Below, one piece after another: positions 1-60,444 of a stretch of 60,444 nucleotides of DNA; the first letter of the stretch is position 1; every line of letters begins with the position of its first letter. Under the pieces are notes generated by a model, which saw only the letters and a program-made list of their open reading frames with translations, was not told the origin of the DNA and searched no databases. Origin of the DNA: Spartinivicinus poritis (GTDB lineage Bacteria > Pseudomonadota > Gammaproteobacteria > Pseudomonadales > Zooshikellaceae); the NCBI RefSeq assembly GCF_028858535.1, contig NZ_JAPMOU010000034.1, positions 1 to 60,444 of the forward strand, read 5' to 3'. The translations under genes were made by a program, and so were the position numbers.

Positions 1-618
1 AAAAGCGATAAGAAAACAGCATCGCTGTGATGATATAGACAAGTTATTTATACAGCATCTTCAATATGCCACTTTATGATTTTCTAGCTATAACAGGCCC
101 TGACCCCATCTTTGATTCCCATGAGCCATTTATTTTTTGGCACGTCGAGTGGATTGGACAAGTAACACCATCATTAAAATTAGAAAGTAAAACTACAACA
201 GCTAACCAGGATGAGTAATTTTCAAAAACGCCAGTCAAGAATCGACCTTGTTAAATTTCGTCTCGATATTTTATTTATCAGCGCATTAGATATCAGTTAA
301 TTTAAAAAACATATTAACAAAAAATATATTTAGCTTATTACATTTTGTGTCCGACACAACCCTAGGCAATGTTCATGTAGTTTATTTAATATTTACCATA
401 TAGTGTGAACCAATTCTTATGTCTATCCCTTACCCAGAAAGATAATTGTCAAAGTCGACAAATACATTTATTTACCTGATTACTGAAATTAAATTTATAC
501 ATAACATTAGTTAGTAATATTTCTAATTATATAAAAATAGAAATATCAAAAATAAAACCATATCAACATAAAAGACGATATATTTTTGACAGTCTGAATT
601 TAAGATAATGGTGTAAGT
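1..618. other. AT-rich non-coding leader region
   Basis: No convincing gene lies here. A 50-codon ORF (66-218, + strand) begins at an ATG without a clear Shine-Dalgarno sequence and resembles nothing I recognise. The rest is strongly AT-rich and probably holds the promoter of the gene starting at 619, but I could not assign -35 or -10 boxes with confidence. Confidence 0.4.
66..218 (+). CDS. possible 50-aa small ORF, unknown
   Basis: Open frame from ATG to TAA with a sensible amino-acid mix (starts MPLYDFLAITG, contains FWHVEWIG). It has no clear ribosome binding site, no signal peptide and no recognised domain. It could be a genuine small protein, a remnant of a larger gene, or chance. Reported only because it is the one plausible frame in the first 600 bases. 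Confidence 0.2.
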   Translation: MPLYDFLAITGPDPIFDSHEPFIFWHVEWIGQVTPSLKLESKTTTANQDE

Positions 619-1446
619 ATGCCTATTAATATGAACTTAGAATCCACAAATCAAACGTCACTCTCAACAAATGCAGCAGATGGGATTCGACCACCAACCG
701 AGGGGACAAATCAAGTTGTCGATAAAGGCAGAGAATGGATTGGTCGTATGACCTGGCAGGCCGGCACTGCAGCAAATGAGACTGACTCTCATTTTGAATC
801 CAAGTTAAATAATACATACGCTTTTCACTCACCGGAAGAAAGCAGTCGAATGAACTGTAAAGAGGCAACCATACTTATTGGTTTGAGTGCATATGCTGAT
901 AGCAGCCAAGTCAACGAATTCGAAAGAGAGCTAGATGAAGCAAAAAGTGACGAAATTAATTATAACAAGACCATGAATAAAATATTGTCCTTCCACAATG
1001 CTGAGGCAAAAGTTACACCCTCTTCTGGAGACGTTCTTTTTATGTTTGGGGATGCTCATGTAGCCTTGGCGACCGATGAAAATAATGCGCTAAGTCTTTG
1101 GCATGGGCCTAGTGACAATAACCATCTGCAGGAGGTTAGCTCAGATCAGTTATTTGACCTGACCAGAAGTGATGCTGTCCAATATGCTAATGCATTAAAG
1201 AGCTGGCTTTATAATTCAGAGACAACATTAAGTAGTGATCAATTTCATGAGTTGAGTAATGATCTTTATGACTTTATTGATGATGTTACTGATGAACGTA
1301 TAGAGCTAACTGGGCCTATACATCATGAATATATTCAGAAGTTTGATGATAAATTACGTAGTTTTGGTGTTAATCCTTTAGATAAAGAGGTGTTTATAAG
1401 AGTTGCTAAGCAACCCTTTGAACCTTTGGCGGAAAAATCGGAATAA
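619..1446 (+). CDS. putative cysteine-peptidase-fold (NlpC/P60-like) protein
   Basis: 275 aa, not recognised as a named family. The N-terminal 30 residues are Ser/Thr/Asn-rich with no hydrophobic signal peptide. A central block has the order expected of a papain or NlpC/P60 fold: a Cys at the start of a helix (MNCKEATILIGL, about residue 87), then a strand pair with GDVLFMFGDAHVAL carrying a His (about residue 150). The C-terminal third is acidic and helical. A leaderless protein with a Cys/His peptidase-like core could be a secreted effector or toxin, but this is inference. Just after the stop, another frame continues with a protein-like, proline-rich tail to 1541, so the true C-terminus may be frameshifted. 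Confidence 0.55.
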   Translation: MPINMNLESTNQTSLSTNAADGIRPPTEGTNQVVDKGREWIGRMTWQAGTAANETDSHFESKLNNTYAFHSPEESSRMNCKEATILIGLSAYADSSQVNEFERELDEAKSDEINYNKTMNKILSFHNAEAKVTPSSGDVLFMFGDAHVALATDENNALSLWHGPSDNNHLQEVSSDQLFDLTRSDAVQYANALKSWLYNSETTLSSDQFHELSNDLYDFIDDVTDERIELTGPIHHEYIQKFDDKLRSFGVNPLDKEVFIRVAKQPFEPLAEKSE

Positions 1447-1541
1447 AAATATTCATATCGCCTCTGCCAGCACCTAAACCAATACCACAAACAGGGCCTA
1501 ATGATGTTCTGCATTCAATGAGATCTGAAATGATGCATTAA
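1447..1541 (+). pseudogene. possible frameshifted C-terminal tail of preceding gene
   Basis: Immediately after the stop at 1446, a different frame reads about 30 residues including ISPLPAPKPIPQTGP and ends at TAA 1539-1541. The shift could lie at the A-run near 1434-1438. Its composition (Pro-rich linker, then a short Met/His tail) looks protein-like. It may be a real frameshift, a sequencing error or coincidence. Confidence 0.3.
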
Positions 1542-1685
1542 AAATCTAACAGAATCTTGCTAACATTGCTCAACCAATGCCAGTGATTTCCGTCTAATTT
1601 GCACCAAATCTGCACATCTGCACCACTGGATTTGCATTTTGGCTTGCCATAATCAACAACACTATCTAATGCAGGGTTGTTGATT

Positions 1686-3191
1686 ATGTTCAAGCAAAAG
1701 GTTCAACCAGTGGTGCTGGTGGCTAGCCTTGCTACAGCAGGGTTAGCGTTAATATTAGAAGGTACTCTTGGCTTCGCTCTATTCATCTGCACCTTATTGA
1801 TCATTTTAGTTGTCACTCGTCGTTCATTTAATGACCATAACAACAAGCTGATCAAAACCCAATGGTGGCTCATTGGCACGGCTTGTTTGCTCACTTTATT
1901 GCCCGTTTTTAGGGCATCTCCGGTGCTAAATGCATTGAGCTATTTAGGCTTAGCTATTATTGCCCTGCTTGCTTTGGCCATCGCTTACTCGGAAAAAAAT
2001 CCGGTTAAGATTGCAATTGCAACCCTATTAAGTTGTCCATTTAAAGTGCTAGGTTATCTGGTATCCACTTTACCAGGCTTTACCATTCAAGCTGCAGCGC
2101 CTTTTGTTGCAATTAATAGCACTAAGCGTCACTACCTTCGTTCAATTATATTTGGACTGTTATGGGCAACACCTTTGTTATTGTTATTTGGTGGTTTATT
2201 GATCGCCTCTGACCCCAGATTCCAACATTTTGCAGAAAGTATTTTTAGCTTTAACGCCGAACAAATCATGTTAACTGGTGTAGAGTTTGGCTGTTACTGG
2301 TTTATTACCCTGATTTTTTTCTATTTAACTCTAGCGCCAGGGGTGGGCCAAGCAAAGTCTAGCAATGAAATATTACAGCAAACGACTAAGGCATCTATTA
2401 GTGTTGATAGCATCCAAGTACTAACCGTGTTAGCAAGTATTAATCTGTTATTCTTTGCTTATATTGGTGTGCAATTAACCTACTTTTTTGGTGGTGATAA
2501 ACTGGTACTTAATACTGACAACCTAAGCTACGCCACCTATGCCAAACAGGGGTTTTGGGAGCTAGTGTTTGTAGCCATGTTAGTTATTCCTGTTTTATTA
2601 GTTGTCGATGCATTACAAACTAATAAACCTTCTAACATCAAAAAATGGTGTTTACGACTTTCTATTTTAACAATTGTTGCTACAGCCATTATCGAATTAT
2701 CTGCCTTACATCGAATGGCACTTTACTTGAAAAATTACAGCTTAACTGAGTTGAGATTTTATTCTACTGCCTTTTTATTCTTTATAATGAGTATCTTTAT
2801 TTGCTACGCAGTTACTGTGCTCAGACAAAAGAGAGGGGCCTTTGTACTCTGGTCAAGCAGTACCGCTTTAAGCTTTATTCTCATCCTTAACATCATTAAC
2901 CCCGATGCATTAATTGCTAAAGCCAACCTGGAAAACAAGTTTTCCAATATAAAACCAGATACCTCTTATTTATCAAGTTTAAGTGAAGATGCCTACCCAG
3001 TAATTGCAGATTATATCCAGGAAAATCCAACAAAAAACTGGTGTAATTTATTAGTGCAATTTAACTATCGTCTGCAAGGTTATAACAATGCCAGCTGGCA
3101 GCAGTGGAACTGGTCAATAGATCAAGCGCAACAAGTCGTTGCTTCTCTTACTGAAAAGCAAGATTGCAAAATAATGACTTATCTTCAATGA
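1686..3191 (+). CDS. DUF4153/DUF4173-like polytopic membrane protein
   Basis: About 501 aa with roughly ten hydrophobic segments across the first 400 residues and a hydrophilic C-terminal region of about 90 residues. The segment LHRMALYLKNYSLTELRFYS matches what I know of DUF4173/DUF4153 proteins, inner-membrane proteins of unknown function. I chose the ATG at 1686 because AGGG at 1673-1676 lies nine bases upstream; an in-frame TTG at 1677 would leave no room for a ribosome binding site. The gene is monocistronic and converges on ltaE, with a strong hairpin between them. Confidence 0.75.
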   Translation: MFKQKVQPVVLVASLATAGLALILEGTLGFALFICTLLIILVVTRRSFNDHNNKLIKTQWWLIGTACLLTLLPVFRASPVLNALSYLGLAIIALLALAIAYSEKNPVKIAIATLLSCPFKVLGYLVSTLPGFTIQAAAPFVAINSTKRHYLRSIIFGLLWATPLLLLFGGLLIASDPRFQHFAESIFSFNAEQIMLTGVEFGCYWFITLIFFYLTLAPGVGQAKSSNEILQQTTKASISVDSIQVLTVLASINLLFFAYIGVQLTYFFGGDKLVLNTDNLSYATYAKQGFWELVFVAMLVIPVLLVVDALQTNKPSNIKKWCLRLSILTIVATAIIELSALHRMALYLKNYSLTELRFYSTAFLFFIMSIFICYAVTVLRQKRGAFVLWSSSTALSFILILNIINPDALIAKANLENKFSNIKPDTSYLSSLSEDAYPVIADYIQENPTKNWCNLLVQFNYRLQGYNNASWQQWNWSIDQAQQVVASLTEKQDCKIMTYLQ

Positions 3192-3199
3192 GAAAAGTA

Positions 3200-3234
3200 T
3201 TTCAGTGCTGGCAATAGATCCCAGCACTGAAATT
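3200..3234. terminator. bidirectional hairpin terminator
   Basis: Perfect 13-bp inverted repeat (ATTTCAGTGCTGG / CCAGCACTGAAAT) with a 9-base loop, centred between two convergent genes ending at 3191 and 3250. There is no strong T-run on either side, so termination efficiency is uncertain, but position and stability suit a shared transcription stop. Confidence 0.65.
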
Positions 3235-3249
3235 ACACTTAATAGTAAA

Positions 3250-4272
3250 TCACTTCTTATTATAGAAAAACCCCTTAATTAGTCCTATTGCCGTTTCAAT
3301 ATCATTTTGATTAACATCTTTATGAGTGACAAATCGAATAGTGTTGGAGGGGCTGATCAAAATGCCATTGCTTTCTAAGTGGCTTGCTAACTCTGCTGGG
3401 GTTGAGCTTTTTAACTCAGCAAAAACCATATTGGTTTGTACTTTCGCCATATCAACCGTCAGTTCCTCTATATTAGCCAACTTATGAGCGAGAATCAGCG
3501 CATTCTCATGGTCTTCTGCCAGTCTTTCTACTTGCTCATTTAATGCAACAATACCTGCTGCAGCTAAAATACCAGCCTGGCGCATTCCACCACCAAGCAC
3601 TTTTTTCCAACGACGTGCTTTATTAATCAGCTCGTGAGTACCACATAATAAAGAACCCACGGGGGCTGCAAGCCCTTTTGATAAGCAAATAGAGACTGAG
3701 TCAAAGTGCTGGGTAATCTGTTTTACATCAATATTCTGTTTAACCACAGCATTAAATAACCGAGCGCCATCCAAATGACAGGCTAACCCGACAGATTTAG
3801 CATAGCTGGTCGCTTCTTCGATATAATCAAGCGATTGCACTCTACCAGAATGAGTATTTTCTAAACACAGTAATCGAGTTCTAGCAAAATGTGGATCAAT
3901 AGGTTTTATGGCTGCCTTGATATCGTCTAATGGTAAGCAACCGTTTTCACCTTCTAATATCGGTTGTGGTTGAATACTCCCTAAAACAGCGGCCCCACCC
4001 CCTTCAAATTTATAGGTATGCGCTTGCTGCCCTACCAAGTACTCATCCCCCCGATCACAATGCGCCATTAATGCAATTAAATTAGTTTGAGTACCACTAG
4101 CTGCAAAAATAGCATCCTCATACCCCAGTTTTTCTGCCGCTATTACTTGCAACTCATTAACCGTTGGATCATCACCATAAACATCATCACCCACGACAGC
4201 ATTAGCCATCACCTGACGCATTTTTTGTGTTGGGCGTGTTACTGTATCACTACGAAAATCTATAGCTTGCAT
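3250..4272 (-). CDS. ltaE: low-specificity L-threonine aldolase
   Basis: About 340 aa PLP enzyme that cleaves L-threonine and L-allo-threonine to glycine and acetaldehyde. The N-terminus IDFRSDTVTRPT, the segment GDDVYGDDPTVNELQ, and the PLP-lysine motif SICLSKGLAAPVGS are hallmarks of the threonine aldolase family. The open frame extends 34 codons further upstream, but the ATG at 4272 is preferred: it is preceded by AAGGGG at good spacing and gives the standard family N-terminus. It is divergent from a MocR-type regulator at 4463, which may control it. The protein should be cytoplasmic. Confidence 0.92.
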   Translation of the reverse strand: MQAIDFRSDTVTRPTQKMRQVMANAVVGDDVYGDDPTVNELQVIAAEKLGYEDAIFAASGTQTNLIALMAHCDRGDEYLVGQQAHTYKFEGGGAAVLGSIQPQPILEGENGCLPLDDIKAAIKPIDPHFARTRLLCLENTHSGRVQSLDYIEEATSYAKSVGLACHLDGARLFNAVVKQNIDVKQITQHFDSVSICLSKGLAAPVGSLLCGTHELINKARRWKKVLGGGMRQAGILAAAGIVALNEQVERLAEDHENALILAHKLANIEELTVDMAKVQTNMVFAELKSSTPAELASHLESNGILISPSNTIRFVTHKDVNQNDIETAIGLIKGFFYNKK

Positions 4273-4345
4273 AAATGACCCCTTAACCTTTTTAATCATA
4301 ATTTCACACTTAATTAAGGTAAATCTTAGGGGAATGACAGATTCA

Positions 4346-4393
4346 ATAACAGATACAGATTGATTAGCTTTCAACCATAACAGATAATTAAGG
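4346..4393. promoter_or_regulatory. direct repeats, possible MocR operator
   Basis: In the 190-bp divergent gap, ATAACAGATA occurs twice in the same orientation (4346-4355 and 4377-4386), 31 bp apart, about three helical turns. TAATTAAGG also occurs twice (4311-4319 and 4385-4393). MocR/GabR/PdxR regulators typically bind direct repeats on one face of DNA near their own promoter. A TATAAT at 4420-4425 could be the -10 box of the regulator gene. The sites are seen; their function is inferred. Confidence 0.4.
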
Positions 4394-4462
4394 CTGAACT
4401 AGCAGCAGAACACTATGCTTATAATGGTTCACTAAATCCTTTAATATCAAGTAGTTAGCACT

Positions 4463-5887
4463 ATGAAGCAGCCAATCTACCAACAACTTGCAGAACAGCT
4501 TGCTGAGCAAATCAAAACAGGTGTTTATCAGGCCGGACAAAAGCTACCCTCCGTAAGAGGCCTGGCTAAACAAATGAATATTAGCATCACCAGTGTAATG
4601 GCTGCTTACAACTGCCTAGAAGCCCAAGAAGTGATTGAGGCACGCTACAAATCGGGATTTTATGTAAAACCCCAAGTGCATTTTGCCGCCCCCCAAGCAG
4701 GAGATTGTACTACTTTACCAACACCTGAATCGGTTACCAGTTCCCAGCTTATTATCGACTTGGTGGCCAGTGCTGCCGATGGTAAATACCACCAGTTTAG
4801 TGTAGCTAACCCTGCAGCCGACTTACCTGCCAATGAACCATTAAGAAAAAGCTTTACTAAACTAATTCGTCAGCGTTACTCCGTTATGCAGCGTAATACC
4901 GATTTACAAGGTACGATTAAGTTGCGCCAACAACTTACTCGTATTTTGGCAGATGCTGGGATTATGACAACACCGGACAATATTATCATTACCACTGGAT
5001 GCCAAAGCGCTATGATGCTGTGTTTAAGAGCATTAGCTAAGCCTGGGGATATTATTGCAATCAGCTCACCTGCCTACTATCGTATATTGCAATTACTGGA
5101 AGCGCTGGAACTGAAGGTGCTTGAAATTCCCAGCCACCCTAAAACAGGTATTGATTTAACGGTACTTGAAAATATGCTAAGCCAGTGGCCAGTAAAAGCG
5201 CTGATCACTTGTCCTAATTTTGCTAACCCTTTAGGCGACAGTATGCCTATCGATCATCAACAGCAATTAATGGAAATTGCTGTTAAGTATCATACGATGA
5301 TTATTGAAGATGATGTTTTTGGTGAGCTAGGCTATCAAAAAGAGCGGCCTAAAGCATTAAAAGCGCTGGATAAAAGCGGTCAGGTGTTGTATTGCTCATC
5401 TGCCTCCAAATCAATTTCCCCCCAATTAAAAACCGGCTGGCTGGTGGTAGATGAGCATAAGCAAACGATTCTTTATCAACAATTATTAATGGGGCTGGCC
5501 CCACCAATGATAAACCAACTTTCCCTGGCAGATTACTTAATGTATGGCAATTATCACCAGCACTTAAGTCGGGCACGACAGCACTATCAACAACGTTATT
5601 ATCAAGCTCTGAGTCTCCTACAGAAATACTTCCCTGCCAATATTCGCCTTTCCAGCCCCACAGGTGGTTTCGTGTTATGGGTCGAATTGCCCAAATCCTG
5701 CGATACCACTCAATTGTATTTCGCCGCCAAAGAAAAAGGAATTTTAATTGCTCCTGGAGAATTGTTTTCAGTTAATCCTGAAAAATATAAGCATTGCTTC
5801 AGGATTAACTTTTCTCAGCCATGGGAACAATCACGGATTGACGCAATTAAAACACTAGGCAGTATTATTAAACAACAGCATTCTTAG
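4463..5887 (+). CDS. MocR-family (GntR/aminotransferase) transcriptional regulator
   Basis: 474 aa. Residues 1-75 form a GntR winged helix (YQQLAEQLAEQIKTGVYQAG, then KLPSVRGLAKQMNIS). Residues about 110-470 form a fold-type I aminotransferase domain with ITTGCQSAMML, CPNFANPLG and the PLP-lysine motif SSASKSISPQLKTGW. This domain order defines the MocR family (PdxR, GabR), which sense PLP-linked ligands. The PLP lysine is retained. The gene is divergent from ltaE, so control of threonine aldolase is plausible but unproven. It ends four bases before the convergent RNA-repair operon. Confidence 0.85.
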   Translation: MKQPIYQQLAEQLAEQIKTGVYQAGQKLPSVRGLAKQMNISITSVMAAYNCLEAQEVIEARYKSGFYVKPQVHFAAPQAGDCTTLPTPESVTSSQLIIDLVASAADGKYHQFSVANPAADLPANEPLRKSFTKLIRQRYSVMQRNTDLQGTIKLRQQLTRILADAGIMTTPDNIIITTGCQSAMMLCLRALAKPGDIIAISSPAYYRILQLLEALELKVLEIPSHPKTGIDLTVLENMLSQWPVKALITCPNFANPLGDSMPIDHQQQLMEIAVKYHTMIIEDDVFGELGYQKERPKALKALDKSGQVLYCSSASKSISPQLKTGWLVVDEHKQTILYQQLLMGLAPPMINQLSLADYLMYGNYHQHLSRARQHYQQRYYQALSLLQKYFPANIRLSSPTGGFVLWVELPKSCDTTQLYFAAKEKGILIAPGELFSVNPEKYKHCFRINFSQPWEQSRIDAIKTLGSIIKQQHS

Positions 5888-5891
5888 TTTT

Positions 5892-7172
5892 TTAGTAACT
5901 CAAACCAACAAAATCCAACTGATGCGTCTCTAATGGCAATGGAAACTCAAACCGCGCTTGTTGCTCTAAAATTACTTGATCTGGCAAACCATTAACCCGT
6001 TTTTGATTTTGCTTAATACATACATCCACAGGATTTACCATCATCACTAATTGCATAAGACCATCATAGTTGCTAATTATCGTGAATAGCTGCGATCTAA
6101 AGTCACGCCTGATATTAGTCGCGTCCCACACCACAGATTGCCTGTTCCTTAAACAGTCTTTTAATCGTTCTTTCGCAATTGTTACCACTTGTTTATTCTG
6201 GCGTTGATCTGCCTGATTGCCGGTTAGCTCTTGCCGAATATTATCTAAGCTAATAATGGGTAAATCAGCATGATGTCGCTCAATCCAGGTGGATTTACCA
6301 CTACCACTCAACCCACAAGTCACTATAATTTGAGGAGTTATCTTGTTCCGATAGTGGTACGTTTTGCCCAGTGCATCCGCAGGGTCATGAATTATCCCCT
6401 GCTCCCGCAGATAAACAGCGTCCGACTTTATTAACGCCTGTGTGGTTTCTGGTAAACAATTAATATCTTGTTCAATGACTTTTAACCAGTCTTGATAAGG
6501 CGGTTGTTGCCAAAGGTTATACTGCTGGCACTGTATTTTAAACAATTCCAGCAACTCCAGCTGCCACTGCTTATCTTCACACTCTCTACCTTGCATATCA
6601 GCTAGTGCTAGAAAATAACTTAATTCCAAATTCACTTTTCTAGCCAACTGCAAATAGTCAGCAATTGGCTTATCTTTTATCACTAGCCACTTTGGTACCT
6701 GATGCTCTCCAACCAAATGGAGAACAGTCAGCCAAACCGCTTTTGGCAGTTCAAAAGGTAACAAGCGGAATAACAAATAATCACGCCCGATGGTCTCATG
6801 CTTAGGAGACACCCATCGAAAGTGACCTCGCACCTGGCGCCGAACAGTAGTGACTGGCTTAGCTATATCATGCAATAAAGCCCCTAAGATTAAGCTGGCT
6901 CGTCGCCAGCCAGTAATATGCGCAGCTTCGTTATCTAACAATCGGTAAAGTGCCATTAACACCATGTCAGTATGAGTAGCCACATCCCCTTCTGCATGCC
7001 ACAGCGGTTCCTGTTGAGTATGTTGAAACTCTCTTAATAAAGGAAAGTGATCACCTAAGACTGACAGGCATTCAGCAAAACCTGGCGTTGCATTATTGGT
7101 TAGCCCTTCCAACCAATTTTTTACTTGATTTATTTTTCTACCCTTAGTCTCAGGTCTAATTTTGCTTTTCAT
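5892..7172 (-). CDS. HD-Pnk: HD-domain phosphoesterase/polynucleotide 5'-kinase
   Basis: About 426 aa. The N-terminal HD domain has a His near residue 68 and the HD pair in ALLHDIAKP near 102-103. The C-terminal kinase domain starts near 280 with Walker A GLSGSGKS, followed by the DATNIRRDFR region typical of T4-Pnk-like kinases. The same arrangement is known from Runella slithyformis HD-Pnk, which removes 2',3'-cyclic and 3' phosphates and phosphorylates 5'-OH ends before ligation. The ATG at 7172 fits better than a GTG at 7175: AGAGGG lies just upstream, at the end of the ligase gene. It is the second gene of an operon with the RNA ligase. Confidence 0.88.
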   Translation of the reverse strand: MKSKIRPETKGRKINQVKNWLEGLTNNATPGFAECLSVLGDHFPLLREFQHTQQEPLWHAEGDVATHTDMVLMALYRLLDNEAAHITGWRRASLILGALLHDIAKPVTTVRRQVRGHFRWVSPKHETIGRDYLLFRLLPFELPKAVWLTVLHLVGEHQVPKWLVIKDKPIADYLQLARKVNLELSYFLALADMQGRECEDKQWQLELLELFKIQCQQYNLWQQPPYQDWLKVIEQDINCLPETTQALIKSDAVYLREQGIIHDPADALGKTYHYRNKITPQIIVTCGLSGSGKSTWIERHHADLPIISLDNIRQELTGNQADQRQNKQVVTIAKERLKDCLRNRQSVVWDATNIRRDFRSQLFTIISNYDGLMQLVMMVNPVDVCIKQNQKRVNGLPDQVILEQQARFEFPLPLETHQLDFVGLSY

Positions 7173-7174
7173 CA

Positions 7175-7828
7175 CTATGCCCTCTCACTACTATCCATTA
7201 ACGTACTGGGCGCTAATTTATTGGGTATAATGGGTTTATGCATCCAATGTTCATCACTGGTAACATGGCCAGCCCGCACCCATTTGGCAACAGCCTGGCT
7301 AAACTCATCATAGTGAAATGATGCAGCCAACCTGACGACATAACCTTCTGATTGCAGGGTGTTAATTTTCAAATCCCTCACCAGTTTTTCATTCCATTCA
7401 CCTAGATACAACACATGTGGTGTGGCTAGTCCCCACTGGTTAGCTTGCTCTAATGTTTGCTGCCAATTAAGACAACGATTATTGTCATCCCAAATCGAAA
7501 ACAGATAAAAATAACTGATTAGGTTGTTGTAAATAATAGAATGCTGAGCATAGACATTTTCCCCACACAGCCGCCAACCTTCAGGAATAAGATTACGTAT
7601 CTCACCATGTAAACGTTTTACCCAGTTGCGAGAAGGATGTTGCCGGCTATCCACTGAACGCGCATGAATATTATCTCGATACATGGTGGTATTTTCGCCA
7701 TCTAATTTTTCAGTGATCACTACCTCTTTACCTGTAAAACTGTCACAGTGGTCCATAGCAATATCATCATCCGAATAGCCAGGTGACCAGGGCAAATGCA
7801 AAGTGCGGGGATATTTGTAATAGTTCAT
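7175..7828 (-). CDS. ATP-dependent RNA ligase family protein
   Basis: About 217 aa. It shows the nucleotidyltransferase motifs of RNA ligases: motif I EKLDGENTTMY (the Lys near residue 41 should become adenylylated), a motif III-like YFYLFSIW, motif IV EGYVVR and motif V AKWVR. It is a compact ligase without an obvious C-terminal accessory domain. The ATG at 7828 is preferred because GAGG lies seven bases upstream; the ATG at 7834 would nearly touch it. The stop is two bases before the HD-Pnk ATG, so translational coupling is likely. Together the proteins would heal and seal broken RNA. Confidence 0.87.
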   Translation of the reverse strand: MNYYKYPRTLHLPWSPGYSDDDIAMDHCDSFTGKEVVITEKLDGENTTMYRDNIHARSVDSRQHPSRNWVKRLHGEIRNLIPEGWRLCGENVYAQHSIIYNNLISYFYLFSIWDDNNRCLNWQQTLEQANQWGLATPHVLYLGEWNEKLVRDLKINTLQSEGYVVRLAASFHYDEFSQAVAKWVRAGHVTSDEHWMHKPIIPNKLAPSTLMDSSERA

Positions 7829-8206
7829 ATACATACCTCACAAACCAACTACTACTATTGTGCCCTTCATATAAGTTTTGAAAGACACAATACAGCAAGC
7901 CTATTAAAACTTAAGCCGTTAGTAGTCGTTGATTAATTAAAAGAATAGAAACCAATCTGTCGATCTAACGACAGAAACTCCGTTTGGTGTGATAGTTTGA
8001 GGTATTACATGGTTCTTCTGAGTTCTACTCAGCCTTTATCTTGGTGTTCTAAATTGAAAGGCGGGATTTAACCATAGTTAATGGCTATTTACAAGTCAAA
8101 GGAGTTGACGTATTAGGGCCTGTTAACACTGCCTAACAACAAAGTAAAACTGAACTACACTAGAAAGAGTATTAATAGTTGTTGCTATCATGGTTATAAG
8201 TTAACT
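7829..8206. other. intergenic gap between divergent genes
   Basis: About 380 bases separating the minus-strand RNA-repair operon from a plus-strand solute-binding gene. The ligase Shine-Dalgarno (GAGG, about 7836-7839) is here. I saw short open stretches but no convincing gene, IS end or strong hairpin. Confidence 0.4.
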
Positions 8207-8953
8207 ATGAAAAATCTCTTTTTAACCTTCTTTTTATGCTTGCTTTCTACTGCATCCAGTGCAATAGACAAAGACTTCGATTATTTGTTCGCTACTGACT
8301 CATGGCCACCTTACTTAGGCCCAGAGCTAAAGAATGGTGGCTTCTTCTCTGAGATAGTAAAAGAAGCCTTTCGATTAAAAGGTAAAAAGGTTTCTATTTT
8401 ATACACTTCATGGAAACGAGCATTTGAACTTACTAAAAAAGGTAAATATGAAGCCTTACTTGGAGTTTATTACCTACCTGAAAGAGAAAAATTTTTTAAG
8501 TACTCATCAGTTATATCTCATAGTAGACAGTACTTATACAGCAAAAAATCCAGGAACATTACCTTTAACTCCCTTCGGGAGCTTAGCCCCTATAGGATAG
8601 GCGTTGTAAGAGGTTATCATTACTCAAAAGAGTTTAATGATGCAAATTATTTAGATCGACATGAAGAAGTTAATACCAAAAAAATTGTCAAACTGCTATT
8701 GATCGACAGGTTAGACCTTATTGCAGCTGAACAGCGAGTATTGAAATATCATATTGATACTGCTTTTCCTGAATTAAGAAACCAATATCAACAACATCCT
8801 CTACAACTACAAAATAAAAATTTACATTTAGTAATTTCTAAAAAATTACCAAACTTCATGCAAATTTATGAAGAGTTTGAAGCTGGATTTACATTGATGA
8901 AAGAGGAAGGAATTGATAAAGCCATTATGCATGAACACGGCTTTGACCTCTAA
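8207..8953 (+). CDS. periplasmic solute-binding protein, SBP_bac_3-like
   Basis: 248 aa with a signal peptide (MKNLFLTFFLCLLSTASSA). The mature part starts with a strand and the WPPYLG motif typical of amino-acid-type periplasmic binding proteins. The pattern YYLPEREKFFKYSS and the hinge region YRIGVVRGYHY follow. No permease or ATPase gene is adjacent, so it may serve a distant transporter or act as a ligand sensor. It is one of six related loci in this window. The upstream ribosome binding site is weak. Confidence 0.8.
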   Translation: MKNLFLTFFLCLLSTASSAIDKDFDYLFATDSWPPYLGPELKNGGFFSEIVKEAFRLKGKKVSILYTSWKRAFELTKKGKYEALLGVYYLPEREKFFKYSSVISHSRQYLYSKKSRNITFNSLRELSPYRIGVVRGYHYSKEFNDANYLDRHEEVNTKKIVKLLLIDRLDLIAAEQRVLKYHIDTAFPELRNQYQQHPLQLQNKNLHLVISKKLPNFMQIYEEFEAGFTLMKEEGIDKAIMHEHGFDL

Positions 8954-9297
8954 TACATCAAGTCACCACTTATGATATACCTGCAGTCAAATATAATAGC
9001 TCATGCTGAGATACCACGGAGCTGCGCTATAATAGCAAGGATTTCCCAAAGCAAAACAACTTAGTGTGGTCAATCCCAACAATATTTTTCATAACACCCT
9101 CGTTGCAAATAATTACTTTAAAAATCAAGTGCAATAAGTTTACTATTGCACTCACTCTCAGCCTTCCGATGGTACCACTCAGTATTCTTTAATATATCAA
9201 CTGTGGCGCTTATAAGTCAGGTGAAATTATAAACAAATTTATTTATCAAACGGATAATGATGACAATTTTATGACTATTACTCATAAACTTTATTCA
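8954..9297. other. non-coding gap with weak hairpin
   Basis: About 340 bases between convergent genes. An 8-bp inverted repeat, GTGCAATA / TATTGCAC (9129-9151, 7-base loop), is followed by a T-rich stretch when read on the minus strand. It could terminate transcripts from the phosphopantetheinyl transferase gene, although it lies about 150 bases past its stop. Nothing else recognised. Confidence 0.35.
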
Positions 9298-9996
9298 TTA
9301 GAGAGCACATTGGTAAACACTAACATACTTGCATTCTCCCTCACACGCAAATGCCATGTGATTATTGCCTAGCAACCCAACATAATGAACATAAAAGCTA
9401 TTGCTTTCATATTCATAGGGAGAAGCGAGTTTAATACTTTTAAAATTAAGTGACATTCCTTTACCAATAGCTTTGGTTAACGCTTCTTTTTTTGTCCAGG
9501 TTTTATAAAAAATATCTTCTCTTAATCCCTGCTCTTTCCAAGTATCATACTCATCAGGGTGCATAAAATATTCGGCCACTCCCTGTCGGTCATTCATCGC
9601 TTTAGGCATTTCAATATCAATACCACAAGCAGCTTGATGACAAACCATTACAGCAACCGCACTATCGGTATGGGACAAATTAAATTGACAGTCAGGCTGA
9701 TCAATAAGGAATGGTTTACCGTATTTATCACTGAAAAAGCTTAATGTATTTGGCTGACATTCAGAAAACTTAGCCAGAATTATTCTTTTAAAATAGTGAG
9801 ACAGTTCGAATTTTAATCTTAATTGTTCAGTTACAAAACGTTGTCCACGCTGTTGTTCTTCTGCACTTAATATACTGACATCAAGATAGGGCTTTACATT
9901 ATCGAATTCTGCATAAAAAACATTAACTTTGTTATTTGTTAATTGATCAGCCTTTAAAAGGCTAGAAAAATCTAAAATAGTGTGTTCAATATTCAT
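9298..9996 (-). CDS. 4'-phosphopantetheinyl transferase (Sfp type)
   Basis: 232 aa. It transfers the phosphopantetheine arm of CoA to a Ser of carrier proteins. Family hallmarks are FNLSHTDSAVAVMV, CGIDIEMPK (Mg-binding Asp and Glu) and FYKTWTKKEALTKAIGKGM, the second metal and catalytic motif. The length matches Sfp/Gsp-type enzymes rather than AcpS. No carrier-protein, NRPS or PKS gene is near, so its partner is elsewhere, possibly fatty-acid ACP or a distant biosynthetic cluster. The gene stands alone on the minus strand. Confidence 0.9.
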   Translation of the reverse strand: MNIEHTILDFSSLLKADQLTNNKVNVFYAEFDNVKPYLDVSILSAEEQQRGQRFVTEQLRLKFELSHYFKRIILAKFSECQPNTLSFFSDKYGKPFLIDQPDCQFNLSHTDSAVAVMVCHQAACGIDIEMPKAMNDRQGVAEYFMHPDEYDTWKEQGLREDIFYKTWTKKEALTKAIGKGMSLNFKSIKLASPYEYESNSFYVHYVGLLGNNHMAFACEGECKYVSVYQCAL

Positions 9997-10033
9997 GAAG
10001 AAAAAATACTTAAAAAATTTTATTCCAAATCAA

Positions 10034-10082
10034 ACTCCTTCTCTACCGTGCAAAAGTTGGGAAATAGGGAGAGAAGGTTAGG
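10034..10082. repeat. REP-like inverted repeat
   Basis: CTCCTTCTCT and GGGAGAGAAGG flank a short spacer, followed by TTAGGATGTGGGG. This resembles the widespread intergenic element built on 'ccttctcccc...gggagaagg' seen in many proteobacteria. A cleaner copy of the stem lies at 54921-54950. It sits between the phosphopantetheinyl transferase and pdxJ genes. Confidence 0.4.
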
Positions 10083-10169
10083 ATGTGGGGACTAAAAAAC
10101 TAATACCACCCGCCTGTAAAAGTGAATAAACTGGCTTTGATAATGTTGAGCGAGAAAAAACCACTACAG

Positions 10170-10898
10170 TTATCGAACAATCTGCATGTATTGCTTAATA
10201 ACATTAGTAAACCCTTGGTCAATAGATTCAACTATCAACGCATGGCCAATAGATACTTCTTTAATATTAGGAATGGTTAAAAAAGCAGCCAGGTTTTGTA
10301 GATCCAAATCATGACCTGCATTGACGTCTAACCCAATAGATGTCGCATACTCAGCAGCTTGCTTATACTGTTCTAATACTGATGTATAATTATTTGACTG
10401 AAATGCACTAGCATAGGCTTCTGTATACAGTTCTATCCGATCTGCTCCAACCTGCTTTGCAAGCTCAATTTGCTCGATAACCGGGTCCATAAACAAACTG
10501 ACCCGAATCCCTGCTGCCTTAAGCTGCTCAACAATAGGCGCAACTTGTTTACTTTGAGTGATTAAATCCCAGCCATGATCAGACGTTAATTGATCAGGCT
10601 GATCTGGCACCAAAGTACACTGATCAGGTTTATTTTTCAGCACAACATCTAAAAAGTCTGAAACTGGGTTGCCTTCTATATTAAGCTCTTTACCTGAGAA
10701 TTCCTCAACAACAGCCTTAAGAGAAGTCACATCTTGATAGGTAGCATGACGCTGATCTGGGCGAGGGTGAATCGTTACCCCCCCAGCATCTGCCAGAAGG
10801 CACTCCCGCGCATAATGCTCAACTTGCGGATAGTTACGCCCTCTTGAATTTCTTAACAGAGCAATCTTATTTAAATTAACACTTAACACTGTTGCCAT
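10170..10898 (-). CDS. pdxJ: pyridoxine 5'-phosphate synthase, Bacteroidetes-type
   Basis: About 242 aa TIM-barrel enzyme that condenses 1-deoxyxylulose 5-phosphate with 3-amino-2-oxopropyl phosphate to make pyridoxine 5'-phosphate. VNLNKIALLRNSRG, TIHPRPDQRHATYQDV, SLFMDP and DVNAGHDLDLQN are family motifs. Instead of the E. coli VNIDHIATLRNARG, this copy has NK for DH and carries IEGNP and SDHGWDL, features I associate with the Bacteroidetes branch. The ATG at 10898 has GAGGG eight bases upstream; the open frame extends seven codons further. It is not next to recO, acpS or rnc as classical gammaproteobacterial pdxJ is. Confidence 0.88.
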   Translation of the reverse strand: MATVLSVNLNKIALLRNSRGRNYPQVEHYARECLLADAGGVTIHPRPDQRHATYQDVTSLKAVVEEFSGKELNIEGNPVSDFLDVVLKNKPDQCTLVPDQPDQLTSDHGWDLITQSKQVAPIVEQLKAAGIRVSLFMDPVIEQIELAKQVGADRIELYTEAYASAFQSNNYTSVLEQYKQAAEYATSIGLDVNAGHDLDLQNLAAFLTIPNIKEVSIGHALIVESIDQGFTNVIKQYMQIVR

Positions 10899-11103
10899 TA
10901 GACTATCCCTCAAGGCCATGCACTTAGAAGCACTCGAATACTAACTTGAAGTTTTACCCTGATTTTATTGTAAAGCCCCACATAAAACGGCTATACCTGC
11001 ACTTTACACCTTACCAGACAGCTACTTTAGTTAAAAATCAAGCTATTTCATTAGATGATTTTGAATGGCTAATACCATAAATAGAGTATAAGCTGTTTAA
11101 CAA

Positions 11104-11502
11104 TCAATCATCTGTAAACACATGTTCAAGCAGCTGAGATCGGATATTATCATCAATTAGCACTGAACGCTTAGTTTGGTAGTCATACTGCACTAAGGTC
11201 GTATTTCCTTGTGCGACTCGTTGCTGGCGTTGATATGCACGTTGAGCAACAACAAAAGAAGAATTGCCTACTTTATGTACTCCAGTATAAATTTCAACCT
11301 CCTCACCATATGTAATTTCGGCTAAAAATTGCACATCAAAGCCAGCTAGTATTAAACGCCACTTGGTTGGATCCAAATCAGGGGTAAAAAGCTTGAACAG
11401 CGGTTCCCTAGCCTTTTCGAACCACATAGGCACCACTGTATTATTAATATGCCCAAGCGCGTCCGTTTCATAAAAGCCTGGTGTAATTATTTGTTTAAAC
11501 AT
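11104..11502 (-). CDS. hotdog-fold acyl-CoA thioesterase (4HBT/YbgC-like)
   Basis: 132 aa single hotdog domain. The motif YETDALGHINNTVVPMWFEKARE carries the Asp and the following helix that define 4-hydroxybenzoyl-CoA/YbgC-like thioesterases. The following strands (VQFLAEITYGEEVEIYTGV) fit the fold. It probably hydrolyses a short or aromatic acyl-CoA; the substrate cannot be read from the sequence. It is a single gene with no functionally linked neighbour, and its length is normal for the family. Confidence 0.82.
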   Translation of the reverse strand: MFKQIITPGFYETDALGHINNTVVPMWFEKAREPLFKLFTPDLDPTKWRLILAGFDVQFLAEITYGEEVEIYTGVHKVGNSSFVVAQRAYQRQQRVAQGNTTLVQYDYQTKRSVLIDDNIRSQLLEHVFTDD

Positions 11503-11618
11503 AAAATGACAACCTTTGGTACATACAACCTTTCTATCTATTAAAGAACAACACTAATAGTGTTTTTATAATACAAGCAGGCTATCCTGATCAAGCACTT
11601 AAAGACTGTGCTCCCTAA

Positions 11619-12455
11619 TCATGGTGTGTTGTGTTGCTTATAATAGTCCATTGCTTCATCAACCCATTGTTTTACCAATCTAGTATTTCTAACCTTTATT
11701 ATTTCTTGGTTAATTTGGGGTAGTAATGATACATAAGGCGATTTTTTTGAAATAGTTATATAGAACTTCTCATTAACCACATTTTTTTTAAGCTTGACAA
11801 TTTTTCCATGGTAACCATGCTTATGAATTTCTATTAAACCAGGATATAAACCATATAAAAAATAGTCCACTCTGCCATGCTCTAGTTTCCTAAAGTGATT
11901 TATATATTTATACTCACGATCAACAGTAAGATTTTCTTTTATATATTGGTCAAATTTTTCACCATAACTTTCCCCCAAATGCGTGGTACCATGCTTACCT
12001 ATTAAATCACTCCATTTATCATACTTAAACTGTTTATCATGCCATACAAATAAAGCTACAGGGTCTTCCATAAACCACTCACTATATAATAAATAGCTTT
12101 GCCGTTCATCATTTAAGTAAGCAGCTGCAATAATATCTATATTTCCGTTCATAGCATTCTTATGCACCCTTTTCCAGGGCCCTACATGAATCGCGTCATG
12201 CGCCACCCCTATTTTTTTAAAGACATAATCCACTACTTTAAAAGCAACACCAACCATTTTGTCATCTTGTAACCACATGATAGGAGGGTAGGAAGGATGA
12301 GCAGAAACTTTAACAACATCATTGTCTGCAGCAAAAGTAAAATTGCAATAACAACCAACTATGCAACCAAAGATATAAACAGCACGATAAAGTATCAGAC
12401 CTTTTAGTCGATTTTTTAAATAATTTTTACCCACTATAAAGCTAGATATCAACAT
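11619..12455 (-). CDS. periplasmic solute-binding protein, SBP_bac_3-like
   Basis: 278 aa. A hydrophobic segment (LILYRAVYIFGCIVGCYCNF, ending FAAD) serves as a signal peptide after an unusually long N-terminus, so a start downstream of 12455 is possible. The mature domain has SAHPSYPPIMW, then GPWKRVHKNAMNGNIDIIAAAY, matching the amino-acid-type binding fold. No transporter genes adjoin it. It is more diverged from the other copies in this window than they are from one another. Confidence 0.75.
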   Translation of the reverse strand: MLISSFIVGKNYLKNRLKGLILYRAVYIFGCIVGCYCNFTFAADNDVVKVSAHPSYPPIMWLQDDKMVGVAFKVVDYVFKKIGVAHDAIHVGPWKRVHKNAMNGNIDIIAAAYLNDERQSYLLYSEWFMEDPVALFVWHDKQFKYDKWSDLIGKHGTTHLGESYGEKFDQYIKENLTVDREYKYINHFRKLEHGRVDYFLYGLYPGLIEIHKHGYHGKIVKLKKNVVNEKFYITISKKSPYVSLLPQINQEIIKVRNTRLVKQWVDEAMDYYKQHNTP

Positions 12456-12602
12456 TCAATGAAACGGAAAATCCAGTTAACAGATACCAAGTATTATAGT
12501 TAATATCTAAAAAAACAACGAAACGTATTTTTAAGATCAAATTATACTAACAAGTACAGAGGTCAAATCAATAGTCTTCGTATTATGTATAAAATATGTC
12601 AA

Positions 12603-13085
12603 TTATGCTGCTTCAGCATGAAGAATTGATGTTGCTTGAAAGAAATGTTTTAGTAAGCGTGGCTTCTTAGAACCATTTTCATAATATGTCTGCCATAACT
12701 GTGCCAAATTAAGCTTAGTTGCCTGTTCCGGCAGCACTAGGCCTTCGAAACAATAGATACTCCAGGCTATTGCACTGGCGTAACGGATGTTTACGACTAG
12801 CTCCTGATGCGGTGCCTCAAGAAAAGATCGCTGTGATGCCATCCCTCTAATGGTGCTAGCCTGCTCGGGTAAAAAAGCTAAACATTGATCCCATACAGCC
12901 TGATGAATTGTTGGTGAAATTTGAAAGACCCCTAGCTGCCCTTCTGCAAACTTTTGCTTTCCTGCACGCAAGCCCTCGGTCTTAGCTGTGCCTAACAATA
13001 GCTGACAAGCCACGTTGGAAGTTTCACCTAGCTTTTCTAGGGCTTCACTGATAACAGCTGTCAGTAGATTATCGGTGAACCACAT
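12603..13085 (-). CDS. hypothetical protein, possibly lysozyme-like
   Basis: About 160 aa with no signal peptide. The N-terminal half has a helix with a Glu followed by GQLGVFQISPTIHQAVW, which recalls the E...GxxQIxP pattern of goose-type lysozyme and transglycosylase folds. This is suggestive only. The ATG at 13085 is preferred, with AGAGG eight bases upstream; an in-frame TTG lies at 13094. Such proteins occur in phage remnants and tail modules, but no other phage gene is near. Function unassigned. Confidence 0.55.
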   Translation of the reverse strand: MWFTDNLLTAVISEALEKLGETSNVACQLLLGTAKTEGLRAGKQKFAEGQLGVFQISPTIHQAVWDQCLAFLPEQASTIRGMASQRSFLEAPHQELVVNIRYASAIAWSIYCFEGLVLPEQATKLNLAQLWQTYYENGSKKPRLLKHFFQATSILHAEAA

Positions 13086-13269
13086 TTTCAACACCTCTAC
13101 TGAATTAGACCATAAGTTTTTTACTTATCGTTCATATTTATTTATATCGACCAATCCGTTTGCTTGTTTATATTTAAATGCCGAAAACTCAAGTATTCAG
13201 TTATACTGTTTTCTAACATAACAACTTTACCTTATTATCATTTACTCTTATAGGTAATAGGAACGACCT

Positions 13270-14430
13270 ATGCTGATAAAAAAGCTAAGTCAAGGATGGC
13301 TTGCGCTAAGTCTTTATTTACTTGCTGCTATTTTGTTACTGACTGCATGTTCTGATGAATCTCAGCCTAAAGCTACCCAAGCACCACCCTCTGTAAAAAC
13401 AGTCATTATAGAGCCACAAGCAATTCATCCCAGCGCAGAGGTAGTGGGCCGCACCGAACCTACTGAAGATGTAAAAATTCGCTCTAGGGTATCTGGAAAC
13501 TTGTTGGCTCGGCATTTTCAAGAAGGACAAGAAGTACAACAGGGTGATCTGTTATTTGAGATTGATTCAGGACCTTACGAGTCAGAAGTTAACCGCTTAA
13601 AAGCAGAAATGGCCAGCACCATAGCAGCAAAGGAAGTAGCAGAACTTAATTATCAACGAGGTAAACAGTTAGTCACTAAAGGTACTATCAGTCAATCACA
13701 AATGGATGAGCTAACCAGTAAAAATTTACAAGCTGAGGCAGCAGTTACTGCCAGTGAAGCGGCTCTTAAAACAGCAGAATTAAACCTTAGTTACACAAAA
13801 ATAACAGCCCCTGTCAGTGGCCGCATTGGGCAGTCAGAAAAAAGTATTGGGGACTTAATTAGTCCGTCTCAAGATACATTAGCAAATGTAGTCACGTTAG
13901 ACCCAATGTATGTTCACTTTCAAGCGAATGAAAAAGATGTACTTAACTTCAAACAAGAAGCAAGAAAATTACCACAAAATAACAAAGCACAATTAGTTAC
14001 TGTACAACTTAGGCTGGCTAATAAGACGACTTATAATCAAACAGGTAAAATAGACTTTTTAGATAATCGCATTGATGAAGCAACTGGCACACTAAAAGTA
14101 AGAGCCATATTTCCTAACCCAGATAAACTGCTTATTCCCGGCCAGTTTGTAACTGTTATTTTGAAACGCACTATAGCCAAGCAGGCTGTTCTCGTTCCAC
14201 AAGTTGCTGTACAAGAGGATCAAGCAGGTAAATTTGTCATTGTAATTAATGAGCAACAACAGGCTATTACACAACATATTACTATTGGAGCAAAGCTAGG
14301 AGATAGCTGGGAAGTAAAAGAAGGCTTAACAGCAGGTCAACAAATTGTAATTGATGGGCTACAAAAGATAAAAATAGGACAACCGGTTAAAGCGACACTC
14401 GCTGAAAGCACCACTACTCAATCCAGCTAA
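13270..14430 (+). CDS. RND efflux periplasmic adaptor, lipoprotein (AcrA/MexA-like)
   Basis: 386 aa. It starts with a lipoprotein signal ending LLLTAC (Cys near 27). The biotinyl-lipoyl and hairpin regions follow (VRSRVSG-like VKIRSRVSGNLLARHFQEGQ, then DLLFEID; coiled helices around 100-180), then TKITAPVSGRIGQS and the beta-barrel with PGQFVTVIL. AGGA precedes the start at good spacing. It joins the inner-membrane permease encoded 18 bases downstream to an outer-membrane channel that is not encoded here. Likely export of drugs or other toxic compounds. Confidence 0.9.
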   Translation: MLIKKLSQGWLALSLYLLAAILLLTACSDESQPKATQAPPSVKTVIIEPQAIHPSAEVVGRTEPTEDVKIRSRVSGNLLARHFQEGQEVQQGDLLFEIDSGPYESEVNRLKAEMASTIAAKEVAELNYQRGKQLVTKGTISQSQMDELTSKNLQAEAAVTASEAALKTAELNLSYTKITAPVSGRIGQSEKSIGDLISPSQDTLANVVTLDPMYVHFQANEKDVLNFKQEARKLPQNNKAQLVTVQLRLANKTTYNQTGKIDFLDNRIDEATGTLKVRAIFPNPDKLLIPGQFVTVILKRTIAKQAVLVPQVAVQEDQAGKFVIVINEQQQAITQHITIGAKLGDSWEVKEGLTAGQQIVIDGLQKIKIGQPVKATLAESTTTQSS

Positions 14431-14448
14431 TCAATAACGAGCCAAATT

Positions 14449-17400
14449 ATGTTTAGCCAATTCTTTATCAGCCGCCCCAAGTTTGCATTTGTTATCTCTA
14501 TCATTATCACTTTGGCAGGTTTGCTTTCCATTCCTCTACTACCTGTTGCTCAATATCCAGAAATAACGCCACCAGTAATTGAGGTATCTGCTTCATATCC
14601 AGGCTCTAGTGCTGATATTGTTAAAGAAACTATCGCAAACCCTATTGAAGCTGAAGTCAATGGGGTTGAAGATATGATTTATATGTCGTCTAAAAGTGCT
14701 AATGATGGCAGCTACAAATTAGCTGTCACCTTTGCTGTAGGCACCGACTCAGACCTGGCGCAAATCAATGTACAAAACCGAGTGGCATTAGCTAATCCTA
14801 AGTTACCAGAAGAAGCTATTAGACAAGGTATTTCAGTAAAGAAAAAGTCGAGTAATATGCTACTGGTAGTAAACCTCACCTCGCCTAATAAAAGTTATGA
14901 TGCATTATTTCTATCTAATTATGCCAGCATCAATATTCGAGATACACTTGCCAGAACTCCTGGTGTCAGTGATGCACAAATTTTAGGTGGTACTGACTAT
15001 GGTATGAGAATTTGGCTAAATCCCGACCGAATGGCAAGTTTAGGGATTACGACATTAGATATTGCCAGCGCTTTACAAGAACAAAACCTTCAGGTGCCCG
15101 CCGGACAACTGGGAGCTGCCCCCACCCCACCAGATCAGCAATTTCAATACACTTTGCAAACTAAAGGTCGACTGAATGAACCTGCTGATTTTGAAAAAGT
15201 AGTGCTTAAAGCAACTTCAGATGGCTCAATCGTTTATTTAAGAGATGTTGCCAAAGTAGAGCTTGGTGCAGCTAACTATAGTTGGTTTGGAGAACTGAAT
15301 AATCAGCCCAGTGTCATTATGGCTGTTTATCAGTCTCCTGATGCTAATGCGTTAGCTATTGCAGAAGCAATTTATAAAAAAATGGAGGAACTAGAAAAAC
15401 AATTTCCTGAAGATGTACAATATGAAATACTCTATGATTCAACTCGTTTTATTGATGAGTCAATTGCTGAAGTTGTTGAAACTCTTTTTATTGCCGTTGT
15501 TTTAGTAATTTTAGTTGTATTTATTTTTCTCCAAGACTGGCGTTCAACGCTTATACCTGCAATCGCCATTCCTGTATCATTAATTGGTACTTTTGCTATA
15601 TTACTTGGATTAGGCTTTTCAGTTAACACTATTTCATTATTTGCAGTCATTTTAGCCATTGGAATAGTGGTAGATGACGCCATAGTCGTAATTGAAAATG
15701 TCCAGCGTTTAATGGCAGAAGGCCATGACCCTGTCAGTGCTACCCGCCAATCCATGACTGAAGTGTCTGGTCCTATTGTTGCCACAACTTTAGTATTATT
15801 AGCCGTGTTCGTACCTGTCGGATTAATGCCTGGTATTACCGGCAAACTATATCAGCAATTTGCTGTTACAATTTCTATTGCTGTAATAATTTCTTCAATT
15901 AATGCACTCACATTAAGCCCTGCATTATGTGCCAGCTTATTAAAAAAAGAACAGTCTACTCCTATATATCCATTACGTATATTTAATAAGTTCTTTGACT
16001 GGCTCACCCATCATTACTCTCATTGGGTAAGTTTATTGGTAAAACGACTAGGCTTGGTCAGTTGCTTATTTTTAGTAATGATCGGTCTTATCTGGTTATT
16101 TGCAAAGCAGTTGCCTTCTGGTTTTATACCAACCGAAGACACAGGTTATTTCATGGTTGATATACAACTACCCGATGGCGCTTCATTAAATCGGACTAGT
16201 AAAGTAACGAAAAAAGTGAGTAGTATAATTAAACAACAACCTGGAGTTGCTGATGTAATGACCGTAACAGGCAACAGTTTACTAAGTGGTGCTGTTTCTT
16301 CTAATGCAGCTTTAGGAATCGTTGTATTAAAACCCTGGCATAACAGAGATAAACCAGAATTATTTCAACAACAAATTGTACAGCAGGTACAAGCTAAACT
16401 AAACCAATTAACAGAAGCAACAGTAATGGCATTTAGCACCCCAGCCATACCTGGTTTAGGTACTACTGGTGGGTTTGAATTTGTGCTAACTGATCAAATG
16501 GGCAGAACAAGCGAAGAAATAGCGGGCGTTATGCGGGCCTTAATTCTACAAGCGAACCAGGCTGCAGATATTGGTGTTGCCTATAGTACTTATCGTGCTA
16601 ATGTGCCGCAGATTTATCTGAATGTTGATCGACTCAAAGCAAAGAACCTAGGGATACCATTAAGTGATATATTTTCAACTCTGCAAACCCAGCTGGGATC
16701 TTATTATGTTAATGATTTTAATAAGTTTGGGCAAACCTATCGGGTAATGTTACAAGCAGAAGCAGACTACCGTGATGAAGAAAAAGACATCAACCGTTTT
16801 TACGTAAGAAGCAAAGAAGGTAAAATGGTGCCTTTAGGTACACTTATCAATACCAACACTCTAGTAGGACCAGATATTGCCACCCGATATAACCTGTTTA
16901 ATTCAATCAGCATCAACGGACAACCTGCTAATGGCGCCAGCTCTGGTGATGCCATTACAGCCATGGAAACAGTAGCTAAAAAAGTATTACCTGCAGGGTA
17001 TAGCTTTGAATGGACAGGCATGACATATCAAGAGTTAGCAGCAGGTAATCTAGCACCTATATTATTCAGCCTGGCATTGGTATTTGTTTATCTATTTCTT
17101 GTTGCACAATATGAAAGCTGGTCAATTCCCTGGGCCGTGATTCTTGCAGTACCTATCGCAATACTAGGTGCATTTGTTTATGTATGGCTAATGAGCTCTG
17201 ATATTAATCTATATACTCAAATTGGCCTAGTGCTATTAATTGGCTTGGCCACCAAAAATGCTATTTTAATAATAGAATTTGCTAAAGTTCAACGAGAAGA
17301 GCACCATCTCAGTATTACCGCAGCTGCAATACAAGCTGCTAAATTACGGTTTAGAGCAGTATTAATGACCGCCTTCTCTTTTATCCTCGGCGTTTTACCC

Positions 17401-17607
17401 TTAGTCATAGCCACTGGAGCTGGTGCAGCCAGCCGCCGATCAATTGGCTATAGCGTATTTGGGGGAATGTTAGCAGCAGGCATTGTTGGAACCATACTAG
17501 TACCTGTGTTTTATGTCATTGTCCAGTCACTTCGTGAAAGACTTAATACAAAAAAAGACAACACAGTTAGCCAAACCACCAGTGATACTATAGTGAGTAC
17601 AGATTAG
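14449..17607 (+). CDS. RND multidrug efflux permease, HAE1 (AcrB/MexB) family
   Basis: 1052 aa, the normal length for AcrB-like pumps. Opening [20 protein letters not shown] is TM1. The pore and porter domain pattern [20 protein letters not shown] is typical. The proton-relay pair lies in [16 protein letters not shown] (TM4), and [15 protein letters not shown] lies in TM10. It forms an operon with the lipoprotein adaptor upstream. No TolC-like gene or local TetR regulator accompanies the pair, so the channel must come from elsewhere and regulation is unknown. Confidence 0.93.
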
Positions 17608-17613
17608 TTTATA

Positions 17614-17637
17614 GCTTTTTAATAGGGCCTAAAAAGC
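17614..17637. terminator. short bidirectional hairpin
   Basis: GCTTTTT (17614-17620) pairs with AAAAAGC (17631-17637) around an AGGGCCT core, in the 50-base gap between convergent genes (efflux permease and gltS). The A/T-rich stem gives T-runs on both strands, so it could work in both directions. Confidence 0.45.
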
Positions 17638-17657
17638 CAGATTATCTAACTGTACAT

Positions 17658-18881
17658 TTACTTTAAAAATGGCAAACTCATAAACCCTTGCAAAATCAAT
17701 GCATTAACAACATCAATAAAAAAAGCACCAAGCAAGGGAATAACAAGAAAAGCTTTGGCTGAGTTACCATACTTTTCAGAAACAGCACGCATATTTGCCA
17801 TACCTACAGGCGTCGCACCTAGCCCTAATCCAGCAAAGCCAGAGCTGATTACAGCAGCATCATAATCTCGTCCCATAATGCGAAAAACGATAATATAAGA
17901 AAATAGAGACATAACAATAACCTGAAACACTAATACTAGCATTAAAGGACGAAGCGCTTGGGATAATACAAGAAGTTGCATACTCATTAAGCTCATAGCC
18001 AAAAATAAAGTAAGACTTACATCACTCCACAAGCTAATTGCATTACTAAATTGACTGGTTTTTTTAATTTTCAACAAATCACCAATGTTAGTGATTAAAA
18101 TTCCCACAAACAACCCAGGAAGATACAATGGCATAACAATATCATTATTTTTAAGCCAAAGATGTATAAATTCGCCACAACCAATACAAAGAACAATAAG
18201 AAAAGTGGCATTAATAATTGCATTCATAGAGGTTAGTTTACCAGAGTTATTATTTTTAACATCTAGCGATTTAGACTGTTCATTACTATTACTAGGTGAC
18301 AACTTATTTTTATTTATTAGCTTTTCAGCTAAGGGCCCACCTACCAAGCCGCCTACAATTAGCCCTAAAGTGGCACATGCAATAGCAATCTCTTCAGTAG
18401 CAGGTAATTGATATTGCTCTGTAAAAAGTTTACCATAAGTAATTGCTGTACCATGACCACCAGCAAATGAAACACTACCGGTTAGCAATCCGTAAGCAAA
18501 ATGTCCTTCAAATAAAGATGCAACAAATAACCCTACCAGGTTTTGAACAACTAAAAATACTGATGCTGCAATTAACAAAATAAATAAACATTTCCCTCCA
18601 TTGACTAATAACTTTATATTTGCCGTTAAGCCAATCGTACTAAAGAATATCAACAACAATATATCTCTCATCCACAAGTTAAAAGTAATTTGGTAGCCAT
18701 ATAAAATGGCAACAAATGCTACTAATACACTACAAATCAATCCTCCAGTTACTGCTGCTGGTATATTATAAGATTTGAGCCATTTGGCTTTTTTTGTTAG
18801 GTAGATTCCAAGCCATAATACTATAATGCTAATTAGCAGCGTTCTTCTTGGGCTAACCTCGATAATTTCAAAGCCTTCCAT
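17658..18881 (-). CDS. gltS: sodium/glutamate symporter
   Basis: About 407 aa with about 10-12 membrane helices; E. coli GltS is 401 aa. Two inverted halves each carry the Gly/Ser-rich segment of the ESS family: SVSFAGGHGTAITYGK in the first half and SSGFAGLGLGATPVGMANM in the second. It imports L-glutamate with Na+. The ATG at 18881 gives the standard N-terminus and a GGGAA just upstream; the frame remains open for 18 more codons. It stands alone on the minus strand, converging on the efflux operon. Confidence 0.9.
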   Translation of the reverse strand: MEGFEIIEVSPRRTLLISIIVLWLGIYLTKKAKWLKSYNIPAAVTGGLICSVLVAFVAILYGYQITFNLWMRDILLLIFFSTIGLTANIKLLVNGGKCLFILLIAASVFLVVQNLVGLFVASLFEGHFAYGLLTGSVSFAGGHGTAITYGKLFTEQYQLPATEEIAIACATLGLIVGGLVGGPLAEKLINKNKLSPSNSNEQSKSLDVKNNNSGKLTSMNAIINATFLIVLCIGCGEFIHLWLKNNDIVMPLYLPGLFVGILITNIGDLLKIKKTSQFSNAISLWSDVSLTLFLAMSLMSMQLLVLSQALRPLMLVLVFQVIVMSLFSYIIVFRIMGRDYDAAVISSGFAGLGLGATPVGMANMRAVSEKYGNSAKAFLVIPLLGAFFIDVVNALILQGFMSLPFLK

Positions 18882-19074
18882 GTTATTTTTTCCCAGCACT
18901 CTCACTCTAAATAAAATTTCATACAGCATAAACACTAAGATGAAATAGAATAGCTACAGCTACTAAAAAAAATATTACAATAGTAGAAACATACCTAATA
19001 TTACTTTTTACAGCCAGCACAGAAAATTTTAATTTCAATATTATAAAGTTATTTATTACATATCATTGACATAG

Positions 19075-19450
19075 AACATTAATTTAGGTGTCATGCGTGG
19101 TTATGTGTATGGACCCACTCAAAAAGCTATTAATGAGAAAAAATTTATGAGCATCACAACCGTAGACTGATATAAACAAGCTCTGCATATGCTGCTTAGG
19201 TCACGATTCGATATCTTTGTAGGGGATCGTCTTGTAGTGGCTTACAATGCTAAGCTTATCCGTGTACGCGGTCAAATAGAAACTATCAAAGTAAATAAAA
19301 ACGTTTTTTTAGTCACCAGTTGACCAGTCCATCTTGCTTTTTCAAAAAACGGGTAAAGACCCTGCTTATATTAATAAAGTAACTCAGGTCATTATTGATA
19401 TTAAGCAGGATGGAACCTATAAGCGTATTATTAATAAATATTCCGAATAA
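19075..19450 (+). pseudogene. decayed solute-binding protein (C-terminal half)
   Basis: Translating this gap gives the C-terminal half of a periplasmic binding protein in pieces. GVMRGYVYGPTQKAINEKKF comes first, then a TGA (19168-19170), RSRFDIFVGDRLVVAYN, a second in-frame TGA, PVHLAFSKNG, a +1 frameshift near 19350, then DPAYINKVTQVIIDIKQDG and NKYSE before TAA at 19450. The N-terminal half and signal peptide are absent; a stop precedes the readable part. This is a clear relic of the family that has intact copies at 8207, 11619, 45211 and 51842. Confidence 0.85.
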
Positions 19451-19476
19451 CTATGCTGTTTTCTCCACATTTATTA

Positions 19477-22400
19477 TTAGTCAGCCACTTCAATTCTAGT
19501 TACCCCAAAATCTTCAAGGATTGAATACAAAGCAGGTAACACAATCAACACCAACACTGTTGAAGCAATAAGGCCAAAAGTGATGCTAGCAACCAGTGGT
19601 ATTAAAATTTTAGCTTGAAAACTAGTTTCAAACAGTAATGGCAACATCCCCATCACTGTTGTTAATGAGGTGAGAAAAATTGCCCTGAATCGATCTCGTG
19701 TAGCCTGGCTTGCTGCATCATGAACAGTCATCCCTTCCCTCACTCGTAGTTTAACAAATTCCACTAATAAAATGGAGTTATTGATAACAATACCAGCTAA
19801 AGAAACAAACCCCATTATACTTGGCATAGTCAGATCGAGACCTAAAAAATAATGCCCCCAAATAACGCCTATTAATGAAAGTGGAATTGCCACCAGTACA
19901 ATAATGGGTTCAATATAGTTTCTAAATTGCAAACTTAATAAAAAGAAAATACCTGCAATCCCTACTAAGAAAGCTTTGGCAAATGAATCTCCTGTTGTTT
20001 TATTGTTTTTGCTTTCCCCCTCAATCATCAGTTTAACTTCTGGATATTGTTTTGCTAATTTAGGGAAAAGCTTTCGCTGAGTATCCATAATCACTTCAGC
20101 AACATTAGCCACATCTGGCTCAATTTCACCATACACAGTTACAGTGCGTATGTTATTCAACCGATTGATTCTCGCATAAGAGCGGGTTTGCTCAATATTA
20201 GCGATAGCAGCTAAAGGTATTGCTTGCTTGGTTTGTGGGTGAATAATTGTCATATAATCAAAGTCAGTTAAAGTATTTTTTGACTCATCAGCAAGCATGA
20301 CTTTTATTTCATAGGTTTCATTCTGGTACTGTATTTCATCTACCTTTATTCCTTGATAAGCTGCTCGTAACTGTTGTGATAAGTCTTGAGCATTAATCCC
20401 TATTCCTAGCACTCCTTCCTGTAAGTTAACTGAAAATTCTGGCTTACCTGGCCTTAAATCATCTGCAACATCAACAACACCAGGATATCCTCGTAACCAG
20501 TGTTGTAATGCATTAGATACTATCGATAACTCTTCCAGACTATCGCCTTGGAGACGGATTTTTATTGGTCGCCCTGCTGGGCCACGAGAAGGCTCTTTAT
20601 ACTGCAGTGATATAATATCAGGTATATTTCCTACTTTTTCTCGCCATGTACGGGCAAACGTGGTGATATTGGTATTTCGTATTTCAGCAGATAATAGATC
20701 GACACTGACTGTGGCTATATGTGTACCCGACTCATACGCTTCTGAGTTTTTATTAAAATCAACTCTCACATTACGTACCAATGATTCATTTTCGTTAGCA
20801 CTTAACTCAATGCTTGTTGCTTTCAGTCCCTTGATTACCTGCTCTACAACATTTTCCGTTTTTGCAAGAGGTGTTCCCTGAGGTAATAAAATAAGTGCCT
20901 GAATCATGTCTCCATCAATGTCAGGAAATCCTTTAAACTTAACTACACCTGCTGGTATCAAACTAATGGTTAAAAATAAAATAGCAAAAGCTAAACCAAC
21001 AAATGCATAACGAAACTTAACCGATAAATCTGCTAGCTGCCCAACTTTTTCTCGAAGCTTTTCAAATATATCAGCAAACTTCTGGCGCCACCCTAAAGTA
21101 TCTTTTTGGTTATTTTGTTGTCTATCTAATGACTGTTTTAGATGATGGGGTAAAATTAAAAAAGCTTCAATCAAACTAACAGTAAGAACCGAAATCAATA
21201 CTATAGGCAATACCTTGAGAACCTGTCCAATATCCCCCTTTAAAAACAGTAGCCCACCAAAAATAAGGATAGTAGTAACAAACGATGACAAGATACCCTT
21301 TGCAACCCGACCTACACCTGCAACTGCAGCATCTAATGGAGATAAACCTTTTTTATACTCCGTAGCAATACTTTCTGAGATAACAATAGCATCATCCATT
21401 AATATACCAATGGCAATTAACATGCCTACCATCGAAATCATATTAATAGACACACCAAATGCAGATATCACCATAAAGCTAGCCATGAATGAAACTGGTA
21501 GCCCCATGGCAACCCAAAAGGTATAACGAACACTAAAAAATAAAAATAATGCCAATATAACTAAGATAATACCTTGCCAGCTATTGGTAATGAGTAGCTG
21601 TAAGCGATCTTTAACAATAGAGGTAGAGTCTTCAGTAAGATACAACTGAACACCTTCTGGTAACTTAGCATTTTCTGTTTCAACAAACTGAGTAACTGCA
21701 TCTAGTATTTTCAGGCTATCATCAGCCTTATTTTTACTTATCTTAATAATCGCAGCAGGCTTGCCATTAAAAATAATTTTATCTTCTTTATTTTCAAATG
21801 TATCCGTGACTTTAGCAATATCTCCCAGTCTAACTTCCCCACCCTGTTCACCTGAAATAATTACTAGTTCTTCTAGCTGATCTGGCGTTCTTCTTAGATC
21901 CACAAATTTTATTTGATGGCTACCATATTCCGTTTTCAGCTCACCCGTTGGTAAGTCAAGCGCTTGAGATTTGATGATATCTGCCAGGTTATTTACACTT
22001 AAGCCATACTTTTGCAAGTTATAATCTTCAACTTCTACTTTTAACAACCTGTCAGAGAAGCCTTGAATATCGACAATAGGAATATTAGGCTGTTGCAGTA
22101 ACTTATTTTTATAATATTCAGCAAGATACTTAAGCTCTGTACTAGAGACCTCTGCACTAACAGCAATACTAATCACTTGACTCGTTAAATTTAACTCTTG
22201 AACAACTGGGTCTTCTGCATCCTCTGGAAAGCTGTCAATACCATCAACTGCTCGATTAATATCATCAATAAACTGGAGCATATCTCCCTGCTCCTGCATT
22301 TTTAAAGTCATTATCCCCGTGCTGTTTTTTGCCTCGCAGCTTTTTTCTTCCATATAATTGATGCCATCGGTTGCATCTTCCAACGGTTGGCATATGCCTT

Positions 22401-22575
22401 CTTCCACATCACTCGCACTGGCTCCAGGATATGCTACTGATACTTCAACTTGATACTTCTCAATTACTGGAAACGTTTCTTTTTTCATACTGGGTATCGC
22501 CACCATACCAAGCAATAAAAACACCCACATCAATACATTAGCTGCGGTAGGATGGCTAGCAAAATACCGTATCAT
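19477..22575 (-). CDS. RND efflux permease (second locus)
   Basis: 1032 aa RND permease. It opens with FASHPTAANVLMWVFLLLG (TM1), then KKETFPVIEKYQVEVSVAYP. The TM4 acidic pair is in GILMDDAIVISESIA, and TM10 has GIVINNSILLVEFVK, so proton coupling residues appear intact. It differs clearly from the pump at 14449 and resembles the AcrB-like branch found with HlyD-type adaptors in marine bacteria. Its ATG overlaps the stop of the adaptor gene by four bases (ATGA), indicating translational coupling. The substrate is unknown. Confidence 0.9.
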   Translation of the reverse strand: MIRYFASHPTAANVLMWVFLLLGMVAIPSMKKETFPVIEKYQVEVSVAYPGASASDVEEGICQPLEDATDGINYMEEKSCEAKNSTGIMTLKMQEQGDMLQFIDDINRAVDGIDSFPEDAEDPVVQELNLTSQVISIAVSAEVSSTELKYLAEYYKNKLLQQPNIPIVDIQGFSDRLLKVEVEDYNLQKYGLSVNNLADIIKSQALDLPTGELKTEYGSHQIKFVDLRRTPDQLEELVIISGEQGGEVRLGDIAKVTDTFENKEDKIIFNGKPAAIIKISKNKADDSLKILDAVTQFVETENAKLPEGVQLYLTEDSTSIVKDRLQLLITNSWQGIILVILALFLFFSVRYTFWVAMGLPVSFMASFMVISAFGVSINMISMVGMLIAIGILMDDAIVISESIATEYKKGLSPLDAAVAGVGRVAKGILSSFVTTILIFGGLLFLKGDIGQVLKVLPIVLISVLTVSLIEAFLILPHHLKQSLDRQQNNQKDTLGWRQKFADIFEKLREKVGQLADLSVKFRYAFVGLAFAILFLTISLIPAGVVKFKGFPDIDGDMIQALILLPQGTPLAKTENVVEQVIKGLKATSIELSANENESLVRNVRVDFNKNSEAYESGTHIATVSVDLLSAEIRNTNITTFARTWREKVGNIPDIISLQYKEPSRGPAGRPIKIRLQGDSLEELSIVSNALQHWLRGYPGVVDVADDLRPGKPEFSVNLQEGVLGIGINAQDLSQQLRAAYQGIKVDEIQYQNETYEIKVMLADESKNTLTDFDYMTIIHPQTKQAIPLAAIANIEQTRSYARINRLNNIRTVTVYGEIEPDVANVAEVIMDTQRKLFPKLAKQYPEVKLMIEGESKNNKTTGDSFAKAFLVGIAGIFFLLSLQFRNYIEPIIVLVAIPLSLIGVIWGHYFLGLDLTMPSIMGFVSLAGIVINNSILLVEFVKLRVREGMTVHDAASQATRDRFRAIFLTSLTTVMGMLPLLFETSFQAKILIPLVASITFGLIASTVLVLIVLPALYSILEDFGVTRIEVAD

Positions 22576-23939
22576 TTAAAGTCTCCTTTACCACTTGCTA
22601 ATAACTTAATGGTCTCTTGGAGCTTTTCATTATGTGCCAAATTCAGCTGCATTCCCGCCACTGCTGGAATCACATCACTTGTTACCAACCTATCACCTGG
22701 TTTCACCCCTTCGGCAATCGCCACTAGTTCACCTTGAAAAAATTCAATTTTTACCGGCTTTATTTGCAAAGTGTTATCTTTACTAGCAATATAAGCTTTC
22801 CCTTGGTGAATAGCTTGCCGGGGTATCACTATTCGCTGTTGCGCCGCTGACTGAAACTCAACCTCTGTATACATTCCTTTTAACAACGGTGGTCGCTCAC
22901 CTGGAATCCCTTTTTCATAACTACTATCTATTGCCACAATAAAAGATACTGTACGACTGGTTTGATCTATCTCTTCACCAAGGCGTACTGCCTTTGCTTT
23001 CCAACTGGCTTTTTTTAAAGTACCAACCAGTCGTACTGTGACATCAAGATTAAGAGCTTGTAAAAGCTTTTGGGGAGACGGAGGCTCCCTGGTTAGAATT
23101 GAGCGATCTACACCAAGCACTAATGCCCTGGCGTGTTTCATGGGTAATTGGGCATGAATTTCAACACGACCAATATTACTAGCATCAAACAACTTTGCTC
23201 CAGCATTAACATATTCATCTAAGTCAATATGAACTTCCCCAATGCGCCCTTTAAATGGCATTGTAATTGTTGTACGCTCCAGGTTTTTTTGCTGTTCTTT
23301 CAATTGTGCGCTAGCCTGCATAATTTGAGCTTCAATCACAGCTCGGCGGCTGGGCAAAGTAGTTAAGGTGTTTTGTAAGCTTTGGAACTGCTCTTGTAAT
23401 GCGAGGACCTTTTGCTCTTCCATGTCTACCGTTGACTGGGACACTGATTGCTGTTTATGCAGCTGCTTTTTACGCTCAAGTTCACTTTTACCTATTTCAT
23501 AGTTACGCTTGGCAATTTCAAGCAGGATTTGGGTATTTTGCTTCTCAACTTCCAGCTCTTTTAAATTAGCTTGATAGACAGCCAGGTTTGCCTGTGCCTG
23601 GCTGATTGCTAGTTCATAGTCAGTAGTATCAATCTGAAGTACTTTTACCCCTTTATTGATACTACCTCCTTTCTTTAAATCAGGATGGACATATACAACT
23701 TTACCTGCTACTTGAGCATTAGCTGCTAACGTAGTTTCTGGTTGAACAGTACCATAGCCTATTGCTCTTGCTTTAAGCGGTACCTCCTGAACATCAATAT
23801 ACCAAACCTTACGAGTTACTTTTGCTTGCTCAGCACGGGCAATTTCAGTCTTTTGCTTAATAGCCAAAGCTGCCAAGATAAATCCAGCAATAGCAATAAG
23901 AGGCAAGCTAAACCTGCTCTCCAACCATTTAGTCAGCAT
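22572..23939 (-). CDS. RND periplasmic adaptor, HlyD family (second locus)
   Basis: 455 aa with one N-terminal membrane anchor (LPLIAIAGFILAALAI) and no lipobox, unlike the other adaptor at 13270. Residues about 120-240 form a long helical hairpin (LERKKQLHKQQSVSQSTVDM). It is flanked by the split lipoyl domain (ANAQVAGKVVYVHPDLKKGG and TITMPFKGRIGEVHIDLDEY). First gene of a two-gene operon with the permease. No outer-membrane partner is present. Confidence 0.88.
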   Translation of the reverse strand: MLTKWLESRFSLPLIAIAGFILAALAIKQKTEIARAEQAKVTRKVWYIDVQEVPLKARAIGYGTVQPETTLAANAQVAGKVVYVHPDLKKGGSINKGVKVLQIDTTDYELAISQAQANLAVYQANLKELEVEKQNTQILLEIAKRNYEIGKSELERKKQLHKQQSVSQSTVDMEEQKVLALQEQFQSLQNTLTTLPSRRAVIEAQIMQASAQLKEQQKNLERTTITMPFKGRIGEVHIDLDEYVNAGAKLFDASNIGRVEIHAQLPMKHARALVLGVDRSILTREPPSPQKLLQALNLDVTVRLVGTLKKASWKAKAVRLGEEIDQTSRTVSFIVAIDSSYEKGIPGERPPLLKGMYTEVEFQSAAQQRIVIPRQAIHQGKAYIASKDNTLQIKPVKIEFFQGELVAIAEGVKPGDRLVTSDVIPAVAGMQLNLAHNEKLQETIKLLASGKGDFK

Positions 23940-24264
23940 TTACTTACTCCAATAAATTCATTCCATATCCAATGGAAAAAGCACCTGCAACGTAATATAG
24001 TTAATACTTCATGAAAACCCTAGGGGAACTTATCCACATACTGGTAACATGAGTTAAAATTTTCTTACAGATAGAATATGAAATGAAAAAAGCCCATTCA
24101 CTAAATATAGATCGCAGCCGATCAGTGAATGGGCTAAGGGACTCAAGAAACGAAACTTCACTAAACCTCACAAGTAAGTGATTATGTTAGTTAAAATAAT
24201 ACAGTTTCAATCGAATTTACGTAAAATTTACATTCATTTAATCAGTAAAGTGTATATGTAAATA
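23940..24264. other. intergenic gap with terminator
   Basis: About 325 bases between two minus-strand operons. It contains the terminator of the oxidase operon (24086-24135) and should hold the promoter of the efflux operon. No ORF of note. Confidence 0.5.
24086..24135 (-). terminator. Rho-independent terminator of oxidase operon
   Basis: Perfect 12-bp stem, AGCCCATTCACT (24091-24102) with AGTGAATGGGCT (24124-24135). An inner GATC...GATC stem sits in the loop, and an A-run on the plus strand gives a U-tract on the minus-strand transcript. It lies 130 bases past the last oxidase gene. Confidence 0.75.
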
Positions 24265-25791
24265 TCAAGCTTTATCTGTCACAGAAAACTGGCCTATTTT
24301 ACTGACACCGCTTTGTTCTAAAGAGTGACAATAATACAAATAGGGAACATGGTGCTTTAAGCTCATGGGATAAATTCGCGCCTGAAAACGATTAACACCT
24401 TGACGATAAGTGTAAAAATAAAACTTGATCAGTATTTTTATTTTTTTAATATGGGTTTTGCTGTCTAAACTCCCACCAAAAGTCAGTGTGTCTCGCCACC
24501 CACTATAGTCAGCTCCAGGCTCTTGTCCATTAATACTAATTATTAAAAATGACCCACCATATACATGAAAAGAGTAAACGCCTGACAATGATATTTCCCA
24601 AATTTCGTCTTCTTCTCGTATTGAATTGTCTTCAATTTTCTCAGCAGCGAATAGCGTATTATTTTTAAGTTGCTCACTATCTAGACTATTTGATTGTATA
24701 GTTATCTGCTTCTTAATTGGAAGTAAGTTAGCTAATGCATAATTAACTGCTAGTTTACTTGATCTTAGCTGATTTGGTAGCACAGTTTCAGTACATGCAA
24801 TATCTTCAACTGTTATTTTAAGAGCAACCATTGAAAAACTAGTGTCTACTTTATCCATGGCCAGCATAGCAATATTACTTTGCTTTTCTTTCAAAAAAAC
24901 CATAATTTCACAACGTTCTTCAGGAGCAAGTGTTACCGTTGTCATTGCTATAGGTTTATTTAATAGTCCTCCATCAGAAGCAATTTTATAAAATATCGTT
25001 TTCTCAGAAAATGAGAGCTCAAAGATACGGCTATTAGATGCATTTAATAATCTAAGTCGAACCCAACCAGGAGCAACTGATATATAAGGACTTACTGTTC
25101 CATTTACTACTAATGTATTTCCCTGAAACGACTTATTAGATGAACGATTGTAGACTAGTTGGCCATTAGCATTGAAACTTTTGTCTTGAAAAATAAGCGG
25201 TATATCATCAAGGCCATAAGTGGTTGGCAAATTTAAGGTATTGCTATTATCATCTTCGATAATAATCATACCCGCATATCCTGAGTAAAGTTGTTTTGAT
25301 CCTACACCATAATTTAGAGGATGGTACCAACAAGTTGCCGCTTCTTGCTGAATATGCATGGTAACCTGCCAACTTTCTCCTGGCTCTATTAGTTGATGTG
25401 GACTGCCATCAACATGGCTGGGAATATGTAGACCATGCCAGTGGTTCATGGTAGCTTCATTAGTTTGGTTCTTGACAGTGATACCAGCAACATCACCTCG
25501 TTTAAACTTAATCGTAGGGCCTAAATAACTAACTACTTGCTCACTAGTTGACAGCCCAATTGCTTTTGAAGCTTGATTAGAAAAAAAATGATGAAAAGTA
25601 TTCTTAATTAATATATCTGGAAACTGATAAAAATCAGTCAATGGTTCATATAGTAATGGTGGAATAAATAGTAAGTTATCATTACTCGTAATTTCATATT
25701 GATCATCTCTATTTTTTTGTCGACTACACGCGTAGAAAGCACTTAATAACCCTATACTTGAAGCAACAGTGAAAAACTGCCGTCGATCCAT
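24265..25791 (-). CDS. multicopper oxidase paralogue with degenerate copper sites
   Basis: 508 aa, three cupredoxin domains, with a Tat-like N-terminus (MDRRQFFTVASS). Motif 1 is intact (NHWHGLHIP). The others are eroded against the neighbour at 25850: WYHSH becomes WYHPL, HPFHVHG becomes YSFHVYG, and HCHFLEH...M becomes YCHSLEQ without the Met. About five of ten copper-binding His are lost, including both type-1 His and three type-3 His, although the type-1 Cys remains. The frame is intact and well preserved, which suggests retained function without laccase chemistry, such as a structural or binding partner. GGAAG precedes the start. Confidence 0.85.
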   Translation of the reverse strand: MDRRQFFTVASSIGLLSAFYACSRQKNRDDQYEITSNDNLLFIPPLLYEPLTDFYQFPDILIKNTFHHFFSNQASKAIGLSTSEQVVSYLGPTIKFKRGDVAGITVKNQTNEATMNHWHGLHIPSHVDGSPHQLIEPGESWQVTMHIQQEAATCWYHPLNYGVGSKQLYSGYAGMIIIEDDNSNTLNLPTTYGLDDIPLIFQDKSFNANGQLVYNRSSNKSFQGNTLVVNGTVSPYISVAPGWVRLRLLNASNSRIFELSFSEKTIFYKIASDGGLLNKPIAMTTVTLAPEERCEIMVFLKEKQSNIAMLAMDKVDTSFSMVALKITVEDIACTETVLPNQLRSSKLAVNYALANLLPIKKQITIQSNSLDSEQLKNNTLFAAEKIEDNSIREEDEIWEISLSGVYSFHVYGGSFLIISINGQEPGADYSGWRDTLTFGGSLDSKTHIKKIKILIKFYFYTYRQGVNRFQARIYPMSLKHHVPYLYYCHSLEQSGVSKIGQFSVTDKA

Positions 25792-25849
25792 TTCACTTCC
25801 TCATACAGTGCTTGTTTTTATTTTTCTTACAAAAGCAAGCACGATTATT

Positions 25850-27424
25850 TCATTTATCATGATAAACTGTAAACTGCCCCATCATTCCCTTATCCTCATG
25901 CTCTAAAAAATGACAATGGTACATATAAGGCATATGATTAGCTAATATCTTAGCAGCCTCTTTACCCTTAACAGGATTCTTAGGATTACGGTATGTTGGG
26001 TAACTAAATTTTATCAAAATTTTTGCAGAGAATACCTGGCCAGGGTCTGGTGGTGTACCTGGTGATAAATCCGGTGGAGTATGATGTACTACATCTTTCC
26101 AACTGCGATATTCCATACCAGGAGGCTTACCATTAATCGATAAAATTAAAAATGAGCAGCCATGAACATGAAACGGGTGAGGACCACTAGTAGAAGTAAT
26201 TTCCCAAACCTCATAAGTATCGATGGGAATTGCATGGTTAATGACTCGCATATCAAATAGCTTATCATTAATGTAATGCTCAGACATATCTGCACTTGCA
26301 CTCAAATTAAACTTCCTGGTTACCGCTGGAGCATTAGCTGCAGCTGTTTCCCAATCAATGAGTTCACTCCTTAACTGTTCCGGTAAAGTTGTAGGTGGGC
26401 CAGGTATAGTACTTGTTACCAGACACAAAAGTTCAAACTCTTCTTCATATTGTAAATCAATGATTGTCTTAGCATAAAAGTTACTGATTATACCTGGCTC
26501 ATCAGTAAAATTAACCATAATTTCAAATCGTTCTCCAGGAGCTATTAGTAAACTCTCTTTTTTAACTGGCTGATTTAAAAACCCTCCATCTGAAGCGATA
26601 ATCCAAAATGGACGCTCATCTAAAAAGAAAATTTCAAAATCTCTACCGTTTGAGGCATTAAGAATTCGGAGCCTTACCCATCCAGGAGGTACGATACTAT
26701 ACGCATTCATTGTACCATTGACTAAATACTTATCACCGAGGAACACTGGCTTCCCTCTTGTGTCATATATTTGCTGACCAGTATCATCAATTATTTTATC
26801 CTGAAAGATAATAGGAATATCATTAACTCCATAAATATCTGGCAAGCCAAGTGATTTTGCATGCTCATCTTCAATAATAAACATACCAGCGTGCCCCATG
26901 TATACTTGTTCAGCTGTTTTTTCACAAGTATGTGAATGATACCAGCTTGTCGACGCCTCTTGATTTATATGCATCGTTGTGTTCAATTTTTCACCTGCAT
27001 TAATGACTTGATGAGGCCCTCCATCAATATAACCCGGTATATGCAGGCCATGCCAGTGATTGGTCACTTCCTCTTGACGGAGGTTATACATTTCAAAATC
27101 AACAACATCACCTCTTTTTACCTTTATAGTTGGGCCTAAATAGGAGCTCTGACTGTATAATGTAGAAATACCTACAGCACTTGAAGGTTTACCAGAATAA
27201 AACTCATATAGTGTATCCTGTACATACATAGGAGGAACTTTATAACGTCTAGCATATGGGTTTTCAAGCAATGGAGGAATATTCAGTCGATTATAATCAC
27301 TTATCGCTTTTAATTGGTTTGCTTTGAGAGACTCAGCTGGGCTAAATAGATTTACAGCAGCAACTCCTGCTGATGCAGCAGTCAATCCAAAACTTAGTCC
27401 TTTGACAAAAGTACGGCGTCTCAT
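25850..27424 (-). CDS. multicopper oxidase, Tat-exported, laccase/CotA-like
   Basis: 524 aa. A Tat signal (RRRTFVKGLSFG) would export it folded. All four copper motifs are present: NHWHGLHIPG, SWYHSHT, HPFHVHG and MYHCHFLEHEDKGMMG, giving a complete type-1 centre with Met axial ligand and a trinuclear centre. It could oxidise phenolics, bilirubin-like compounds or metal ions (Cu+, Mn2+, Fe2+); the sequence does not say which. It is the first gene of an operon with the degenerate paralogue 58 bases downstream. It is divergent from the YHYH operon across 614 bases. Confidence 0.9.
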   Translation of the reverse strand: MRRRTFVKGLSFGLTAASAGVAAVNLFSPAESLKANQLKAISDYNRLNIPPLLENPYARRYKVPPMYVQDTLYEFYSGKPSSAVGISTLYSQSSYLGPTIKVKRGDVVDFEMYNLRQEEVTNHWHGLHIPGYIDGGPHQVINAGEKLNTTMHINQEASTSWYHSHTCEKTAEQVYMGHAGMFIIEDEHAKSLGLPDIYGVNDIPIIFQDKIIDDTGQQIYDTRGKPVFLGDKYLVNGTMNAYSIVPPGWVRLRILNASNGRDFEIFFLDERPFWIIASDGGFLNQPVKKESLLIAPGERFEIMVNFTDEPGIISNFYAKTIIDLQYEEEFELLCLVTSTIPGPPTTLPEQLRSELIDWETAAANAPAVTRKFNLSASADMSEHYINDKLFDMRVINHAIPIDTYEVWEITSTSGPHPFHVHGCSFLILSINGKPPGMEYRSWKDVVHHTPPDLSPGTPPDPGQVFSAKILIKFSYPTYRNPKNPVKGKEAAKILANHMPYMYHCHFLEHEDKGMMGQFTVYHDK

Positions 27425-28038
27425 TTTTGTTGTCCTTAATAGTTTTTATATACATTATTTTTACTCTAAAGATTGTTTTTAGAGATATCCAATAAGCTAA
27501 CTTTCTCAATACTTATATAAGGAAAATACACTAATAGCAGGAATACAATAGCCCAGTTTAAAAACTAATATTTCTATAATTGTGAGACGTAAGGTAATGA
27601 CCTACTATTCCGTTATTATCTAATTGCCTTAATACAAGCTCTATGCCTTATAAAAGCAGCTTACTGATAAAACAAATAAATTTGAGTATTATTTTACACC
27701 TTATATTTATATTACTAGATATCAAACTACCACCAACTTAAAATTAATAGCAAATTAACCAGCCACCATCAACAGGCTTTACATTCACTCAATATTACCA
27801 ATATATTACAAGCATTTTACAGATAATAAACGGCTATTATAGTCAACTTTTTAGCACTATTTTGCTTTTATTCGTGAGCCCAACCAACAAGCTAGTGTAA
27901 ATCTTACGTAAAGATATTTGACTGATTTACACCCTCTTGTTATCAACTACACAATAAAACAGAAGATTTATATAGTATATTATCATGCAAAAAATCAAGC
28001 ATACTTTAAATATATAAAGTGGATAGAAGGAAATTCGC
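27425..28038. other. 614-bp divergent promoter region
   Basis: Very AT-rich gap between the oxidase operon (minus) and the YHYH operon (plus). AAGGA lies about eight bases before the ATG at 28039, and a TATATAAAG-like -10 candidate lies a little upstream. I could not find a clear operator, CueR- or CopR-type palindrome, or small gene. Confidence 0.4.
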
Positions 28039-29028
28039 ATGAACAACTTTTACAAGCTTCTAAGCATAGTTTTTATATCTAGCGGATTAACTGGCATTAG
28101 CAATGCTAAGCCTATAGCAAACACTTATACACCTCAATCAGTAGTTCTCAATCCCGCTTATTTCAATACAGAGCACTTCTTAAAAAATATCTCTTTAGTT
28201 AAGTGTACACTTGAAAATAATCAGGAAGCATTGTGCTTTGAACTTGCTGTGAAAAGTAACCCTATAAAAGATGGCCCTTATTGTCCCAAAACACTCAATG
28301 ATATAGGGGGCATTTATATTTATGATGGTAAAACTAACCCTGGTCTAAGAGTATTGAAAAGAGATCTTTTTGAAGATATGGAAAAAGATGGTTATGACAT
28401 TGTTGATGACCAAGGCAATATCCGATTTGCATTAGCAATACCTGGGCAACCCCCAAGTAATCCTGAGTATGCTTACTGTATTGAAGCAGAGCATGACTAC
28501 AACTTAAAATTAACTTATTATATCCCAGCATACCCAAGCTATGCTGCAGAGCCAACCCCAATGAGTAGTGCATCAAATATAGTTGGACTCTCATTGATTG
28601 GGCTACCCATTAATGGCTTACCCCCTTCGGTTGTAACAGGTCCTGATGGCCAGCGTGGTGGAAGTATTCCAGCATTAGATCCATGTGGTGGACACATAAA
28701 CGAAGGTTTCTATCACTCACATATATTTCCAGAAACAATCAATAACATATTTATAAAAAATCATATTTATGATGCTCAATGTCAAGGAGTTTATCAAAAG
28801 TTTGACTCTGAATTAATTGGTTACGCGATGGATGGTTTTCCTATTTATGGTAGTTTTGAGTTTACCGGCATGCCTCCTACTGACCTTGATGAGTGTAACG
28901 GACATGTCAGCCCTACTTTACACTATCCTTGGGGGGAGTATCATTATCATGCAGATATCGACTCTCCAGTAAACATACCAACCTGCCTAAAAGGTAATCT
29001 TGCTAAAGATCAATTGGTTATTGAATAA
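28039..29028 (+). CDS. YHYH-domain secreted protein
   Basis: 329 aa with a signal peptide (ends GISNAKP). The YHYH domain covers the C-terminal 150 residues: CGGHINEGFYHSHIFPE, then YAMDGFPIYG, DECNGHVSP and the name-giving EYHYHAD. Conserved His and Cys suggest a metal-binding or disulfide-stabilised periplasmic domain, but the biochemical role of YHYH proteins is not established. It shares long stretches with the second YHYH protein at 30074 (for example GYDIVDDQGNIR), so the two are duplicates. First gene of a four-gene plus-strand operon. Confidence 0.85.
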   Translation: MNNFYKLLSIVFISSGLTGISNAKPIANTYTPQSVVLNPAYFNTEHFLKNISLVKCTLENNQEALCFELAVKSNPIKDGPYCPKTLNDIGGIYIYDGKTNPGLRVLKRDLFEDMEKDGYDIVDDQGNIRFALAIPGQPPSNPEYAYCIEAEHDYNLKLTYYIPAYPSYAAEPTPMSSASNIVGLSLIGLPINGLPPSVVTGPDGQRGGSIPALDPCGGHINEGFYHSHIFPETINNIFIKNHIYDAQCQGVYQKFDSELIGYAMDGFPIYGSFEFTGMPPTDLDECNGHVSPTLHYPWGEYHYHADIDSPVNIPTCLKGNLAKDQLVIE

Positions 29029-29073
29029 TTTATACAACAGCAAAAACTATTGAAAACTAAAAGGAATTTAATA

Positions 29074-29424
29074 ATGTCAAAAAAAACAACTTACATAACA
29101 CTACTGTTTGCTTTATTATCAGCACACTCTTTAATAACAAATGCTTCCGGGAAAATTACAGGTATAAGTTTTTCCGGACCTGATGACGATATTCATTCTA
29201 ATCTTGTTCAGATACAAATTGAAGGTGGCTATAACTCACCAAATTGTGATACTACTCGTGCTGCCATACGCAATACAGAAGATAGACAGCATCTAATTAA
29301 ATTCGCTTTAACAGCTTTTAAAAATGAAACGCCTGTTGATATTGTACTAATGGAAGAAGATAAGTACTTTAGAGAACGATGCACTATTAAACGGATATCT
29401 ACCGTAAGACCACAAGCAAAGTAA
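29074..29424 (+). CDS. small secreted protein, unknown (DUF5992-like?)
   Basis: About 116 aa with a signal peptide (MSKKTTYITLLFALLSAHSL). The mature part is a small beta-rich domain with two Cys (PNCDT and RERCTI) that could form a disulfide. The pattern recalls DUF5992, but I hold that weakly. The ATG at 29074 has AAGGA upstream; a TTG at 29050 is in frame. It sits between the first YHYH gene and the HupE-like gene. Confidence 0.6.
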   Translation: MSKKTTYITLLFALLSAHSLITNASGKITGISFSGPDDDIHSNLVQIQIEGGYNSPNCDTTRAAIRNTEDRQHLIKFALTAFKNETPVDIVLMEEDKYFRERCTIKRISTVRPQAK

Positions 29425-29470
29425 TAAAAGTTTTTCAACAAACTCATTTTATATTTATAGTAACTTTCGT

Positions 29471-30049
29471 ATGAAAAGAATCATTATAGTATTATTAAGT
29501 AGTTTAATTTTTCTTCCTAATATAGGTTATAGTCACGAAATAGGCTTTGGTGGTGGTTTTGGTTCTGGCTTAACGCACCCAGTTCTTGGCTTTGATCATT
29601 TGTTAGCTATGTTGAGTGTAGGTATTTTAAGCGCTCAAATAGGAGGAACAGCTATTTGGGTAATTCCTTTAGCTTTTGTTAGCTTTATGCTCACTGGAGG
29701 AGTACTTGGTATAAAAGAGGTACCATTAATCTCTGTAGAGTTAGGCATAGCGTTTTCAGTACTTATTTTAGGTATTGTCCTTGCAGCTGACAAAAAAATT
29801 CCTTTTATAATAACAATGCTTTTTGTTGGCTTTTTTGCTATCTTTCATGGTCATGCCCATGGTACTGAAATGCCATTTTTAGCTGAACCCCAATTATATG
29901 CTTTAGGTTTTATAATAGGTACTGCTGGCATTCATATTATTGGAGTATTGATTGGCCTTAGTGCCACAAAAATAAAACATGGGCTCCAATTACTTCGCTA
30001 TATTGGAGCATCTATCGCAGGAATTGGCTTTCATCTTGTTATTTCTTAA
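29471..30049 (+). CDS. HupE/UreJ-family membrane protein
   Basis: 192 aa with a signal-like first helix and about six membrane segments. The opening HEIGFGGGFGSGLTHPVLGF, then DHLLAMLSVG, and later HGHAHGTEMP match HupE/UreJ proteins, which are linked to nickel or cobalt uptake next to hydrogenase or urease genes. Neither enzyme is present here; the neighbours are YHYH proteins and copper oxidases. A role in moving a metal ion across the membrane for them is possible. The conserved His-rich motifs are intact. Confidence 0.85.
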   Translation: MKRIIIVLLSSLIFLPNIGYSHEIGFGGGFGSGLTHPVLGFDHLLAMLSVGILSAQIGGTAIWVIPLAFVSFMLTGGVLGIKEVPLISVELGIAFSVLILGIVLAADKKIPFIITMLFVGFFAIFHGHAHGTEMPFLAEPQLYALGFIIGTAGIHIIGVLIGLSATKIKHGLQLLRYIGASIAGIGFHLVIS

Positions 30050-30073
30050 ACCTTATTACTTCTTAAGCACAAA

Positions 30074-31090
30074 GTGAGTATAACTTTGCCTTTTCAGAGT
30101 ACAAGTATAAAACCTATCTTCATGGGTTCTATCTTCTTAGGTTTATTGTTAGCTAACTCCTACTCTGCAAGTGCTGACAACTCATCACCTGCTATAAACA
30201 AGCACTTGCTTAGCTCAACTATAATCAACACTCCTTACATCAAGCAGGTCATCGTTATCCCATGTGTTCTAGAAAACGACAAACCCACTTTTTGTTACCA
30301 ACTCTCATTTAACAGTAATCCCATTGCAGATGGGCCTTACTGCCCCAAAACACTAGATGATACAGGAGGGTTATATAACTACGATGGCATAACAAACCCT
30401 GGCTTTCAGGTGCTTAAAAGAACATTTTTTGAATCTATGGAAAATGATGGATATGATATTGTAGATGACCAAGGCAATATCAGAATAAGTCCTCCTAAAA
30501 ATACTGGTAGTCAATTCAACTATTGTTTCGAAGCACAGCGAGATGATAGTTTAATCATTACTTATACTTTTCCCATCTTTCCCATTGATTTAGCAGTGCC
30601 ATCACCTAATAACACCGTGTTTGATATGGTCGGATTTACCTTAAACGGCATCCCTATTGAAGGCCCTGCACCTTCGGTCGTAAATGGAGCACCATTGCCA
30701 GATGGAGGTACTGGAGTAGCAGGTAATGTTCCAGCCATCGATCCATGTGGTGGACATGTGGACCCCTCCGGTTATTACCACTTTCATATGCAGCCTGAAA
30801 CAATAAACCATGTATTAAAGAATAATAATATTTATGATGTCTTTTGCTCCAATGTTACCCAAGATTCATATGCACTTCTTGGCTATGCAATGGATGGGTA
30901 TCCTCTTTATGCAGATAAAGACTTACCTGGTATGACACAAACTAAATATGATCAATGCAATGGACATTTTGGCCCTACTCTTGAATATCCTTTTGGTATT
31001 TATCACTATCATGCTTCTAATAAGTCAATTCCAAATACGCCACCTTGTTTAAAAGGTGCAACAGCAAAAAACTCTTTTTCTATTGAATAA
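30074..31090 (+). CDS. second YHYH-domain secreted protein
   Basis: 338 aa from a GTG start; the signal peptide ends near SYSASA. It is a paralogue of the protein at 28039 with the same order of motifs: CGGHVDPSGYYHFHMQPE, YAMDGYPLYAD, DQCNGHFGP and IYHYHAS. There are many shared segments in the N-terminal half (GPYCPKTLDDTGG). No strong Shine-Dalgarno is visible, and a start at the in-frame ATG 30122 is possible. Last gene of the operon, followed by a hairpin terminator. Confidence 0.85.
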   Translation: MSITLPFQSTSIKPIFMGSIFLGLLLANSYSASADNSSPAINKHLLSSTIINTPYIKQVIVIPCVLENDKPTFCYQLSFNSNPIADGPYCPKTLDDTGGLYNYDGITNPGFQVLKRTFFESMENDGYDIVDDQGNIRISPPKNTGSQFNYCFEAQRDDSLIITYTFPIFPIDLAVPSPNNTVFDMVGFTLNGIPIEGPAPSVVNGAPLPDGGTGVAGNVPAIDPCGGHVDPSGYYHFHMQPETINHVLKNNNIYDVFCSNVTQDSYALLGYAMDGYPLYADKDLPGMTQTKYDQCNGHFGPTLEYPFGIYHYHASNKSIPNTPPCLKGATAKNSFSIE

Positions 31091-31094
31091 AGTA

Positions 31095-31136
31095 AGGATA
31101 ACTCAACAGATGTTTACATTTCTATTGAGTTATCCT
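31095..31136. terminator. hairpin terminator after YHYH operon
   Basis: Perfect 12-bp inverted repeat, AGGATAACTCAA / TTGAGTTATCCT, with an 18-base loop, located four bases after the YHYH stop codon. It lies before the convergent gene ending at 31164. Probably acts in both directions. Confidence 0.7.
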
Positions 31137-31163
31137 ATTTAAGCTCATCAACTATCCAGATAA

Positions 31164-31733
31164 TTACTCACCTTCAATACCAACTGGTCTTTTAGAGAAA
31201 GTACCATCAGCCATACCTAAGTAAACTAATGTCTTAGGTGGATGTTTGGGTTTAGGCTTGGGATGAGGGTCTGCAGTTACATCATGGTCATCAGGTCTTG
31301 GCCGAGGCTTCTTCATAGGAGGCACAACTGTCACTATTTTATCAGCTCTTCCATCATTGGTTACATCAGCAAAGTTGAGGATTTTAGGTGCTTTCTTAGG
31401 CAGGTGCTTGTCACCGTGAAATACTCCTTTTTTACTAAATGTCCCATCGCCATAACCTAAAAAAGTGACTGAAACAGAGTGCCTAGGAGACCCCCAAGCA
31501 ACTTTATCAAGGCTACCATCACCATTCACATCGACAAATGCTTGTTGAGGTAAAGGTGGTGGTCTTTTTGGCTTTCTCTTTTTATCTTTAGGACCATTAG
31601 ACTGGTCAGAATCGTTGTATAAAGCCTGATCACCCACATACTGGTTATTAAGATTACTATTATCGGCAAATACAACACCAGCTATACATGATGATAAGAT
31701 TATCGCAAACGACTTTGTTAAAGTATCTTTCAT
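31164..31733 (-). CDS. secreted FG-GAP/VCBS-like repeat protein
   Basis: About 189 aa with a signal peptide (MKDTLTKSFAIILSSCIAGVVFA). It has two FG-GAP-like repeats, FVDVNGDGSLDKVAWG...FLGYGDGTFSKK and FADVTNDGRADKIVTV...YLGMADGTFSKR, each with a DxNxDG-type calcium site. Lysine/proline-rich linkers separate them. FG-GAP proteins usually form seven-bladed propellers; two repeats are too few for one, so it may oligomerise or be a reduced form. The ATG at 31733 has AGGA seven bases upstream. Next gene on this strand is the putative metallopeptidase. Confidence 0.72.
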   Translation of the reverse strand: MKDTLTKSFAIILSSCIAGVVFADNSNLNNQYVGDQALYNDSDQSNGPKDKKRKPKRPPPLPQQAFVDVNGDGSLDKVAWGSPRHSVSVTFLGYGDGTFSKKGVFHGDKHLPKKAPKILNFADVTNDGRADKIVTVVPPMKKPRPRPDDHDVTADPHPKPKPKHPPKTLVYLGMADGTFSKRPVGIEGE

Positions 31734-31856
31734 AATGTCATCCTTTACAAAAAATATCCATATAATATTTAAAGTTGTTTTATTACTACCCAAAAACTTC
31801 ATTTATAGCTATATTAGCTATAAAATTTATTTCTGAAAAAGAATGTTTTGATTTAC

Positions 31857-33143
31857 TTAAAATGGTGGCTCAAATGTGTCATCATCAGCCAAACAATTTT
31901 TATTCCCGCTCAACTGTACTGAATGACCAGTAATTTCTTCTATAGCTTTGATATTATTAGGCCTGTACAATAAGTCTAAAATTTCTTGATAATCTGTACC
32001 TAATATAGAAAAATTTTTTGCTAATTTGACATAGTAATGCAATCGAAGCCATTGAATCAAAATAAAGTCTCTGAAAAGCTTTTCTGATTTTATTTTATTA
32101 TAATAACTGAAGTGAGACTCTTTAGCTTGTCTCAAATAGAGTTGTAAATGATACATATAAGCCGCTGCACTATCCATAGCATTACTTGCACCATATCCTT
32201 CTACATATTCACCCACAACAGCTACACCAACTAACCCTGTCAGCCCTGCATTAAGTTCACTTAACACACCTTGCATTAAGTAACTGCCCTGGGTTCGATC
32301 GCGCAAATATAGATCATCCCATGGTTTCGTCACATTTGATTCTAATAAAGGAATAATTTCTCTACGTGGAAAACCACCATGAATAGGCACTTTCGGTTGC
32401 CAAAATCGGTTAACATATGCAGTTAATTTTTGTTCCCACTCTGTTCGGCTAGAATCAAGATCATACATATGAGTTTCTTCATGAATAGCAACCATTAAAG
32501 ATTCAGCCATTTTATTAAAGCTTGTTTTATTTACAAACTGAGAAAAATAAGGGTCGTTGGCTTGGGCTTTCACTAATTTAGCCCCGCTTTGCCAACGCCT
32601 TTCGTAAACGGATATAATAGTTTGCAACCAATTGTATCGATTAAATTTCTTTTTTAAATCAGTAATATCAACACCACCATTAATAACCTCTTCATAGCAA
32701 TATCCAGAGGTTCTAATTATAGGTATTTTTTTATTTGTATACTTACTTTGCATATTTATAAAATGAGCATTATGGTTAGCACTTTCAATTTTTAAATAGT
32801 ACAAACCTTTATCAGATATTGTGACTAAACAAATACTTTTATCATTACTAATTGCATATGAAGTACACTTTAGCTCATAGTCATCTTTCTCTTTGCTCAT
32901 AACTACATTAAAATTTTTGCTTTGCCCCACAAATGATAGGCTAGTCATGTTATAAGGTACTATCAGTCTATATATCTTATTTACTTTTACTCTTTTGAAG
33001 TCATTTAATAAATAAGCACTCTCTGAAAGAGTAATGGTATTATCTTTTTTTATATCTATCAATGATGATATTGCCTGACTACTAGACAAGACAAAGACAG
33101 CAAGCAGCACCACTTGCTGCGCTCTATTATATATTATTTTCAT
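31857..33143 (-). CDS. putative secreted zinc metallopeptidase (HEETH)
   Basis: 428 aa with a signal peptide (VVLLAVFVLSSSQAIS). Residues about 30-135 look like a beta-rich prepeptidase-type domain. Residues 150-430 are helical and hold AIHEETHMYDLD, an HExxH zinc motif (His221, Glu222, His225). A third ligand might be a Glu in VVGEYVEGYG, about 85 residues later. I do not recognise the family. It lies upstream of the FG-GAP-like gene on the same strand, beyond a 120-base gap. Confidence 0.6.
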   Translation of the reverse strand: MKIIYNRAQQVVLLAVFVLSSSQAISSLIDIKKDNTITLSESAYLLNDFKRVKVNKIYRLIVPYNMTSLSFVGQSKNFNVVMSKEKDDYELKCTSYAISNDKSICLVTISDKGLYYLKIESANHNAHFINMQSKYTNKKIPIIRTSGYCYEEVINGGVDITDLKKKFNRYNWLQTIISVYERRWQSGAKLVKAQANDPYFSQFVNKTSFNKMAESLMVAIHEETHMYDLDSSRTEWEQKLTAYVNRFWQPKVPIHGGFPRREIIPLLESNVTKPWDDLYLRDRTQGSYLMQGVLSELNAGLTGLVGVAVVGEYVEGYGASNAMDSAAAYMYHLQLYLRQAKESHFSYYNKIKSEKLFRDFILIQWLRLHYYVKLAKNFSILGTDYQEILDLLYRPNNIKAIEEITGHSVQLSGNKNCLADDDTFEPPF

Positions 33144-33684
33144 TGCAAATTATTCCTTTAAATCGAGTTCATTTCCTTATTCGGCCAATATGGATTATAG
33201 AAAACAAACAACACAAAGCGGAATCAGCAATAGCACATTTTTACTGTAAGCACTAATAATCTTAATTCAATTTTTTTACATAGAGGCATCTTCGAGAATT
33301 GAAATATAGTTATTTACCAATTATCAGAAAAGAAAATTTACACTAATTTACAATTAAGACCACAAATAAAACAACGCAATATTCGTACTCAACCATAGTC
33401 ATTAAATAATATATATTTTATGAAGACCTATACTTATAGATTCACGATATCCAGCCATAGTATGTATACAATAAAAAATACCTTTACTTAAGTTAGAGAA
33501 TTTTAGACATGTTTATTGCCTATACAATGTTTGTATATCCAATGTGAATAGGTTTCAGGACAAGCCAGTAGGTGAAAAGTTTTAATATCAGATTTATAGA
33601 AAGGATATCTACTGAAAAACTATCATTTTTAATGTTTAATGCTAGATTAATAAAGTAGTCTACCAAGCATTTCAGAGCAGTAAA
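33144..33684. other. 541-bp AT-rich gap
   Basis: Separates divergent genes at 33143 (minus) and 33685 (plus). No ORF, repeat or strong hairpin recognised; it presumably carries both promoters. Confidence 0.35.
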
Positions 33685-34113
33685 ATGAAAGTACTATTAA
33701 TCATTATTGGTATTCTTATATTAATAACTATTGCTTTAGCATCCTTCGGCTACTACTGGTGGAGCCGACACGGAGAACAATTTATAGCAGATACTCAAAA
33801 AGTTATGAATGAGGCTGGAGAATTTGCGAAAGAAGCTGATTCATTTGCCTGCCTTGACAAGGTTAATGAAATGATGGCTCATTGCGAGTCTATACAATGT
33901 ACTTTACATAACCGATTTTTTTTAAGTGAATGCCTAGCTATAGCAAAATATGATGTAAACTTTTGCCAAAATATTCCACCTGCAAGTGATTTCATAAAAG
34001 CAGCTGATTGGAAGCAGCAGCATTGTATAAAGCTTAATAAAAATGATACCTATTGTGAAGGTGTCATAGATGAAGCAATTATATTTTGTGACTCTAAAAG
34101 AGATTTACTATAA
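33685..34113 (+). CDS. membrane-anchored Cys-rich protein, unknown
   Basis: 142 aa. One N-terminal membrane helix (VLLIIIGILILITIALASF) is followed by a soluble domain with about nine Cys, several spaced in pairs (HCESIQC, QHCIK, YCEG). The topology suggests a periplasmic, disulfide-bonded helical domain anchored to the inner membrane. No known family recognised. The ribosome binding site is weak. It lies next to a diguanylate cyclase, with no evident link. Confidence 0.6.
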   Translation: MKVLLIIIGILILITIALASFGYYWWSRHGEQFIADTQKVMNEAGEFAKEADSFACLDKVNEMMAHCESIQCTLHNRFFLSECLAIAKYDVNFCQNIPPASDFIKAADWKQQHCIKLNKNDTYCEGVIDEAIIFCDSKRDLL

Positions 34114-34292
34114 CAAGCCTCAGTTTTATTTCATTTCCAACTTTATCCTTTCATTCTATAAAATATTCTTTCTTATCCAACATAAATTTTAAACAATTGT
34201 TATACTTTTTATAAAGAGTAAAAACAGCAAACCTTCAAAGCCTATTACGAAGAGTATACTAAGAGATTATTTGGTAAAGATATATTCATCTC

Positions 34293-35030
34293 ATGTTCAA
34301 TCAACTGAGTAAGCCATTTATTAGAGCATTTCAAGGGGCAGTATTAGCTACGGGGGCCCCATTAGGTTGGCTATTAATTCGCTATCTTCAAGATATTGAA
34401 ATCTGGACTGAGCTTGTAGAATATACAGGTGTTTACTTATATATGCTAGTGGGTACTACAGTTGCCTTTGCGTGTTTTGGTTGGTATGTTGGCCATAACG
34501 AAAGCTTATCTGATGAACTAGCGATTAGAGACCATTTAACTGGCCTTTATAATGTGCGTTATTTCCAGAATCGTCTAGTTGAAGAAGTAAACTCCTCTAA
34601 ACGACACCAAATCCCCCTATCCTTGATTATCTACGATATTGACCATTTTAAACAGATAAATGACCATTATGGTCATCCAGCAGGTGATAAAGTTTTAATT
34701 GCTATTTCTGAAATAGCACAAAAGAACCTGAGAAGTAGTGAAGTAATAGCACGGGTGGGTGGCGAAGAATTTGCTGTTCTACTACCTTTTTGCACTGAAG
34801 AACATGCAATACAAACTGCAGAACGCATTAGAGAAGCCGTAAGCAAGGTAATAGTTACAACAGATAACCAAACCCAAATCAGCCGAACCATCTCTTTGGG
34901 GGTAGCGTCATTACAACAAGGTGAAAATTGCGACTCATTATATCGTCGTGCAGACACAGCTCTATATGAAGCAAAAAATTCAGGAAGAGACAAAGTTGCT
35001 GTGAGCTCTGATAGTAAAATTTCGAATTAG
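34293..35030 (+). CDS. membrane-bound diguanylate cyclase (GGDEF)
   Basis: 245 aa with two N-terminal membrane helices (about 15-33 and 46-66) and a GGDEF domain from about 78. DHLTGLYNVRYFQNRL, YDIDHFKQINDHYGH and the active site RVGGEEF (156-160) are intact, so c-di-GMP synthesis is expected. The inhibitory I-site, usually RxxD, reads RSSE (147-150), so product feedback may be weakened. There is no sensory domain beyond the short membrane hairpin. Single gene. Confidence 0.9.
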   Translation: MFNQLSKPFIRAFQGAVLATGAPLGWLLIRYLQDIEIWTELVEYTGVYLYMLVGTTVAFACFGWYVGHNESLSDELAIRDHLTGLYNVRYFQNRLVEEVNSSKRHQIPLSLIIYDIDHFKQINDHYGHPAGDKVLIAISEIAQKNLRSSEVIARVGGEEFAVLLPFCTEEHAIQTAERIREAVSKVIVTTDNQTQISRTISLGVASLQQGENCDSLYRRADTALYEAKNSGRDKVAVSSDSKISN

Positions 35031-35088
35031 AGCCATCTTGGTATGGTTTTACTTGCCACAATACTTCATCAGATATCAGCAACTCAGG

Positions 35089-35319
35089 CTAACGCTTAGG
35101 AAGCTTAGGTTTATTATGTCGTAAGTGTGCTAGGTGTTGCCATACCCACCAGCGCATAGCTTCCCATTTTGCTCTGTCATGTATACTTTCATTAGGTAAA
35201 TGTGGAAACCAGTCTAAAGGAGCATATATATGCGTTCCATCATTTAAGTAGATATCGATATGATCAAAGTTCATTGTAACATGCTGAATCTTAACAAGAT
35301 TTTTTTGGTGGCCAGCCAT
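35089..35319 (-). CDS. DUF2442-like small protein
   Basis: 76 aa. The stretch DIYLNDGTHIYAPLDWFPHL followed by RAKWEAM matches the pattern of DUF2442 proteins, which often accompany toxin-antitoxin or DUF4160 genes. No such partner is next to it. A good GAGGG lies six bases before the ATG at 35319. It converges on the diguanylate cyclase gene. Confidence 0.65.
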   Translation of the reverse strand: MAGHQKNLVKIQHVTMNFDHIDIYLNDGTHIYAPLDWFPHLPNESIHDRAKWEAMRWWVWQHLAHLRHNKPKLPKR

Positions 35320-35485
35320 GTCACACCCTCTTACAGCAAACTAATATAGTGGAAACATGGATACAATAAGTATAGTGTTTACCAACCCTTTGTTGCCACT
35401 ATACTTCATTTTATAGAGCTATAAACTTTGTAAATAGCTTATAATAAAAGGCCACCTCTAATAGCTTAAACGATAAGGAAATCAC

Positions 35486-36103
35486 GTGTATAAAGCAGTC
35501 TTCTCTTCAATAACCTTCATTATCACAGTAATAATACTTACATTTAATTTATTTTTTTGGAGTATCCTTGAAAAAAGTACCTTATTTGGTACTACCACCC
35601 AATCACAATGGCTGAAGCTATTAACATTTAACCCTATGGAGTGGGCCGAAGCTTTTGGCTTACCTTTTTTATTATCAATTTTTTTTCACTCATCAGCAGA
35701 ACATTTGATATCAAACTTAATTATGCTACTTATTGTTTCTTCAATATGTGAAAAAAAACTAGGGAAAACAAATACATTATTGATATTTTTCTTAACACAT
35801 TTATCCTCACTGGCAATGATAGCAATATTTTATGAGTTTAATTTTTCAGAAAAACCTATAATCTTATCAGGATCATCAGCTGCAATTTTTGGAATGCTTG
35901 GTTTTTACCTTCTTAAAGAAAGAAAGTGGGTCATTTGTATAATTCTTTTCTGCTTTTTACTACTAAATCAAACCAATATAATTAGCTTATTTCCTTATAA
36001 GTATACTCTAATTGACCCACACCTAATAGGCTATTCTATAGGTATCATTAGTTCAATTTTGTTCTCAAAAACTATTTTAAGGTATATTGCTCTACTCAAG
36101 TAA
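35486..36103 (+). CDS. rhomboid-family intramembrane serine protease
   Basis: 205 aa with about six membrane helices. The rhomboid signature is present: HxxxN in AEHLISNLIML (His73, Asn77), the catalytic Ser in LSGSSAAIFGMLG (Ser131; the usual GxSG reads GSSA) and a late-helix His in DPHLIGYSIG (His179). It should cleave membrane-protein helices within the inner membrane. It starts at GTG 35486 with AAGGA seven bases upstream. Its 3' end overlaps the convergent PQQ-like gene by 12 bases. Confidence 0.82.
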   Translation: MYKAVFSSITFIITVIILTFNLFFWSILEKSTLFGTTTQSQWLKLLTFNPMEWAEAFGLPFLLSIFFHSSAEHLISNLIMLLIVSSICEKKLGKTNTLLIFFLTHLSSLAMIAIFYEFNFSEKPIILSGSSAAIFGMLGFYLLKERKWVICIILFCFLLLNQTNIISLFPYKYTLIDPHLIGYSIGIISSILFSKTILRYIALLK

Positions 36104-37537
36104 AAGCTTTCGCACATTACCTTCTATATCAACTGTTACCCAGTTTGACCCAACTGAAATGGCGCTGGCATAAGTTTTTTCCCACTGACCTTCTTCTACT
36201 GAAGGCAAGTAGTGATGGAGTAGTTTTCCTGTTGAAGGATTTAAAAACATTACCCCCTTATTAGCTGTCGTATAAGCTAAAATATTTGTCTCATAATCGT
36301 ATGAGACTGAGGTCATATGTTTACCAGTTAGTTCAGAGTCAAAACACCATTTTTTAGTTCTTTTTGAAGTATCTATACGGCATACTTGCCCAGATAGGTC
36401 ACTAAATATTATGTCTTCATTTAATACAAATGGTATTCCAATCACAGGGGATTTGTTTAATATACTGAACTGTGGTTCACCTGTTACTTTATCATAACAA
36501 TTCACACCACCTAATTTTGTTTCAAAATAAATTTCTCCCATAATAAAGCAAGCATATTCAGATGTTATTGCGGGTTCCATCCAACTGGATGCAGGTATTT
36601 CGTGCTTCCAGATCTCTTTTCCTGTCATAAATTCATAAGCAATCGCATAAGAACGGTGTTTTTGACTATCTCCTTTTTCTCTGCCTGTACCTACATAAAC
36701 AATACCGTCATCAACTCTGACGGCTGCATCCATATGACCGGGAGTTTGATGCCACACTTGCTTCATTGTGTGAGGATCAATTGCATGTATTCCATCACTT
36801 CCTGCAACGGCAAATAACAATGCTTGTCCTTGATACTTTCCAATAACAGGTTGCCCTTCTGTATGACCTTTTGTTGAATAAGGTGCTTCATGTTTACCCG
36901 TGGTTAAATTAATCTTATAAATACGCGCATGGTGCGTGTCATGAGTACCCTCACCTGCAAATAAGTATCCATTAAACACTATTGGAGAAGGCGTTACTAT
37001 AGTACCAATAAAAAACTTCCTTAATGTTTGGCCATTTTCAGTTGATAACTCATGAATATAGCCATCATCAGCTCCAAAAAATAGAGAATTGCCACTTAAA
37101 GCTCCTGTTCTAAAGGCTCCCATAGGCAACTTAATTTTCCATTGCTGTTTTATTGAGTTAAAAGATTTAGGAAGTAAATTTGACTCCTGAGATTTATTGG
37201 ACCGACTTAGTAATTCAGAATAATTCACTTCTCCTAATTGAATCGGCTGGTGTTGCTTATTAATAACCCATTCAAACGATGGTAAATTATGGACATATTG
37301 ATAACCTTTGTACCCCCCATAGATCAATATATTAACAACCAGTGCTACAAATAACACTTTTGGCTTTAATAAAATTTCAAGTAACTGTTTTGGCCCTTCA
37401 GTTTTTAGTTTTATTCCAAACAAGCCAGCAATAAATGCAGCAACAACGCTTATTGCAACACTTAATATTGTAAAAGGAATAAGTACTGTAGGAACAATAA
37501 GAGGTATATACTCTACACTATCATTAATGTAATTCAT
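36092..37537 (-). CDS. membrane-anchored PQQ-like beta-propeller protein
   Basis: 481 aa. Two N-terminal membrane helices (about 13-40 and 62-80) are followed by a large beta-propeller with repeated PQQ-type blades such as GALSGNSLFFGADDGYIHEL, DDGIVYVGTGREKG and FVLNEDIIFSDLSGQVCRID. No catalytic PQQ-dehydrogenase residues are obvious, so it is more likely a binding or scaffold propeller. Its start overlaps the last 14 bases of the upstream phosphotransferase-like gene, so the two are co-translated. Confidence 0.8.
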   Translation of the reverse strand: MNYINDSVEYIPLIVPTVLIPFTILSVAISVVAAFIAGLFGIKLKTEGPKQLLEILLKPKVLFVALVVNILIYGGYKGYQYVHNLPSFEWVINKQHQPIQLGEVNYSELLSRSNKSQESNLLPKSFNSIKQQWKIKLPMGAFRTGALSGNSLFFGADDGYIHELSTENGQTLRKFFIGTIVTPSPIVFNGYLFAGEGTHDTHHARIYKINLTTGKHEAPYSTKGHTEGQPVIGKYQGQALLFAVAGSDGIHAIDPHTMKQVWHQTPGHMDAAVRVDDGIVYVGTGREKGDSQKHRSYAIAYEFMTGKEIWKHEIPASSWMEPAITSEYACFIMGEIYFETKLGGVNCYDKVTGEPQFSILNKSPVIGIPFVLNEDIIFSDLSGQVCRIDTSKRTKKWCFDSELTGKHMTSVSYDYETNILAYTTANKGVMFLNPSTGKLLHHYLPSVEEGQWEKTYASAISVGSNWVTVDIEGNVRKLLLE

Positions 37538-39866
37538 AACTAATATGTCCGTTGTTTCCGTCTAAACAAATTTTTTGCCCATCCCTAAGCTTATTAATAC
37601 AATCTCGAATACCACTTATCGCAGGAATTCCCATTTCTCTTGCAACAATAGCGGAATGAGATAAAATCCCTCCTTTTTCAACAATAATTCCTACTGATTT
37701 AGTAAATAAAGGCGTCCACCCAGGGTCTGTTGACTCAGCAACTATTATCGTATCTTCAGGCAGTGAATCCATGTCACATTGACTAATATCACTCACTACT
37801 TTAACAGTGCCATAAACCAAGCCAGGAGAAATGGGTTCACCATCCAAGCAATCAGCCTCTTCTGAATGATTACCCGAAATAAGCTCATCCAGCTTATTTA
37901 AACTAACAATCATCGGTAGTGAATAACGTTTAAAAACAAGTGATTGCTGTTTTCTATCTTTTATTTTTCCTATAATTTCATCTGATATGTTCACTGGCGA
38001 AATAATCTCATCATTTATAATTTCATCGACTCCTAGCAAATAAATATCATCAAATAGCTTACTTCTTTTACCAATTTCTTGAGCAATATATCTTATATGG
38101 GCAAAAGGCTTCAAAATCTCCATTTTCCATGATTCTCTCAGCTCAAGCATAGACTTCAACAACTGCCATTCTTGTAAAATTATCGATTTTTTAAATGTTT
38201 TCAAGTTATTTATTTCGTCTTCTACTTTATCTGTAGCATAATTGATTTCTTCACTAGTTGATCCAATTTTTTTAAGGTTAACAAAAGCTTTTTGACCTAA
38301 CTCAATCCACCTAGGGTTGGATAGGTCCAGCTCACCTGCTCCTCGATGACCATACCTAGCCATAAAAAATGGTTGTTTATTAACATCTTCACACGCTCTT
38401 TTAAAATATCTATTCATTTCATAACTAACTGTTTTTAAACCAATAGCCATCCATCGTTTTAACGTTTTTTTTGCCTGCTGTTCCCCCAGCAAATTACTCA
38501 AAATAGCCTCAAGTGAATGCAGCGTCGCTTCTGTTAAAATAATTAAAATAAATGGCCATAATAGACTATTTTTTGTAAAAACATGACACTCTTTAGCAAA
38601 CCTCTTTAGTAACTCTACGTTTTCCCAGCTTTGATACATAGTAGGATCAAATGGCCTATCCATTTTATGCTTAAATTTTGCTAACTCTCTTAAACACTGA
38701 TCCTGCCAATACTTACGTCTACTACTTAAATTCCAGCCAACCTTGACCATATTATAAATTGCAAGAGGAGTTCTTATTAAAGATTGTGCAGTTAACTCCT
38801 TAATACTAAATTTTAAATGCGGTCTAGGTTTTAAGTCTATTGAATATGGAATAGGTCCAAAGTATAAAGGAAACATCTTGTTTAGATTTATATAAGCCCT
38901 ACCAAAGACTCTATCTAGAATAGATTCATGAGGAGAAAAGTCATTATCAACAAAGCTTAAATAACCTAATTTTTTTAATGCATCTCCAAATGCATTATGT
39001 GGTGAAAATGCTTTCTGCCAAAGAGTGTATGTTATATAACTTTGTATACCTGTCCATTCAGCAAATGTTTGTCCATCCCAGGTTGTATTTTGATCATATT
39101 GATGATGAAGTCTTTCTAGCTCTTGCTCAACAATTCTTAAATGTGTTGAGTAAGTATATGCCGCAGTAATTGGTCTAGCTTGTAATAGCTTTAATTGATC
39201 TTCCTCATCAATAGCCCATTCCATATCCACTTCAACACCTAGTAGACTTTTAACTATTTCACCCATTTTCTGAATATCGTCTGTGAATGCTTTTTTCCAC
39301 ATCGAGTGATTTTCTTGTAGAACTCCTCCATAAATTCTGTATGGTGTTTGCTTCCCTGATACCAAAGCTTCCCCGTACCCCTCTATGAATTCAATCAAAT
39401 CACCAGTTTTTTTTCCTCTAGGGTCTGAGGAGAAATAAACACCAGAAAATTTTGGTTTAACCATTATTTGTACAAGCACATTCATACTTCCACTGCTTGT
39501 CTTTCCCAGAAAGTGTTCTCGATATACCTTAGAAGAAATTTTATTTATTGAATCAAAACACTTAGTGACTGTTATTTGTAAAGTTTGATTGTCTCTGACA
39601 TTCAAGTAGCTATTATTTTGCCCAGCAAAACTTACTTGGCTATCATCTTCATCACTCGCAGAACTTCTTACAGCAAGTGGCTTATAGCCTATACTATTCC
39701 ACCAATCAAAAATTTCATCCCATTCAGCTTGCTTAGTAGGTAAAGCAGTTAATATAATGCCCTCTGGCACAGGTAACTTACCTTGATATAAACATGCTAG
39801 ATTATAAGCTTTGCCGCCAACTTCTTTATTATTTTGGTTAATATCGTTAAAGTATAGCAATGTCAA
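37524..39866 (-). CDS. PEP-synthase/rifampin-phosphotransferase-like protein
   Basis: About 780 aa. The N-terminal ATP-grasp domain of the PPDK/PEP-synthase type shows VGGKAYNLACLYQGKLPVPE, LAVRSSASDEDD and EVDMEWAIDE...LLQARPIT. A long helical middle (240-690) follows. The C-terminal phosphohistidine domain has the catalytic His in GGILSHSAIVAREMGIPAIS. This three-part layout is that of rifampin phosphotransferase, and the middle part sets the substrate. The start may be TTG 39866, with AAGGAG five bases upstream; GTG 39872 would touch it. The next gene in the operon is a membrane-anchored propeller. The true substrate is unknown. Confidence 0.82.
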   Translation of the reverse strand: MTLLYFNDINQNNKEVGGKAYNLACLYQGKLPVPEGIILTALPTKQAEWDEIFDWWNSIGYKPLAVRSSASDEDDSQVSFAGQNNSYLNVRDNQTLQITVTKCFDSINKISSKVYREHFLGKTSSGSMNVLVQIMVKPKFSGVYFSSDPRGKKTGDLIEFIEGYGEALVSGKQTPYRIYGGVLQENHSMWKKAFTDDIQKMGEIVKSLLGVEVDMEWAIDEEDQLKLLQARPITAAYTYSTHLRIVEQELERLHHQYDQNTTWDGQTFAEWTGIQSYITYTLWQKAFSPHNAFGDALKKLGYLSFVDNDFSPHESILDRVFGRAYINLNKMFPLYFGPIPYSIDLKPRPHLKFSIKELTAQSLIRTPLAIYNMVKVGWNLSSRRKYWQDQCLRELAKFKHKMDRPFDPTMYQSWENVELLKRFAKECHVFTKNSLLWPFILIILTEATLHSLEAILSNLLGEQQAKKTLKRWMAIGLKTVSYEMNRYFKRACEDVNKQPFFMARYGHRGAGELDLSNPRWIELGQKAFVNLKKIGSTSEEINYATDKVEDEINNLKTFKKSIILQEWQLLKSMLELRESWKMEILKPFAHIRYIAQEIGKRSKLFDDIYLLGVDEIINDEIISPVNISDEIIGKIKDRKQQSLVFKRYSLPMIVSLNKLDELISGNHSEEADCLDGEPISPGLVYGTVKVVSDISQCDMDSLPEDTIIVAESTDPGWTPLFTKSVGIIVEKGGILSHSAIVAREMGIPAISGIRDCINKLRDGQKICLDGNNGHISYELH

Positions 39867-40036
39867 AATCACTCCTTGATTATTTTTTAATAATAACTAA
39901 TGATCAACCACTTATGGCTATAGCCACAAACACTCTTAAATGGAATATTTTTGCTTATTCAATTAGTATTAAAACTTCAACTTTATTTATGGGCCTGTAG
40001 TAAATAATCAATATAATTATTTAGGCCCATCTCATA

Positions 40037-40066
40037 CGAAAAACCGGCAATTTACTTTAGCCAGTT
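40037..40066 (-). terminator. terminator of hsp20
   Basis: AACTGGC and GCCGGTT (one G-U pair) flank a 12-base loop and run into a T-tract on the minus strand. The stem begins at the last codons of hsp20. Confidence 0.5.
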
Positions 40067-40608
40067 TTTTTAATTTCTATTTTCTTTGTCTTACTTTCTG
40101 GAAGCTCTTTTCTAGGAAGTTTTATACTTAAAACACCATTTTTGAATGATGCCCTAATTTCATCAGCATTAGCATCCTCAGGTATCGCAAGCATACGTTG
40201 AAACTTTCCATAACTGCGTTCAACTCGATAGTGATGCTCCTCCTTTTCTTCTTTTTTATGTTTCTTTTCACCACTAATGATTAGTGTATTATCTCTCATT
40301 TCCAGTTTAATGTCTTTTTCATCAACACCAGGAACTTCTACACTAATTACGTATTCTTTATCTTTTGCACTAATGTCAACGCTAGGCTTAAACAAACTGT
40401 TTGGCATTCTTGACCACTCTTCTGAAAAACTTGGTAAGCCTACGCCCTTAAACATACTGTCAAACAGTCGATCAACTTCTTTATGAAATTGGACGAGTGG
40501 ATTGGTCATCGGATCATAAGACCTATTTGTAGTTAAATTTTTAGCTTCATGCTCTTCTTCATCTTTAAGCCAATTCCAGGGGATTAAGTCCTTTACGTTC
40601 ATAAACAT
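40057..40608 (-). CDS. Hsp20/alpha-crystallin small heat-shock protein
   Basis: About 183 aa. The alpha-crystallin domain spans about 75-165 (VDISAKDKEYVISVEVPGV, DNTLIISGEKK, and FKNGVLSIKLPR) and ends with the IEIK anchor motif IEIKKT. The Asp/Glu/Lys-rich N-terminal arm has FHKEVDRLFDSMF. It is an ATP-independent holdase that keeps unfolding proteins soluble. Two ATGs (40608 and 40602) are possible; AGGA lies four bases before the first. A perfect FNR-type box lies 24-39 bases upstream. Confidence 0.92.
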   Translation of the reverse strand: MFMNVKDLIPWNWLKDEEEHEAKNLTTNRSYDPMTNPLVQFHKEVDRLFDSMFKGVGLPSFSEEWSRMPNSLFKPSVDISAKDKEYVISVEVPGVDEKDIKLEMRDNTLIISGEKKHKKEEKEEHHYRVERSYGKFQRMLAIPEDANADEIRASFKNGVLSIKLPRKELPESKTKKIEIKKTG

Positions 40609-40632
40609 AGTTTCCTTTATTAAATAGTTGAA

Positions 40633-40646
40633 TTGATTTAAATCAA
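40633..40646. promoter_or_regulatory. perfect FNR/Anr-box-like palindrome
   Basis: TTGATTTAAATCAA matches the FNR consensus TTGAT-N4-ATCAA exactly and extends to a 16-bp palindrome. It lies just upstream of hsp20. Its centre is only about 31 bases before the start codon, too near for a classical class II activator site at -41.5 unless translation starts downstream. Repression, a different TSS or chance are all possible. Confidence 0.45.
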
Positions 40647-41057
40647 TATATACTATTTTGTAATGCATCATTTATATTTCAGCAATATAAATGCAACTTA
40701 TTGTTTACATCCACAATATTCAAGCACATGTATTTATAGCACAACAAATGCTTACATACTCACAAGGTTAAAAAATAACATCAAAATTAAAAATAGATTA
40801 GTTTTTATAAACACCTATTATTATAAATAATTAGTTAATTACAATTTTTTTATATTTATAACCAAGTTTATAACATCCATAATATAAACAGCATATCATG
40901 CAGTTTTGTGTAGTCACACTGCCTACTACTTAGCATCACTCTCATTATTGGTTTACATCATTTGTTTCGAGATAATCTCCTACAAACCAATACATTATAA
41001 AATTTTACGGCTTTTTGTTATTGACATAGCAAAAAATTAACTTAACCATTTCTAAAA
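40647..41057. other. AT-rich divergent gap
   Basis: Between hsp20 (minus) and the acyltransferase-like gene (plus). It holds an ATTTATAT / ATATAAAT inverted repeat near 40671-40697. No gene seen; the very low GC resembles that of the genes that follow. Confidence 0.35.
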
Positions 41058-41069
41058 GTGATAAATATT

Positions 41070-41840
41070 ATGGGGTTTATTCATAGCGTGAACATAAGGA
41101 AAGCCGTTACTTACTATAAACACTACAGACCACAAGAGGTAACTACCTCTCTAATAGAAAAGTATGCAACAACACTTTATCAAATTTTTTCGTTAACTCA
41201 TACTAACGTTAACTTTGATAACTTTAAACGTAAAATCTTACCGCGGTCAGGAACCGACTCATTAGCATTGTTTTATAATGATAAAGACCGAATTATCGGG
41301 TTCACAGTTGTAAGTATTAACTTAGAAAAAATAGATAAACTTAAGTTCATTGCTTTAGGAACAAGTATTTACTTTGACTTACAGTACAAACCAACTTATA
41401 TATTAGTAAAGTACTTCTTTTATTCCTTTATAAAGTTAAAATTAAAATATCCATTTACAAAAGTCGTATGTATTTCATCCACGACATCTCCCGCTTCCTA
41501 TTTATTTCACGCCCAAAGGGTATATGAATTTTATCCAAACTATAAATTTACCCCATCATTAGTTATAAAAAAAATTACATATAGGGTTGCAATGTCAAAA
41601 GGTTGCCAATTAGCCACTATAGACAATCCTTGGCAATTCAAAGTAAAACCTACAATCCCCAATATTGGTCGGTTTAAGCGTATCCCTGACAACAGCTCTC
41701 CTCATTATGAATATTATAAATCCATCAATCCTAATTTTTACTCTGGTAAGGGCATAAGAGTTTATGTCCCTTTGACTACATTCAATTTTTTAGCTTCTTC
41801 TTTTATAAATATAAAACTGCTTTTAACAAAAAATGTCTAA
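41070..41840 (+). CDS. acyltransferase (GNAT-like) protein, unknown
   Basis: About 256 aa. Alternating strands and helices with DSLALFYNDKDRIIGFTVV near residue 75 resemble the N-terminal part of a GNAT fold; no clean acetyl-CoA loop (R/QxxGxG/A) can be found. It is rich in Tyr, Phe and Lys. The ATG at 41070 is chosen over a GTG at 41058. Its end overlaps the MurF-like gene by eight bases, so the two products probably work together. Function unknown. Confidence 0.5.
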   Translation: MGFIHSVNIRKAVTYYKHYRPQEVTTSLIEKYATTLYQIFSLTHTNVNFDNFKRKILPRSGTDSLALFYNDKDRIIGFTVVSINLEKIDKLKFIALGTSIYFDLQYKPTYILVKYFFYSFIKLKLKYPFTKVVCISSTTSPASYLFHAQRVYEFYPNYKFTPSLVIKKITYRVAMSKGCQLATIDNPWQFKVKPTIPNIGRFKRIPDNSSPHYEYYKSINPNFYSGKGIRVYVPLTTFNFLASSFINIKLLLTKNV

Positions 41841-43080
41841 TCAAAAAAATATTATCGAAATTATACAAAAAATAAAGCCTCATTTAAACTCTGTACTAAC
41901 AAGCGCGACTACTGTTAGAGAGTGTTTATATAAAAATCTATATCTCTTATCAAATATTTTTGGAGTACCTGAAAACAAAGTTGAACTTACGCTAAAACAG
42001 TATGCATCCGTTTATGCGTCTACTATTGGAGCACAGGTGATTGCTATTACTGGTAGTTGTGGTAAAACAACGACTAAAGATATGGTTTTACATGTATGTA
42101 AAGATACTTTTAATACTGTTGCTACCCCTAAAAACTATAACAATGCAATTGGTATTGCTTTCACATCTTTACAGTTACACGAAAACACCGAACTAGCTAT
42201 TATTGAAATGGGTACTAATAGCCCCGGAGATATAAAAGAGTCAGTTAATGTGATTAAACCACACTGGTCTGTTATCACTAATATTCAAAACAGTCATTTA
42301 GAGGGGTTACATGACTTAGATGGTGTATTAAATGAAAAAAGCAACATTATTATTGACAAACCAAATCATATCGCTTTTATAAACTCTGATGACTCTTTAC
42401 TCAACAAAAACATTAATGTTGATCATGCCCAACTAATTACCTTTGGTGTTAATAGCAGCAACTTTAAGCCAAGTGTTTTATTATGGAATAACGAGCAACT
42501 ACCCACATTTGTTATAAATGATACCTGCTTTAATCTACAGTTACCTGGTACTCATAACTTATATAATGCTATTGCATGTATTGCAATTTGCTCAAAGTTA
42601 GATATTCCACTGCCTATAATTTCACAGAGGTTAAGTCAATTTAAACCACCACATTTGCGTTCAGAAATTATTGATACCCCCTACGGCAAATGGATAGTAG
42701 ATTGTTATAATGCCAACCCTTTTTCTGTTAAGCAGGCTTTATTATGTTTCAGTAAAATACAAACCAAAGGTAAAAAAATTGTAATCCTTTCTGATATGCT
42801 TGAGTTAGGTGAAAAAAGTGTATTTTTTCATATTCAAATTTTAAAGCAGCTATCTTATTTAAATATACAAACAGTCATTACAATTGGCAAAAACTTCGCT
42901 CAAGCTCATTCAGAACTAAAAAATATCGATTATCATTTATTAAGATTCAATTCAATTGATAATATAGCTAACTATATTTCTAATTATGCCACTAAAGAGG
43001 ATCGTGTATTAGTTAAGGGCTCAAGAAAATTTCACCTTGAACAATTAACTGAATTACTTTCAAGTAGTGAAATTATATAA
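41833..43080 (+). CDS. MurF-like Mur ligase lacking the usual N-domain
   Basis: 415 aa ATP-dependent amide ligase. The central domain has P-loop GSCGKTTTKDM (74-84), EMGTNSPGDI, SHLEGLHDLDGVLNEKSNII with the Lys expected to be carbamylated, and LPGTHNLYNAIA. The C-terminal domain has DCYNANPFSV. All are MurF features. The first 70 residues are helical and lack the UMP-binding pattern of MurF, so the acceptor is probably not UDP-MurNAc-tripeptide. It is coupled to the acyltransferase-like gene by an 8-base overlap. It may join amino acids or a dipeptide to a small acid in a specialised pathway. Confidence 0.8.
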   Translation: MSNQKNIIEIIQKIKPHLNSVLTSATTVRECLYKNLYLLSNIFGVPENKVELTLKQYASVYASTIGAQVIAITGSCGKTTTKDMVLHVCKDTFNTVATPKNYNNAIGIAFTSLQLHENTELAIIEMGTNSPGDIKESVNVIKPHWSVITNIQNSHLEGLHDLDGVLNEKSNIIIDKPNHIAFINSDDSLLNKNINVDHAQLITFGVNSSNFKPSVLLWNNEQLPTFVINDTCFNLQLPGTHNLYNAIACIAICSKLDIPLPIISQRLSQFKPPHLRSEIIDTPYGKWIVDCYNANPFSVKQALLCFSKIQTKGKKIVILSDMLELGEKSVFFHIQILKQLSYLNIQTVITIGKNFAQAHSELKNIDYHLLRFNSIDNIANYISNYATKEDRVLVKGSRKFHLEQLTELLSSSEII

Positions 43081-43254
43081 ACACCCTCAGAAGTAATTAT
43101 TTTTAGAGGAGCTTTAAATTCTAAGCCCTTGGGTTTCAGTAAGCTATAGAAAAAATTGTATGCTCTGGTGAAAGATTCGATCTATTAGCTCAGTTATTTC
43201 ATTAGCTTTTACAGGAAAAAGTATGAGAAATAACCGAGCTCAAAAATCCTGTTG

Positions 43255-45048
43255 TTATTTTTTCACAGGCTTTGTTTTTTTACCGCTTTTAGCTTGCCTG
43301 CTGCTATTACTATTACTTTTACGTCGTTTGCTACCTTTAAACGAGTCCTTCTTTTTATGCCGTTTAGGCTTACGTTCAGTGACAGGAAGCTCTTTACCTG
43401 CTGTACCTATATTCAGCTTTTGGCTACAAACATAAACACCTTTTAATAGCTGTAGCACATCTTTAGGCATGCCTGCAGGTAAGTCAACTGTACTGAATTC
43501 ATCGTATATGCATATTTCACCAATATACTGGCTTTCTATATCTGCCTCGTTGGCAATAGCACCAACCAAGTTACCTGGCTTCAAACCATGATCACGCCCT
43601 ACATCGACCCGGTAACGTTGCATTTCAATATCTGGATGGGCTTTTAGTGGCTCTGCCTGATGGCTGTACTGCCTGCGCTTTCTGCCTTTTTCTTCCGGCT
43701 CTTCACTTTTAAATTTTTCAGGCTTTAAATTCAGCAATAGAGGCTGTTCACCTTGTACCATTTTAGCTAAAGCCGCTGCAATATTAATCGCATCAATTTC
43801 GTGTTCTGCCTGGTATTCAGATACTAACTTATAGAATAACTCCAGCTCATTACCTGCCAATGTGTTTGTAATCCGTTGCTTGAAGCGCTCAATTCGCTGA
43901 TCATTGATATCCTTAGGTGATGGCAAAGCCATTGCTGCTATTGTTTGTTTAGTGGCTTTTTCAATTGCCCGTAACATACGCATTTCACGAGGGGCAACAA
44001 ATAAGATAGCCTGTCCTTCTCGTCCAGCACGTCCAGTACGACCAATTCGGTGAATATAAGCTTCAGTATCATATGGGATGTCGTAGTTCACCACATGACT
44101 AATTCGCTCAACATCCAAGCCACGTGCAGCTACATCCGTTGCAATGACAATATCTAGCTGCTGTTTTTTTAATCGATTAACGGTCATTTCCCGCTGTTTC
44201 TGCGGCATATCACCATTTAATGCCGCACAAGAATACCCCCGAGCTTCTAACTTTTCTGCCAATTCAATGGTCGCTGTTTTGGTACGAACAAAGATAATCA
44301 TGGCATCGAAGTTTTCCACTTCTAAAATACGCGTTAAAGCATCTAACTTGTTAACCCCTCGCACAGACCAATAGCGTTGACTGATGGTTTCTGCAGTAGC
44401 CGTTTGCATGGCAATTTTGACTTCTTTAGGGTCTTTTAAATGCTGTCTTGCTACTTTTCTGATGACTGTTGGCATAGTGGCAGAAAACAACGCAACCTGT
44501 CGTGTGGCTGGCGTTTGTTCCATAATCCACTCTACATCGTCAATAAAGCCCATCCGCAGCATTTCATCCGCTTCGTCTAACACTAAAGCTTGCAGGTTAT
44601 CCAGCTGCAGACTGCCACGACGAATATTGTCCATTACCCGGCCAGGGGTACCCACTACAACATGCACCCCTCTTTTTAACTGCCGTAACTGAACTGAGTA
44701 ACTTTGCCCACCGTAGATAGGCAGCACATGAAAACCTTTCATATACTTGGCATAGCTTTGAAAGGCTTCCGCTACCTGGATTGCTAGCTCTCGTGTAGGG
44801 GTTAATACTAATACCTGTGGCTTGGTTTCTTTCAGGTTAAGCCTGGCCAGTAACGGCAAAGCAAAAGCAGCTGTTTTACCACTACCCGTTTGAGCCTGGC
44901 CAAGAATGTCACTACCTTCCAGCAAGTGCGGAATACATTCAGCCTGGATGGGGGAAGGTGTTTCATACCCCACTTCATCCAGCGCTTTCAGTAATGAATC
45001 AGTCAGCGCCAAGTCCGCAAATGTTGGCTGCGAAGGTGTTGAAGACAT
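43255..45048 (-). CDS. deaD: DEAD-box ATP-dependent RNA helicase
   Basis: 597 aa. Helicase core motifs are complete: AQTGSGKT (I), PTREL (Ia), VLDEADEML (II), SAT (III), RGLDVERISH (V) and HRIGRTGRAG (VI). A C-terminal DbpA-type RNA-binding fold (about 490-560) and a Lys/Arg/Ser-rich basic tail follow, the arrangement of DeaD/CsdA, which acts in ribosome assembly and cold adaptation. Length is close to E. coli DeaD (629). Single gene, divergent from a solute-binding protein gene. Confidence 0.93.
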   Translation of the reverse strand: MSSTPSQPTFADLALTDSLLKALDEVGYETPSPIQAECIPHLLEGSDILGQAQTGSGKTAAFALPLLARLNLKETKPQVLVLTPTRELAIQVAEAFQSYAKYMKGFHVLPIYGGQSYSVQLRQLKRGVHVVVGTPGRVMDNIRRGSLQLDNLQALVLDEADEMLRMGFIDDVEWIMEQTPATRQVALFSATMPTVIRKVARQHLKDPKEVKIAMQTATAETISQRYWSVRGVNKLDALTRILEVENFDAMIIFVRTKTATIELAEKLEARGYSCAALNGDMPQKQREMTVNRLKKQQLDIVIATDVAARGLDVERISHVVNYDIPYDTEAYIHRIGRTGRAGREGQAILFVAPREMRMLRAIEKATKQTIAAMALPSPKDINDQRIERFKQRITNTLAGNELELFYKLVSEYQAEHEIDAINIAAALAKMVQGEQPLLLNLKPEKFKSEEPEEKGRKRRQYSHQAEPLKAHPDIEMQRYRVDVGRDHGLKPGNLVGAIANEADIESQYIGEICIYDEFSTVDLPAGMPKDVLQLLKGVYVCSQKLNIGTAGKELPVTERKPKRHKKKDSFKGSKRRKSNSNSSRQAKSGKKTKPVKK

Positions 45049-45210
45049 TAAGTTGTTTCCTCAGTAACAGGGCAGGCTACAGTAATGGAGGCCAAACCAG
45101 TAGAAAATAAAATTTGTCATTGGGCAGTTTACCATATTTCCAGAAATAGCCTTACTGTTTTGTTTGTAATGAAGTTATTTCATGCACATTCCTTAGCTAC
45201 ACTTTCAAGC

Positions 45211-46014
45211 ATGAAGCTGCAAAAAATTTCATTCATGCTCTTAATGATACTATTCAGTTGCCATATTGATGCCAGCAAGCTATGCAAAAAACCTTTAACT
45301 GTTAGCTTTGATACTCACACCGAGCCCTGGTCTTATCTTGATCAAAATGCCCAGTTAACTGGGCTAGATGTTGAGCTAATTAAGACCATCTTCACCCTTA
45401 TGGGGTGTCAATTAATTATTCGCTTGGACATACCATGGAAAAGGCAAGTACATTGGTTAGAGCAAGGACTACTCGATATAGCCGCACAAGCCTCTAAAAC
45501 CAGTAAACGGGAAATGTTTGCTTATTTTTCAGAACCCTATCGACACGAATATATTGCTATCTATATTCGTAAAGAAGACCTTCATAAATTTAACTTTATG
45601 ACTCTTACAGAATTACCTCACCTGAAGTTTCGTCTTGGTATTCGTCGAGGTAATTATTATGGTGACAAATTTAGTCAACTCCTAAAAACAGCTTTATTCA
45701 AGAAGTATATAAATATAGCGGAAACGGAACAGGATAATTTTTTTAAATTAATCGCCAATCGAATTGACGGTTTTATTGGCTACCCACCAGGCACAGAAAT
45801 TGACTTAAAAAAAGTCGGCTTAAGTAAGCAAATTATCAGACACCCCATGCCAATGATCAACACAGGCAGTATCCATGTCATGTTTAGTAAAAAAACCACT
45901 CTCCCTGCATTAATTACCCAGTTTAACCATGGTTTGCAAACGATCAAGACGAGTGGTGAATTCAGCAAGATTATACAAAAATACAACGGAGATTTAATAC
46001 ACGCAGAGCATTAA
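45211..46014 (+). CDS. periplasmic solute-binding protein, SBP_bac_3-like
   Basis: About 267 aa. I chose ATG 45211 because it gives a standard signal peptide (MKLQKISFMLLMILFSCHID); the frame is open back to 45085. The mature domain carries SFDTHTEPWSYLD, AQASKTSKREMFAYFSEPY and LGIRRGNYYGDKF, typical of amino-acid-type binding proteins. No transporter components adjoin it. It belongs to the family repeated through this window; the broken copy at 60229 also starts with a signal peptide and the CKKP motif seen here. Confidence 0.78.
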   Translation: MKLQKISFMLLMILFSCHIDASKLCKKPLTVSFDTHTEPWSYLDQNAQLTGLDVELIKTIFTLMGCQLIIRLDIPWKRQVHWLEQGLLDIAAQASKTSKREMFAYFSEPYRHEYIAIYIRKEDLHKFNFMTLTELPHLKFRLGIRRGNYYGDKFSQLLKTALFKKYINIAETEQDNFFKLIANRIDGFIGYPPGTEIDLKKVGLSKQIIRHPMPMINTGSIHVMFSKKTTLPALITQFNHGLQTIKTSGEFSKIIQKYNGDLIHAEH

Positions 46015-46130
46015 TCACAGAGACATACTGAAATAAAAGATATTACTCAATTTAGAAAAATATTAATAACCATCTTCGCTAAAATAGTCTATAAAACTAT
46101 CTATAATCTTTAGACGTAGGTTGTAATATA

Positions 46131-46427
46131 ATGAAACGCACTCTTTTTGCTTGCTTGTGTATCTCTTTATACGCATTTTCAGCCACTAACTATGCTGCTG
46201 AAACGGTAAAAACTGCCCCCTCAACTCAGGATACAGTTAAAAGTTACCTGATGCAGAAAACCAAAAAAGCCGTGACTCTTCACCTGGTTTCAGGCAAAAC
46301 ACTTTCTGGCACAGTAGGCACAATAGGCCAGCACTTGGTGCAACTGAAAAGCCTGACAGGTAAGGAGTTTTATGATGCCCTAGTGCCTTTCGATAAAATT
46401 GAGGCTGTAGAGGTAAGAAACCGCTAA
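46131..46427 (+). CDS. small exported Sm-like protein
   Basis: 98 aa with a signal peptide (LFACLCISLYAFSATNYAAE). The mature 75 residues contain VTLHLVSGKTLSGTVGTIG, then HLVQLKSLTGKEF and LVPFDKIEAVEVR, the two-part pattern of an Sm/LSm-like barrel (Hfq-type). An exported Sm fold cannot act on cytoplasmic RNA; it may be an envelope assembly protein. No neighbour explains it. Confidence 0.6.
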   Translation: MKRTLFACLCISLYAFSATNYAAETVKTAPSTQDTVKSYLMQKTKKAVTLHLVSGKTLSGTVGTIGQHLVQLKSLTGKEFYDALVPFDKIEAVEVRNR

Positions 46428-46489
46428 CAAGTTAATCAGGTTTTCACTTTCTGGCACCTTTCTCATGAAGGTGCTATCTCATTACCCCC

Positions 46490-46629
46490 GAGGCTGTCGC
46501 AAAAAGTCAGGAGCGCAGCAAAGACAAGGCAAAAATTGACGAAAAAGCGGAGTTTATACCTAATAAATGAGCATTTTAAGTCGATTTTTAATGCAGTGTT
46601 TGCAAGCGCAGTAGTTTTGCACGAGCCTC
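46490..46629. mobile_element. MITE-like palindromic element, about 140 bp
   Basis: Ends are GAGGCTGTCGCAAAA and, inverted, GAGGCTCGTGCAAAA (12 of 15 matching). The inside is also imperfectly palindromic (AAAAATTGACGAAAAA against AAAAATCGACTTAAAA inverted). It carries no gene. Non-autonomous elements of this build, with the 'gagcgcagcaaagacaagg' core, occur in many gammaproteobacteria. It ends 70 bases before miaE and may affect its transcription. No target duplication seen. Confidence 0.7.
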
Positions 46630-46699
46630 TCACCTGGTAGATTGCGATTAAATTGGCTAATATCCCCACCTTTGTGATGTTTTAGGATACCTACAAACT

Positions 46700-47272
46700 A
46701 TGTACAAGCTGCAGTTTGCAACGCCTGCTGCGTGGATTGAAGCAGTGATGGCTGATTTTGATGCCTTTTTATTAGACCATGCGACCGCTGAGAAAAAAGC
46801 CTCAGGCATGGCAATGTCTATGGTTTCTCACTACCCAGATAAACCTGAGCTGATAAAAGCCATGATTGATTTAGCTATTGAGGAGCTAAGCCATTTTCGC
46901 GAAGTATCCCAATTGATCTACCAACAAGGCTTGCAACTTGTACCTGATGTTAAAGATCCTTATGTAAACGAGTTTCGCAAGGCTATTCGACAAGGCAAAG
47001 AAGCTTATTTGTTAGACCGATTATTAATCGCCAGTATCGTGGAAGCTCGTGGCCATGAACGGTTTGGGCTGGTCGCCGAGGCTTTACCAGAAGGGCAGCT
47101 AAAAAAGTTTTACACCGCTATTACTCGCTCAGAAGGCCGTCATTTTGAGCTGTTTTTAGAGCTTGCTTATCGCTATGTTGATAAAGCCTCAGTCGATGAG
47201 CGCCTTGAAGAGTTGTTAGCATTTGAGGCAAATATTGTCGCTAATTTGCCCATAAGAGCAGCCCTACACTAA
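46700..47272 (+). CDS. miaE: tRNA-(ms2io6A37) hydroxylase MiaE
   Basis: 190 aa non-haem diiron monooxygenase that hydroxylates the isopentenyl group of ms2i6A37 in tRNAs reading UNN codons. Diiron ligands can be seen in FLLDHATAEKKASG, AIEELSHFREV, ASIVEARGHERFG and TRSEGRHFELF, in the expected four-helix order. Length is typical of the short MiaE. AGGA lies about 12 bases upstream, beyond the MITE. The next gene, 24 bases downstream, may be cotranscribed. Confidence 0.92.
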   Translation: MYKLQFATPAAWIEAVMADFDAFLLDHATAEKKASGMAMSMVSHYPDKPELIKAMIDLAIEELSHFREVSQLIYQQGLQLVPDVKDPYVNEFRKAIRQGKEAYLLDRLLIASIVEARGHERFGLVAEALPEGQLKKFYTAITRSEGRHFELFLELAYRYVDKASVDERLEELLAFEANIVANLPIRAALH

Positions 47273-47295
47273 CTTAAGGGCACCTCTAATAAACG

Positions 47296-48717
47296 ATGGC
47301 CAAACGATCACCTATTACCCAATATTTAACGGTTTATGCTGAGCCAGAAGCAGCAGTGGCGGCTAATATACCTGTGGTATTTCACCAAGCATTAGTTATC
47401 CCCGCTTATAATGAAGACTACCGCTTTTTACAACAGCTAGCCCCTGCTTTTACAGCAGCCTCTCATCCCTGCTTACTGATTTTGGTTGTGAACCAGCCTG
47501 AACAAGCCAGTGATGATAAAATAGCAAAAAATAACCAGTTAATTAACCACATCAATCAAAGCCTACAACAGCAATGGCAACAACAACACTTAACTCTTTA
47601 TCAATGGCTTAAGCACCATTACATTTTAGTCGTCAATCGCAATCAGCCTGGCTCTGTTATTCCATCACAACAAGGGGTTGGTTTAGCCAGAAAAATAGGG
47701 GCTGATATTGCTTGCCAGTTATATCATCAGCAAAAACTGTTAAACCATTGGTTATTTTCATCTGATGCTGATGTCGTTTTACCTGTTGATTATTTTAATG
47801 CTTGTAGCCACTTAACAAATATCACTGCAGCTGCCGTATTTAATTTTAGTCATGAAGTACCTGCCCCAGTTGACTGTGATAATGGCAAGCAACTCAGTCA
47901 CTATAAGCCCAATCATTATAAAAAACAGCAAGTTGCCCAACAGCTATACGACATTAAGTTAAGATATTATGTTGCCGGGCTAAACTGGGCCAACTCTCCT
48001 TTTGCTTATCATACTATTGGCAGCCTACTTACTATTAATATCTCCTACTACTGTCAGGTAAGAGGGTTTCCCAAGCGTGCTGGCGGAGAAGATTTTTACT
48101 GTTTAAATAAATTAGCGAAACTAGGCTCCATCACACAGCTCTCTCAATCAATCAGGGTGAATGCCAGGCTTTCAGATCGAGTTCCATTTGGTACTGGACC
48201 TGCTTTAAATACTATTTGTCAATTACCGGAGCCCCTAACTGAATATTGCTACTATCAACCTGGCTGCTTTTATTGGCTCAAATTAACACTTAATTGGTTA
48301 AATAAAAACCTAATAACTCTGCTAAGCTCACAAACCGACTGGCAACATGCCTTTGCTGAATATCTGCTATCACAACAACTTGCACCAACAGACTGTCAGT
48401 CAGTGCTTAAAGTACTAGAGTGGCTGGGAATAAATAAGCTAATTCAACATGTATTAAAGCAGCCCCCTACTCCTCAACAATGGCAAGCAACGATTACTGA
48501 TTGGTTTGATGGCTTTCGCACCCTAAAATTCATCCATTTATGCAGAGATAATTTTTTACCCTCTCTGCCTCTCCAACAATTAGTCGACACCCCTATCTTT
48601 AATGAACTATCACAATGGGGAACTGAACCTTTGCCGGACTTACAAGCTAATTTAATTGAAGGATTGAACTTGATTCTAGATAAACTACGTAATAGTGAGG
48701 CTGTTAACTTTAGGTAA
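47296..48717 (+). CDS. glycosyltransferase-like (GT2/GT-A) protein
   Basis: 473 aa. The N-terminus HQALVIPAYNEDYRFLQQL is the nucleotide-sugar strand typical of GT-A enzymes, followed by LFSSDADVVLPVDYF with a DxD-like motif. A mid-region RAGGEDFYCLNKLAKLG resembles the ED acceptor motif of family 2. The C-terminal 150 residues are helical and not recognised. No membrane segment. Substrate unknown. Its 3' end overlaps the convergent histidine kinase gene by 33 bases. Confidence 0.7.
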   Translation: MAKRSPITQYLTVYAEPEAAVAANIPVVFHQALVIPAYNEDYRFLQQLAPAFTAASHPCLLILVVNQPEQASDDKIAKNNQLINHINQSLQQQWQQQHLTLYQWLKHHYILVVNRNQPGSVIPSQQGVGLARKIGADIACQLYHQQKLLNHWLFSSDADVVLPVDYFNACSHLTNITAAAVFNFSHEVPAPVDCDNGKQLSHYKPNHYKKQQVAQQLYDIKLRYYVAGLNWANSPFAYHTIGSLLTINISYYCQVRGFPKRAGGEDFYCLNKLAKLGSITQLSQSIRVNARLSDRVPFGTGPALNTICQLPEPLTEYCYYQPGCFYWLKLTLNWLNKNLITLLSSQTDWQHAFAEYLLSQQLAPTDCQSVLKVLEWLGINKLIQHVLKQPPTPQQWQATITDWFDGFRTLKFIHLCRDNFLPSLPLQQLVDTPIFNELSQWGTEPLPDLQANLIEGLNLILDKLRNSEAVNFR

Positions 48718-50835
48718 GGTGATTGTGAAAATAACACCAGATAAGTCATCCAGATTATCAGCAGTAACCTCGCCTTCATAGAAGTCAACAATCAACTTAA
48801 CAATATATAAACCAAACCCTAAGTGTTGTTTATTGTTGGCTTCTTTTCGCACGGAAACCAGCGAATCAAACAGCTGATGGCGCATAGTTTCAGGCAATAA
48901 TGGCCCTTCGTTGCTTACTGCAAGCAAATAGTCATTTTCTAACACAGCCAGCTCAATGGCAATTTGCTGGCCATCAGTGGTAAAATCAGCAGCATTGCTA
49001 ACCAGCTTATCCAACATCTGACTGATTAATTCAGGTTCACCCCATAACTGGCAACTGTTATCAGTAATTTCCAATTTGAATTCTTTGTTAGGGTATACAC
49101 TTTGATAAGCTTGCCCCATACCCTCAACCACTGATTTTAAGCTAAATAATTCCGGCTCAGCGCTGGCAATACTCTGTTCAACCCGGTTAGCCTCACTCAT
49201 GGCTTCAATCAAGTAACGTAACCGATCTACCCCTTCTATCGCTCGGGACTGATAAGTTTTTACTGTATCAGGCAAAGGCTCTAAGGCCATATTATCTAAT
49301 GACGATTTAATAACAGCCAGTGGTGTACGTAACTCGTGGGCTAATTTACTGGATAAGCCTTTTAAGTAGTGGGTATACTCCATCAGTCGGCTATGTAACA
49401 CCGAAAAGCTTCTATTTAAATCACCTATTTCATCCTGAGCCCCAGACACTGGGAAATAACTAATTAATTGACCTTCTTTGCTCAATACCTGCTCAGCCAA
49501 ACCACTAAGCCGCTTGATCCGAAACGACAACCAACTGGCATAACCAAATAATGCAAAAACACAAACAGTCACAACTAATAAGGTTATCTGTAATAGCTCC
49601 CGCCAAGCAGAGTTAGTTAACGATAAAATTTCATCACTACTATTAATAAGTACAACAGCCCCTACCACCCCCACTTCATTTTTAACTGGGTAGGCCACTG
49701 CCACCTTGGTTTTGTCACTAGACGAGCGATACCACTGAGCATTGGCCTCACCTTTTAATACGGCTTGTACCTGTTCATTATAAAACCTGTTTTCCACTTC
49801 AGAAAAAGTGGCTAACTGTCGTTTATCGCCTAACAGTAAACGGTATAACCAGCGCCAAAAGCCATAACTAAAACTTTCTTCAAATTCGTCTGGTTCAGCA
49901 TCTTGAAACCGATAGGTACGGGCAAGCAACCAACCTTGTCTATCCACAACTAATAGCTCATCCACATTATTAGCATAAGACGCAATTTGAGCAGCTAACT
50001 GTCGCTTAGACCTGATTAAATAGCCTTCTGGTGGTGGCAATAACTGTAAATGTTGATTTAGTTCTGCCATGGTTAACAACTGTGGTGAATGTCCAACTTT
50101 ATACATAACCACCTGATCAGTAGCAGGCTGGTAGTCCAGATAGCTAACTGCCACTCTATGTCCGACGATGGATAATGGCATTTGTAGCTCAATAGCAACG
50201 CCTTTGGCAGACTCTTGCCAGTATCCATAAATATCATCTCTCATTACCCATTTTAACTTACCAAACTGATGGGTAATTTCCTTAGCTCTTAATAAACCCG
50301 GTGCACTGGTATCCAGCAAATAAGCAGAACGCGTCCCCCATGGATGTTGTAACTCGATTAACACCGAATCCGCCGCAATAACCCGCTGTTCTTGATAAGG
50401 GCGATAGTGTAGCTGGCTGTCTTTGATATTAAGATGAAAATAGAGTGAGCCAGCAGATTGCTGTTGTTGAGACTGATAAATACCAATACTAGCTGATAAC
50501 TGTACTTGACCAACTGTTGACTTGGCTGGCCACCAGTTCATTTGCTGCTGCTCTTGTACCCAGTCGTCAGCATAACCATCAACTATCATTGGTCTTGCCA
50601 ATTGATGAGCATATAATTGCCTGTCAGCCGGAGGAGCCTGATTAATATAAGCCGTCGTAGGATAAAACTGTTCAACTTCATCAAGCGACTGTGCCAATAC
50701 CTGAGCACTCGCTAACAAGGTATTTTCTTGACCTTTACGCAAAGCAGACTCTAGCTCTTTTACATACTGACAACCCGCCCAAGGCAACGCAAGCATGAAT
50801 AGACTAATAAATAACAACTGTAATGGCAGGCGCAT
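48685..50835 (-). CDS. sensor histidine kinase, dedicated-sortase type
   Basis: 716 aa. After an N-terminal membrane anchor comes a large periplasmic sensor with MIVDGYADDWVQ, which resembles a CBM9/DOMON-like beta-sandwich, then a second membrane helix near 410-430, HAMP and HisKA (LAHELRTPLAVIKSSL). The HATPase has N box LVSNAADF and G box GFGLYIVK. Length and sensor region fit the histidine kinases of the 'proteobacterial dedicated sortase system' as I remember them. No sortase or LPxTG target is in the window. The response regulator gene is 12 bases upstream. Confidence 0.8.
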   Translation of the reverse strand: MRLPLQLLFISLFMLALPWAGCQYVKELESALRKGQENTLLASAQVLAQSLDEVEQFYPTTAYINQAPPADRQLYAHQLARPMIVDGYADDWVQEQQQMNWWPAKSTVGQVQLSASIGIYQSQQQQSAGSLYFHLNIKDSQLHYRPYQEQRVIAADSVLIELQHPWGTRSAYLLDTSAPGLLRAKEITHQFGKLKWVMRDDIYGYWQESAKGVAIELQMPLSIVGHRVAVSYLDYQPATDQVVMYKVGHSPQLLTMAELNQHLQLLPPPEGYLIRSKRQLAAQIASYANNVDELLVVDRQGWLLARTYRFQDAEPDEFEESFSYGFWRWLYRLLLGDKRQLATFSEVENRFYNEQVQAVLKGEANAQWYRSSSDKTKVAVAYPVKNEVGVVGAVVLINSSDEILSLTNSAWRELLQITLLVVTVCVFALFGYASWLSFRIKRLSGLAEQVLSKEGQLISYFPVSGAQDEIGDLNRSFSVLHSRLMEYTHYLKGLSSKLAHELRTPLAVIKSSLDNMALEPLPDTVKTYQSRAIEGVDRLRYLIEAMSEANRVEQSIASAEPELFSLKSVVEGMGQAYQSVYPNKEFKLEITDNSCQLWGEPELISQMLDKLVSNAADFTTDGQQIAIELAVLENDYLLAVSNEGPLLPETMRHQLFDSLVSVRKEANNKQHLGFGLYIVKLIVDFYEGEVTADNLDDLSGVIFTITLPKVNSLTIT

Positions 50836-50847
50836 AAAGGGGTAAGA

Positions 50848-51540
50848 TTAATGTGGTTGCCAACGATAGCCAAACCCATAAATGGTTTCAATTGCAGTGA
50901 ATGCAGGGTCAAGCTTTAGGAATTTTTTTCTGATTCGCTTAATATGTGAAGTAATGGTACTGTCATCTAATACCACATTCGCAGCATCCATCAATTGTTG
51001 TCTGTTTTTAACATGCCCAGGGTGTTTAGCCAGCGCATGCACTAGCCAAAACTCGGTTAACGTTAATGGCACAGGTGCATCGTTCCAAACAGCCGTCATA
51101 CGGTCCAGGTCTAATACTAATGGTCCTTCTACTATTTGTAGTGAATTTTGCTGTGACTGCTTTAATGAATCAATACGACGAAATAGTGCAACTATTCTGG
51201 CAACCATATGCTCCAGGCTAATATCTTTGGTTAAATAATCATCAGCCCCTAGCCGTAAGCCTGATATCGCATCAAACTCACTATCCCTTGCTGTGAGAAA
51301 AATAATGGGTAAGTGTGGAGCCATCGAGCGTAGCTCACGACATAACTCGAAACCACCTTCGACTTCGTCTTCTAACCCAACATCAATAATCGCCAACTCA
51401 GGCAACTGTTCACGAAATGCTTTCATCGCTGTCGGACGGTTACTATACAGCGACACATCATAGCCATAACGGGTTAACACTGCCCGATAGTTTTCTCTAA
51501 TAGCCGCCTCATCTTCAACTACAGCAATTCGTCGCTTCAT
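50848..51540 (-). CDS. OmpR-family response regulator
   Basis: 230 aa. The receiver domain has VVEDEAAIRENY and the phospho-acceptor Asp53 in AIIDVGL; LGADDYLTKD carries the conserved Lys. The C-terminal winged helix reads LTLTEFWLVHALAKHPGHV and SHIKRIRKKF, ending YGFGYRW. It is encoded upstream of, and translated with, the histidine kinase. It resembles the regulator partnered with proteobacterial sortases. Target genes are not evident here. Confidence 0.9.
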   Translation of the reverse strand: MKRRIAVVEDEAAIRENYRAVLTRYGYDVSLYSNRPTAMKAFREQLPELAIIDVGLEDEVEGGFELCRELRSMAPHLPIIFLTARDSEFDAISGLRLGADDYLTKDISLEHMVARIVALFRRIDSLKQSQQNSLQIVEGPLVLDLDRMTAVWNDAPVPLTLTEFWLVHALAKHPGHVKNRQQLMDAANVVLDDSTITSHIKRIRKKFLKLDPAFTAIETIYGFGYRWQPH

Positions 51541-51841
51541 TAGCTATACTCGCGTAAACAACATGTATCTTACAAATCATATACCTTAACAGTAGGTATA
51601 GCAGTCGATTATTCCTTGCTTATTACCTATAGGCAAGCCATTTGTCTTTTTCCTCTCCAGTTTGGTCAAGTGCGTTCCTGGGTTAAATACAACTCAAAAT
51701 TATCAGCTAAAATCTAATAAACAGATTAGTATAAAACAGTGTCAATTAACTCAACCAACACAACCTTCAAACAAAACCAAAAATATTGTAGCATCTTGAT
51801 TTAAGGAATATTCATAAATCAAGACCTTTTATTTTACAAGA
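51541..51841. other. intergenic gap, nothing recognised
   Basis: About 300 bases upstream of the response regulator gene; expected to carry its promoter. No ORF, repeat or hairpin of note. Confidence 0.35.
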
Positions 51842-52609
51842 CTACTTACTATAATAGCCCTCTAGCAGCAAGTCATAGTATCTTTCATAAGTGCCCTCTT
51901 TTTTTAAAGCTAGCAAACCTTTATTAAATATACCCAATAATTCTTGAGCATCAGCCCTTTTTTTAGAAAAAAGCAAATGATTGGTATTAGAGAAATAAGC
52001 ACGAGGATAGAAAGTAATTGTTTCAACTTGATCCTTAGGAAACTCTTTTAGCAATAAGCTATAACCCGGTACAGTTGCAGATATAAATAAGTCAATTCTT
52101 TTTTTTAGCAACATTTTAAAATTAATTTCGTCAGAGCTATTGGCAATAATATTCAAACTACCATTCTCATATGCTTCCCAAAACTCAGGTGTATAGGTAT
52201 AACCTCGGGTTGCTCCAATTCTATATTCCTTTAAATCTTCAAGTGAGTGCCAATTTTTAAGATCAGTTGTCTTCAAGTGAAAGAAAACAACTTCTTCAGT
52301 ATAGAGTGATTCACTATGATAAAATAAGCGCTCCCGCTCACTGGAATAATACCACAGCATAGTGGCATGATATTTGTCCGTTTGTGCTTCTTTAAAAGTT
52401 CTTGCCCAGGGGTAGTAAAAGTAACTCACTTGATATCCAGCGCGTTCAAATATTTCTGAAGTCATATGCTGAGCAAAACCACCATGCTTCATACTTTTTG
52501 AAATCCAAGGCGGGTATTCACCTGTAACAATATTAAGCACTTTTTCATCTTCATTTTCTGATAGTGAAAAAGTGCTTATAAAAAGCAATAGAATGACCAA
52601 CCATCTCAT
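51842..52609 (-). CDS. periplasmic solute-binding protein, SBP_bac_3-like
   Basis: 255 aa with a short signal peptide (LVILLLFISTFSLS). Family features: VTGEYPPWISKSMKHGGFAQ, YYSSERERLFYHSESLY and the hinge YRIGATRGYTYTPEFW. It aligns most readily with the copy at 8207 (GGFFSEI and GGFAQHM regions; ERE and GYxY motifs), so the two are close paralogues. No adjacent transporter. Monocistronic. Confidence 0.82.
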   Translation of the reverse strand: MRWLVILLLFISTFSLSENEDEKVLNIVTGEYPPWISKSMKHGGFAQHMTSEIFERAGYQVSYFYYPWARTFKEAQTDKYHATMLWYYSSERERLFYHSESLYTEEVVFFHLKTTDLKNWHSLEDLKEYRIGATRGYTYTPEFWEAYENGSLNIIANSSDEINFKMLLKKRIDLFISATVPGYSLLLKEFPKDQVETITFYPRAYFSNTNHLLFSKKRADAQELLGIFNKGLLALKKEGTYERYYDLLLEGYYSK

Positions 52610-53208
52610 TTTGCACCAACTATTATCTTTTACTCTTGAACTTTAGCGGGCTAACGCTATAAAACCTTTTCATTCAGCTATATTTACAAAGTTATTAAAA
52701 GCTTAGCAGCTCTTTAGCAAGATTAGTGTTCCATACTCAAAATAAGACAAAAGTTCTAAAAGCCAATAAATGACCAAGAAGTCTATTTCATTTAGTTGTG
52801 TTAAGTTAAATAATGTAGTAGCTTTTTATTCACATGGGCAGCTATCTTGTATGATTGCCTAACAACACAAACAATAAAACAATTTAAAATAACTAATGTA
52901 CAGCCGTCACTATGCTAAAAATTAAATAACAACCAAGCAATAACCAAATAATAAACAGGCTAATATATAAAGGCAGGATAAATAGCACACCTTTGCATTA
53001 TATAGAAGTTACTAATATTCAAACATATATTAAACGCTTGCCTAATATATTAATGTTTATTTTTTATATTAAATACTGCAGGCATTTATTAAGAAGAACA
53101 CTCACACATTCTTAACAAATAACAGAACAAGAAATCACTTAAAAATCTGTTTATTACTTTTATGAGCTCCTGTTCTAGCTAAAACATCCACACAAGGAAA
53201 AAATAATA
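52610..53208. other. 599-bp AT-rich divergent gap
   Basis: Between a minus-strand solute-binding gene and the plus-strand subtilase. A short inverted repeat TTAAGAA...TTCTTAA lies near 53090-53118, and AAGG lies before the ATG at 53209. No gene recognised. Confidence 0.35.
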
Positions 53209-54897
53209 ATGAAAACCAAGCAAATAGCAGCATCAACCTTATCTACTTTATTGCTAAGCAGCATTAGCTTTTCTAGCTTCGCCCAGTCAGCCATAGAGCC
53301 TCTTCCTCCTTTAACTAATGCCAAGGGAGATATTATTGAGCAAAGCGAAGTAGCAAAAAAAGCAAAACGGTTCAAGCGCAGTATTCGATTAGATAATACT
53401 GCAGAAATTAAAGATTGGTTTAATAAAAGCCCAGTACTTGATGGTATTGAAGGCTCTGGTGTCGATAGAGTATATAAAGAGTTAACACCCCATAATAATT
53501 ACAAACCTGTTGTGGTAGCAGTTATTGACTCCGGTGTAGATGTACACCATGAAGATTTACAAGGGAAAATCTGGCATAACCCTGGAGAAATAGCAGACAA
53601 TGGCATTGATGATGACAACAATGGCTATGTTGACGATATTTATGGCTGGAACTTTATCGGAGGTAGAGATGGCAGCCATGTGAACTTTGATACTCTTGAA
53701 GTCACTCGTGAGTACAAAAAGTATTTAGATTTAAAATCTGCAGGCAAAGAACTAAACGAAGAGCAAAAAAAATATTTTGAAAAAGTAAGCAAAGATTATC
53801 ATGATGAGTACGAGAGCGCCAAAAAATCTCTTGAAAAATCAAAAGAGTATCAAGAAAAAACCAGCCAGTTTAAACAGCTGTTAACAGAAACTCTTGGTAT
53901 TGAAGACTTTTCAAAAGCATCGCTTGAAAATATAACTAGCAGCGACGATAGCATTATTGAGGCTAAAACCTACTTACTTTCTGTGCTAGATAGGTTTGGC
54001 AACTATGAGAAAATTAATGACTACGTTGAATATTATTCAAATAAAGTAAATTATTACTTTAATACCGATTTTGACCCACGTTCTGAAATTGTAAAAGACG
54101 ATCCAAACAATCCTTGGGAATCCAACTATGGCAACAACGATGTAATAGGACCAGATTCTGACCATGGTACACATGTTGCGGGTATCATTGCAGCAGACCG
54201 AAACAATGATCTAGGCATTAAAGGTGTTGCGTCTAACGTAAAAATCATGGCTTTACGTGTTGTTCCAAATGGTGACGAACGCGATAAAGATGTTGCAAAT
54301 GCCGTACGTTATGCTGTTGATAATGGTGCAGATATTATTAACATGAGCTTTGGTAAAAGCTACTCCCCTCGCAAAGAAGTGGTAGACTCTGCCTTTTTAT
54401 ATGCCGCCAGTAAGGGAGTTTTACTCGTTCACGCAGCAGGTAACGACAGCCAGAACAACGATGAAAGCGATAACTTCCCCAATCGCTTTATGAAGTTCTA
54501 CTCAGGCTACCGTAATCCAAACTGGCTTGATGTAGGTGCCTCATCTTACAAAAAAGGTGAAAACATGGTAGCCAGCTTCAGTAACTTCGGTAAACGTACT
54601 GTCGACTTATTCGCACCTGGCCACAAAATACTCTCTACTACTCCTAATAATCAATATGCCGCTTACAGTGGAACCAGTATGGCAGCCCCAGTCGTGTCAG
54701 GCGTTGCTGCATTAGCTTTATCACAATACCCTTGGATGAATGGCTATTATTTAAAGCAACTACTGATGTATACCACTAGAGATTACCCAGGCTTAGACGT
54801 TAAGTCACCAGAAGATTCTGAGCTGGTTAAGTTTTCCAGCTTATCGAAAAGTGGTGGAATTGTTGACGCTTATACATTATTGAATGTATTGAAGTAA
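53209..54897 (+). CDS. secreted S8 subtilisin-like serine peptidase
   Basis: 562 aa with a signal peptide (LSTLLLSSISFSSFA). Catalytic triad: Asp107 (VAVIDSGVDVHHEDL), His319 (SDHGTHVAG) and Ser490 (SGTSMAAPVVSG); the oxyanion Asn412 is in AAGND. A 150-residue insertion between Asp and His (about 155-310), rich in Lys and Glu with coiled-coil character, and the GIDDDNNGYVDDIYGWNFIG segment are typical of a subtilase branch common in Bacteroidetes. There is no obvious C-terminal secretion domain. An active secreted protease is expected. Confidence 0.92.
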   Translation: MKTKQIAASTLSTLLLSSISFSSFAQSAIEPLPPLTNAKGDIIEQSEVAKKAKRFKRSIRLDNTAEIKDWFNKSPVLDGIEGSGVDRVYKELTPHNNYKPVVVAVIDSGVDVHHEDLQGKIWHNPGEIADNGIDDDNNGYVDDIYGWNFIGGRDGSHVNFDTLEVTREYKKYLDLKSAGKELNEEQKKYFEKVSKDYHDEYESAKKSLEKSKEYQEKTSQFKQLLTETLGIEDFSKASLENITSSDDSIIEAKTYLLSVLDRFGNYEKINDYVEYYSNKVNYYFNTDFDPRSEIVKDDPNNPWESNYGNNDVIGPDSDHGTHVAGIIAADRNNDLGIKGVASNVKIMALRVVPNGDERDKDVANAVRYAVDNGADIINMSFGKSYSPRKEVVDSAFLYAASKGVLLVHAAGNDSQNNDESDNFPNRFMKFYSGYRNPNWLDVGASSYKKGENMVASFSNFGKRTVDLFAPGHKILSTTPNNQYAAYSGTSMAAPVVSGVAALALSQYPWMNGYYLKQLLMYTTRDYPGLDVKSPEDSELVKFSSLSKSGGIVDAYTLLNVLK

Positions 54898-54920
54898 CTC
54901 GCGAAGTGACTCAGAACCAA

Positions 54921-54950
54921 GTTCCTTCTCCCCCTTAGGGGAGAAGGAAC
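54921..54950. terminator. perfect 13-bp hairpin, REP-like
   Basis: GTTCCTTCTCCCC / GGGGAGAAGGAAC with a 4-base loop, between the convergent subtilase and the 54959 gene. It is a probable two-way terminator. The sequence also matches the widespread ccttctcccc-type repeat, related to 10034-10082. Confidence 0.75.
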
Positions 54951-54958
54951 AATGAAGT

Positions 54959-55384
54959 TTAAGATCTTATTTTTTCCTTAGCTTTACGATACAAATTCAT
55001 ATTATCTTTGGTTTTTACTACTGGCTTGCCGATATTGACAAAGTTATCTTCCTTATCAAAAACACACATAAAGCTAATTTCCTCTCCCCCTTCTGCTGTA
55101 GCAGAAAGGTCAACAGAGAAAAAAGAGTCCCTTTTTACTTGACCATCCACGATATAACGCGAGTATTTACGTGTAGTGGCTTTTGCCCACTCAGGCTCAA
55201 TTGAAATTTCGCCCTTCACTTCAGATAATAAATCTTTGCACTTACTGATCGCCTCTTGCTTTAGCTCATTTGGCACACAAATCCCTATCTTTTGACAAGC
55301 TTTCAAAGCCCTATCTTCTTCGGCAAATAAGTGAGTAGAGAGCAACAGACTAATAACAATAATACTGAGTTTCACTGGAAACAT
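54959..55384 (-). CDS. small secreted protein, unknown
   Basis: 141 aa with a signal peptide (LSIIVISLLLSTHLFA). The mature protein has four Cys (ACQKIGIC, KCKD, MCVF), likely two disulfides. Sequence FFSVDLSATAEGGEEISFMC suggests beta strands. No family recognised. It converges on the subtilase gene with a strong hairpin between; a role as protease inhibitor is conceivable but not supported by any motif. Confidence 0.6.
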   Translation of the reverse strand: MFPVKLSIIVISLLLSTHLFAEEDRALKACQKIGICVPNELKQEAISKCKDLLSEVKGEISIEPEWAKATTRKYSRYIVDGQVKRDSFFSVDLSATAEGGEEISFMCVFDKEDNFVNIGKPVVKTKDNMNLYRKAKEKIRS

Positions 55385-55499
55385 CCTTGTATTTACCTAA
55401 AATGTCAATTGGTTGAACAACAACCAGCTTCACAACTAAAGGAACACCTAAGAGCACCTCTAATAATTGTTTAACTTCTACCTATAGTTGCGTATACAT

Positions 55500-55730
55500 T
55501 TAGTGGCGTAGCCGAGCATCCAGCTCATCTACTACCTCTGCCCAATCCGCATCTTCAGCTACAGCAGCTCTTAAAAACTCAGCTTGAGACTCATTCCAAA
55601 AATCAGCTTCACTCAGCTGAGCACCTGGCTTCAAAGAATGAACAGCTAAAAACTTATCAATCTCTTCACTGCTTGCAGACAAGCCAAGCTGCTGAAACAA
55701 AGTACAGAGATTGTGCTGCGAGGTATCCAT
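55500..55730 (-). CDS. DUF2789 family protein
   Basis: About 76 aa. MDTSQHNLCTLFQQLGL at the N-terminus and AQLSEADFWNESQAEFLRAA later match the small DUF2789 family, common in Pseudomonas and relatives and without known function. The ATG at 55730 gives the usual family start; five additional codons are open upstream. It is acidic, helical and cytoplasmic. Confidence 0.82.
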   Translation of the reverse strand: MDTSQHNLCTLFQQLGLSASSEEIDKFLAVHSLKPGAQLSEADFWNESQAEFLRAAVAEDADWAEVVDELDARLRH

Positions 55731-55891
55731 AACTACTCTCATCAAAGTGACTATCTTTTGTACAAAGTATAGTTGACAGAGTAGCTATCTACCAAAGAGC
55801 CACAGCTTTGTTTTGTTATACCTTTCTTCATAGATACTGTAGTCATGTATTTCAACCTTAAAGTCATTTATGAAGAATATATATGTAAGCA

Positions 55892-56404
55892 CTAATGATG
55901 TTTATTCATAATCTTAGCGCCAGCTATTTTAAACAAGGTAAAAATAATAACGGCAATCACTATAAGGCTTTCTATTGAAGCAAAAAAGCCGACAAAAAAA
56001 TGAAGTCTTTGTAACACTAAAACCACAATACAAGTGAGTAGCATCATTAACATCAGGCCTGACAACCGACCAAAGCCAGGCAAGTGCTCAAAGTCAGTTT
56101 TTCTAGCAATTTGCACAAAGACTAATACCATTGAAACAACTGGCAAAAAATAGACTAATGCATTTACTTCAAGCAAATTACCTCGAATAATAAATAAGGT
56201 ATAAAAAATTAATGAAAATGAAATAATCCCAGGAATAGAAGCTAGATAAACTAATACAGATAAAAAATAGTCGACCCAATTAAGTTGAGCCGTTCGCTTA
56301 TACATCAATAACAAAATATAGCTAACTACTGGTAAGCTAATAAAGTAACTGACGATCACCAACTGATACTCAGCAATTAGTGATAAAAGCTCGTTAATAC
56401 TCAT
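55892..56404 (-). CDS. polytopic membrane protein, unknown
   Basis: 170 aa with about five hydrophobic helices (for example LVIVSYFISLPVVSYILLLM, then LMLMMLLTCIVVLVL) and few charged residues. Start MSINELLSLIAEYQLVIVSYF suggests the first helix follows a short cytoplasmic segment. Not recognised as a named family. Divergent from the DUF2459 gene. Confidence 0.6.
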   Translation of the reverse strand: MSINELLSLIAEYQLVIVSYFISLPVVSYILLLMYKRTAQLNWVDYFLSVLVYLASIPGIISFSLIFYTLFIIRGNLLEVNALVYFLPVVSMVLVFVQIARKTDFEHLPGFGRLSGLMLMMLLTCIVVLVLQRLHFFVGFFASIESLIVIAVIIFTLFKIAGAKIMNKHH

Positions 56405-56487
56405 TAAATAAATACTCTTTTGTCGTTTACTTTAGGGCACTCCTAATATTAGCCAAAGAGAATGACAACCCAATAGAGTATTAAAGT

Positions 56488-57159
56488 ATGCACCTACAAT
56501 TAAAACGGTTTGTTACAGTAATCTTTATCCTATTACTCCTAACAAATTGTAATTCTCACCACTCTTGGGGTTATCTAGCAGATTTACCACACAATGAAAG
56601 AAGCATTTTTCTTGTAAGCCATGGCTGGCATACAGGACTAGTCATCGCCACAAAAAACTTGACCAAAGAGTTAATATTTCTTCAAGACTATTTTAATAAT
56701 GGCCTTTACTTTGAAATTGGCTGGGGAGATAAAGATTTTTACCAGGCAAATCAGGTTACTAGTGCTATGACATTAAAAGCAGCTTTTTGGCCAACTAATA
56801 GTGTGCTTCATGTAGTTGGTTTAGCTACTGATCCTACCCAGTACTTTTCTAACAGCGAGGTTATTGAAATTAAAATATCAGCTGTTGCCCATCAACAACT
56901 TAATTTAGCTATTGCTGACTCGTTTCAAAAAGATGCTACAGGAGCAATTGTTCCTATTCAGGAAGGCCTTTATGGAGATAGTCATTTTTTTAATGGCACT
57001 GGATACTTTTACCTCACCAACAACTGTAATAACTGGACTGCCAAACAACTCATCACTGCAGGAGTCCCTATAAGTACAATGACCTTTACAGCAACCGGTT
57101 TAATTAAACAAGTAAAAGAAGCAAATAAGTATTATCAATGCTGCATACAGTTACAATAA
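56488..57159 (+). CDS. DUF2459 (TIGR02117-like) lipoprotein
   Basis: 223 aa. An N-terminal signal with a lipobox-like LLLLTNC would anchor it as a lipoprotein. VSHGWHTGLVIATK carries the conserved His and YLTNNCNNWTAKQL the conserved Cys of DUF2459, consistent with a permuted papain/NlpC-like fold; YFEIGWGDKDFYQ is another family motif. Function of DUF2459 is unknown; it was first noted near urease regions, which are not present here. Single gene. Confidence 0.85.
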   Translation: MHLQLKRFVTVIFILLLLTNCNSHHSWGYLADLPHNERSIFLVSHGWHTGLVIATKNLTKELIFLQDYFNNGLYFEIGWGDKDFYQANQVTSAMTLKAAFWPTNSVLHVVGLATDPTQYFSNSEVIEIKISAVAHQQLNLAIADSFQKDATGAIVPIQEGLYGDSHFFNGTGYFYLTNNCNNWTAKQLITAGVPISTMTFTATGLIKQVKEANKYYQCCIQLQ

Positions 57160-57582
57160 CGTCTATTTTTATTTATAAAGTCAAAAGCTGACTAGCAATT
57201 TACAAAACAAATCTGTCAAACAATAATTTAGCTTATATTTTAAATTACACTTTTTTTACTTTTGTGATTTACATATAAGCTTTTATTAAAAACAAACAAA
57301 ACCACAGTTCCAATTATAGTACTATAGAAGGGTTTACTTACAGGCAACACATTATTTTTAATTAATTACGATTTTAGATTGTACTGAAAACAACGTGTAT
57401 GCACCAATTGTAAATTTCACTTTCAAACAGTTGTATAAGCAAAAAAATAATGCTAGCCTCACTACACCAATAAGGAGAAATACTTACAACCTTGTATATA
57501 AGGTCATATATAAGGGATAACTCAAAAAACAAAACTCTCTTATATTTCAAATAAAATAACAATAACTGGGAACTTAACTAAT
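57160..57582. other. 423-bp AT-rich gap
   Basis: Non-coding region upstream of the DUF3103-like gene. Very low GC; no repeat, hairpin or small gene recognised. Confidence 0.35.
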
Positions 57583-58659
57583 ATGAAAATAAATAAAGCT
57601 GTCGTACTATTAACTGCTTTAGCTCCTGCCATAGCCTCTGCAATCACTCCAGGTGAAACTAGACGAGAAATAGCCTTAGAATTGGCTGGCAAGTCAGAAA
57701 TGTTAGCTTACAGCCTTGCTGATAATAATTACAAGCTGGATTTAGCAACTGTAGCCAAGGCTGTTCCTAATAATAAACATCTTAACAAACTATCACACCA
57801 AGCAAATAAATCTACTATTTCTAAATATGGTGTACAAGGGTACGCCAAAAGTGTTATGCAAGTTCGACTAGTCACTCCAAAAATGACTGACATGGATGCT
57901 GATAATCAAGTCCTCATTAGCTACGTACCTGATGGCGATGAGTCTGAATGGTCTGCTATTGAAGCATTTGATCAACAAGGCAATACCGTTTATCTCGATG
58001 TTTATAATCAACCCAGTCAACCTGTAGTAGTTATTGGCACAGATGATAAAAAGATTCAAAAAGCAGGCATCAGATTATTAAACGACAAACTAAGTGGAGC
58101 TTCGCCAAAAGGCATGCAACGCAGCCGTAAATCAGATAATAGTGAGACCTTAAATACGAGTATTTTGAAAAAAATCAACTTAACGTCTGATCAAGAACCG
58201 TGGATTTTAGGTAAAGCAGAAATCTACGCGATTGTTACTGGGGTTTCAGCAGAGCGTGATAAGCCTCAAATTGATATTGTCGATATGCCTTACTTAGATG
58301 AAGACGGTAAAGACTATCACCCAAATCAGGTATTGGTGTATTGGGAAAGATACCGTTGGGGAGTTGCTGATATTTTATTCTTTGAACAAGACAGTAACTA
58401 TAACTACAAGGAACTAGCTAAGCTATTACTTGAAATTGTTGGGAAAGGTTTAGAGCTTGGTGGCATTCCTGAAGCAAAACCCTTTATTGGTATAGGTCAA
58501 AGAGTGCTTTCCGCCATGAAAGATAGCTGGTTCCAAAATGATGATGACTATGTTGACTCATTTTATGTACTTGAAAACGCTCGCACATATAATAGTTATA
58601 TTGGCGCCAATAGCAATGCGACTATCAGCTTACAACCAAGACAGTTTACAGTACGTTAA
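57583..58659 (+). CDS. secreted protein, DUF3103-like
   Basis: 358 aa with a signal peptide (MKINKAVVLLTALAPAIASA). Central part WSAIEAFDQQGNTVYLDV and PVVVIGTD, then WILGKAEIYAIVTGV, resembles DUF3103 proteins of Vibrio and relatives (family of unknown function). The C-terminus has a beta-rich segment followed by YIGANSNATISLQPRQF. It is followed by a classic Rho-independent terminator, so it is monocistronic. Family call moderate. Confidence 0.65.
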   Translation: MKINKAVVLLTALAPAIASAITPGETRREIALELAGKSEMLAYSLADNNYKLDLATVAKAVPNNKHLNKLSHQANKSTISKYGVQGYAKSVMQVRLVTPKMTDMDADNQVLISYVPDGDESEWSAIEAFDQQGNTVYLDVYNQPSQPVVVIGTDDKKIQKAGIRLLNDKLSGASPKGMQRSRKSDNSETLNTSILKKINLTSDQEPWILGKAEIYAIVTGVSAERDKPQIDIVDMPYLDEDGKDYHPNQVLVYWERYRWGVADILFFEQDSNYNYKELAKLLLEIVGKGLELGGIPEAKPFIGIGQRVLSAMKDSWFQNDDDYVDSFYVLENARTYNSYIGANSNATISLQPRQFTVR

Positions 58660-58699
58660 ATAATAGGTTATTACTTAAATACAATCCTTATTAACTTAG

Positions 58700-58731
58700 C
58701 CAGCCAGATTTAATCTGGCTGGTTTTGTTTT
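58700..58731 (+). terminator. Rho-independent terminator
   Basis: CCAGCCAGAT (58700-58709) and ATCTGGCTGG (58713-58722) form a perfect 10-bp stem with a 3-base loop, followed by TTTTGTTTT. It ends the DUF3103-like transcript and faces the 3' end of fdhA. Confidence 0.9.
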
Positions 58732-58747
58732 AATTACTGTTAACAGA

Positions 58748-59944
58748 TTAAGCCGCAACTGAACCGTGAGGGTCTATTACATATTTCTTAGCAGCCCCTT
58801 CATCAAAATCAGCGTAGCCTTTCGGTGCATCATCTAACGAAATAACCTGGACATTTACCGCATCAGCAATTTTTACCTTATCCCATAAAATAGCCTGCAT
58901 TAACTGTCGATGATATTTCATTACTGGACATTGCCCAGTATAAAAATAATGAGATTTCGCCCAGCCTAAACCTATTCTTACACCAAGCTGCCCCATTTTC
59001 GCTGCATCATCAACTGCACCAGGATCACCTGTGACATATAAGCCAGGAATACCTACACCACCACCCGCTCGGGTTACATCCATCATAGTATTTAAGACAG
59101 TTGCCGGTTGTTCCTGATGATGATTACAACCATGACAGCGGGCTTCAAAACCAACACAATCTACACCAGCATCTACTTCAGGTACACCTAATACCTGTTC
59201 AATCAATTCAGGAACAGTTGCATCTTGCCGTAAATCAATAGTTTCACAACCAAAACTATGAGCTTGCTCAAGTCGAGCGGAGTTCATATCCCCCACAATA
59301 ACACAGGCTGCTCCCAATAATTGAGCTGATACTGCTGCAGCTAAACCAACCGGGCCCGCTCCTGCAATATAGACTGTCGAGCCAGGTCCTACACCCGCTG
59401 TCGCAGCGCCATGAAAGCCGGTTGGGAAAATATCCGATAACAAGGTAAGATCACGCATTTTCTCCATTGCCTGATCGCGATCAGGGAATTTTAATAAATT
59501 AAAGTCGGCATAAGGTACCATCACATATTCAGACTGACCGCCAACCCAGCCTCCCATATCGACATATCCATAAGCGGCACCAGGGCGTGCTGGGTTTACC
59601 TGCAAACAAATACCTGTTTGCCCTTCTTTACAATTTCGGCAACGACCGCAAGCAATATTAAAGGGTACAGAAACTAGATCCCCTACTTTTAAAAACTCGA
59701 CATCAGAACCACACTCAATAATTTCTCCAGTTATTTCATGCCCTAAAACCAAGCCTTCAGGTGCGGTGGTTCTTCCCCTTACCATATGCTGGTCGCTGCC
59801 ACAAATATTAGTAGATACAACTTTTAGAATGACCCCATGGGAACATTTCCGCTTACCTAAGGCCAACTCTGGAAATGCAATTGACTGAACTTCTACATGG
59901 CCTGGACCCATGTAAACGACACCACGATTTGACGCTGAGCACAT
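58748..59944 (-). CDS. fdhA: glutathione-independent formaldehyde dehydrogenase
   Basis: About 398 aa zinc-dependent, NAD-linked medium-chain dehydrogenase that oxidises formaldehyde to formate; the Pseudomonas putida enzyme has 399 aa. Catalytic zinc: STNICGSDQHM and the GHE of LVLGHEITG. Structural zinc: ACGRCRNCKEGQTGIC. NAD fold: AGAGPVGLAAA. VDCVGFEARCHG is a family hallmark. ATG 59944 gives the standard N-terminus (close to NRGVVYMG); the frame is open eight more codons to 59968. A CCTCTT-type inverted repeat lies 30-60 bases upstream. Confidence 0.94.
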   Translation of the reverse strand: MCSASNRGVVYMGPGHVEVQSIAFPELALGKRKCSHGVILKVVSTNICGSDQHMVRGRTTAPEGLVLGHEITGEIIECGSDVEFLKVGDLVSVPFNIACGRCRNCKEGQTGICLQVNPARPGAAYGYVDMGGWVGGQSEYVMVPYADFNLLKFPDRDQAMEKMRDLTLLSDIFPTGFHGAATAGVGPGSTVYIAGAGPVGLAAAVSAQLLGAACVIVGDMNSARLEQAHSFGCETIDLRQDATVPELIEQVLGVPEVDAGVDCVGFEARCHGCNHHQEQPATVLNTMMDVTRAGGGVGIPGLYVTGDPGAVDDAAKMGQLGVRIGLGWAKSHYFYTGQCPVMKYHRQLMQAILWDKVKIADAVNVQVISLDDAPKGYADFDEGAAKKYVIDPHGSVAA

Positions 59945-59970
59945 AGTTATTTTCTCGCTTTTATTCATTG

Positions 59971-60001
59971 AGAGGACTATAAGCCCTCTTATAATCCTCT
60001 C
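59971..60001. repeat. inverted repeat upstream of fdhA
   Basis: AGAGGACTATAAG and CTTATAATCCTCT face each other around a CCCT loop, just upstream of fdhA. It could be an operator or a 5'-UTR hairpin. Regulator unknown. Confidence 0.4.
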
Positions 60002-60228
60002 TGTTTATTAAGGCATCCTTATATGCCTCTTGTTTAAGCTATATCCGTTCTTTGGCTATAGTAATTATTCACACAAATTTAAATTTGCACTTATACAAAC
60101 TAACGCGAGAATATGCATAACCGCTTAGCTGGAAGAGACAATCTTATTGCAATTCAAGACACAGTTAGTAACAAAACCACTGTAGCCTATACTTACGAGG
60201 GATATCATCACTCTACCGGGGTTATCTC

Positions 60229-60444
60229 ATGCTTCGCTGGTTAAGTACCTTAGTGCTATCTATAGTAACGACCAGCTGCTTTGCAGCCTGCAAAAAACCA
60301 GTTTTTAATATCGCATGGGACTATTATCAACCTTATGGGTATTTAAATACGCAGAATAAGCTCGTTGGGCCAGCCCATTCAAGGTGATAAAACAACCAAT
60401 CTGTTTTATAAGTGAACAGGCTAGGAATACCGTTATTTATCCTT
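60229..60444 (+). pseudogene. broken solute-binding protein gene, cut by window edge
   Basis: It starts like an intact paralogue: signal peptide LVLSIVTTSCFAA, then CKKPVFNIAWDYYQPYGYLN and NKLVG. It then stops at TGA 60385-60387 after only 52 codons. Another frame just downstream reads ISEQARNTVIYP, which is the motif normally found about 60 residues later in this family. So an internal deletion with frameshift has removed that stretch. The rest lies beyond the window. Confidence 0.75.

Follow-up and report, generated by a model that had tools for sequence, protein, structure and literature searches.

What do exported proteins of the YHYH family do in the bacterial envelope, and what place do two of them have beside a metal permease and multicopper oxidases (MCOs)? 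YHYH proteins form a widespread family with no tested function in the literature searched, in which no paper treats HupE together with YHYH, PF14240 is met in diatom work alone, and "YHYH" as a whole word belongs mostly, judging by titles, to other subjects. The only functional idea found there is a phage-based hydrolase prediction, given in the available part of its source (PMC7824862). The window studied here, by which the whole 60,444-nucleotide stretch is meant, is contig C34 of the 6.83 Mb genome of Spartinivicinus poritis (G000). Open reading frames were called mechanically, and comparisons were made within a set of five Zooshikellaceae genomes, namely G000, its congeners G001 and G002, and two Zooshikella genomes (G003 and G004). 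With a probability of roughly one half (0.48), we read YHYH proteins as partners of proteins that capture metal through an N-terminal histidine (N-His), tied in this genome to a HupE permease, to the oxidases, and to envelope stress.

Organization and conservation of the gene block

Read from the right, the block begins on the minus strand with a gene for a secreted protein (31857..33143) that has an HEETH (HExxH) motif in its sequence and no Pfam family, followed after 54 bp on the same strand by the gene of a secreted FG-GAP-like protein (31164..31802; FG-GAP_3, 36.8 bits), which is syntenic. Next comes a plus-strand run, with intergenic gaps of 24-72 bp, that encodes the exported protein YHYH-A (28039..29028), a small exported protein with two cysteines and no Pfam family (29074..29424), a HupE/UreJ-type permease (29471..30049), and the exported protein YHYH-B (30122..31090). 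On the minus strand again lie MCO2 (25850..27424), MCO1 (24265..25791), a HlyD/RND periplasmic adaptor (22572..23939; TIGR01730, 122 bits against a cut-off of 94.9), and an RND efflux permease (19477..22575). The permease is syntenic in G001 and G002 and is of the multidrug type by score, since NCBIfam RND_permease_2 (467 bits) outscores the CusA/CzcA model TIGR00914 (232 bits), both values being below the cut-offs.

All genes named in a preliminary description of this DNA are present where it placed them and match their families by Pfam, among them the FG-GAP-like gene, the HupE/UreJ-like membrane protein (PF04955, 173.4 bits against a cut-off of 23), and the YHYH pair, in which YHYH-A (63.5 bits) and YHYH-B (70.6 bits) both pass the PF14240 cut-off of 25 bits and carry the YHYH motif. 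The small protein had been called a disulfide protein; its sequence does contain two cysteines, and the disulfide itself would be an extrapolation from them. The start codon of its gene is more likely the ATG at 29074, and that of YHYH-B more likely the ATG at 30122 than the GTG at 30074 that opens the reading frame.

In G001, the entire block is found from the RND pump to beyond the HEETH gene, with the order kept and protein identities of 76-95% (90% for the small protein). G002 retains the flanks, the HEETH and FG-GAP-like genes, YHYH-B, and MCO1 together with two other MCO genes, three in all, and is without YHYH-A, the small protein, and HupE at the block. The dN/dS values against G001 are 0.03 for YHYH-A, 0.14 for YHYH-B, 0.13 for HupE, 0.07 for MCO2, and 0.21 for MCO1, so that all five genes are constrained.

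The YHYH proteins and a possible hydrolase role

In the family tree, YHYH-A and YHYH-B fall into two deep clades, A and B. The two are paralogous, as had been described, and they are not a recent pair; a recent tandem duplication is ruled out by the tree. A third YHYH gene of G000, on contig C8, adjoins neither HupE nor an MCO. Among 79 YHYH proteins, the residues D188, H193, H201, H203, D239, D258, and H276 (numbered by the first row of the alignment) are invariant. A search by sequence for solved structures returned nothing convincing for YHYH (best E 0.62).

These residues, together with a His/Asp zinc site predicted for YHYH in phage tail proteins in the accessible text of one study (PMC7824862), suggest that YHYH proteins bind metal. 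The same study reads the site as that of a hydrolase, and a report on pelagimyophages, as far as its text was available, places the family in a receptor-binding or carbohydrate context (PMC7029224). Accordingly read, YHYH proteins could be metal-dependent envelope hydrolases with substrates such as peptidoglycan or glycans, and the whole block would be a general Cpx-type envelope-repair set that involves no metal trafficking. The CpxR-type boxes described below, the RND pump, and the resemblance of HEETH to a zinc-protease motif, as judged from sequence, would suit such a set. We nevertheless hold it to be unlikely, though by no means negligible, because HupE belongs to a metal permease family and because the recurrent neighbors of YHYH genes are N-His proteins, whose families are shown, in the part of the source available, to be metal-binding and to lack substantial enzyme activity (PMC12537917).

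N-terminal-histidine proteins as neighbors of YHYH

YHYH loci were sought across 84,980 species genomes; of the 111 relatives obtained, the best 79 loci, many of them related to one another, were kept. By clustering, a DUF6702-like protein is encoded in 46 of these best 79 loci. Among the 74 loci whose YHYH reading frame has at least 250 residues, 42 have the DUF6702-like gene directly 3' of YHYH on the same strand, at a distance of -30 to 150 bp, and such YHYH-DUF pairs are often repeated in Flavobacteriia. Most of the DUF6702-like proteins have the residues AH right after the signal peptide. At E ≤ 0.01, the Pfam DUF6702 model recognizes 11 of the 32 members that were aligned, and the member from G002 passes its cut-off (25.4 against 24 bits). 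Other neighbors with an N-terminal histidine are small cysteine proteins of 84-98 residues (loci L107, L112, L115, L116, and L202), and a HupE/UreJ-2 fusion is encoded directly 3' of YHYH on the same strand at five loci (L117, L118, L119, L200, and L201). A SCO1-like cluster is represented in 11/79 loci, with one member checked by Pfam (79 bits).

After removal of the duplicate loci L044, L045, L046, and L053, the genes directly 3' of YHYH encode N-His proteins in 66 of 103 cases, compared to 19 of 669 other adjacent genes, as called by a crude signal-peptide script that wrongly flagged the small protein of locus L042 and missed true cases. Counted by genus-level groups with the same crude script, the 3' gene is of the N-His kind in 38 of the 45 groups that have an adjacent gene versus 8 of 516 other adjacent pairs; in 13 of the 58 groups, no gene adjoins YHYH on its 3' side. 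Six of the 45 groups are archaeal, and their neighbors are of other kinds, none of them N-His. The YHYH genes on C8 and in Zooshikella likewise have no N-His partner adjoining.

DUF6702 is treated in a single paper of the literature searched (PMC12537917), which, in the text accessible to us, reports that DUF6702 binds nickel at 5.6 pM, cobalt at 3.6 nM, and copper at 3.3 nM, and that Ang-1 binds copper at 74 nM and nickel at 220 nM, with metal capture as the proposed role. DUF6702 is named there a "metal sequesterase" and the Ang-1/Ang-2-HupE/UreJ-2 proteins "anglerases"; YHYH is not mentioned in the main text as available. The proteins described here resemble these in being exported, in the N-terminal histidine, and in the link to HupE/UreJ. 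They differ in two respects from that partly available account (PMC12537917): the HupE of the window, a PF04955 permease, stands alone with no Ang domain attached, and DUF6702 as a partner is encoded outside the window, on contig C13. Pfam detects neither DUF6702 nor Ang domains within the operon of the window, and the mature N terminus of its small protein does not look like that of an N-His protein. YHYH is a candidate partner that can be added to the recently described N-terminal-histidine metal proteins, and since its stable neighbor in the genome has metal affinities measured in the picomolar to nanomolar range, the family can be assayed directly.

The congeners offer a further view of this partnership. 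In G002, a YHYH-DUF6702 operon precedes ackA-pta, and its YHYH protein is 69% identical to YHYH-A. At the ackA-pta locus of G000 and G001, DUF6702 is kept and YHYH is absent, YHYH-A being found instead beside HupE. Since YHYH-A and the YHYH of G002 belong to one clade of the tree and are not resolved as sisters, a relocation or exchange is suggested, not proved, by these sequences.

HupE apart from hydrogenase and urease

The signal of HupE itself is predicted to be cleaved at YS|HEIG, so that the mature protein would start with histidine. It contains both HX5DH and FHGX[AV]HGXE, which we take to be the HupE metal motifs and which are found in 18/18 and 13/18, respectively, of the sequences compared. 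HupE/UreJ proteins are secondary nickel/cobalt transporters according to the portions of two papers available (PMC4284471; PMC2667541), and the protein of the window is predicted to be one as well.

It had been stated that hydrogenase and urease, the usual company of HupE/UreJ, are absent. For urease this is true of all five family genomes. Hydrogenase is missing from the window but not from the genome: contig C2 of G000 encodes a [NiFe] hydrogenase, which has L1/L2 motifs, together with hyp genes, so that HupE, on C34, stands outside any hydrogenase or urease cluster. HupE might then supply nickel to the cell's own hydrogenase, as the transport activity of the family would allow, and its place between two YHYH genes would be incidental. 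This we regard as very improbable, given that G002, G003, and G004 have the hydrogenase but no such HupE (G002 has a weak match only, and the two Zooshikella genomes none) and that HupE/UreJ-2 adjoins YHYH in unrelated bacteria too.

An oxidase and a conserved pseudo-oxidase

Both MCOs have Cu-oxidase domains and Tat-type export signals, in agreement with the preliminary description, which had counted two multicopper oxidases; that both are working enzymes is not supported by their copper ligands. In MCO2, the type 1 and trinuclear ligands are intact at 12/12 positions checked (10 His, Cys, and Met), and its best match by sequence among solved structures is a CueO (6evg, E 6e-77). In MCO1, a protein of 508 residues, half of these ligands are gone (6/12 kept). 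It belongs to a clade of its own in the MCO tree, to which every one of the five family genomes contributes a single member, and the members of this clade keep 5 or 6 of the 12 ligand positions, compared to 12/12 in the eight other members of the tree. MCO1 is, on this pattern, a conserved and predictably non-catalytic paralogue, a pseudo-oxidase under purifying selection that accompanies true oxidases throughout a single bacterial family.

FtsP/SufI is a copper-free member of the copper-oxidase fold. Of the two well-described Escherichia coli proteins, MCO2 scores CueO-like, and MCO1 resembles FtsP/SufI in having the fold with ligands lost, so that FtsP/SufI would be its nearest precedent by analogy. 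Both MCOs differ from them in falling below the NCBIfam cut-offs of either (361 and 309 against 525 bits for CueO, NF008205; 291 and 255 against 581 bits for FtsP/SufI, NF008135). Another comparison is the cutFOG copper operon of Rhodobacter, which, in the available part of its description, comprises CutF, the MCO CutO, and the chaperone CutG (PMC9973294). The likeness consists in a Tat-exported MCO with small exported partners; the window differs from that account (PMC9973294) in that no CutF-like gene was recognized in it, the small protein having no Pfam match, and in that its partners are YHYH and HupE.

The co-occurrence of YHYH and MCO genes is retained in G001 and partly in G002, but their direct adjacency is confined to this genus among the loci searched, and the MCO model matched two same-genus loci only of 117. 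The MCO - pseudo-MCO - MCO series of the two Zooshikella genomes is directly preceded, in each of them, by a DUF6702-like gene. DUF6702 thus stands beside YHYH in G002 and beside MCOs in Zooshikella, and links to both, in different genomes.

CpxR-type promoter boxes

A conserved stretch first came to light when the region between YHYH and MCO2 was aligned for two species, and the same sequence was found before HlyD. It corresponds to a CpxR-type box, GTAAA-N6-GTAAA, at 27897..27912 (plus strand) in the divergent YHYH/MCO2 promoter region, followed after 5 bp by TTGACT, and at 24216..24231 (minus strand) before HlyD-RND, followed after 5 bp by TTGAAA-18-CATAAT. A GTAAA-N5-GTAAA form is located at 33337..33351 (minus strand), 194 bp before the HEETH gene. 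In G000 and G001, the box of both the YHYH and the HlyD promoter is followed after 5 bp by a TTGAnn hexamer; in G002, this holds for the HlyD promoter.

The box occurs in 9/9 regions (the YHYH/MCO, HlyD-RND, and HEETH promoters of three congeners), a count in which the pattern was chosen after one conserved site had been seen and in which, the three species being related, the independent units are the three promoters. GTAAA with its complement is the only 5-mer of 1024 found in 9/9, the others reaching at most 6/9, and of 60 approximate shuffles 56 gave 0/9 regions and four gave 1/9. Allowing one mismatch, the 16-base box is found at two places in G000, both in this block and both exact, versus one match for a control with the pattern read backwards. 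The DUF6702 unit elsewhere in the genome is also preceded by a CpxR-type box. Over nine further stretches of the three congeners, a box lies within 300 bp upstream of 12 of 93 genes, and all 12 belong to the set: two HEETH, three YHYH, three MCO, two HlyD, and two DUF6702 genes.

The sequence and spacing of the box are those of promoters in the Cpx envelope-stress regulon (GTAAA-N5-6-GTAAA) as presented in the part of a paper available (PMC9600279), whose reference list also contains titles that connect CpxR with copper. CpxR may therefore regulate the boxed units, as their promoter sequences suggest. A general link between YHYH and CpxR was considered and rejected, boxes being present in 5/161 YHYH upstream regions and 17/1220 others. 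There is no such box before the YHYH gene on C8, nor before YHYH or the oxidases in the two Zooshikella genomes, where these genes lie on different contigs; within the genus Spartinivicinus, they share both locus and boxes.

The separation in Zooshikella, the confinement of the MCO matches to one genus, and the losses from the block in G002 are what would be expected if neighborhood and boxes were a local assembly, a genomic island of one genus in which oxidases and YHYH have no joint function. This is rather doubtful, as each of three species has boxes at the three promoters and a distant DUF6702 unit has one too, and as DUF6702 is connected with YHYH and with MCOs in separate genomes. The two halves of the block had earlier been joined by position only; adjacency holds, and the shared boxes in three species and the DUF6702-like N-His protein are two further links.

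A proposed metal-handling set in the envelope

Under the partner reading, the block would serve to handle metal outside the cytoplasm, as a set of parts that have CpxR-type promoter boxes in common. The N-His partner would catch a transition metal by the histidine at its mature N terminus, and YHYH, as an exported metal-site protein, would be its loading factor, chaperone, or receiver, and metal may pass between the two. The usual partner would be DUF6702-like and, in some bacteria, a HupE/UreJ-2 fusion. In G000, YHYH-A and YHYH-B would flank HupE as an N-His permease, and the DUF6702-like protein would act from its separate locus under its own box. MCO2 may oxidize copper or another periplasmic substrate, and MCO1 may have a structural or binding role, as FtsP/SufI does. 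Metal handling thus remains the best reading of what had been described as an envelope system for metal oxidation or acquisition, without the two working oxidases and the argument from an absent hydrogenase that had accompanied it.

The metal would be copper or nickel, with no firm choice between them. The oxidases speak for copper, as do SCO1 in Flavobacteriia and the presence in G000 of a HupE/UreJ-2 gene near CusA and a Cu-oxidase gene; the HupE family and the DUF6702 affinities speak for nickel. Envelope handling of either metal has a bearing on the cycling of metals in the sea. More broadly, and more tentatively, there may be a modular YHYH metal-capture system in Bacteroidota, Pseudomonadota, and probably Myxococcota, in which YHYH loads or unloads interchangeable N-His partners (DUF6702-like proteins, Ang-HupE/UreJ-2, HupE, and small cysteine proteins) and which, in this genus, Cpx-type boxes wire to MCOs, a conserved pseudo-oxidase, and a new small RNA. 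Taken as a whole, this wider picture is possible, and we would wager against it rather than for it.

A candidate small RNA

The RNA in question is a candidate small RNA or leader at 24086..24174 on the minus strand (folding energy -29.3 kcal/mol, z -3.67), behind MCO1, where the box at 24231-24216 and the TTGAAA-18-CATAAT sequence are followed by a terminator-like hairpin and a run of T. It is equally possible that the element combines a terminator of the MCO unit with a leader of the pump operon. Rfam has no match at gathering anywhere in the window, which includes the region ahead of HupE, where a riboswitch had been considered; a sub-threshold snoRNA match near the candidate (E 0.016) was taken as chance. 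The element is kept in three species, and in two of its 20 pairs both sides have changed with the pairing retained.

Between the gene of the pseudo-oxidase MCO1 and the RND adaptor gene HlyD, the minus strand of the window carries a candidate small RNA or leader (24086-24231), possibly driven by a CpxR-type box. The element is kept in three species and includes the unchanging stretch TTCTTGAGTCCCTT.

A CpxR-type box also lies upstream of a DUF6702-like gene at the ackA-pta locus of the source genome (L220, G000:C13:6000-21000; 7030-7653), which has no YHYH neighbour there. In Zooshikella (L236, G003:C112; L237, G004:C13), a DUF6702-like gene directly adjoins the oxidases, in the order DUF6702-like, MCO, pseudo-MCO, MCO.

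Elsewhere in the source genome, a HupE/UreJ-2 gene whose product has a histidine following the signal peptide (L222, G000:C2:270000-289000) is found near a CusA-type pump, with a Cu-oxidase gene about 10 kb off, and a HupE/UreJ-2 fusion-like gene (L221, G000:C30:36000-51000; 6733-7938) is immediately followed by type IV pilin-like genes. The genome also encodes a [NiFe] hydrogenase with CxxC motifs, together with hyp-like genes (L225, G000:C2:192000-206000; 5899-12119).

At five other loci (L107, L112, L115, L116 and L202), small exported proteins with an N-terminal histidine and conserved cysteines are encoded directly 3' of YHYH, none of the three scanned having an above-cut-off Pfam match. 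In Zooshikella (L062, L097), the YHYH gene has downstream of it genes for a response regulator and a histidine kinase, along with an operon encoding an RND pump.
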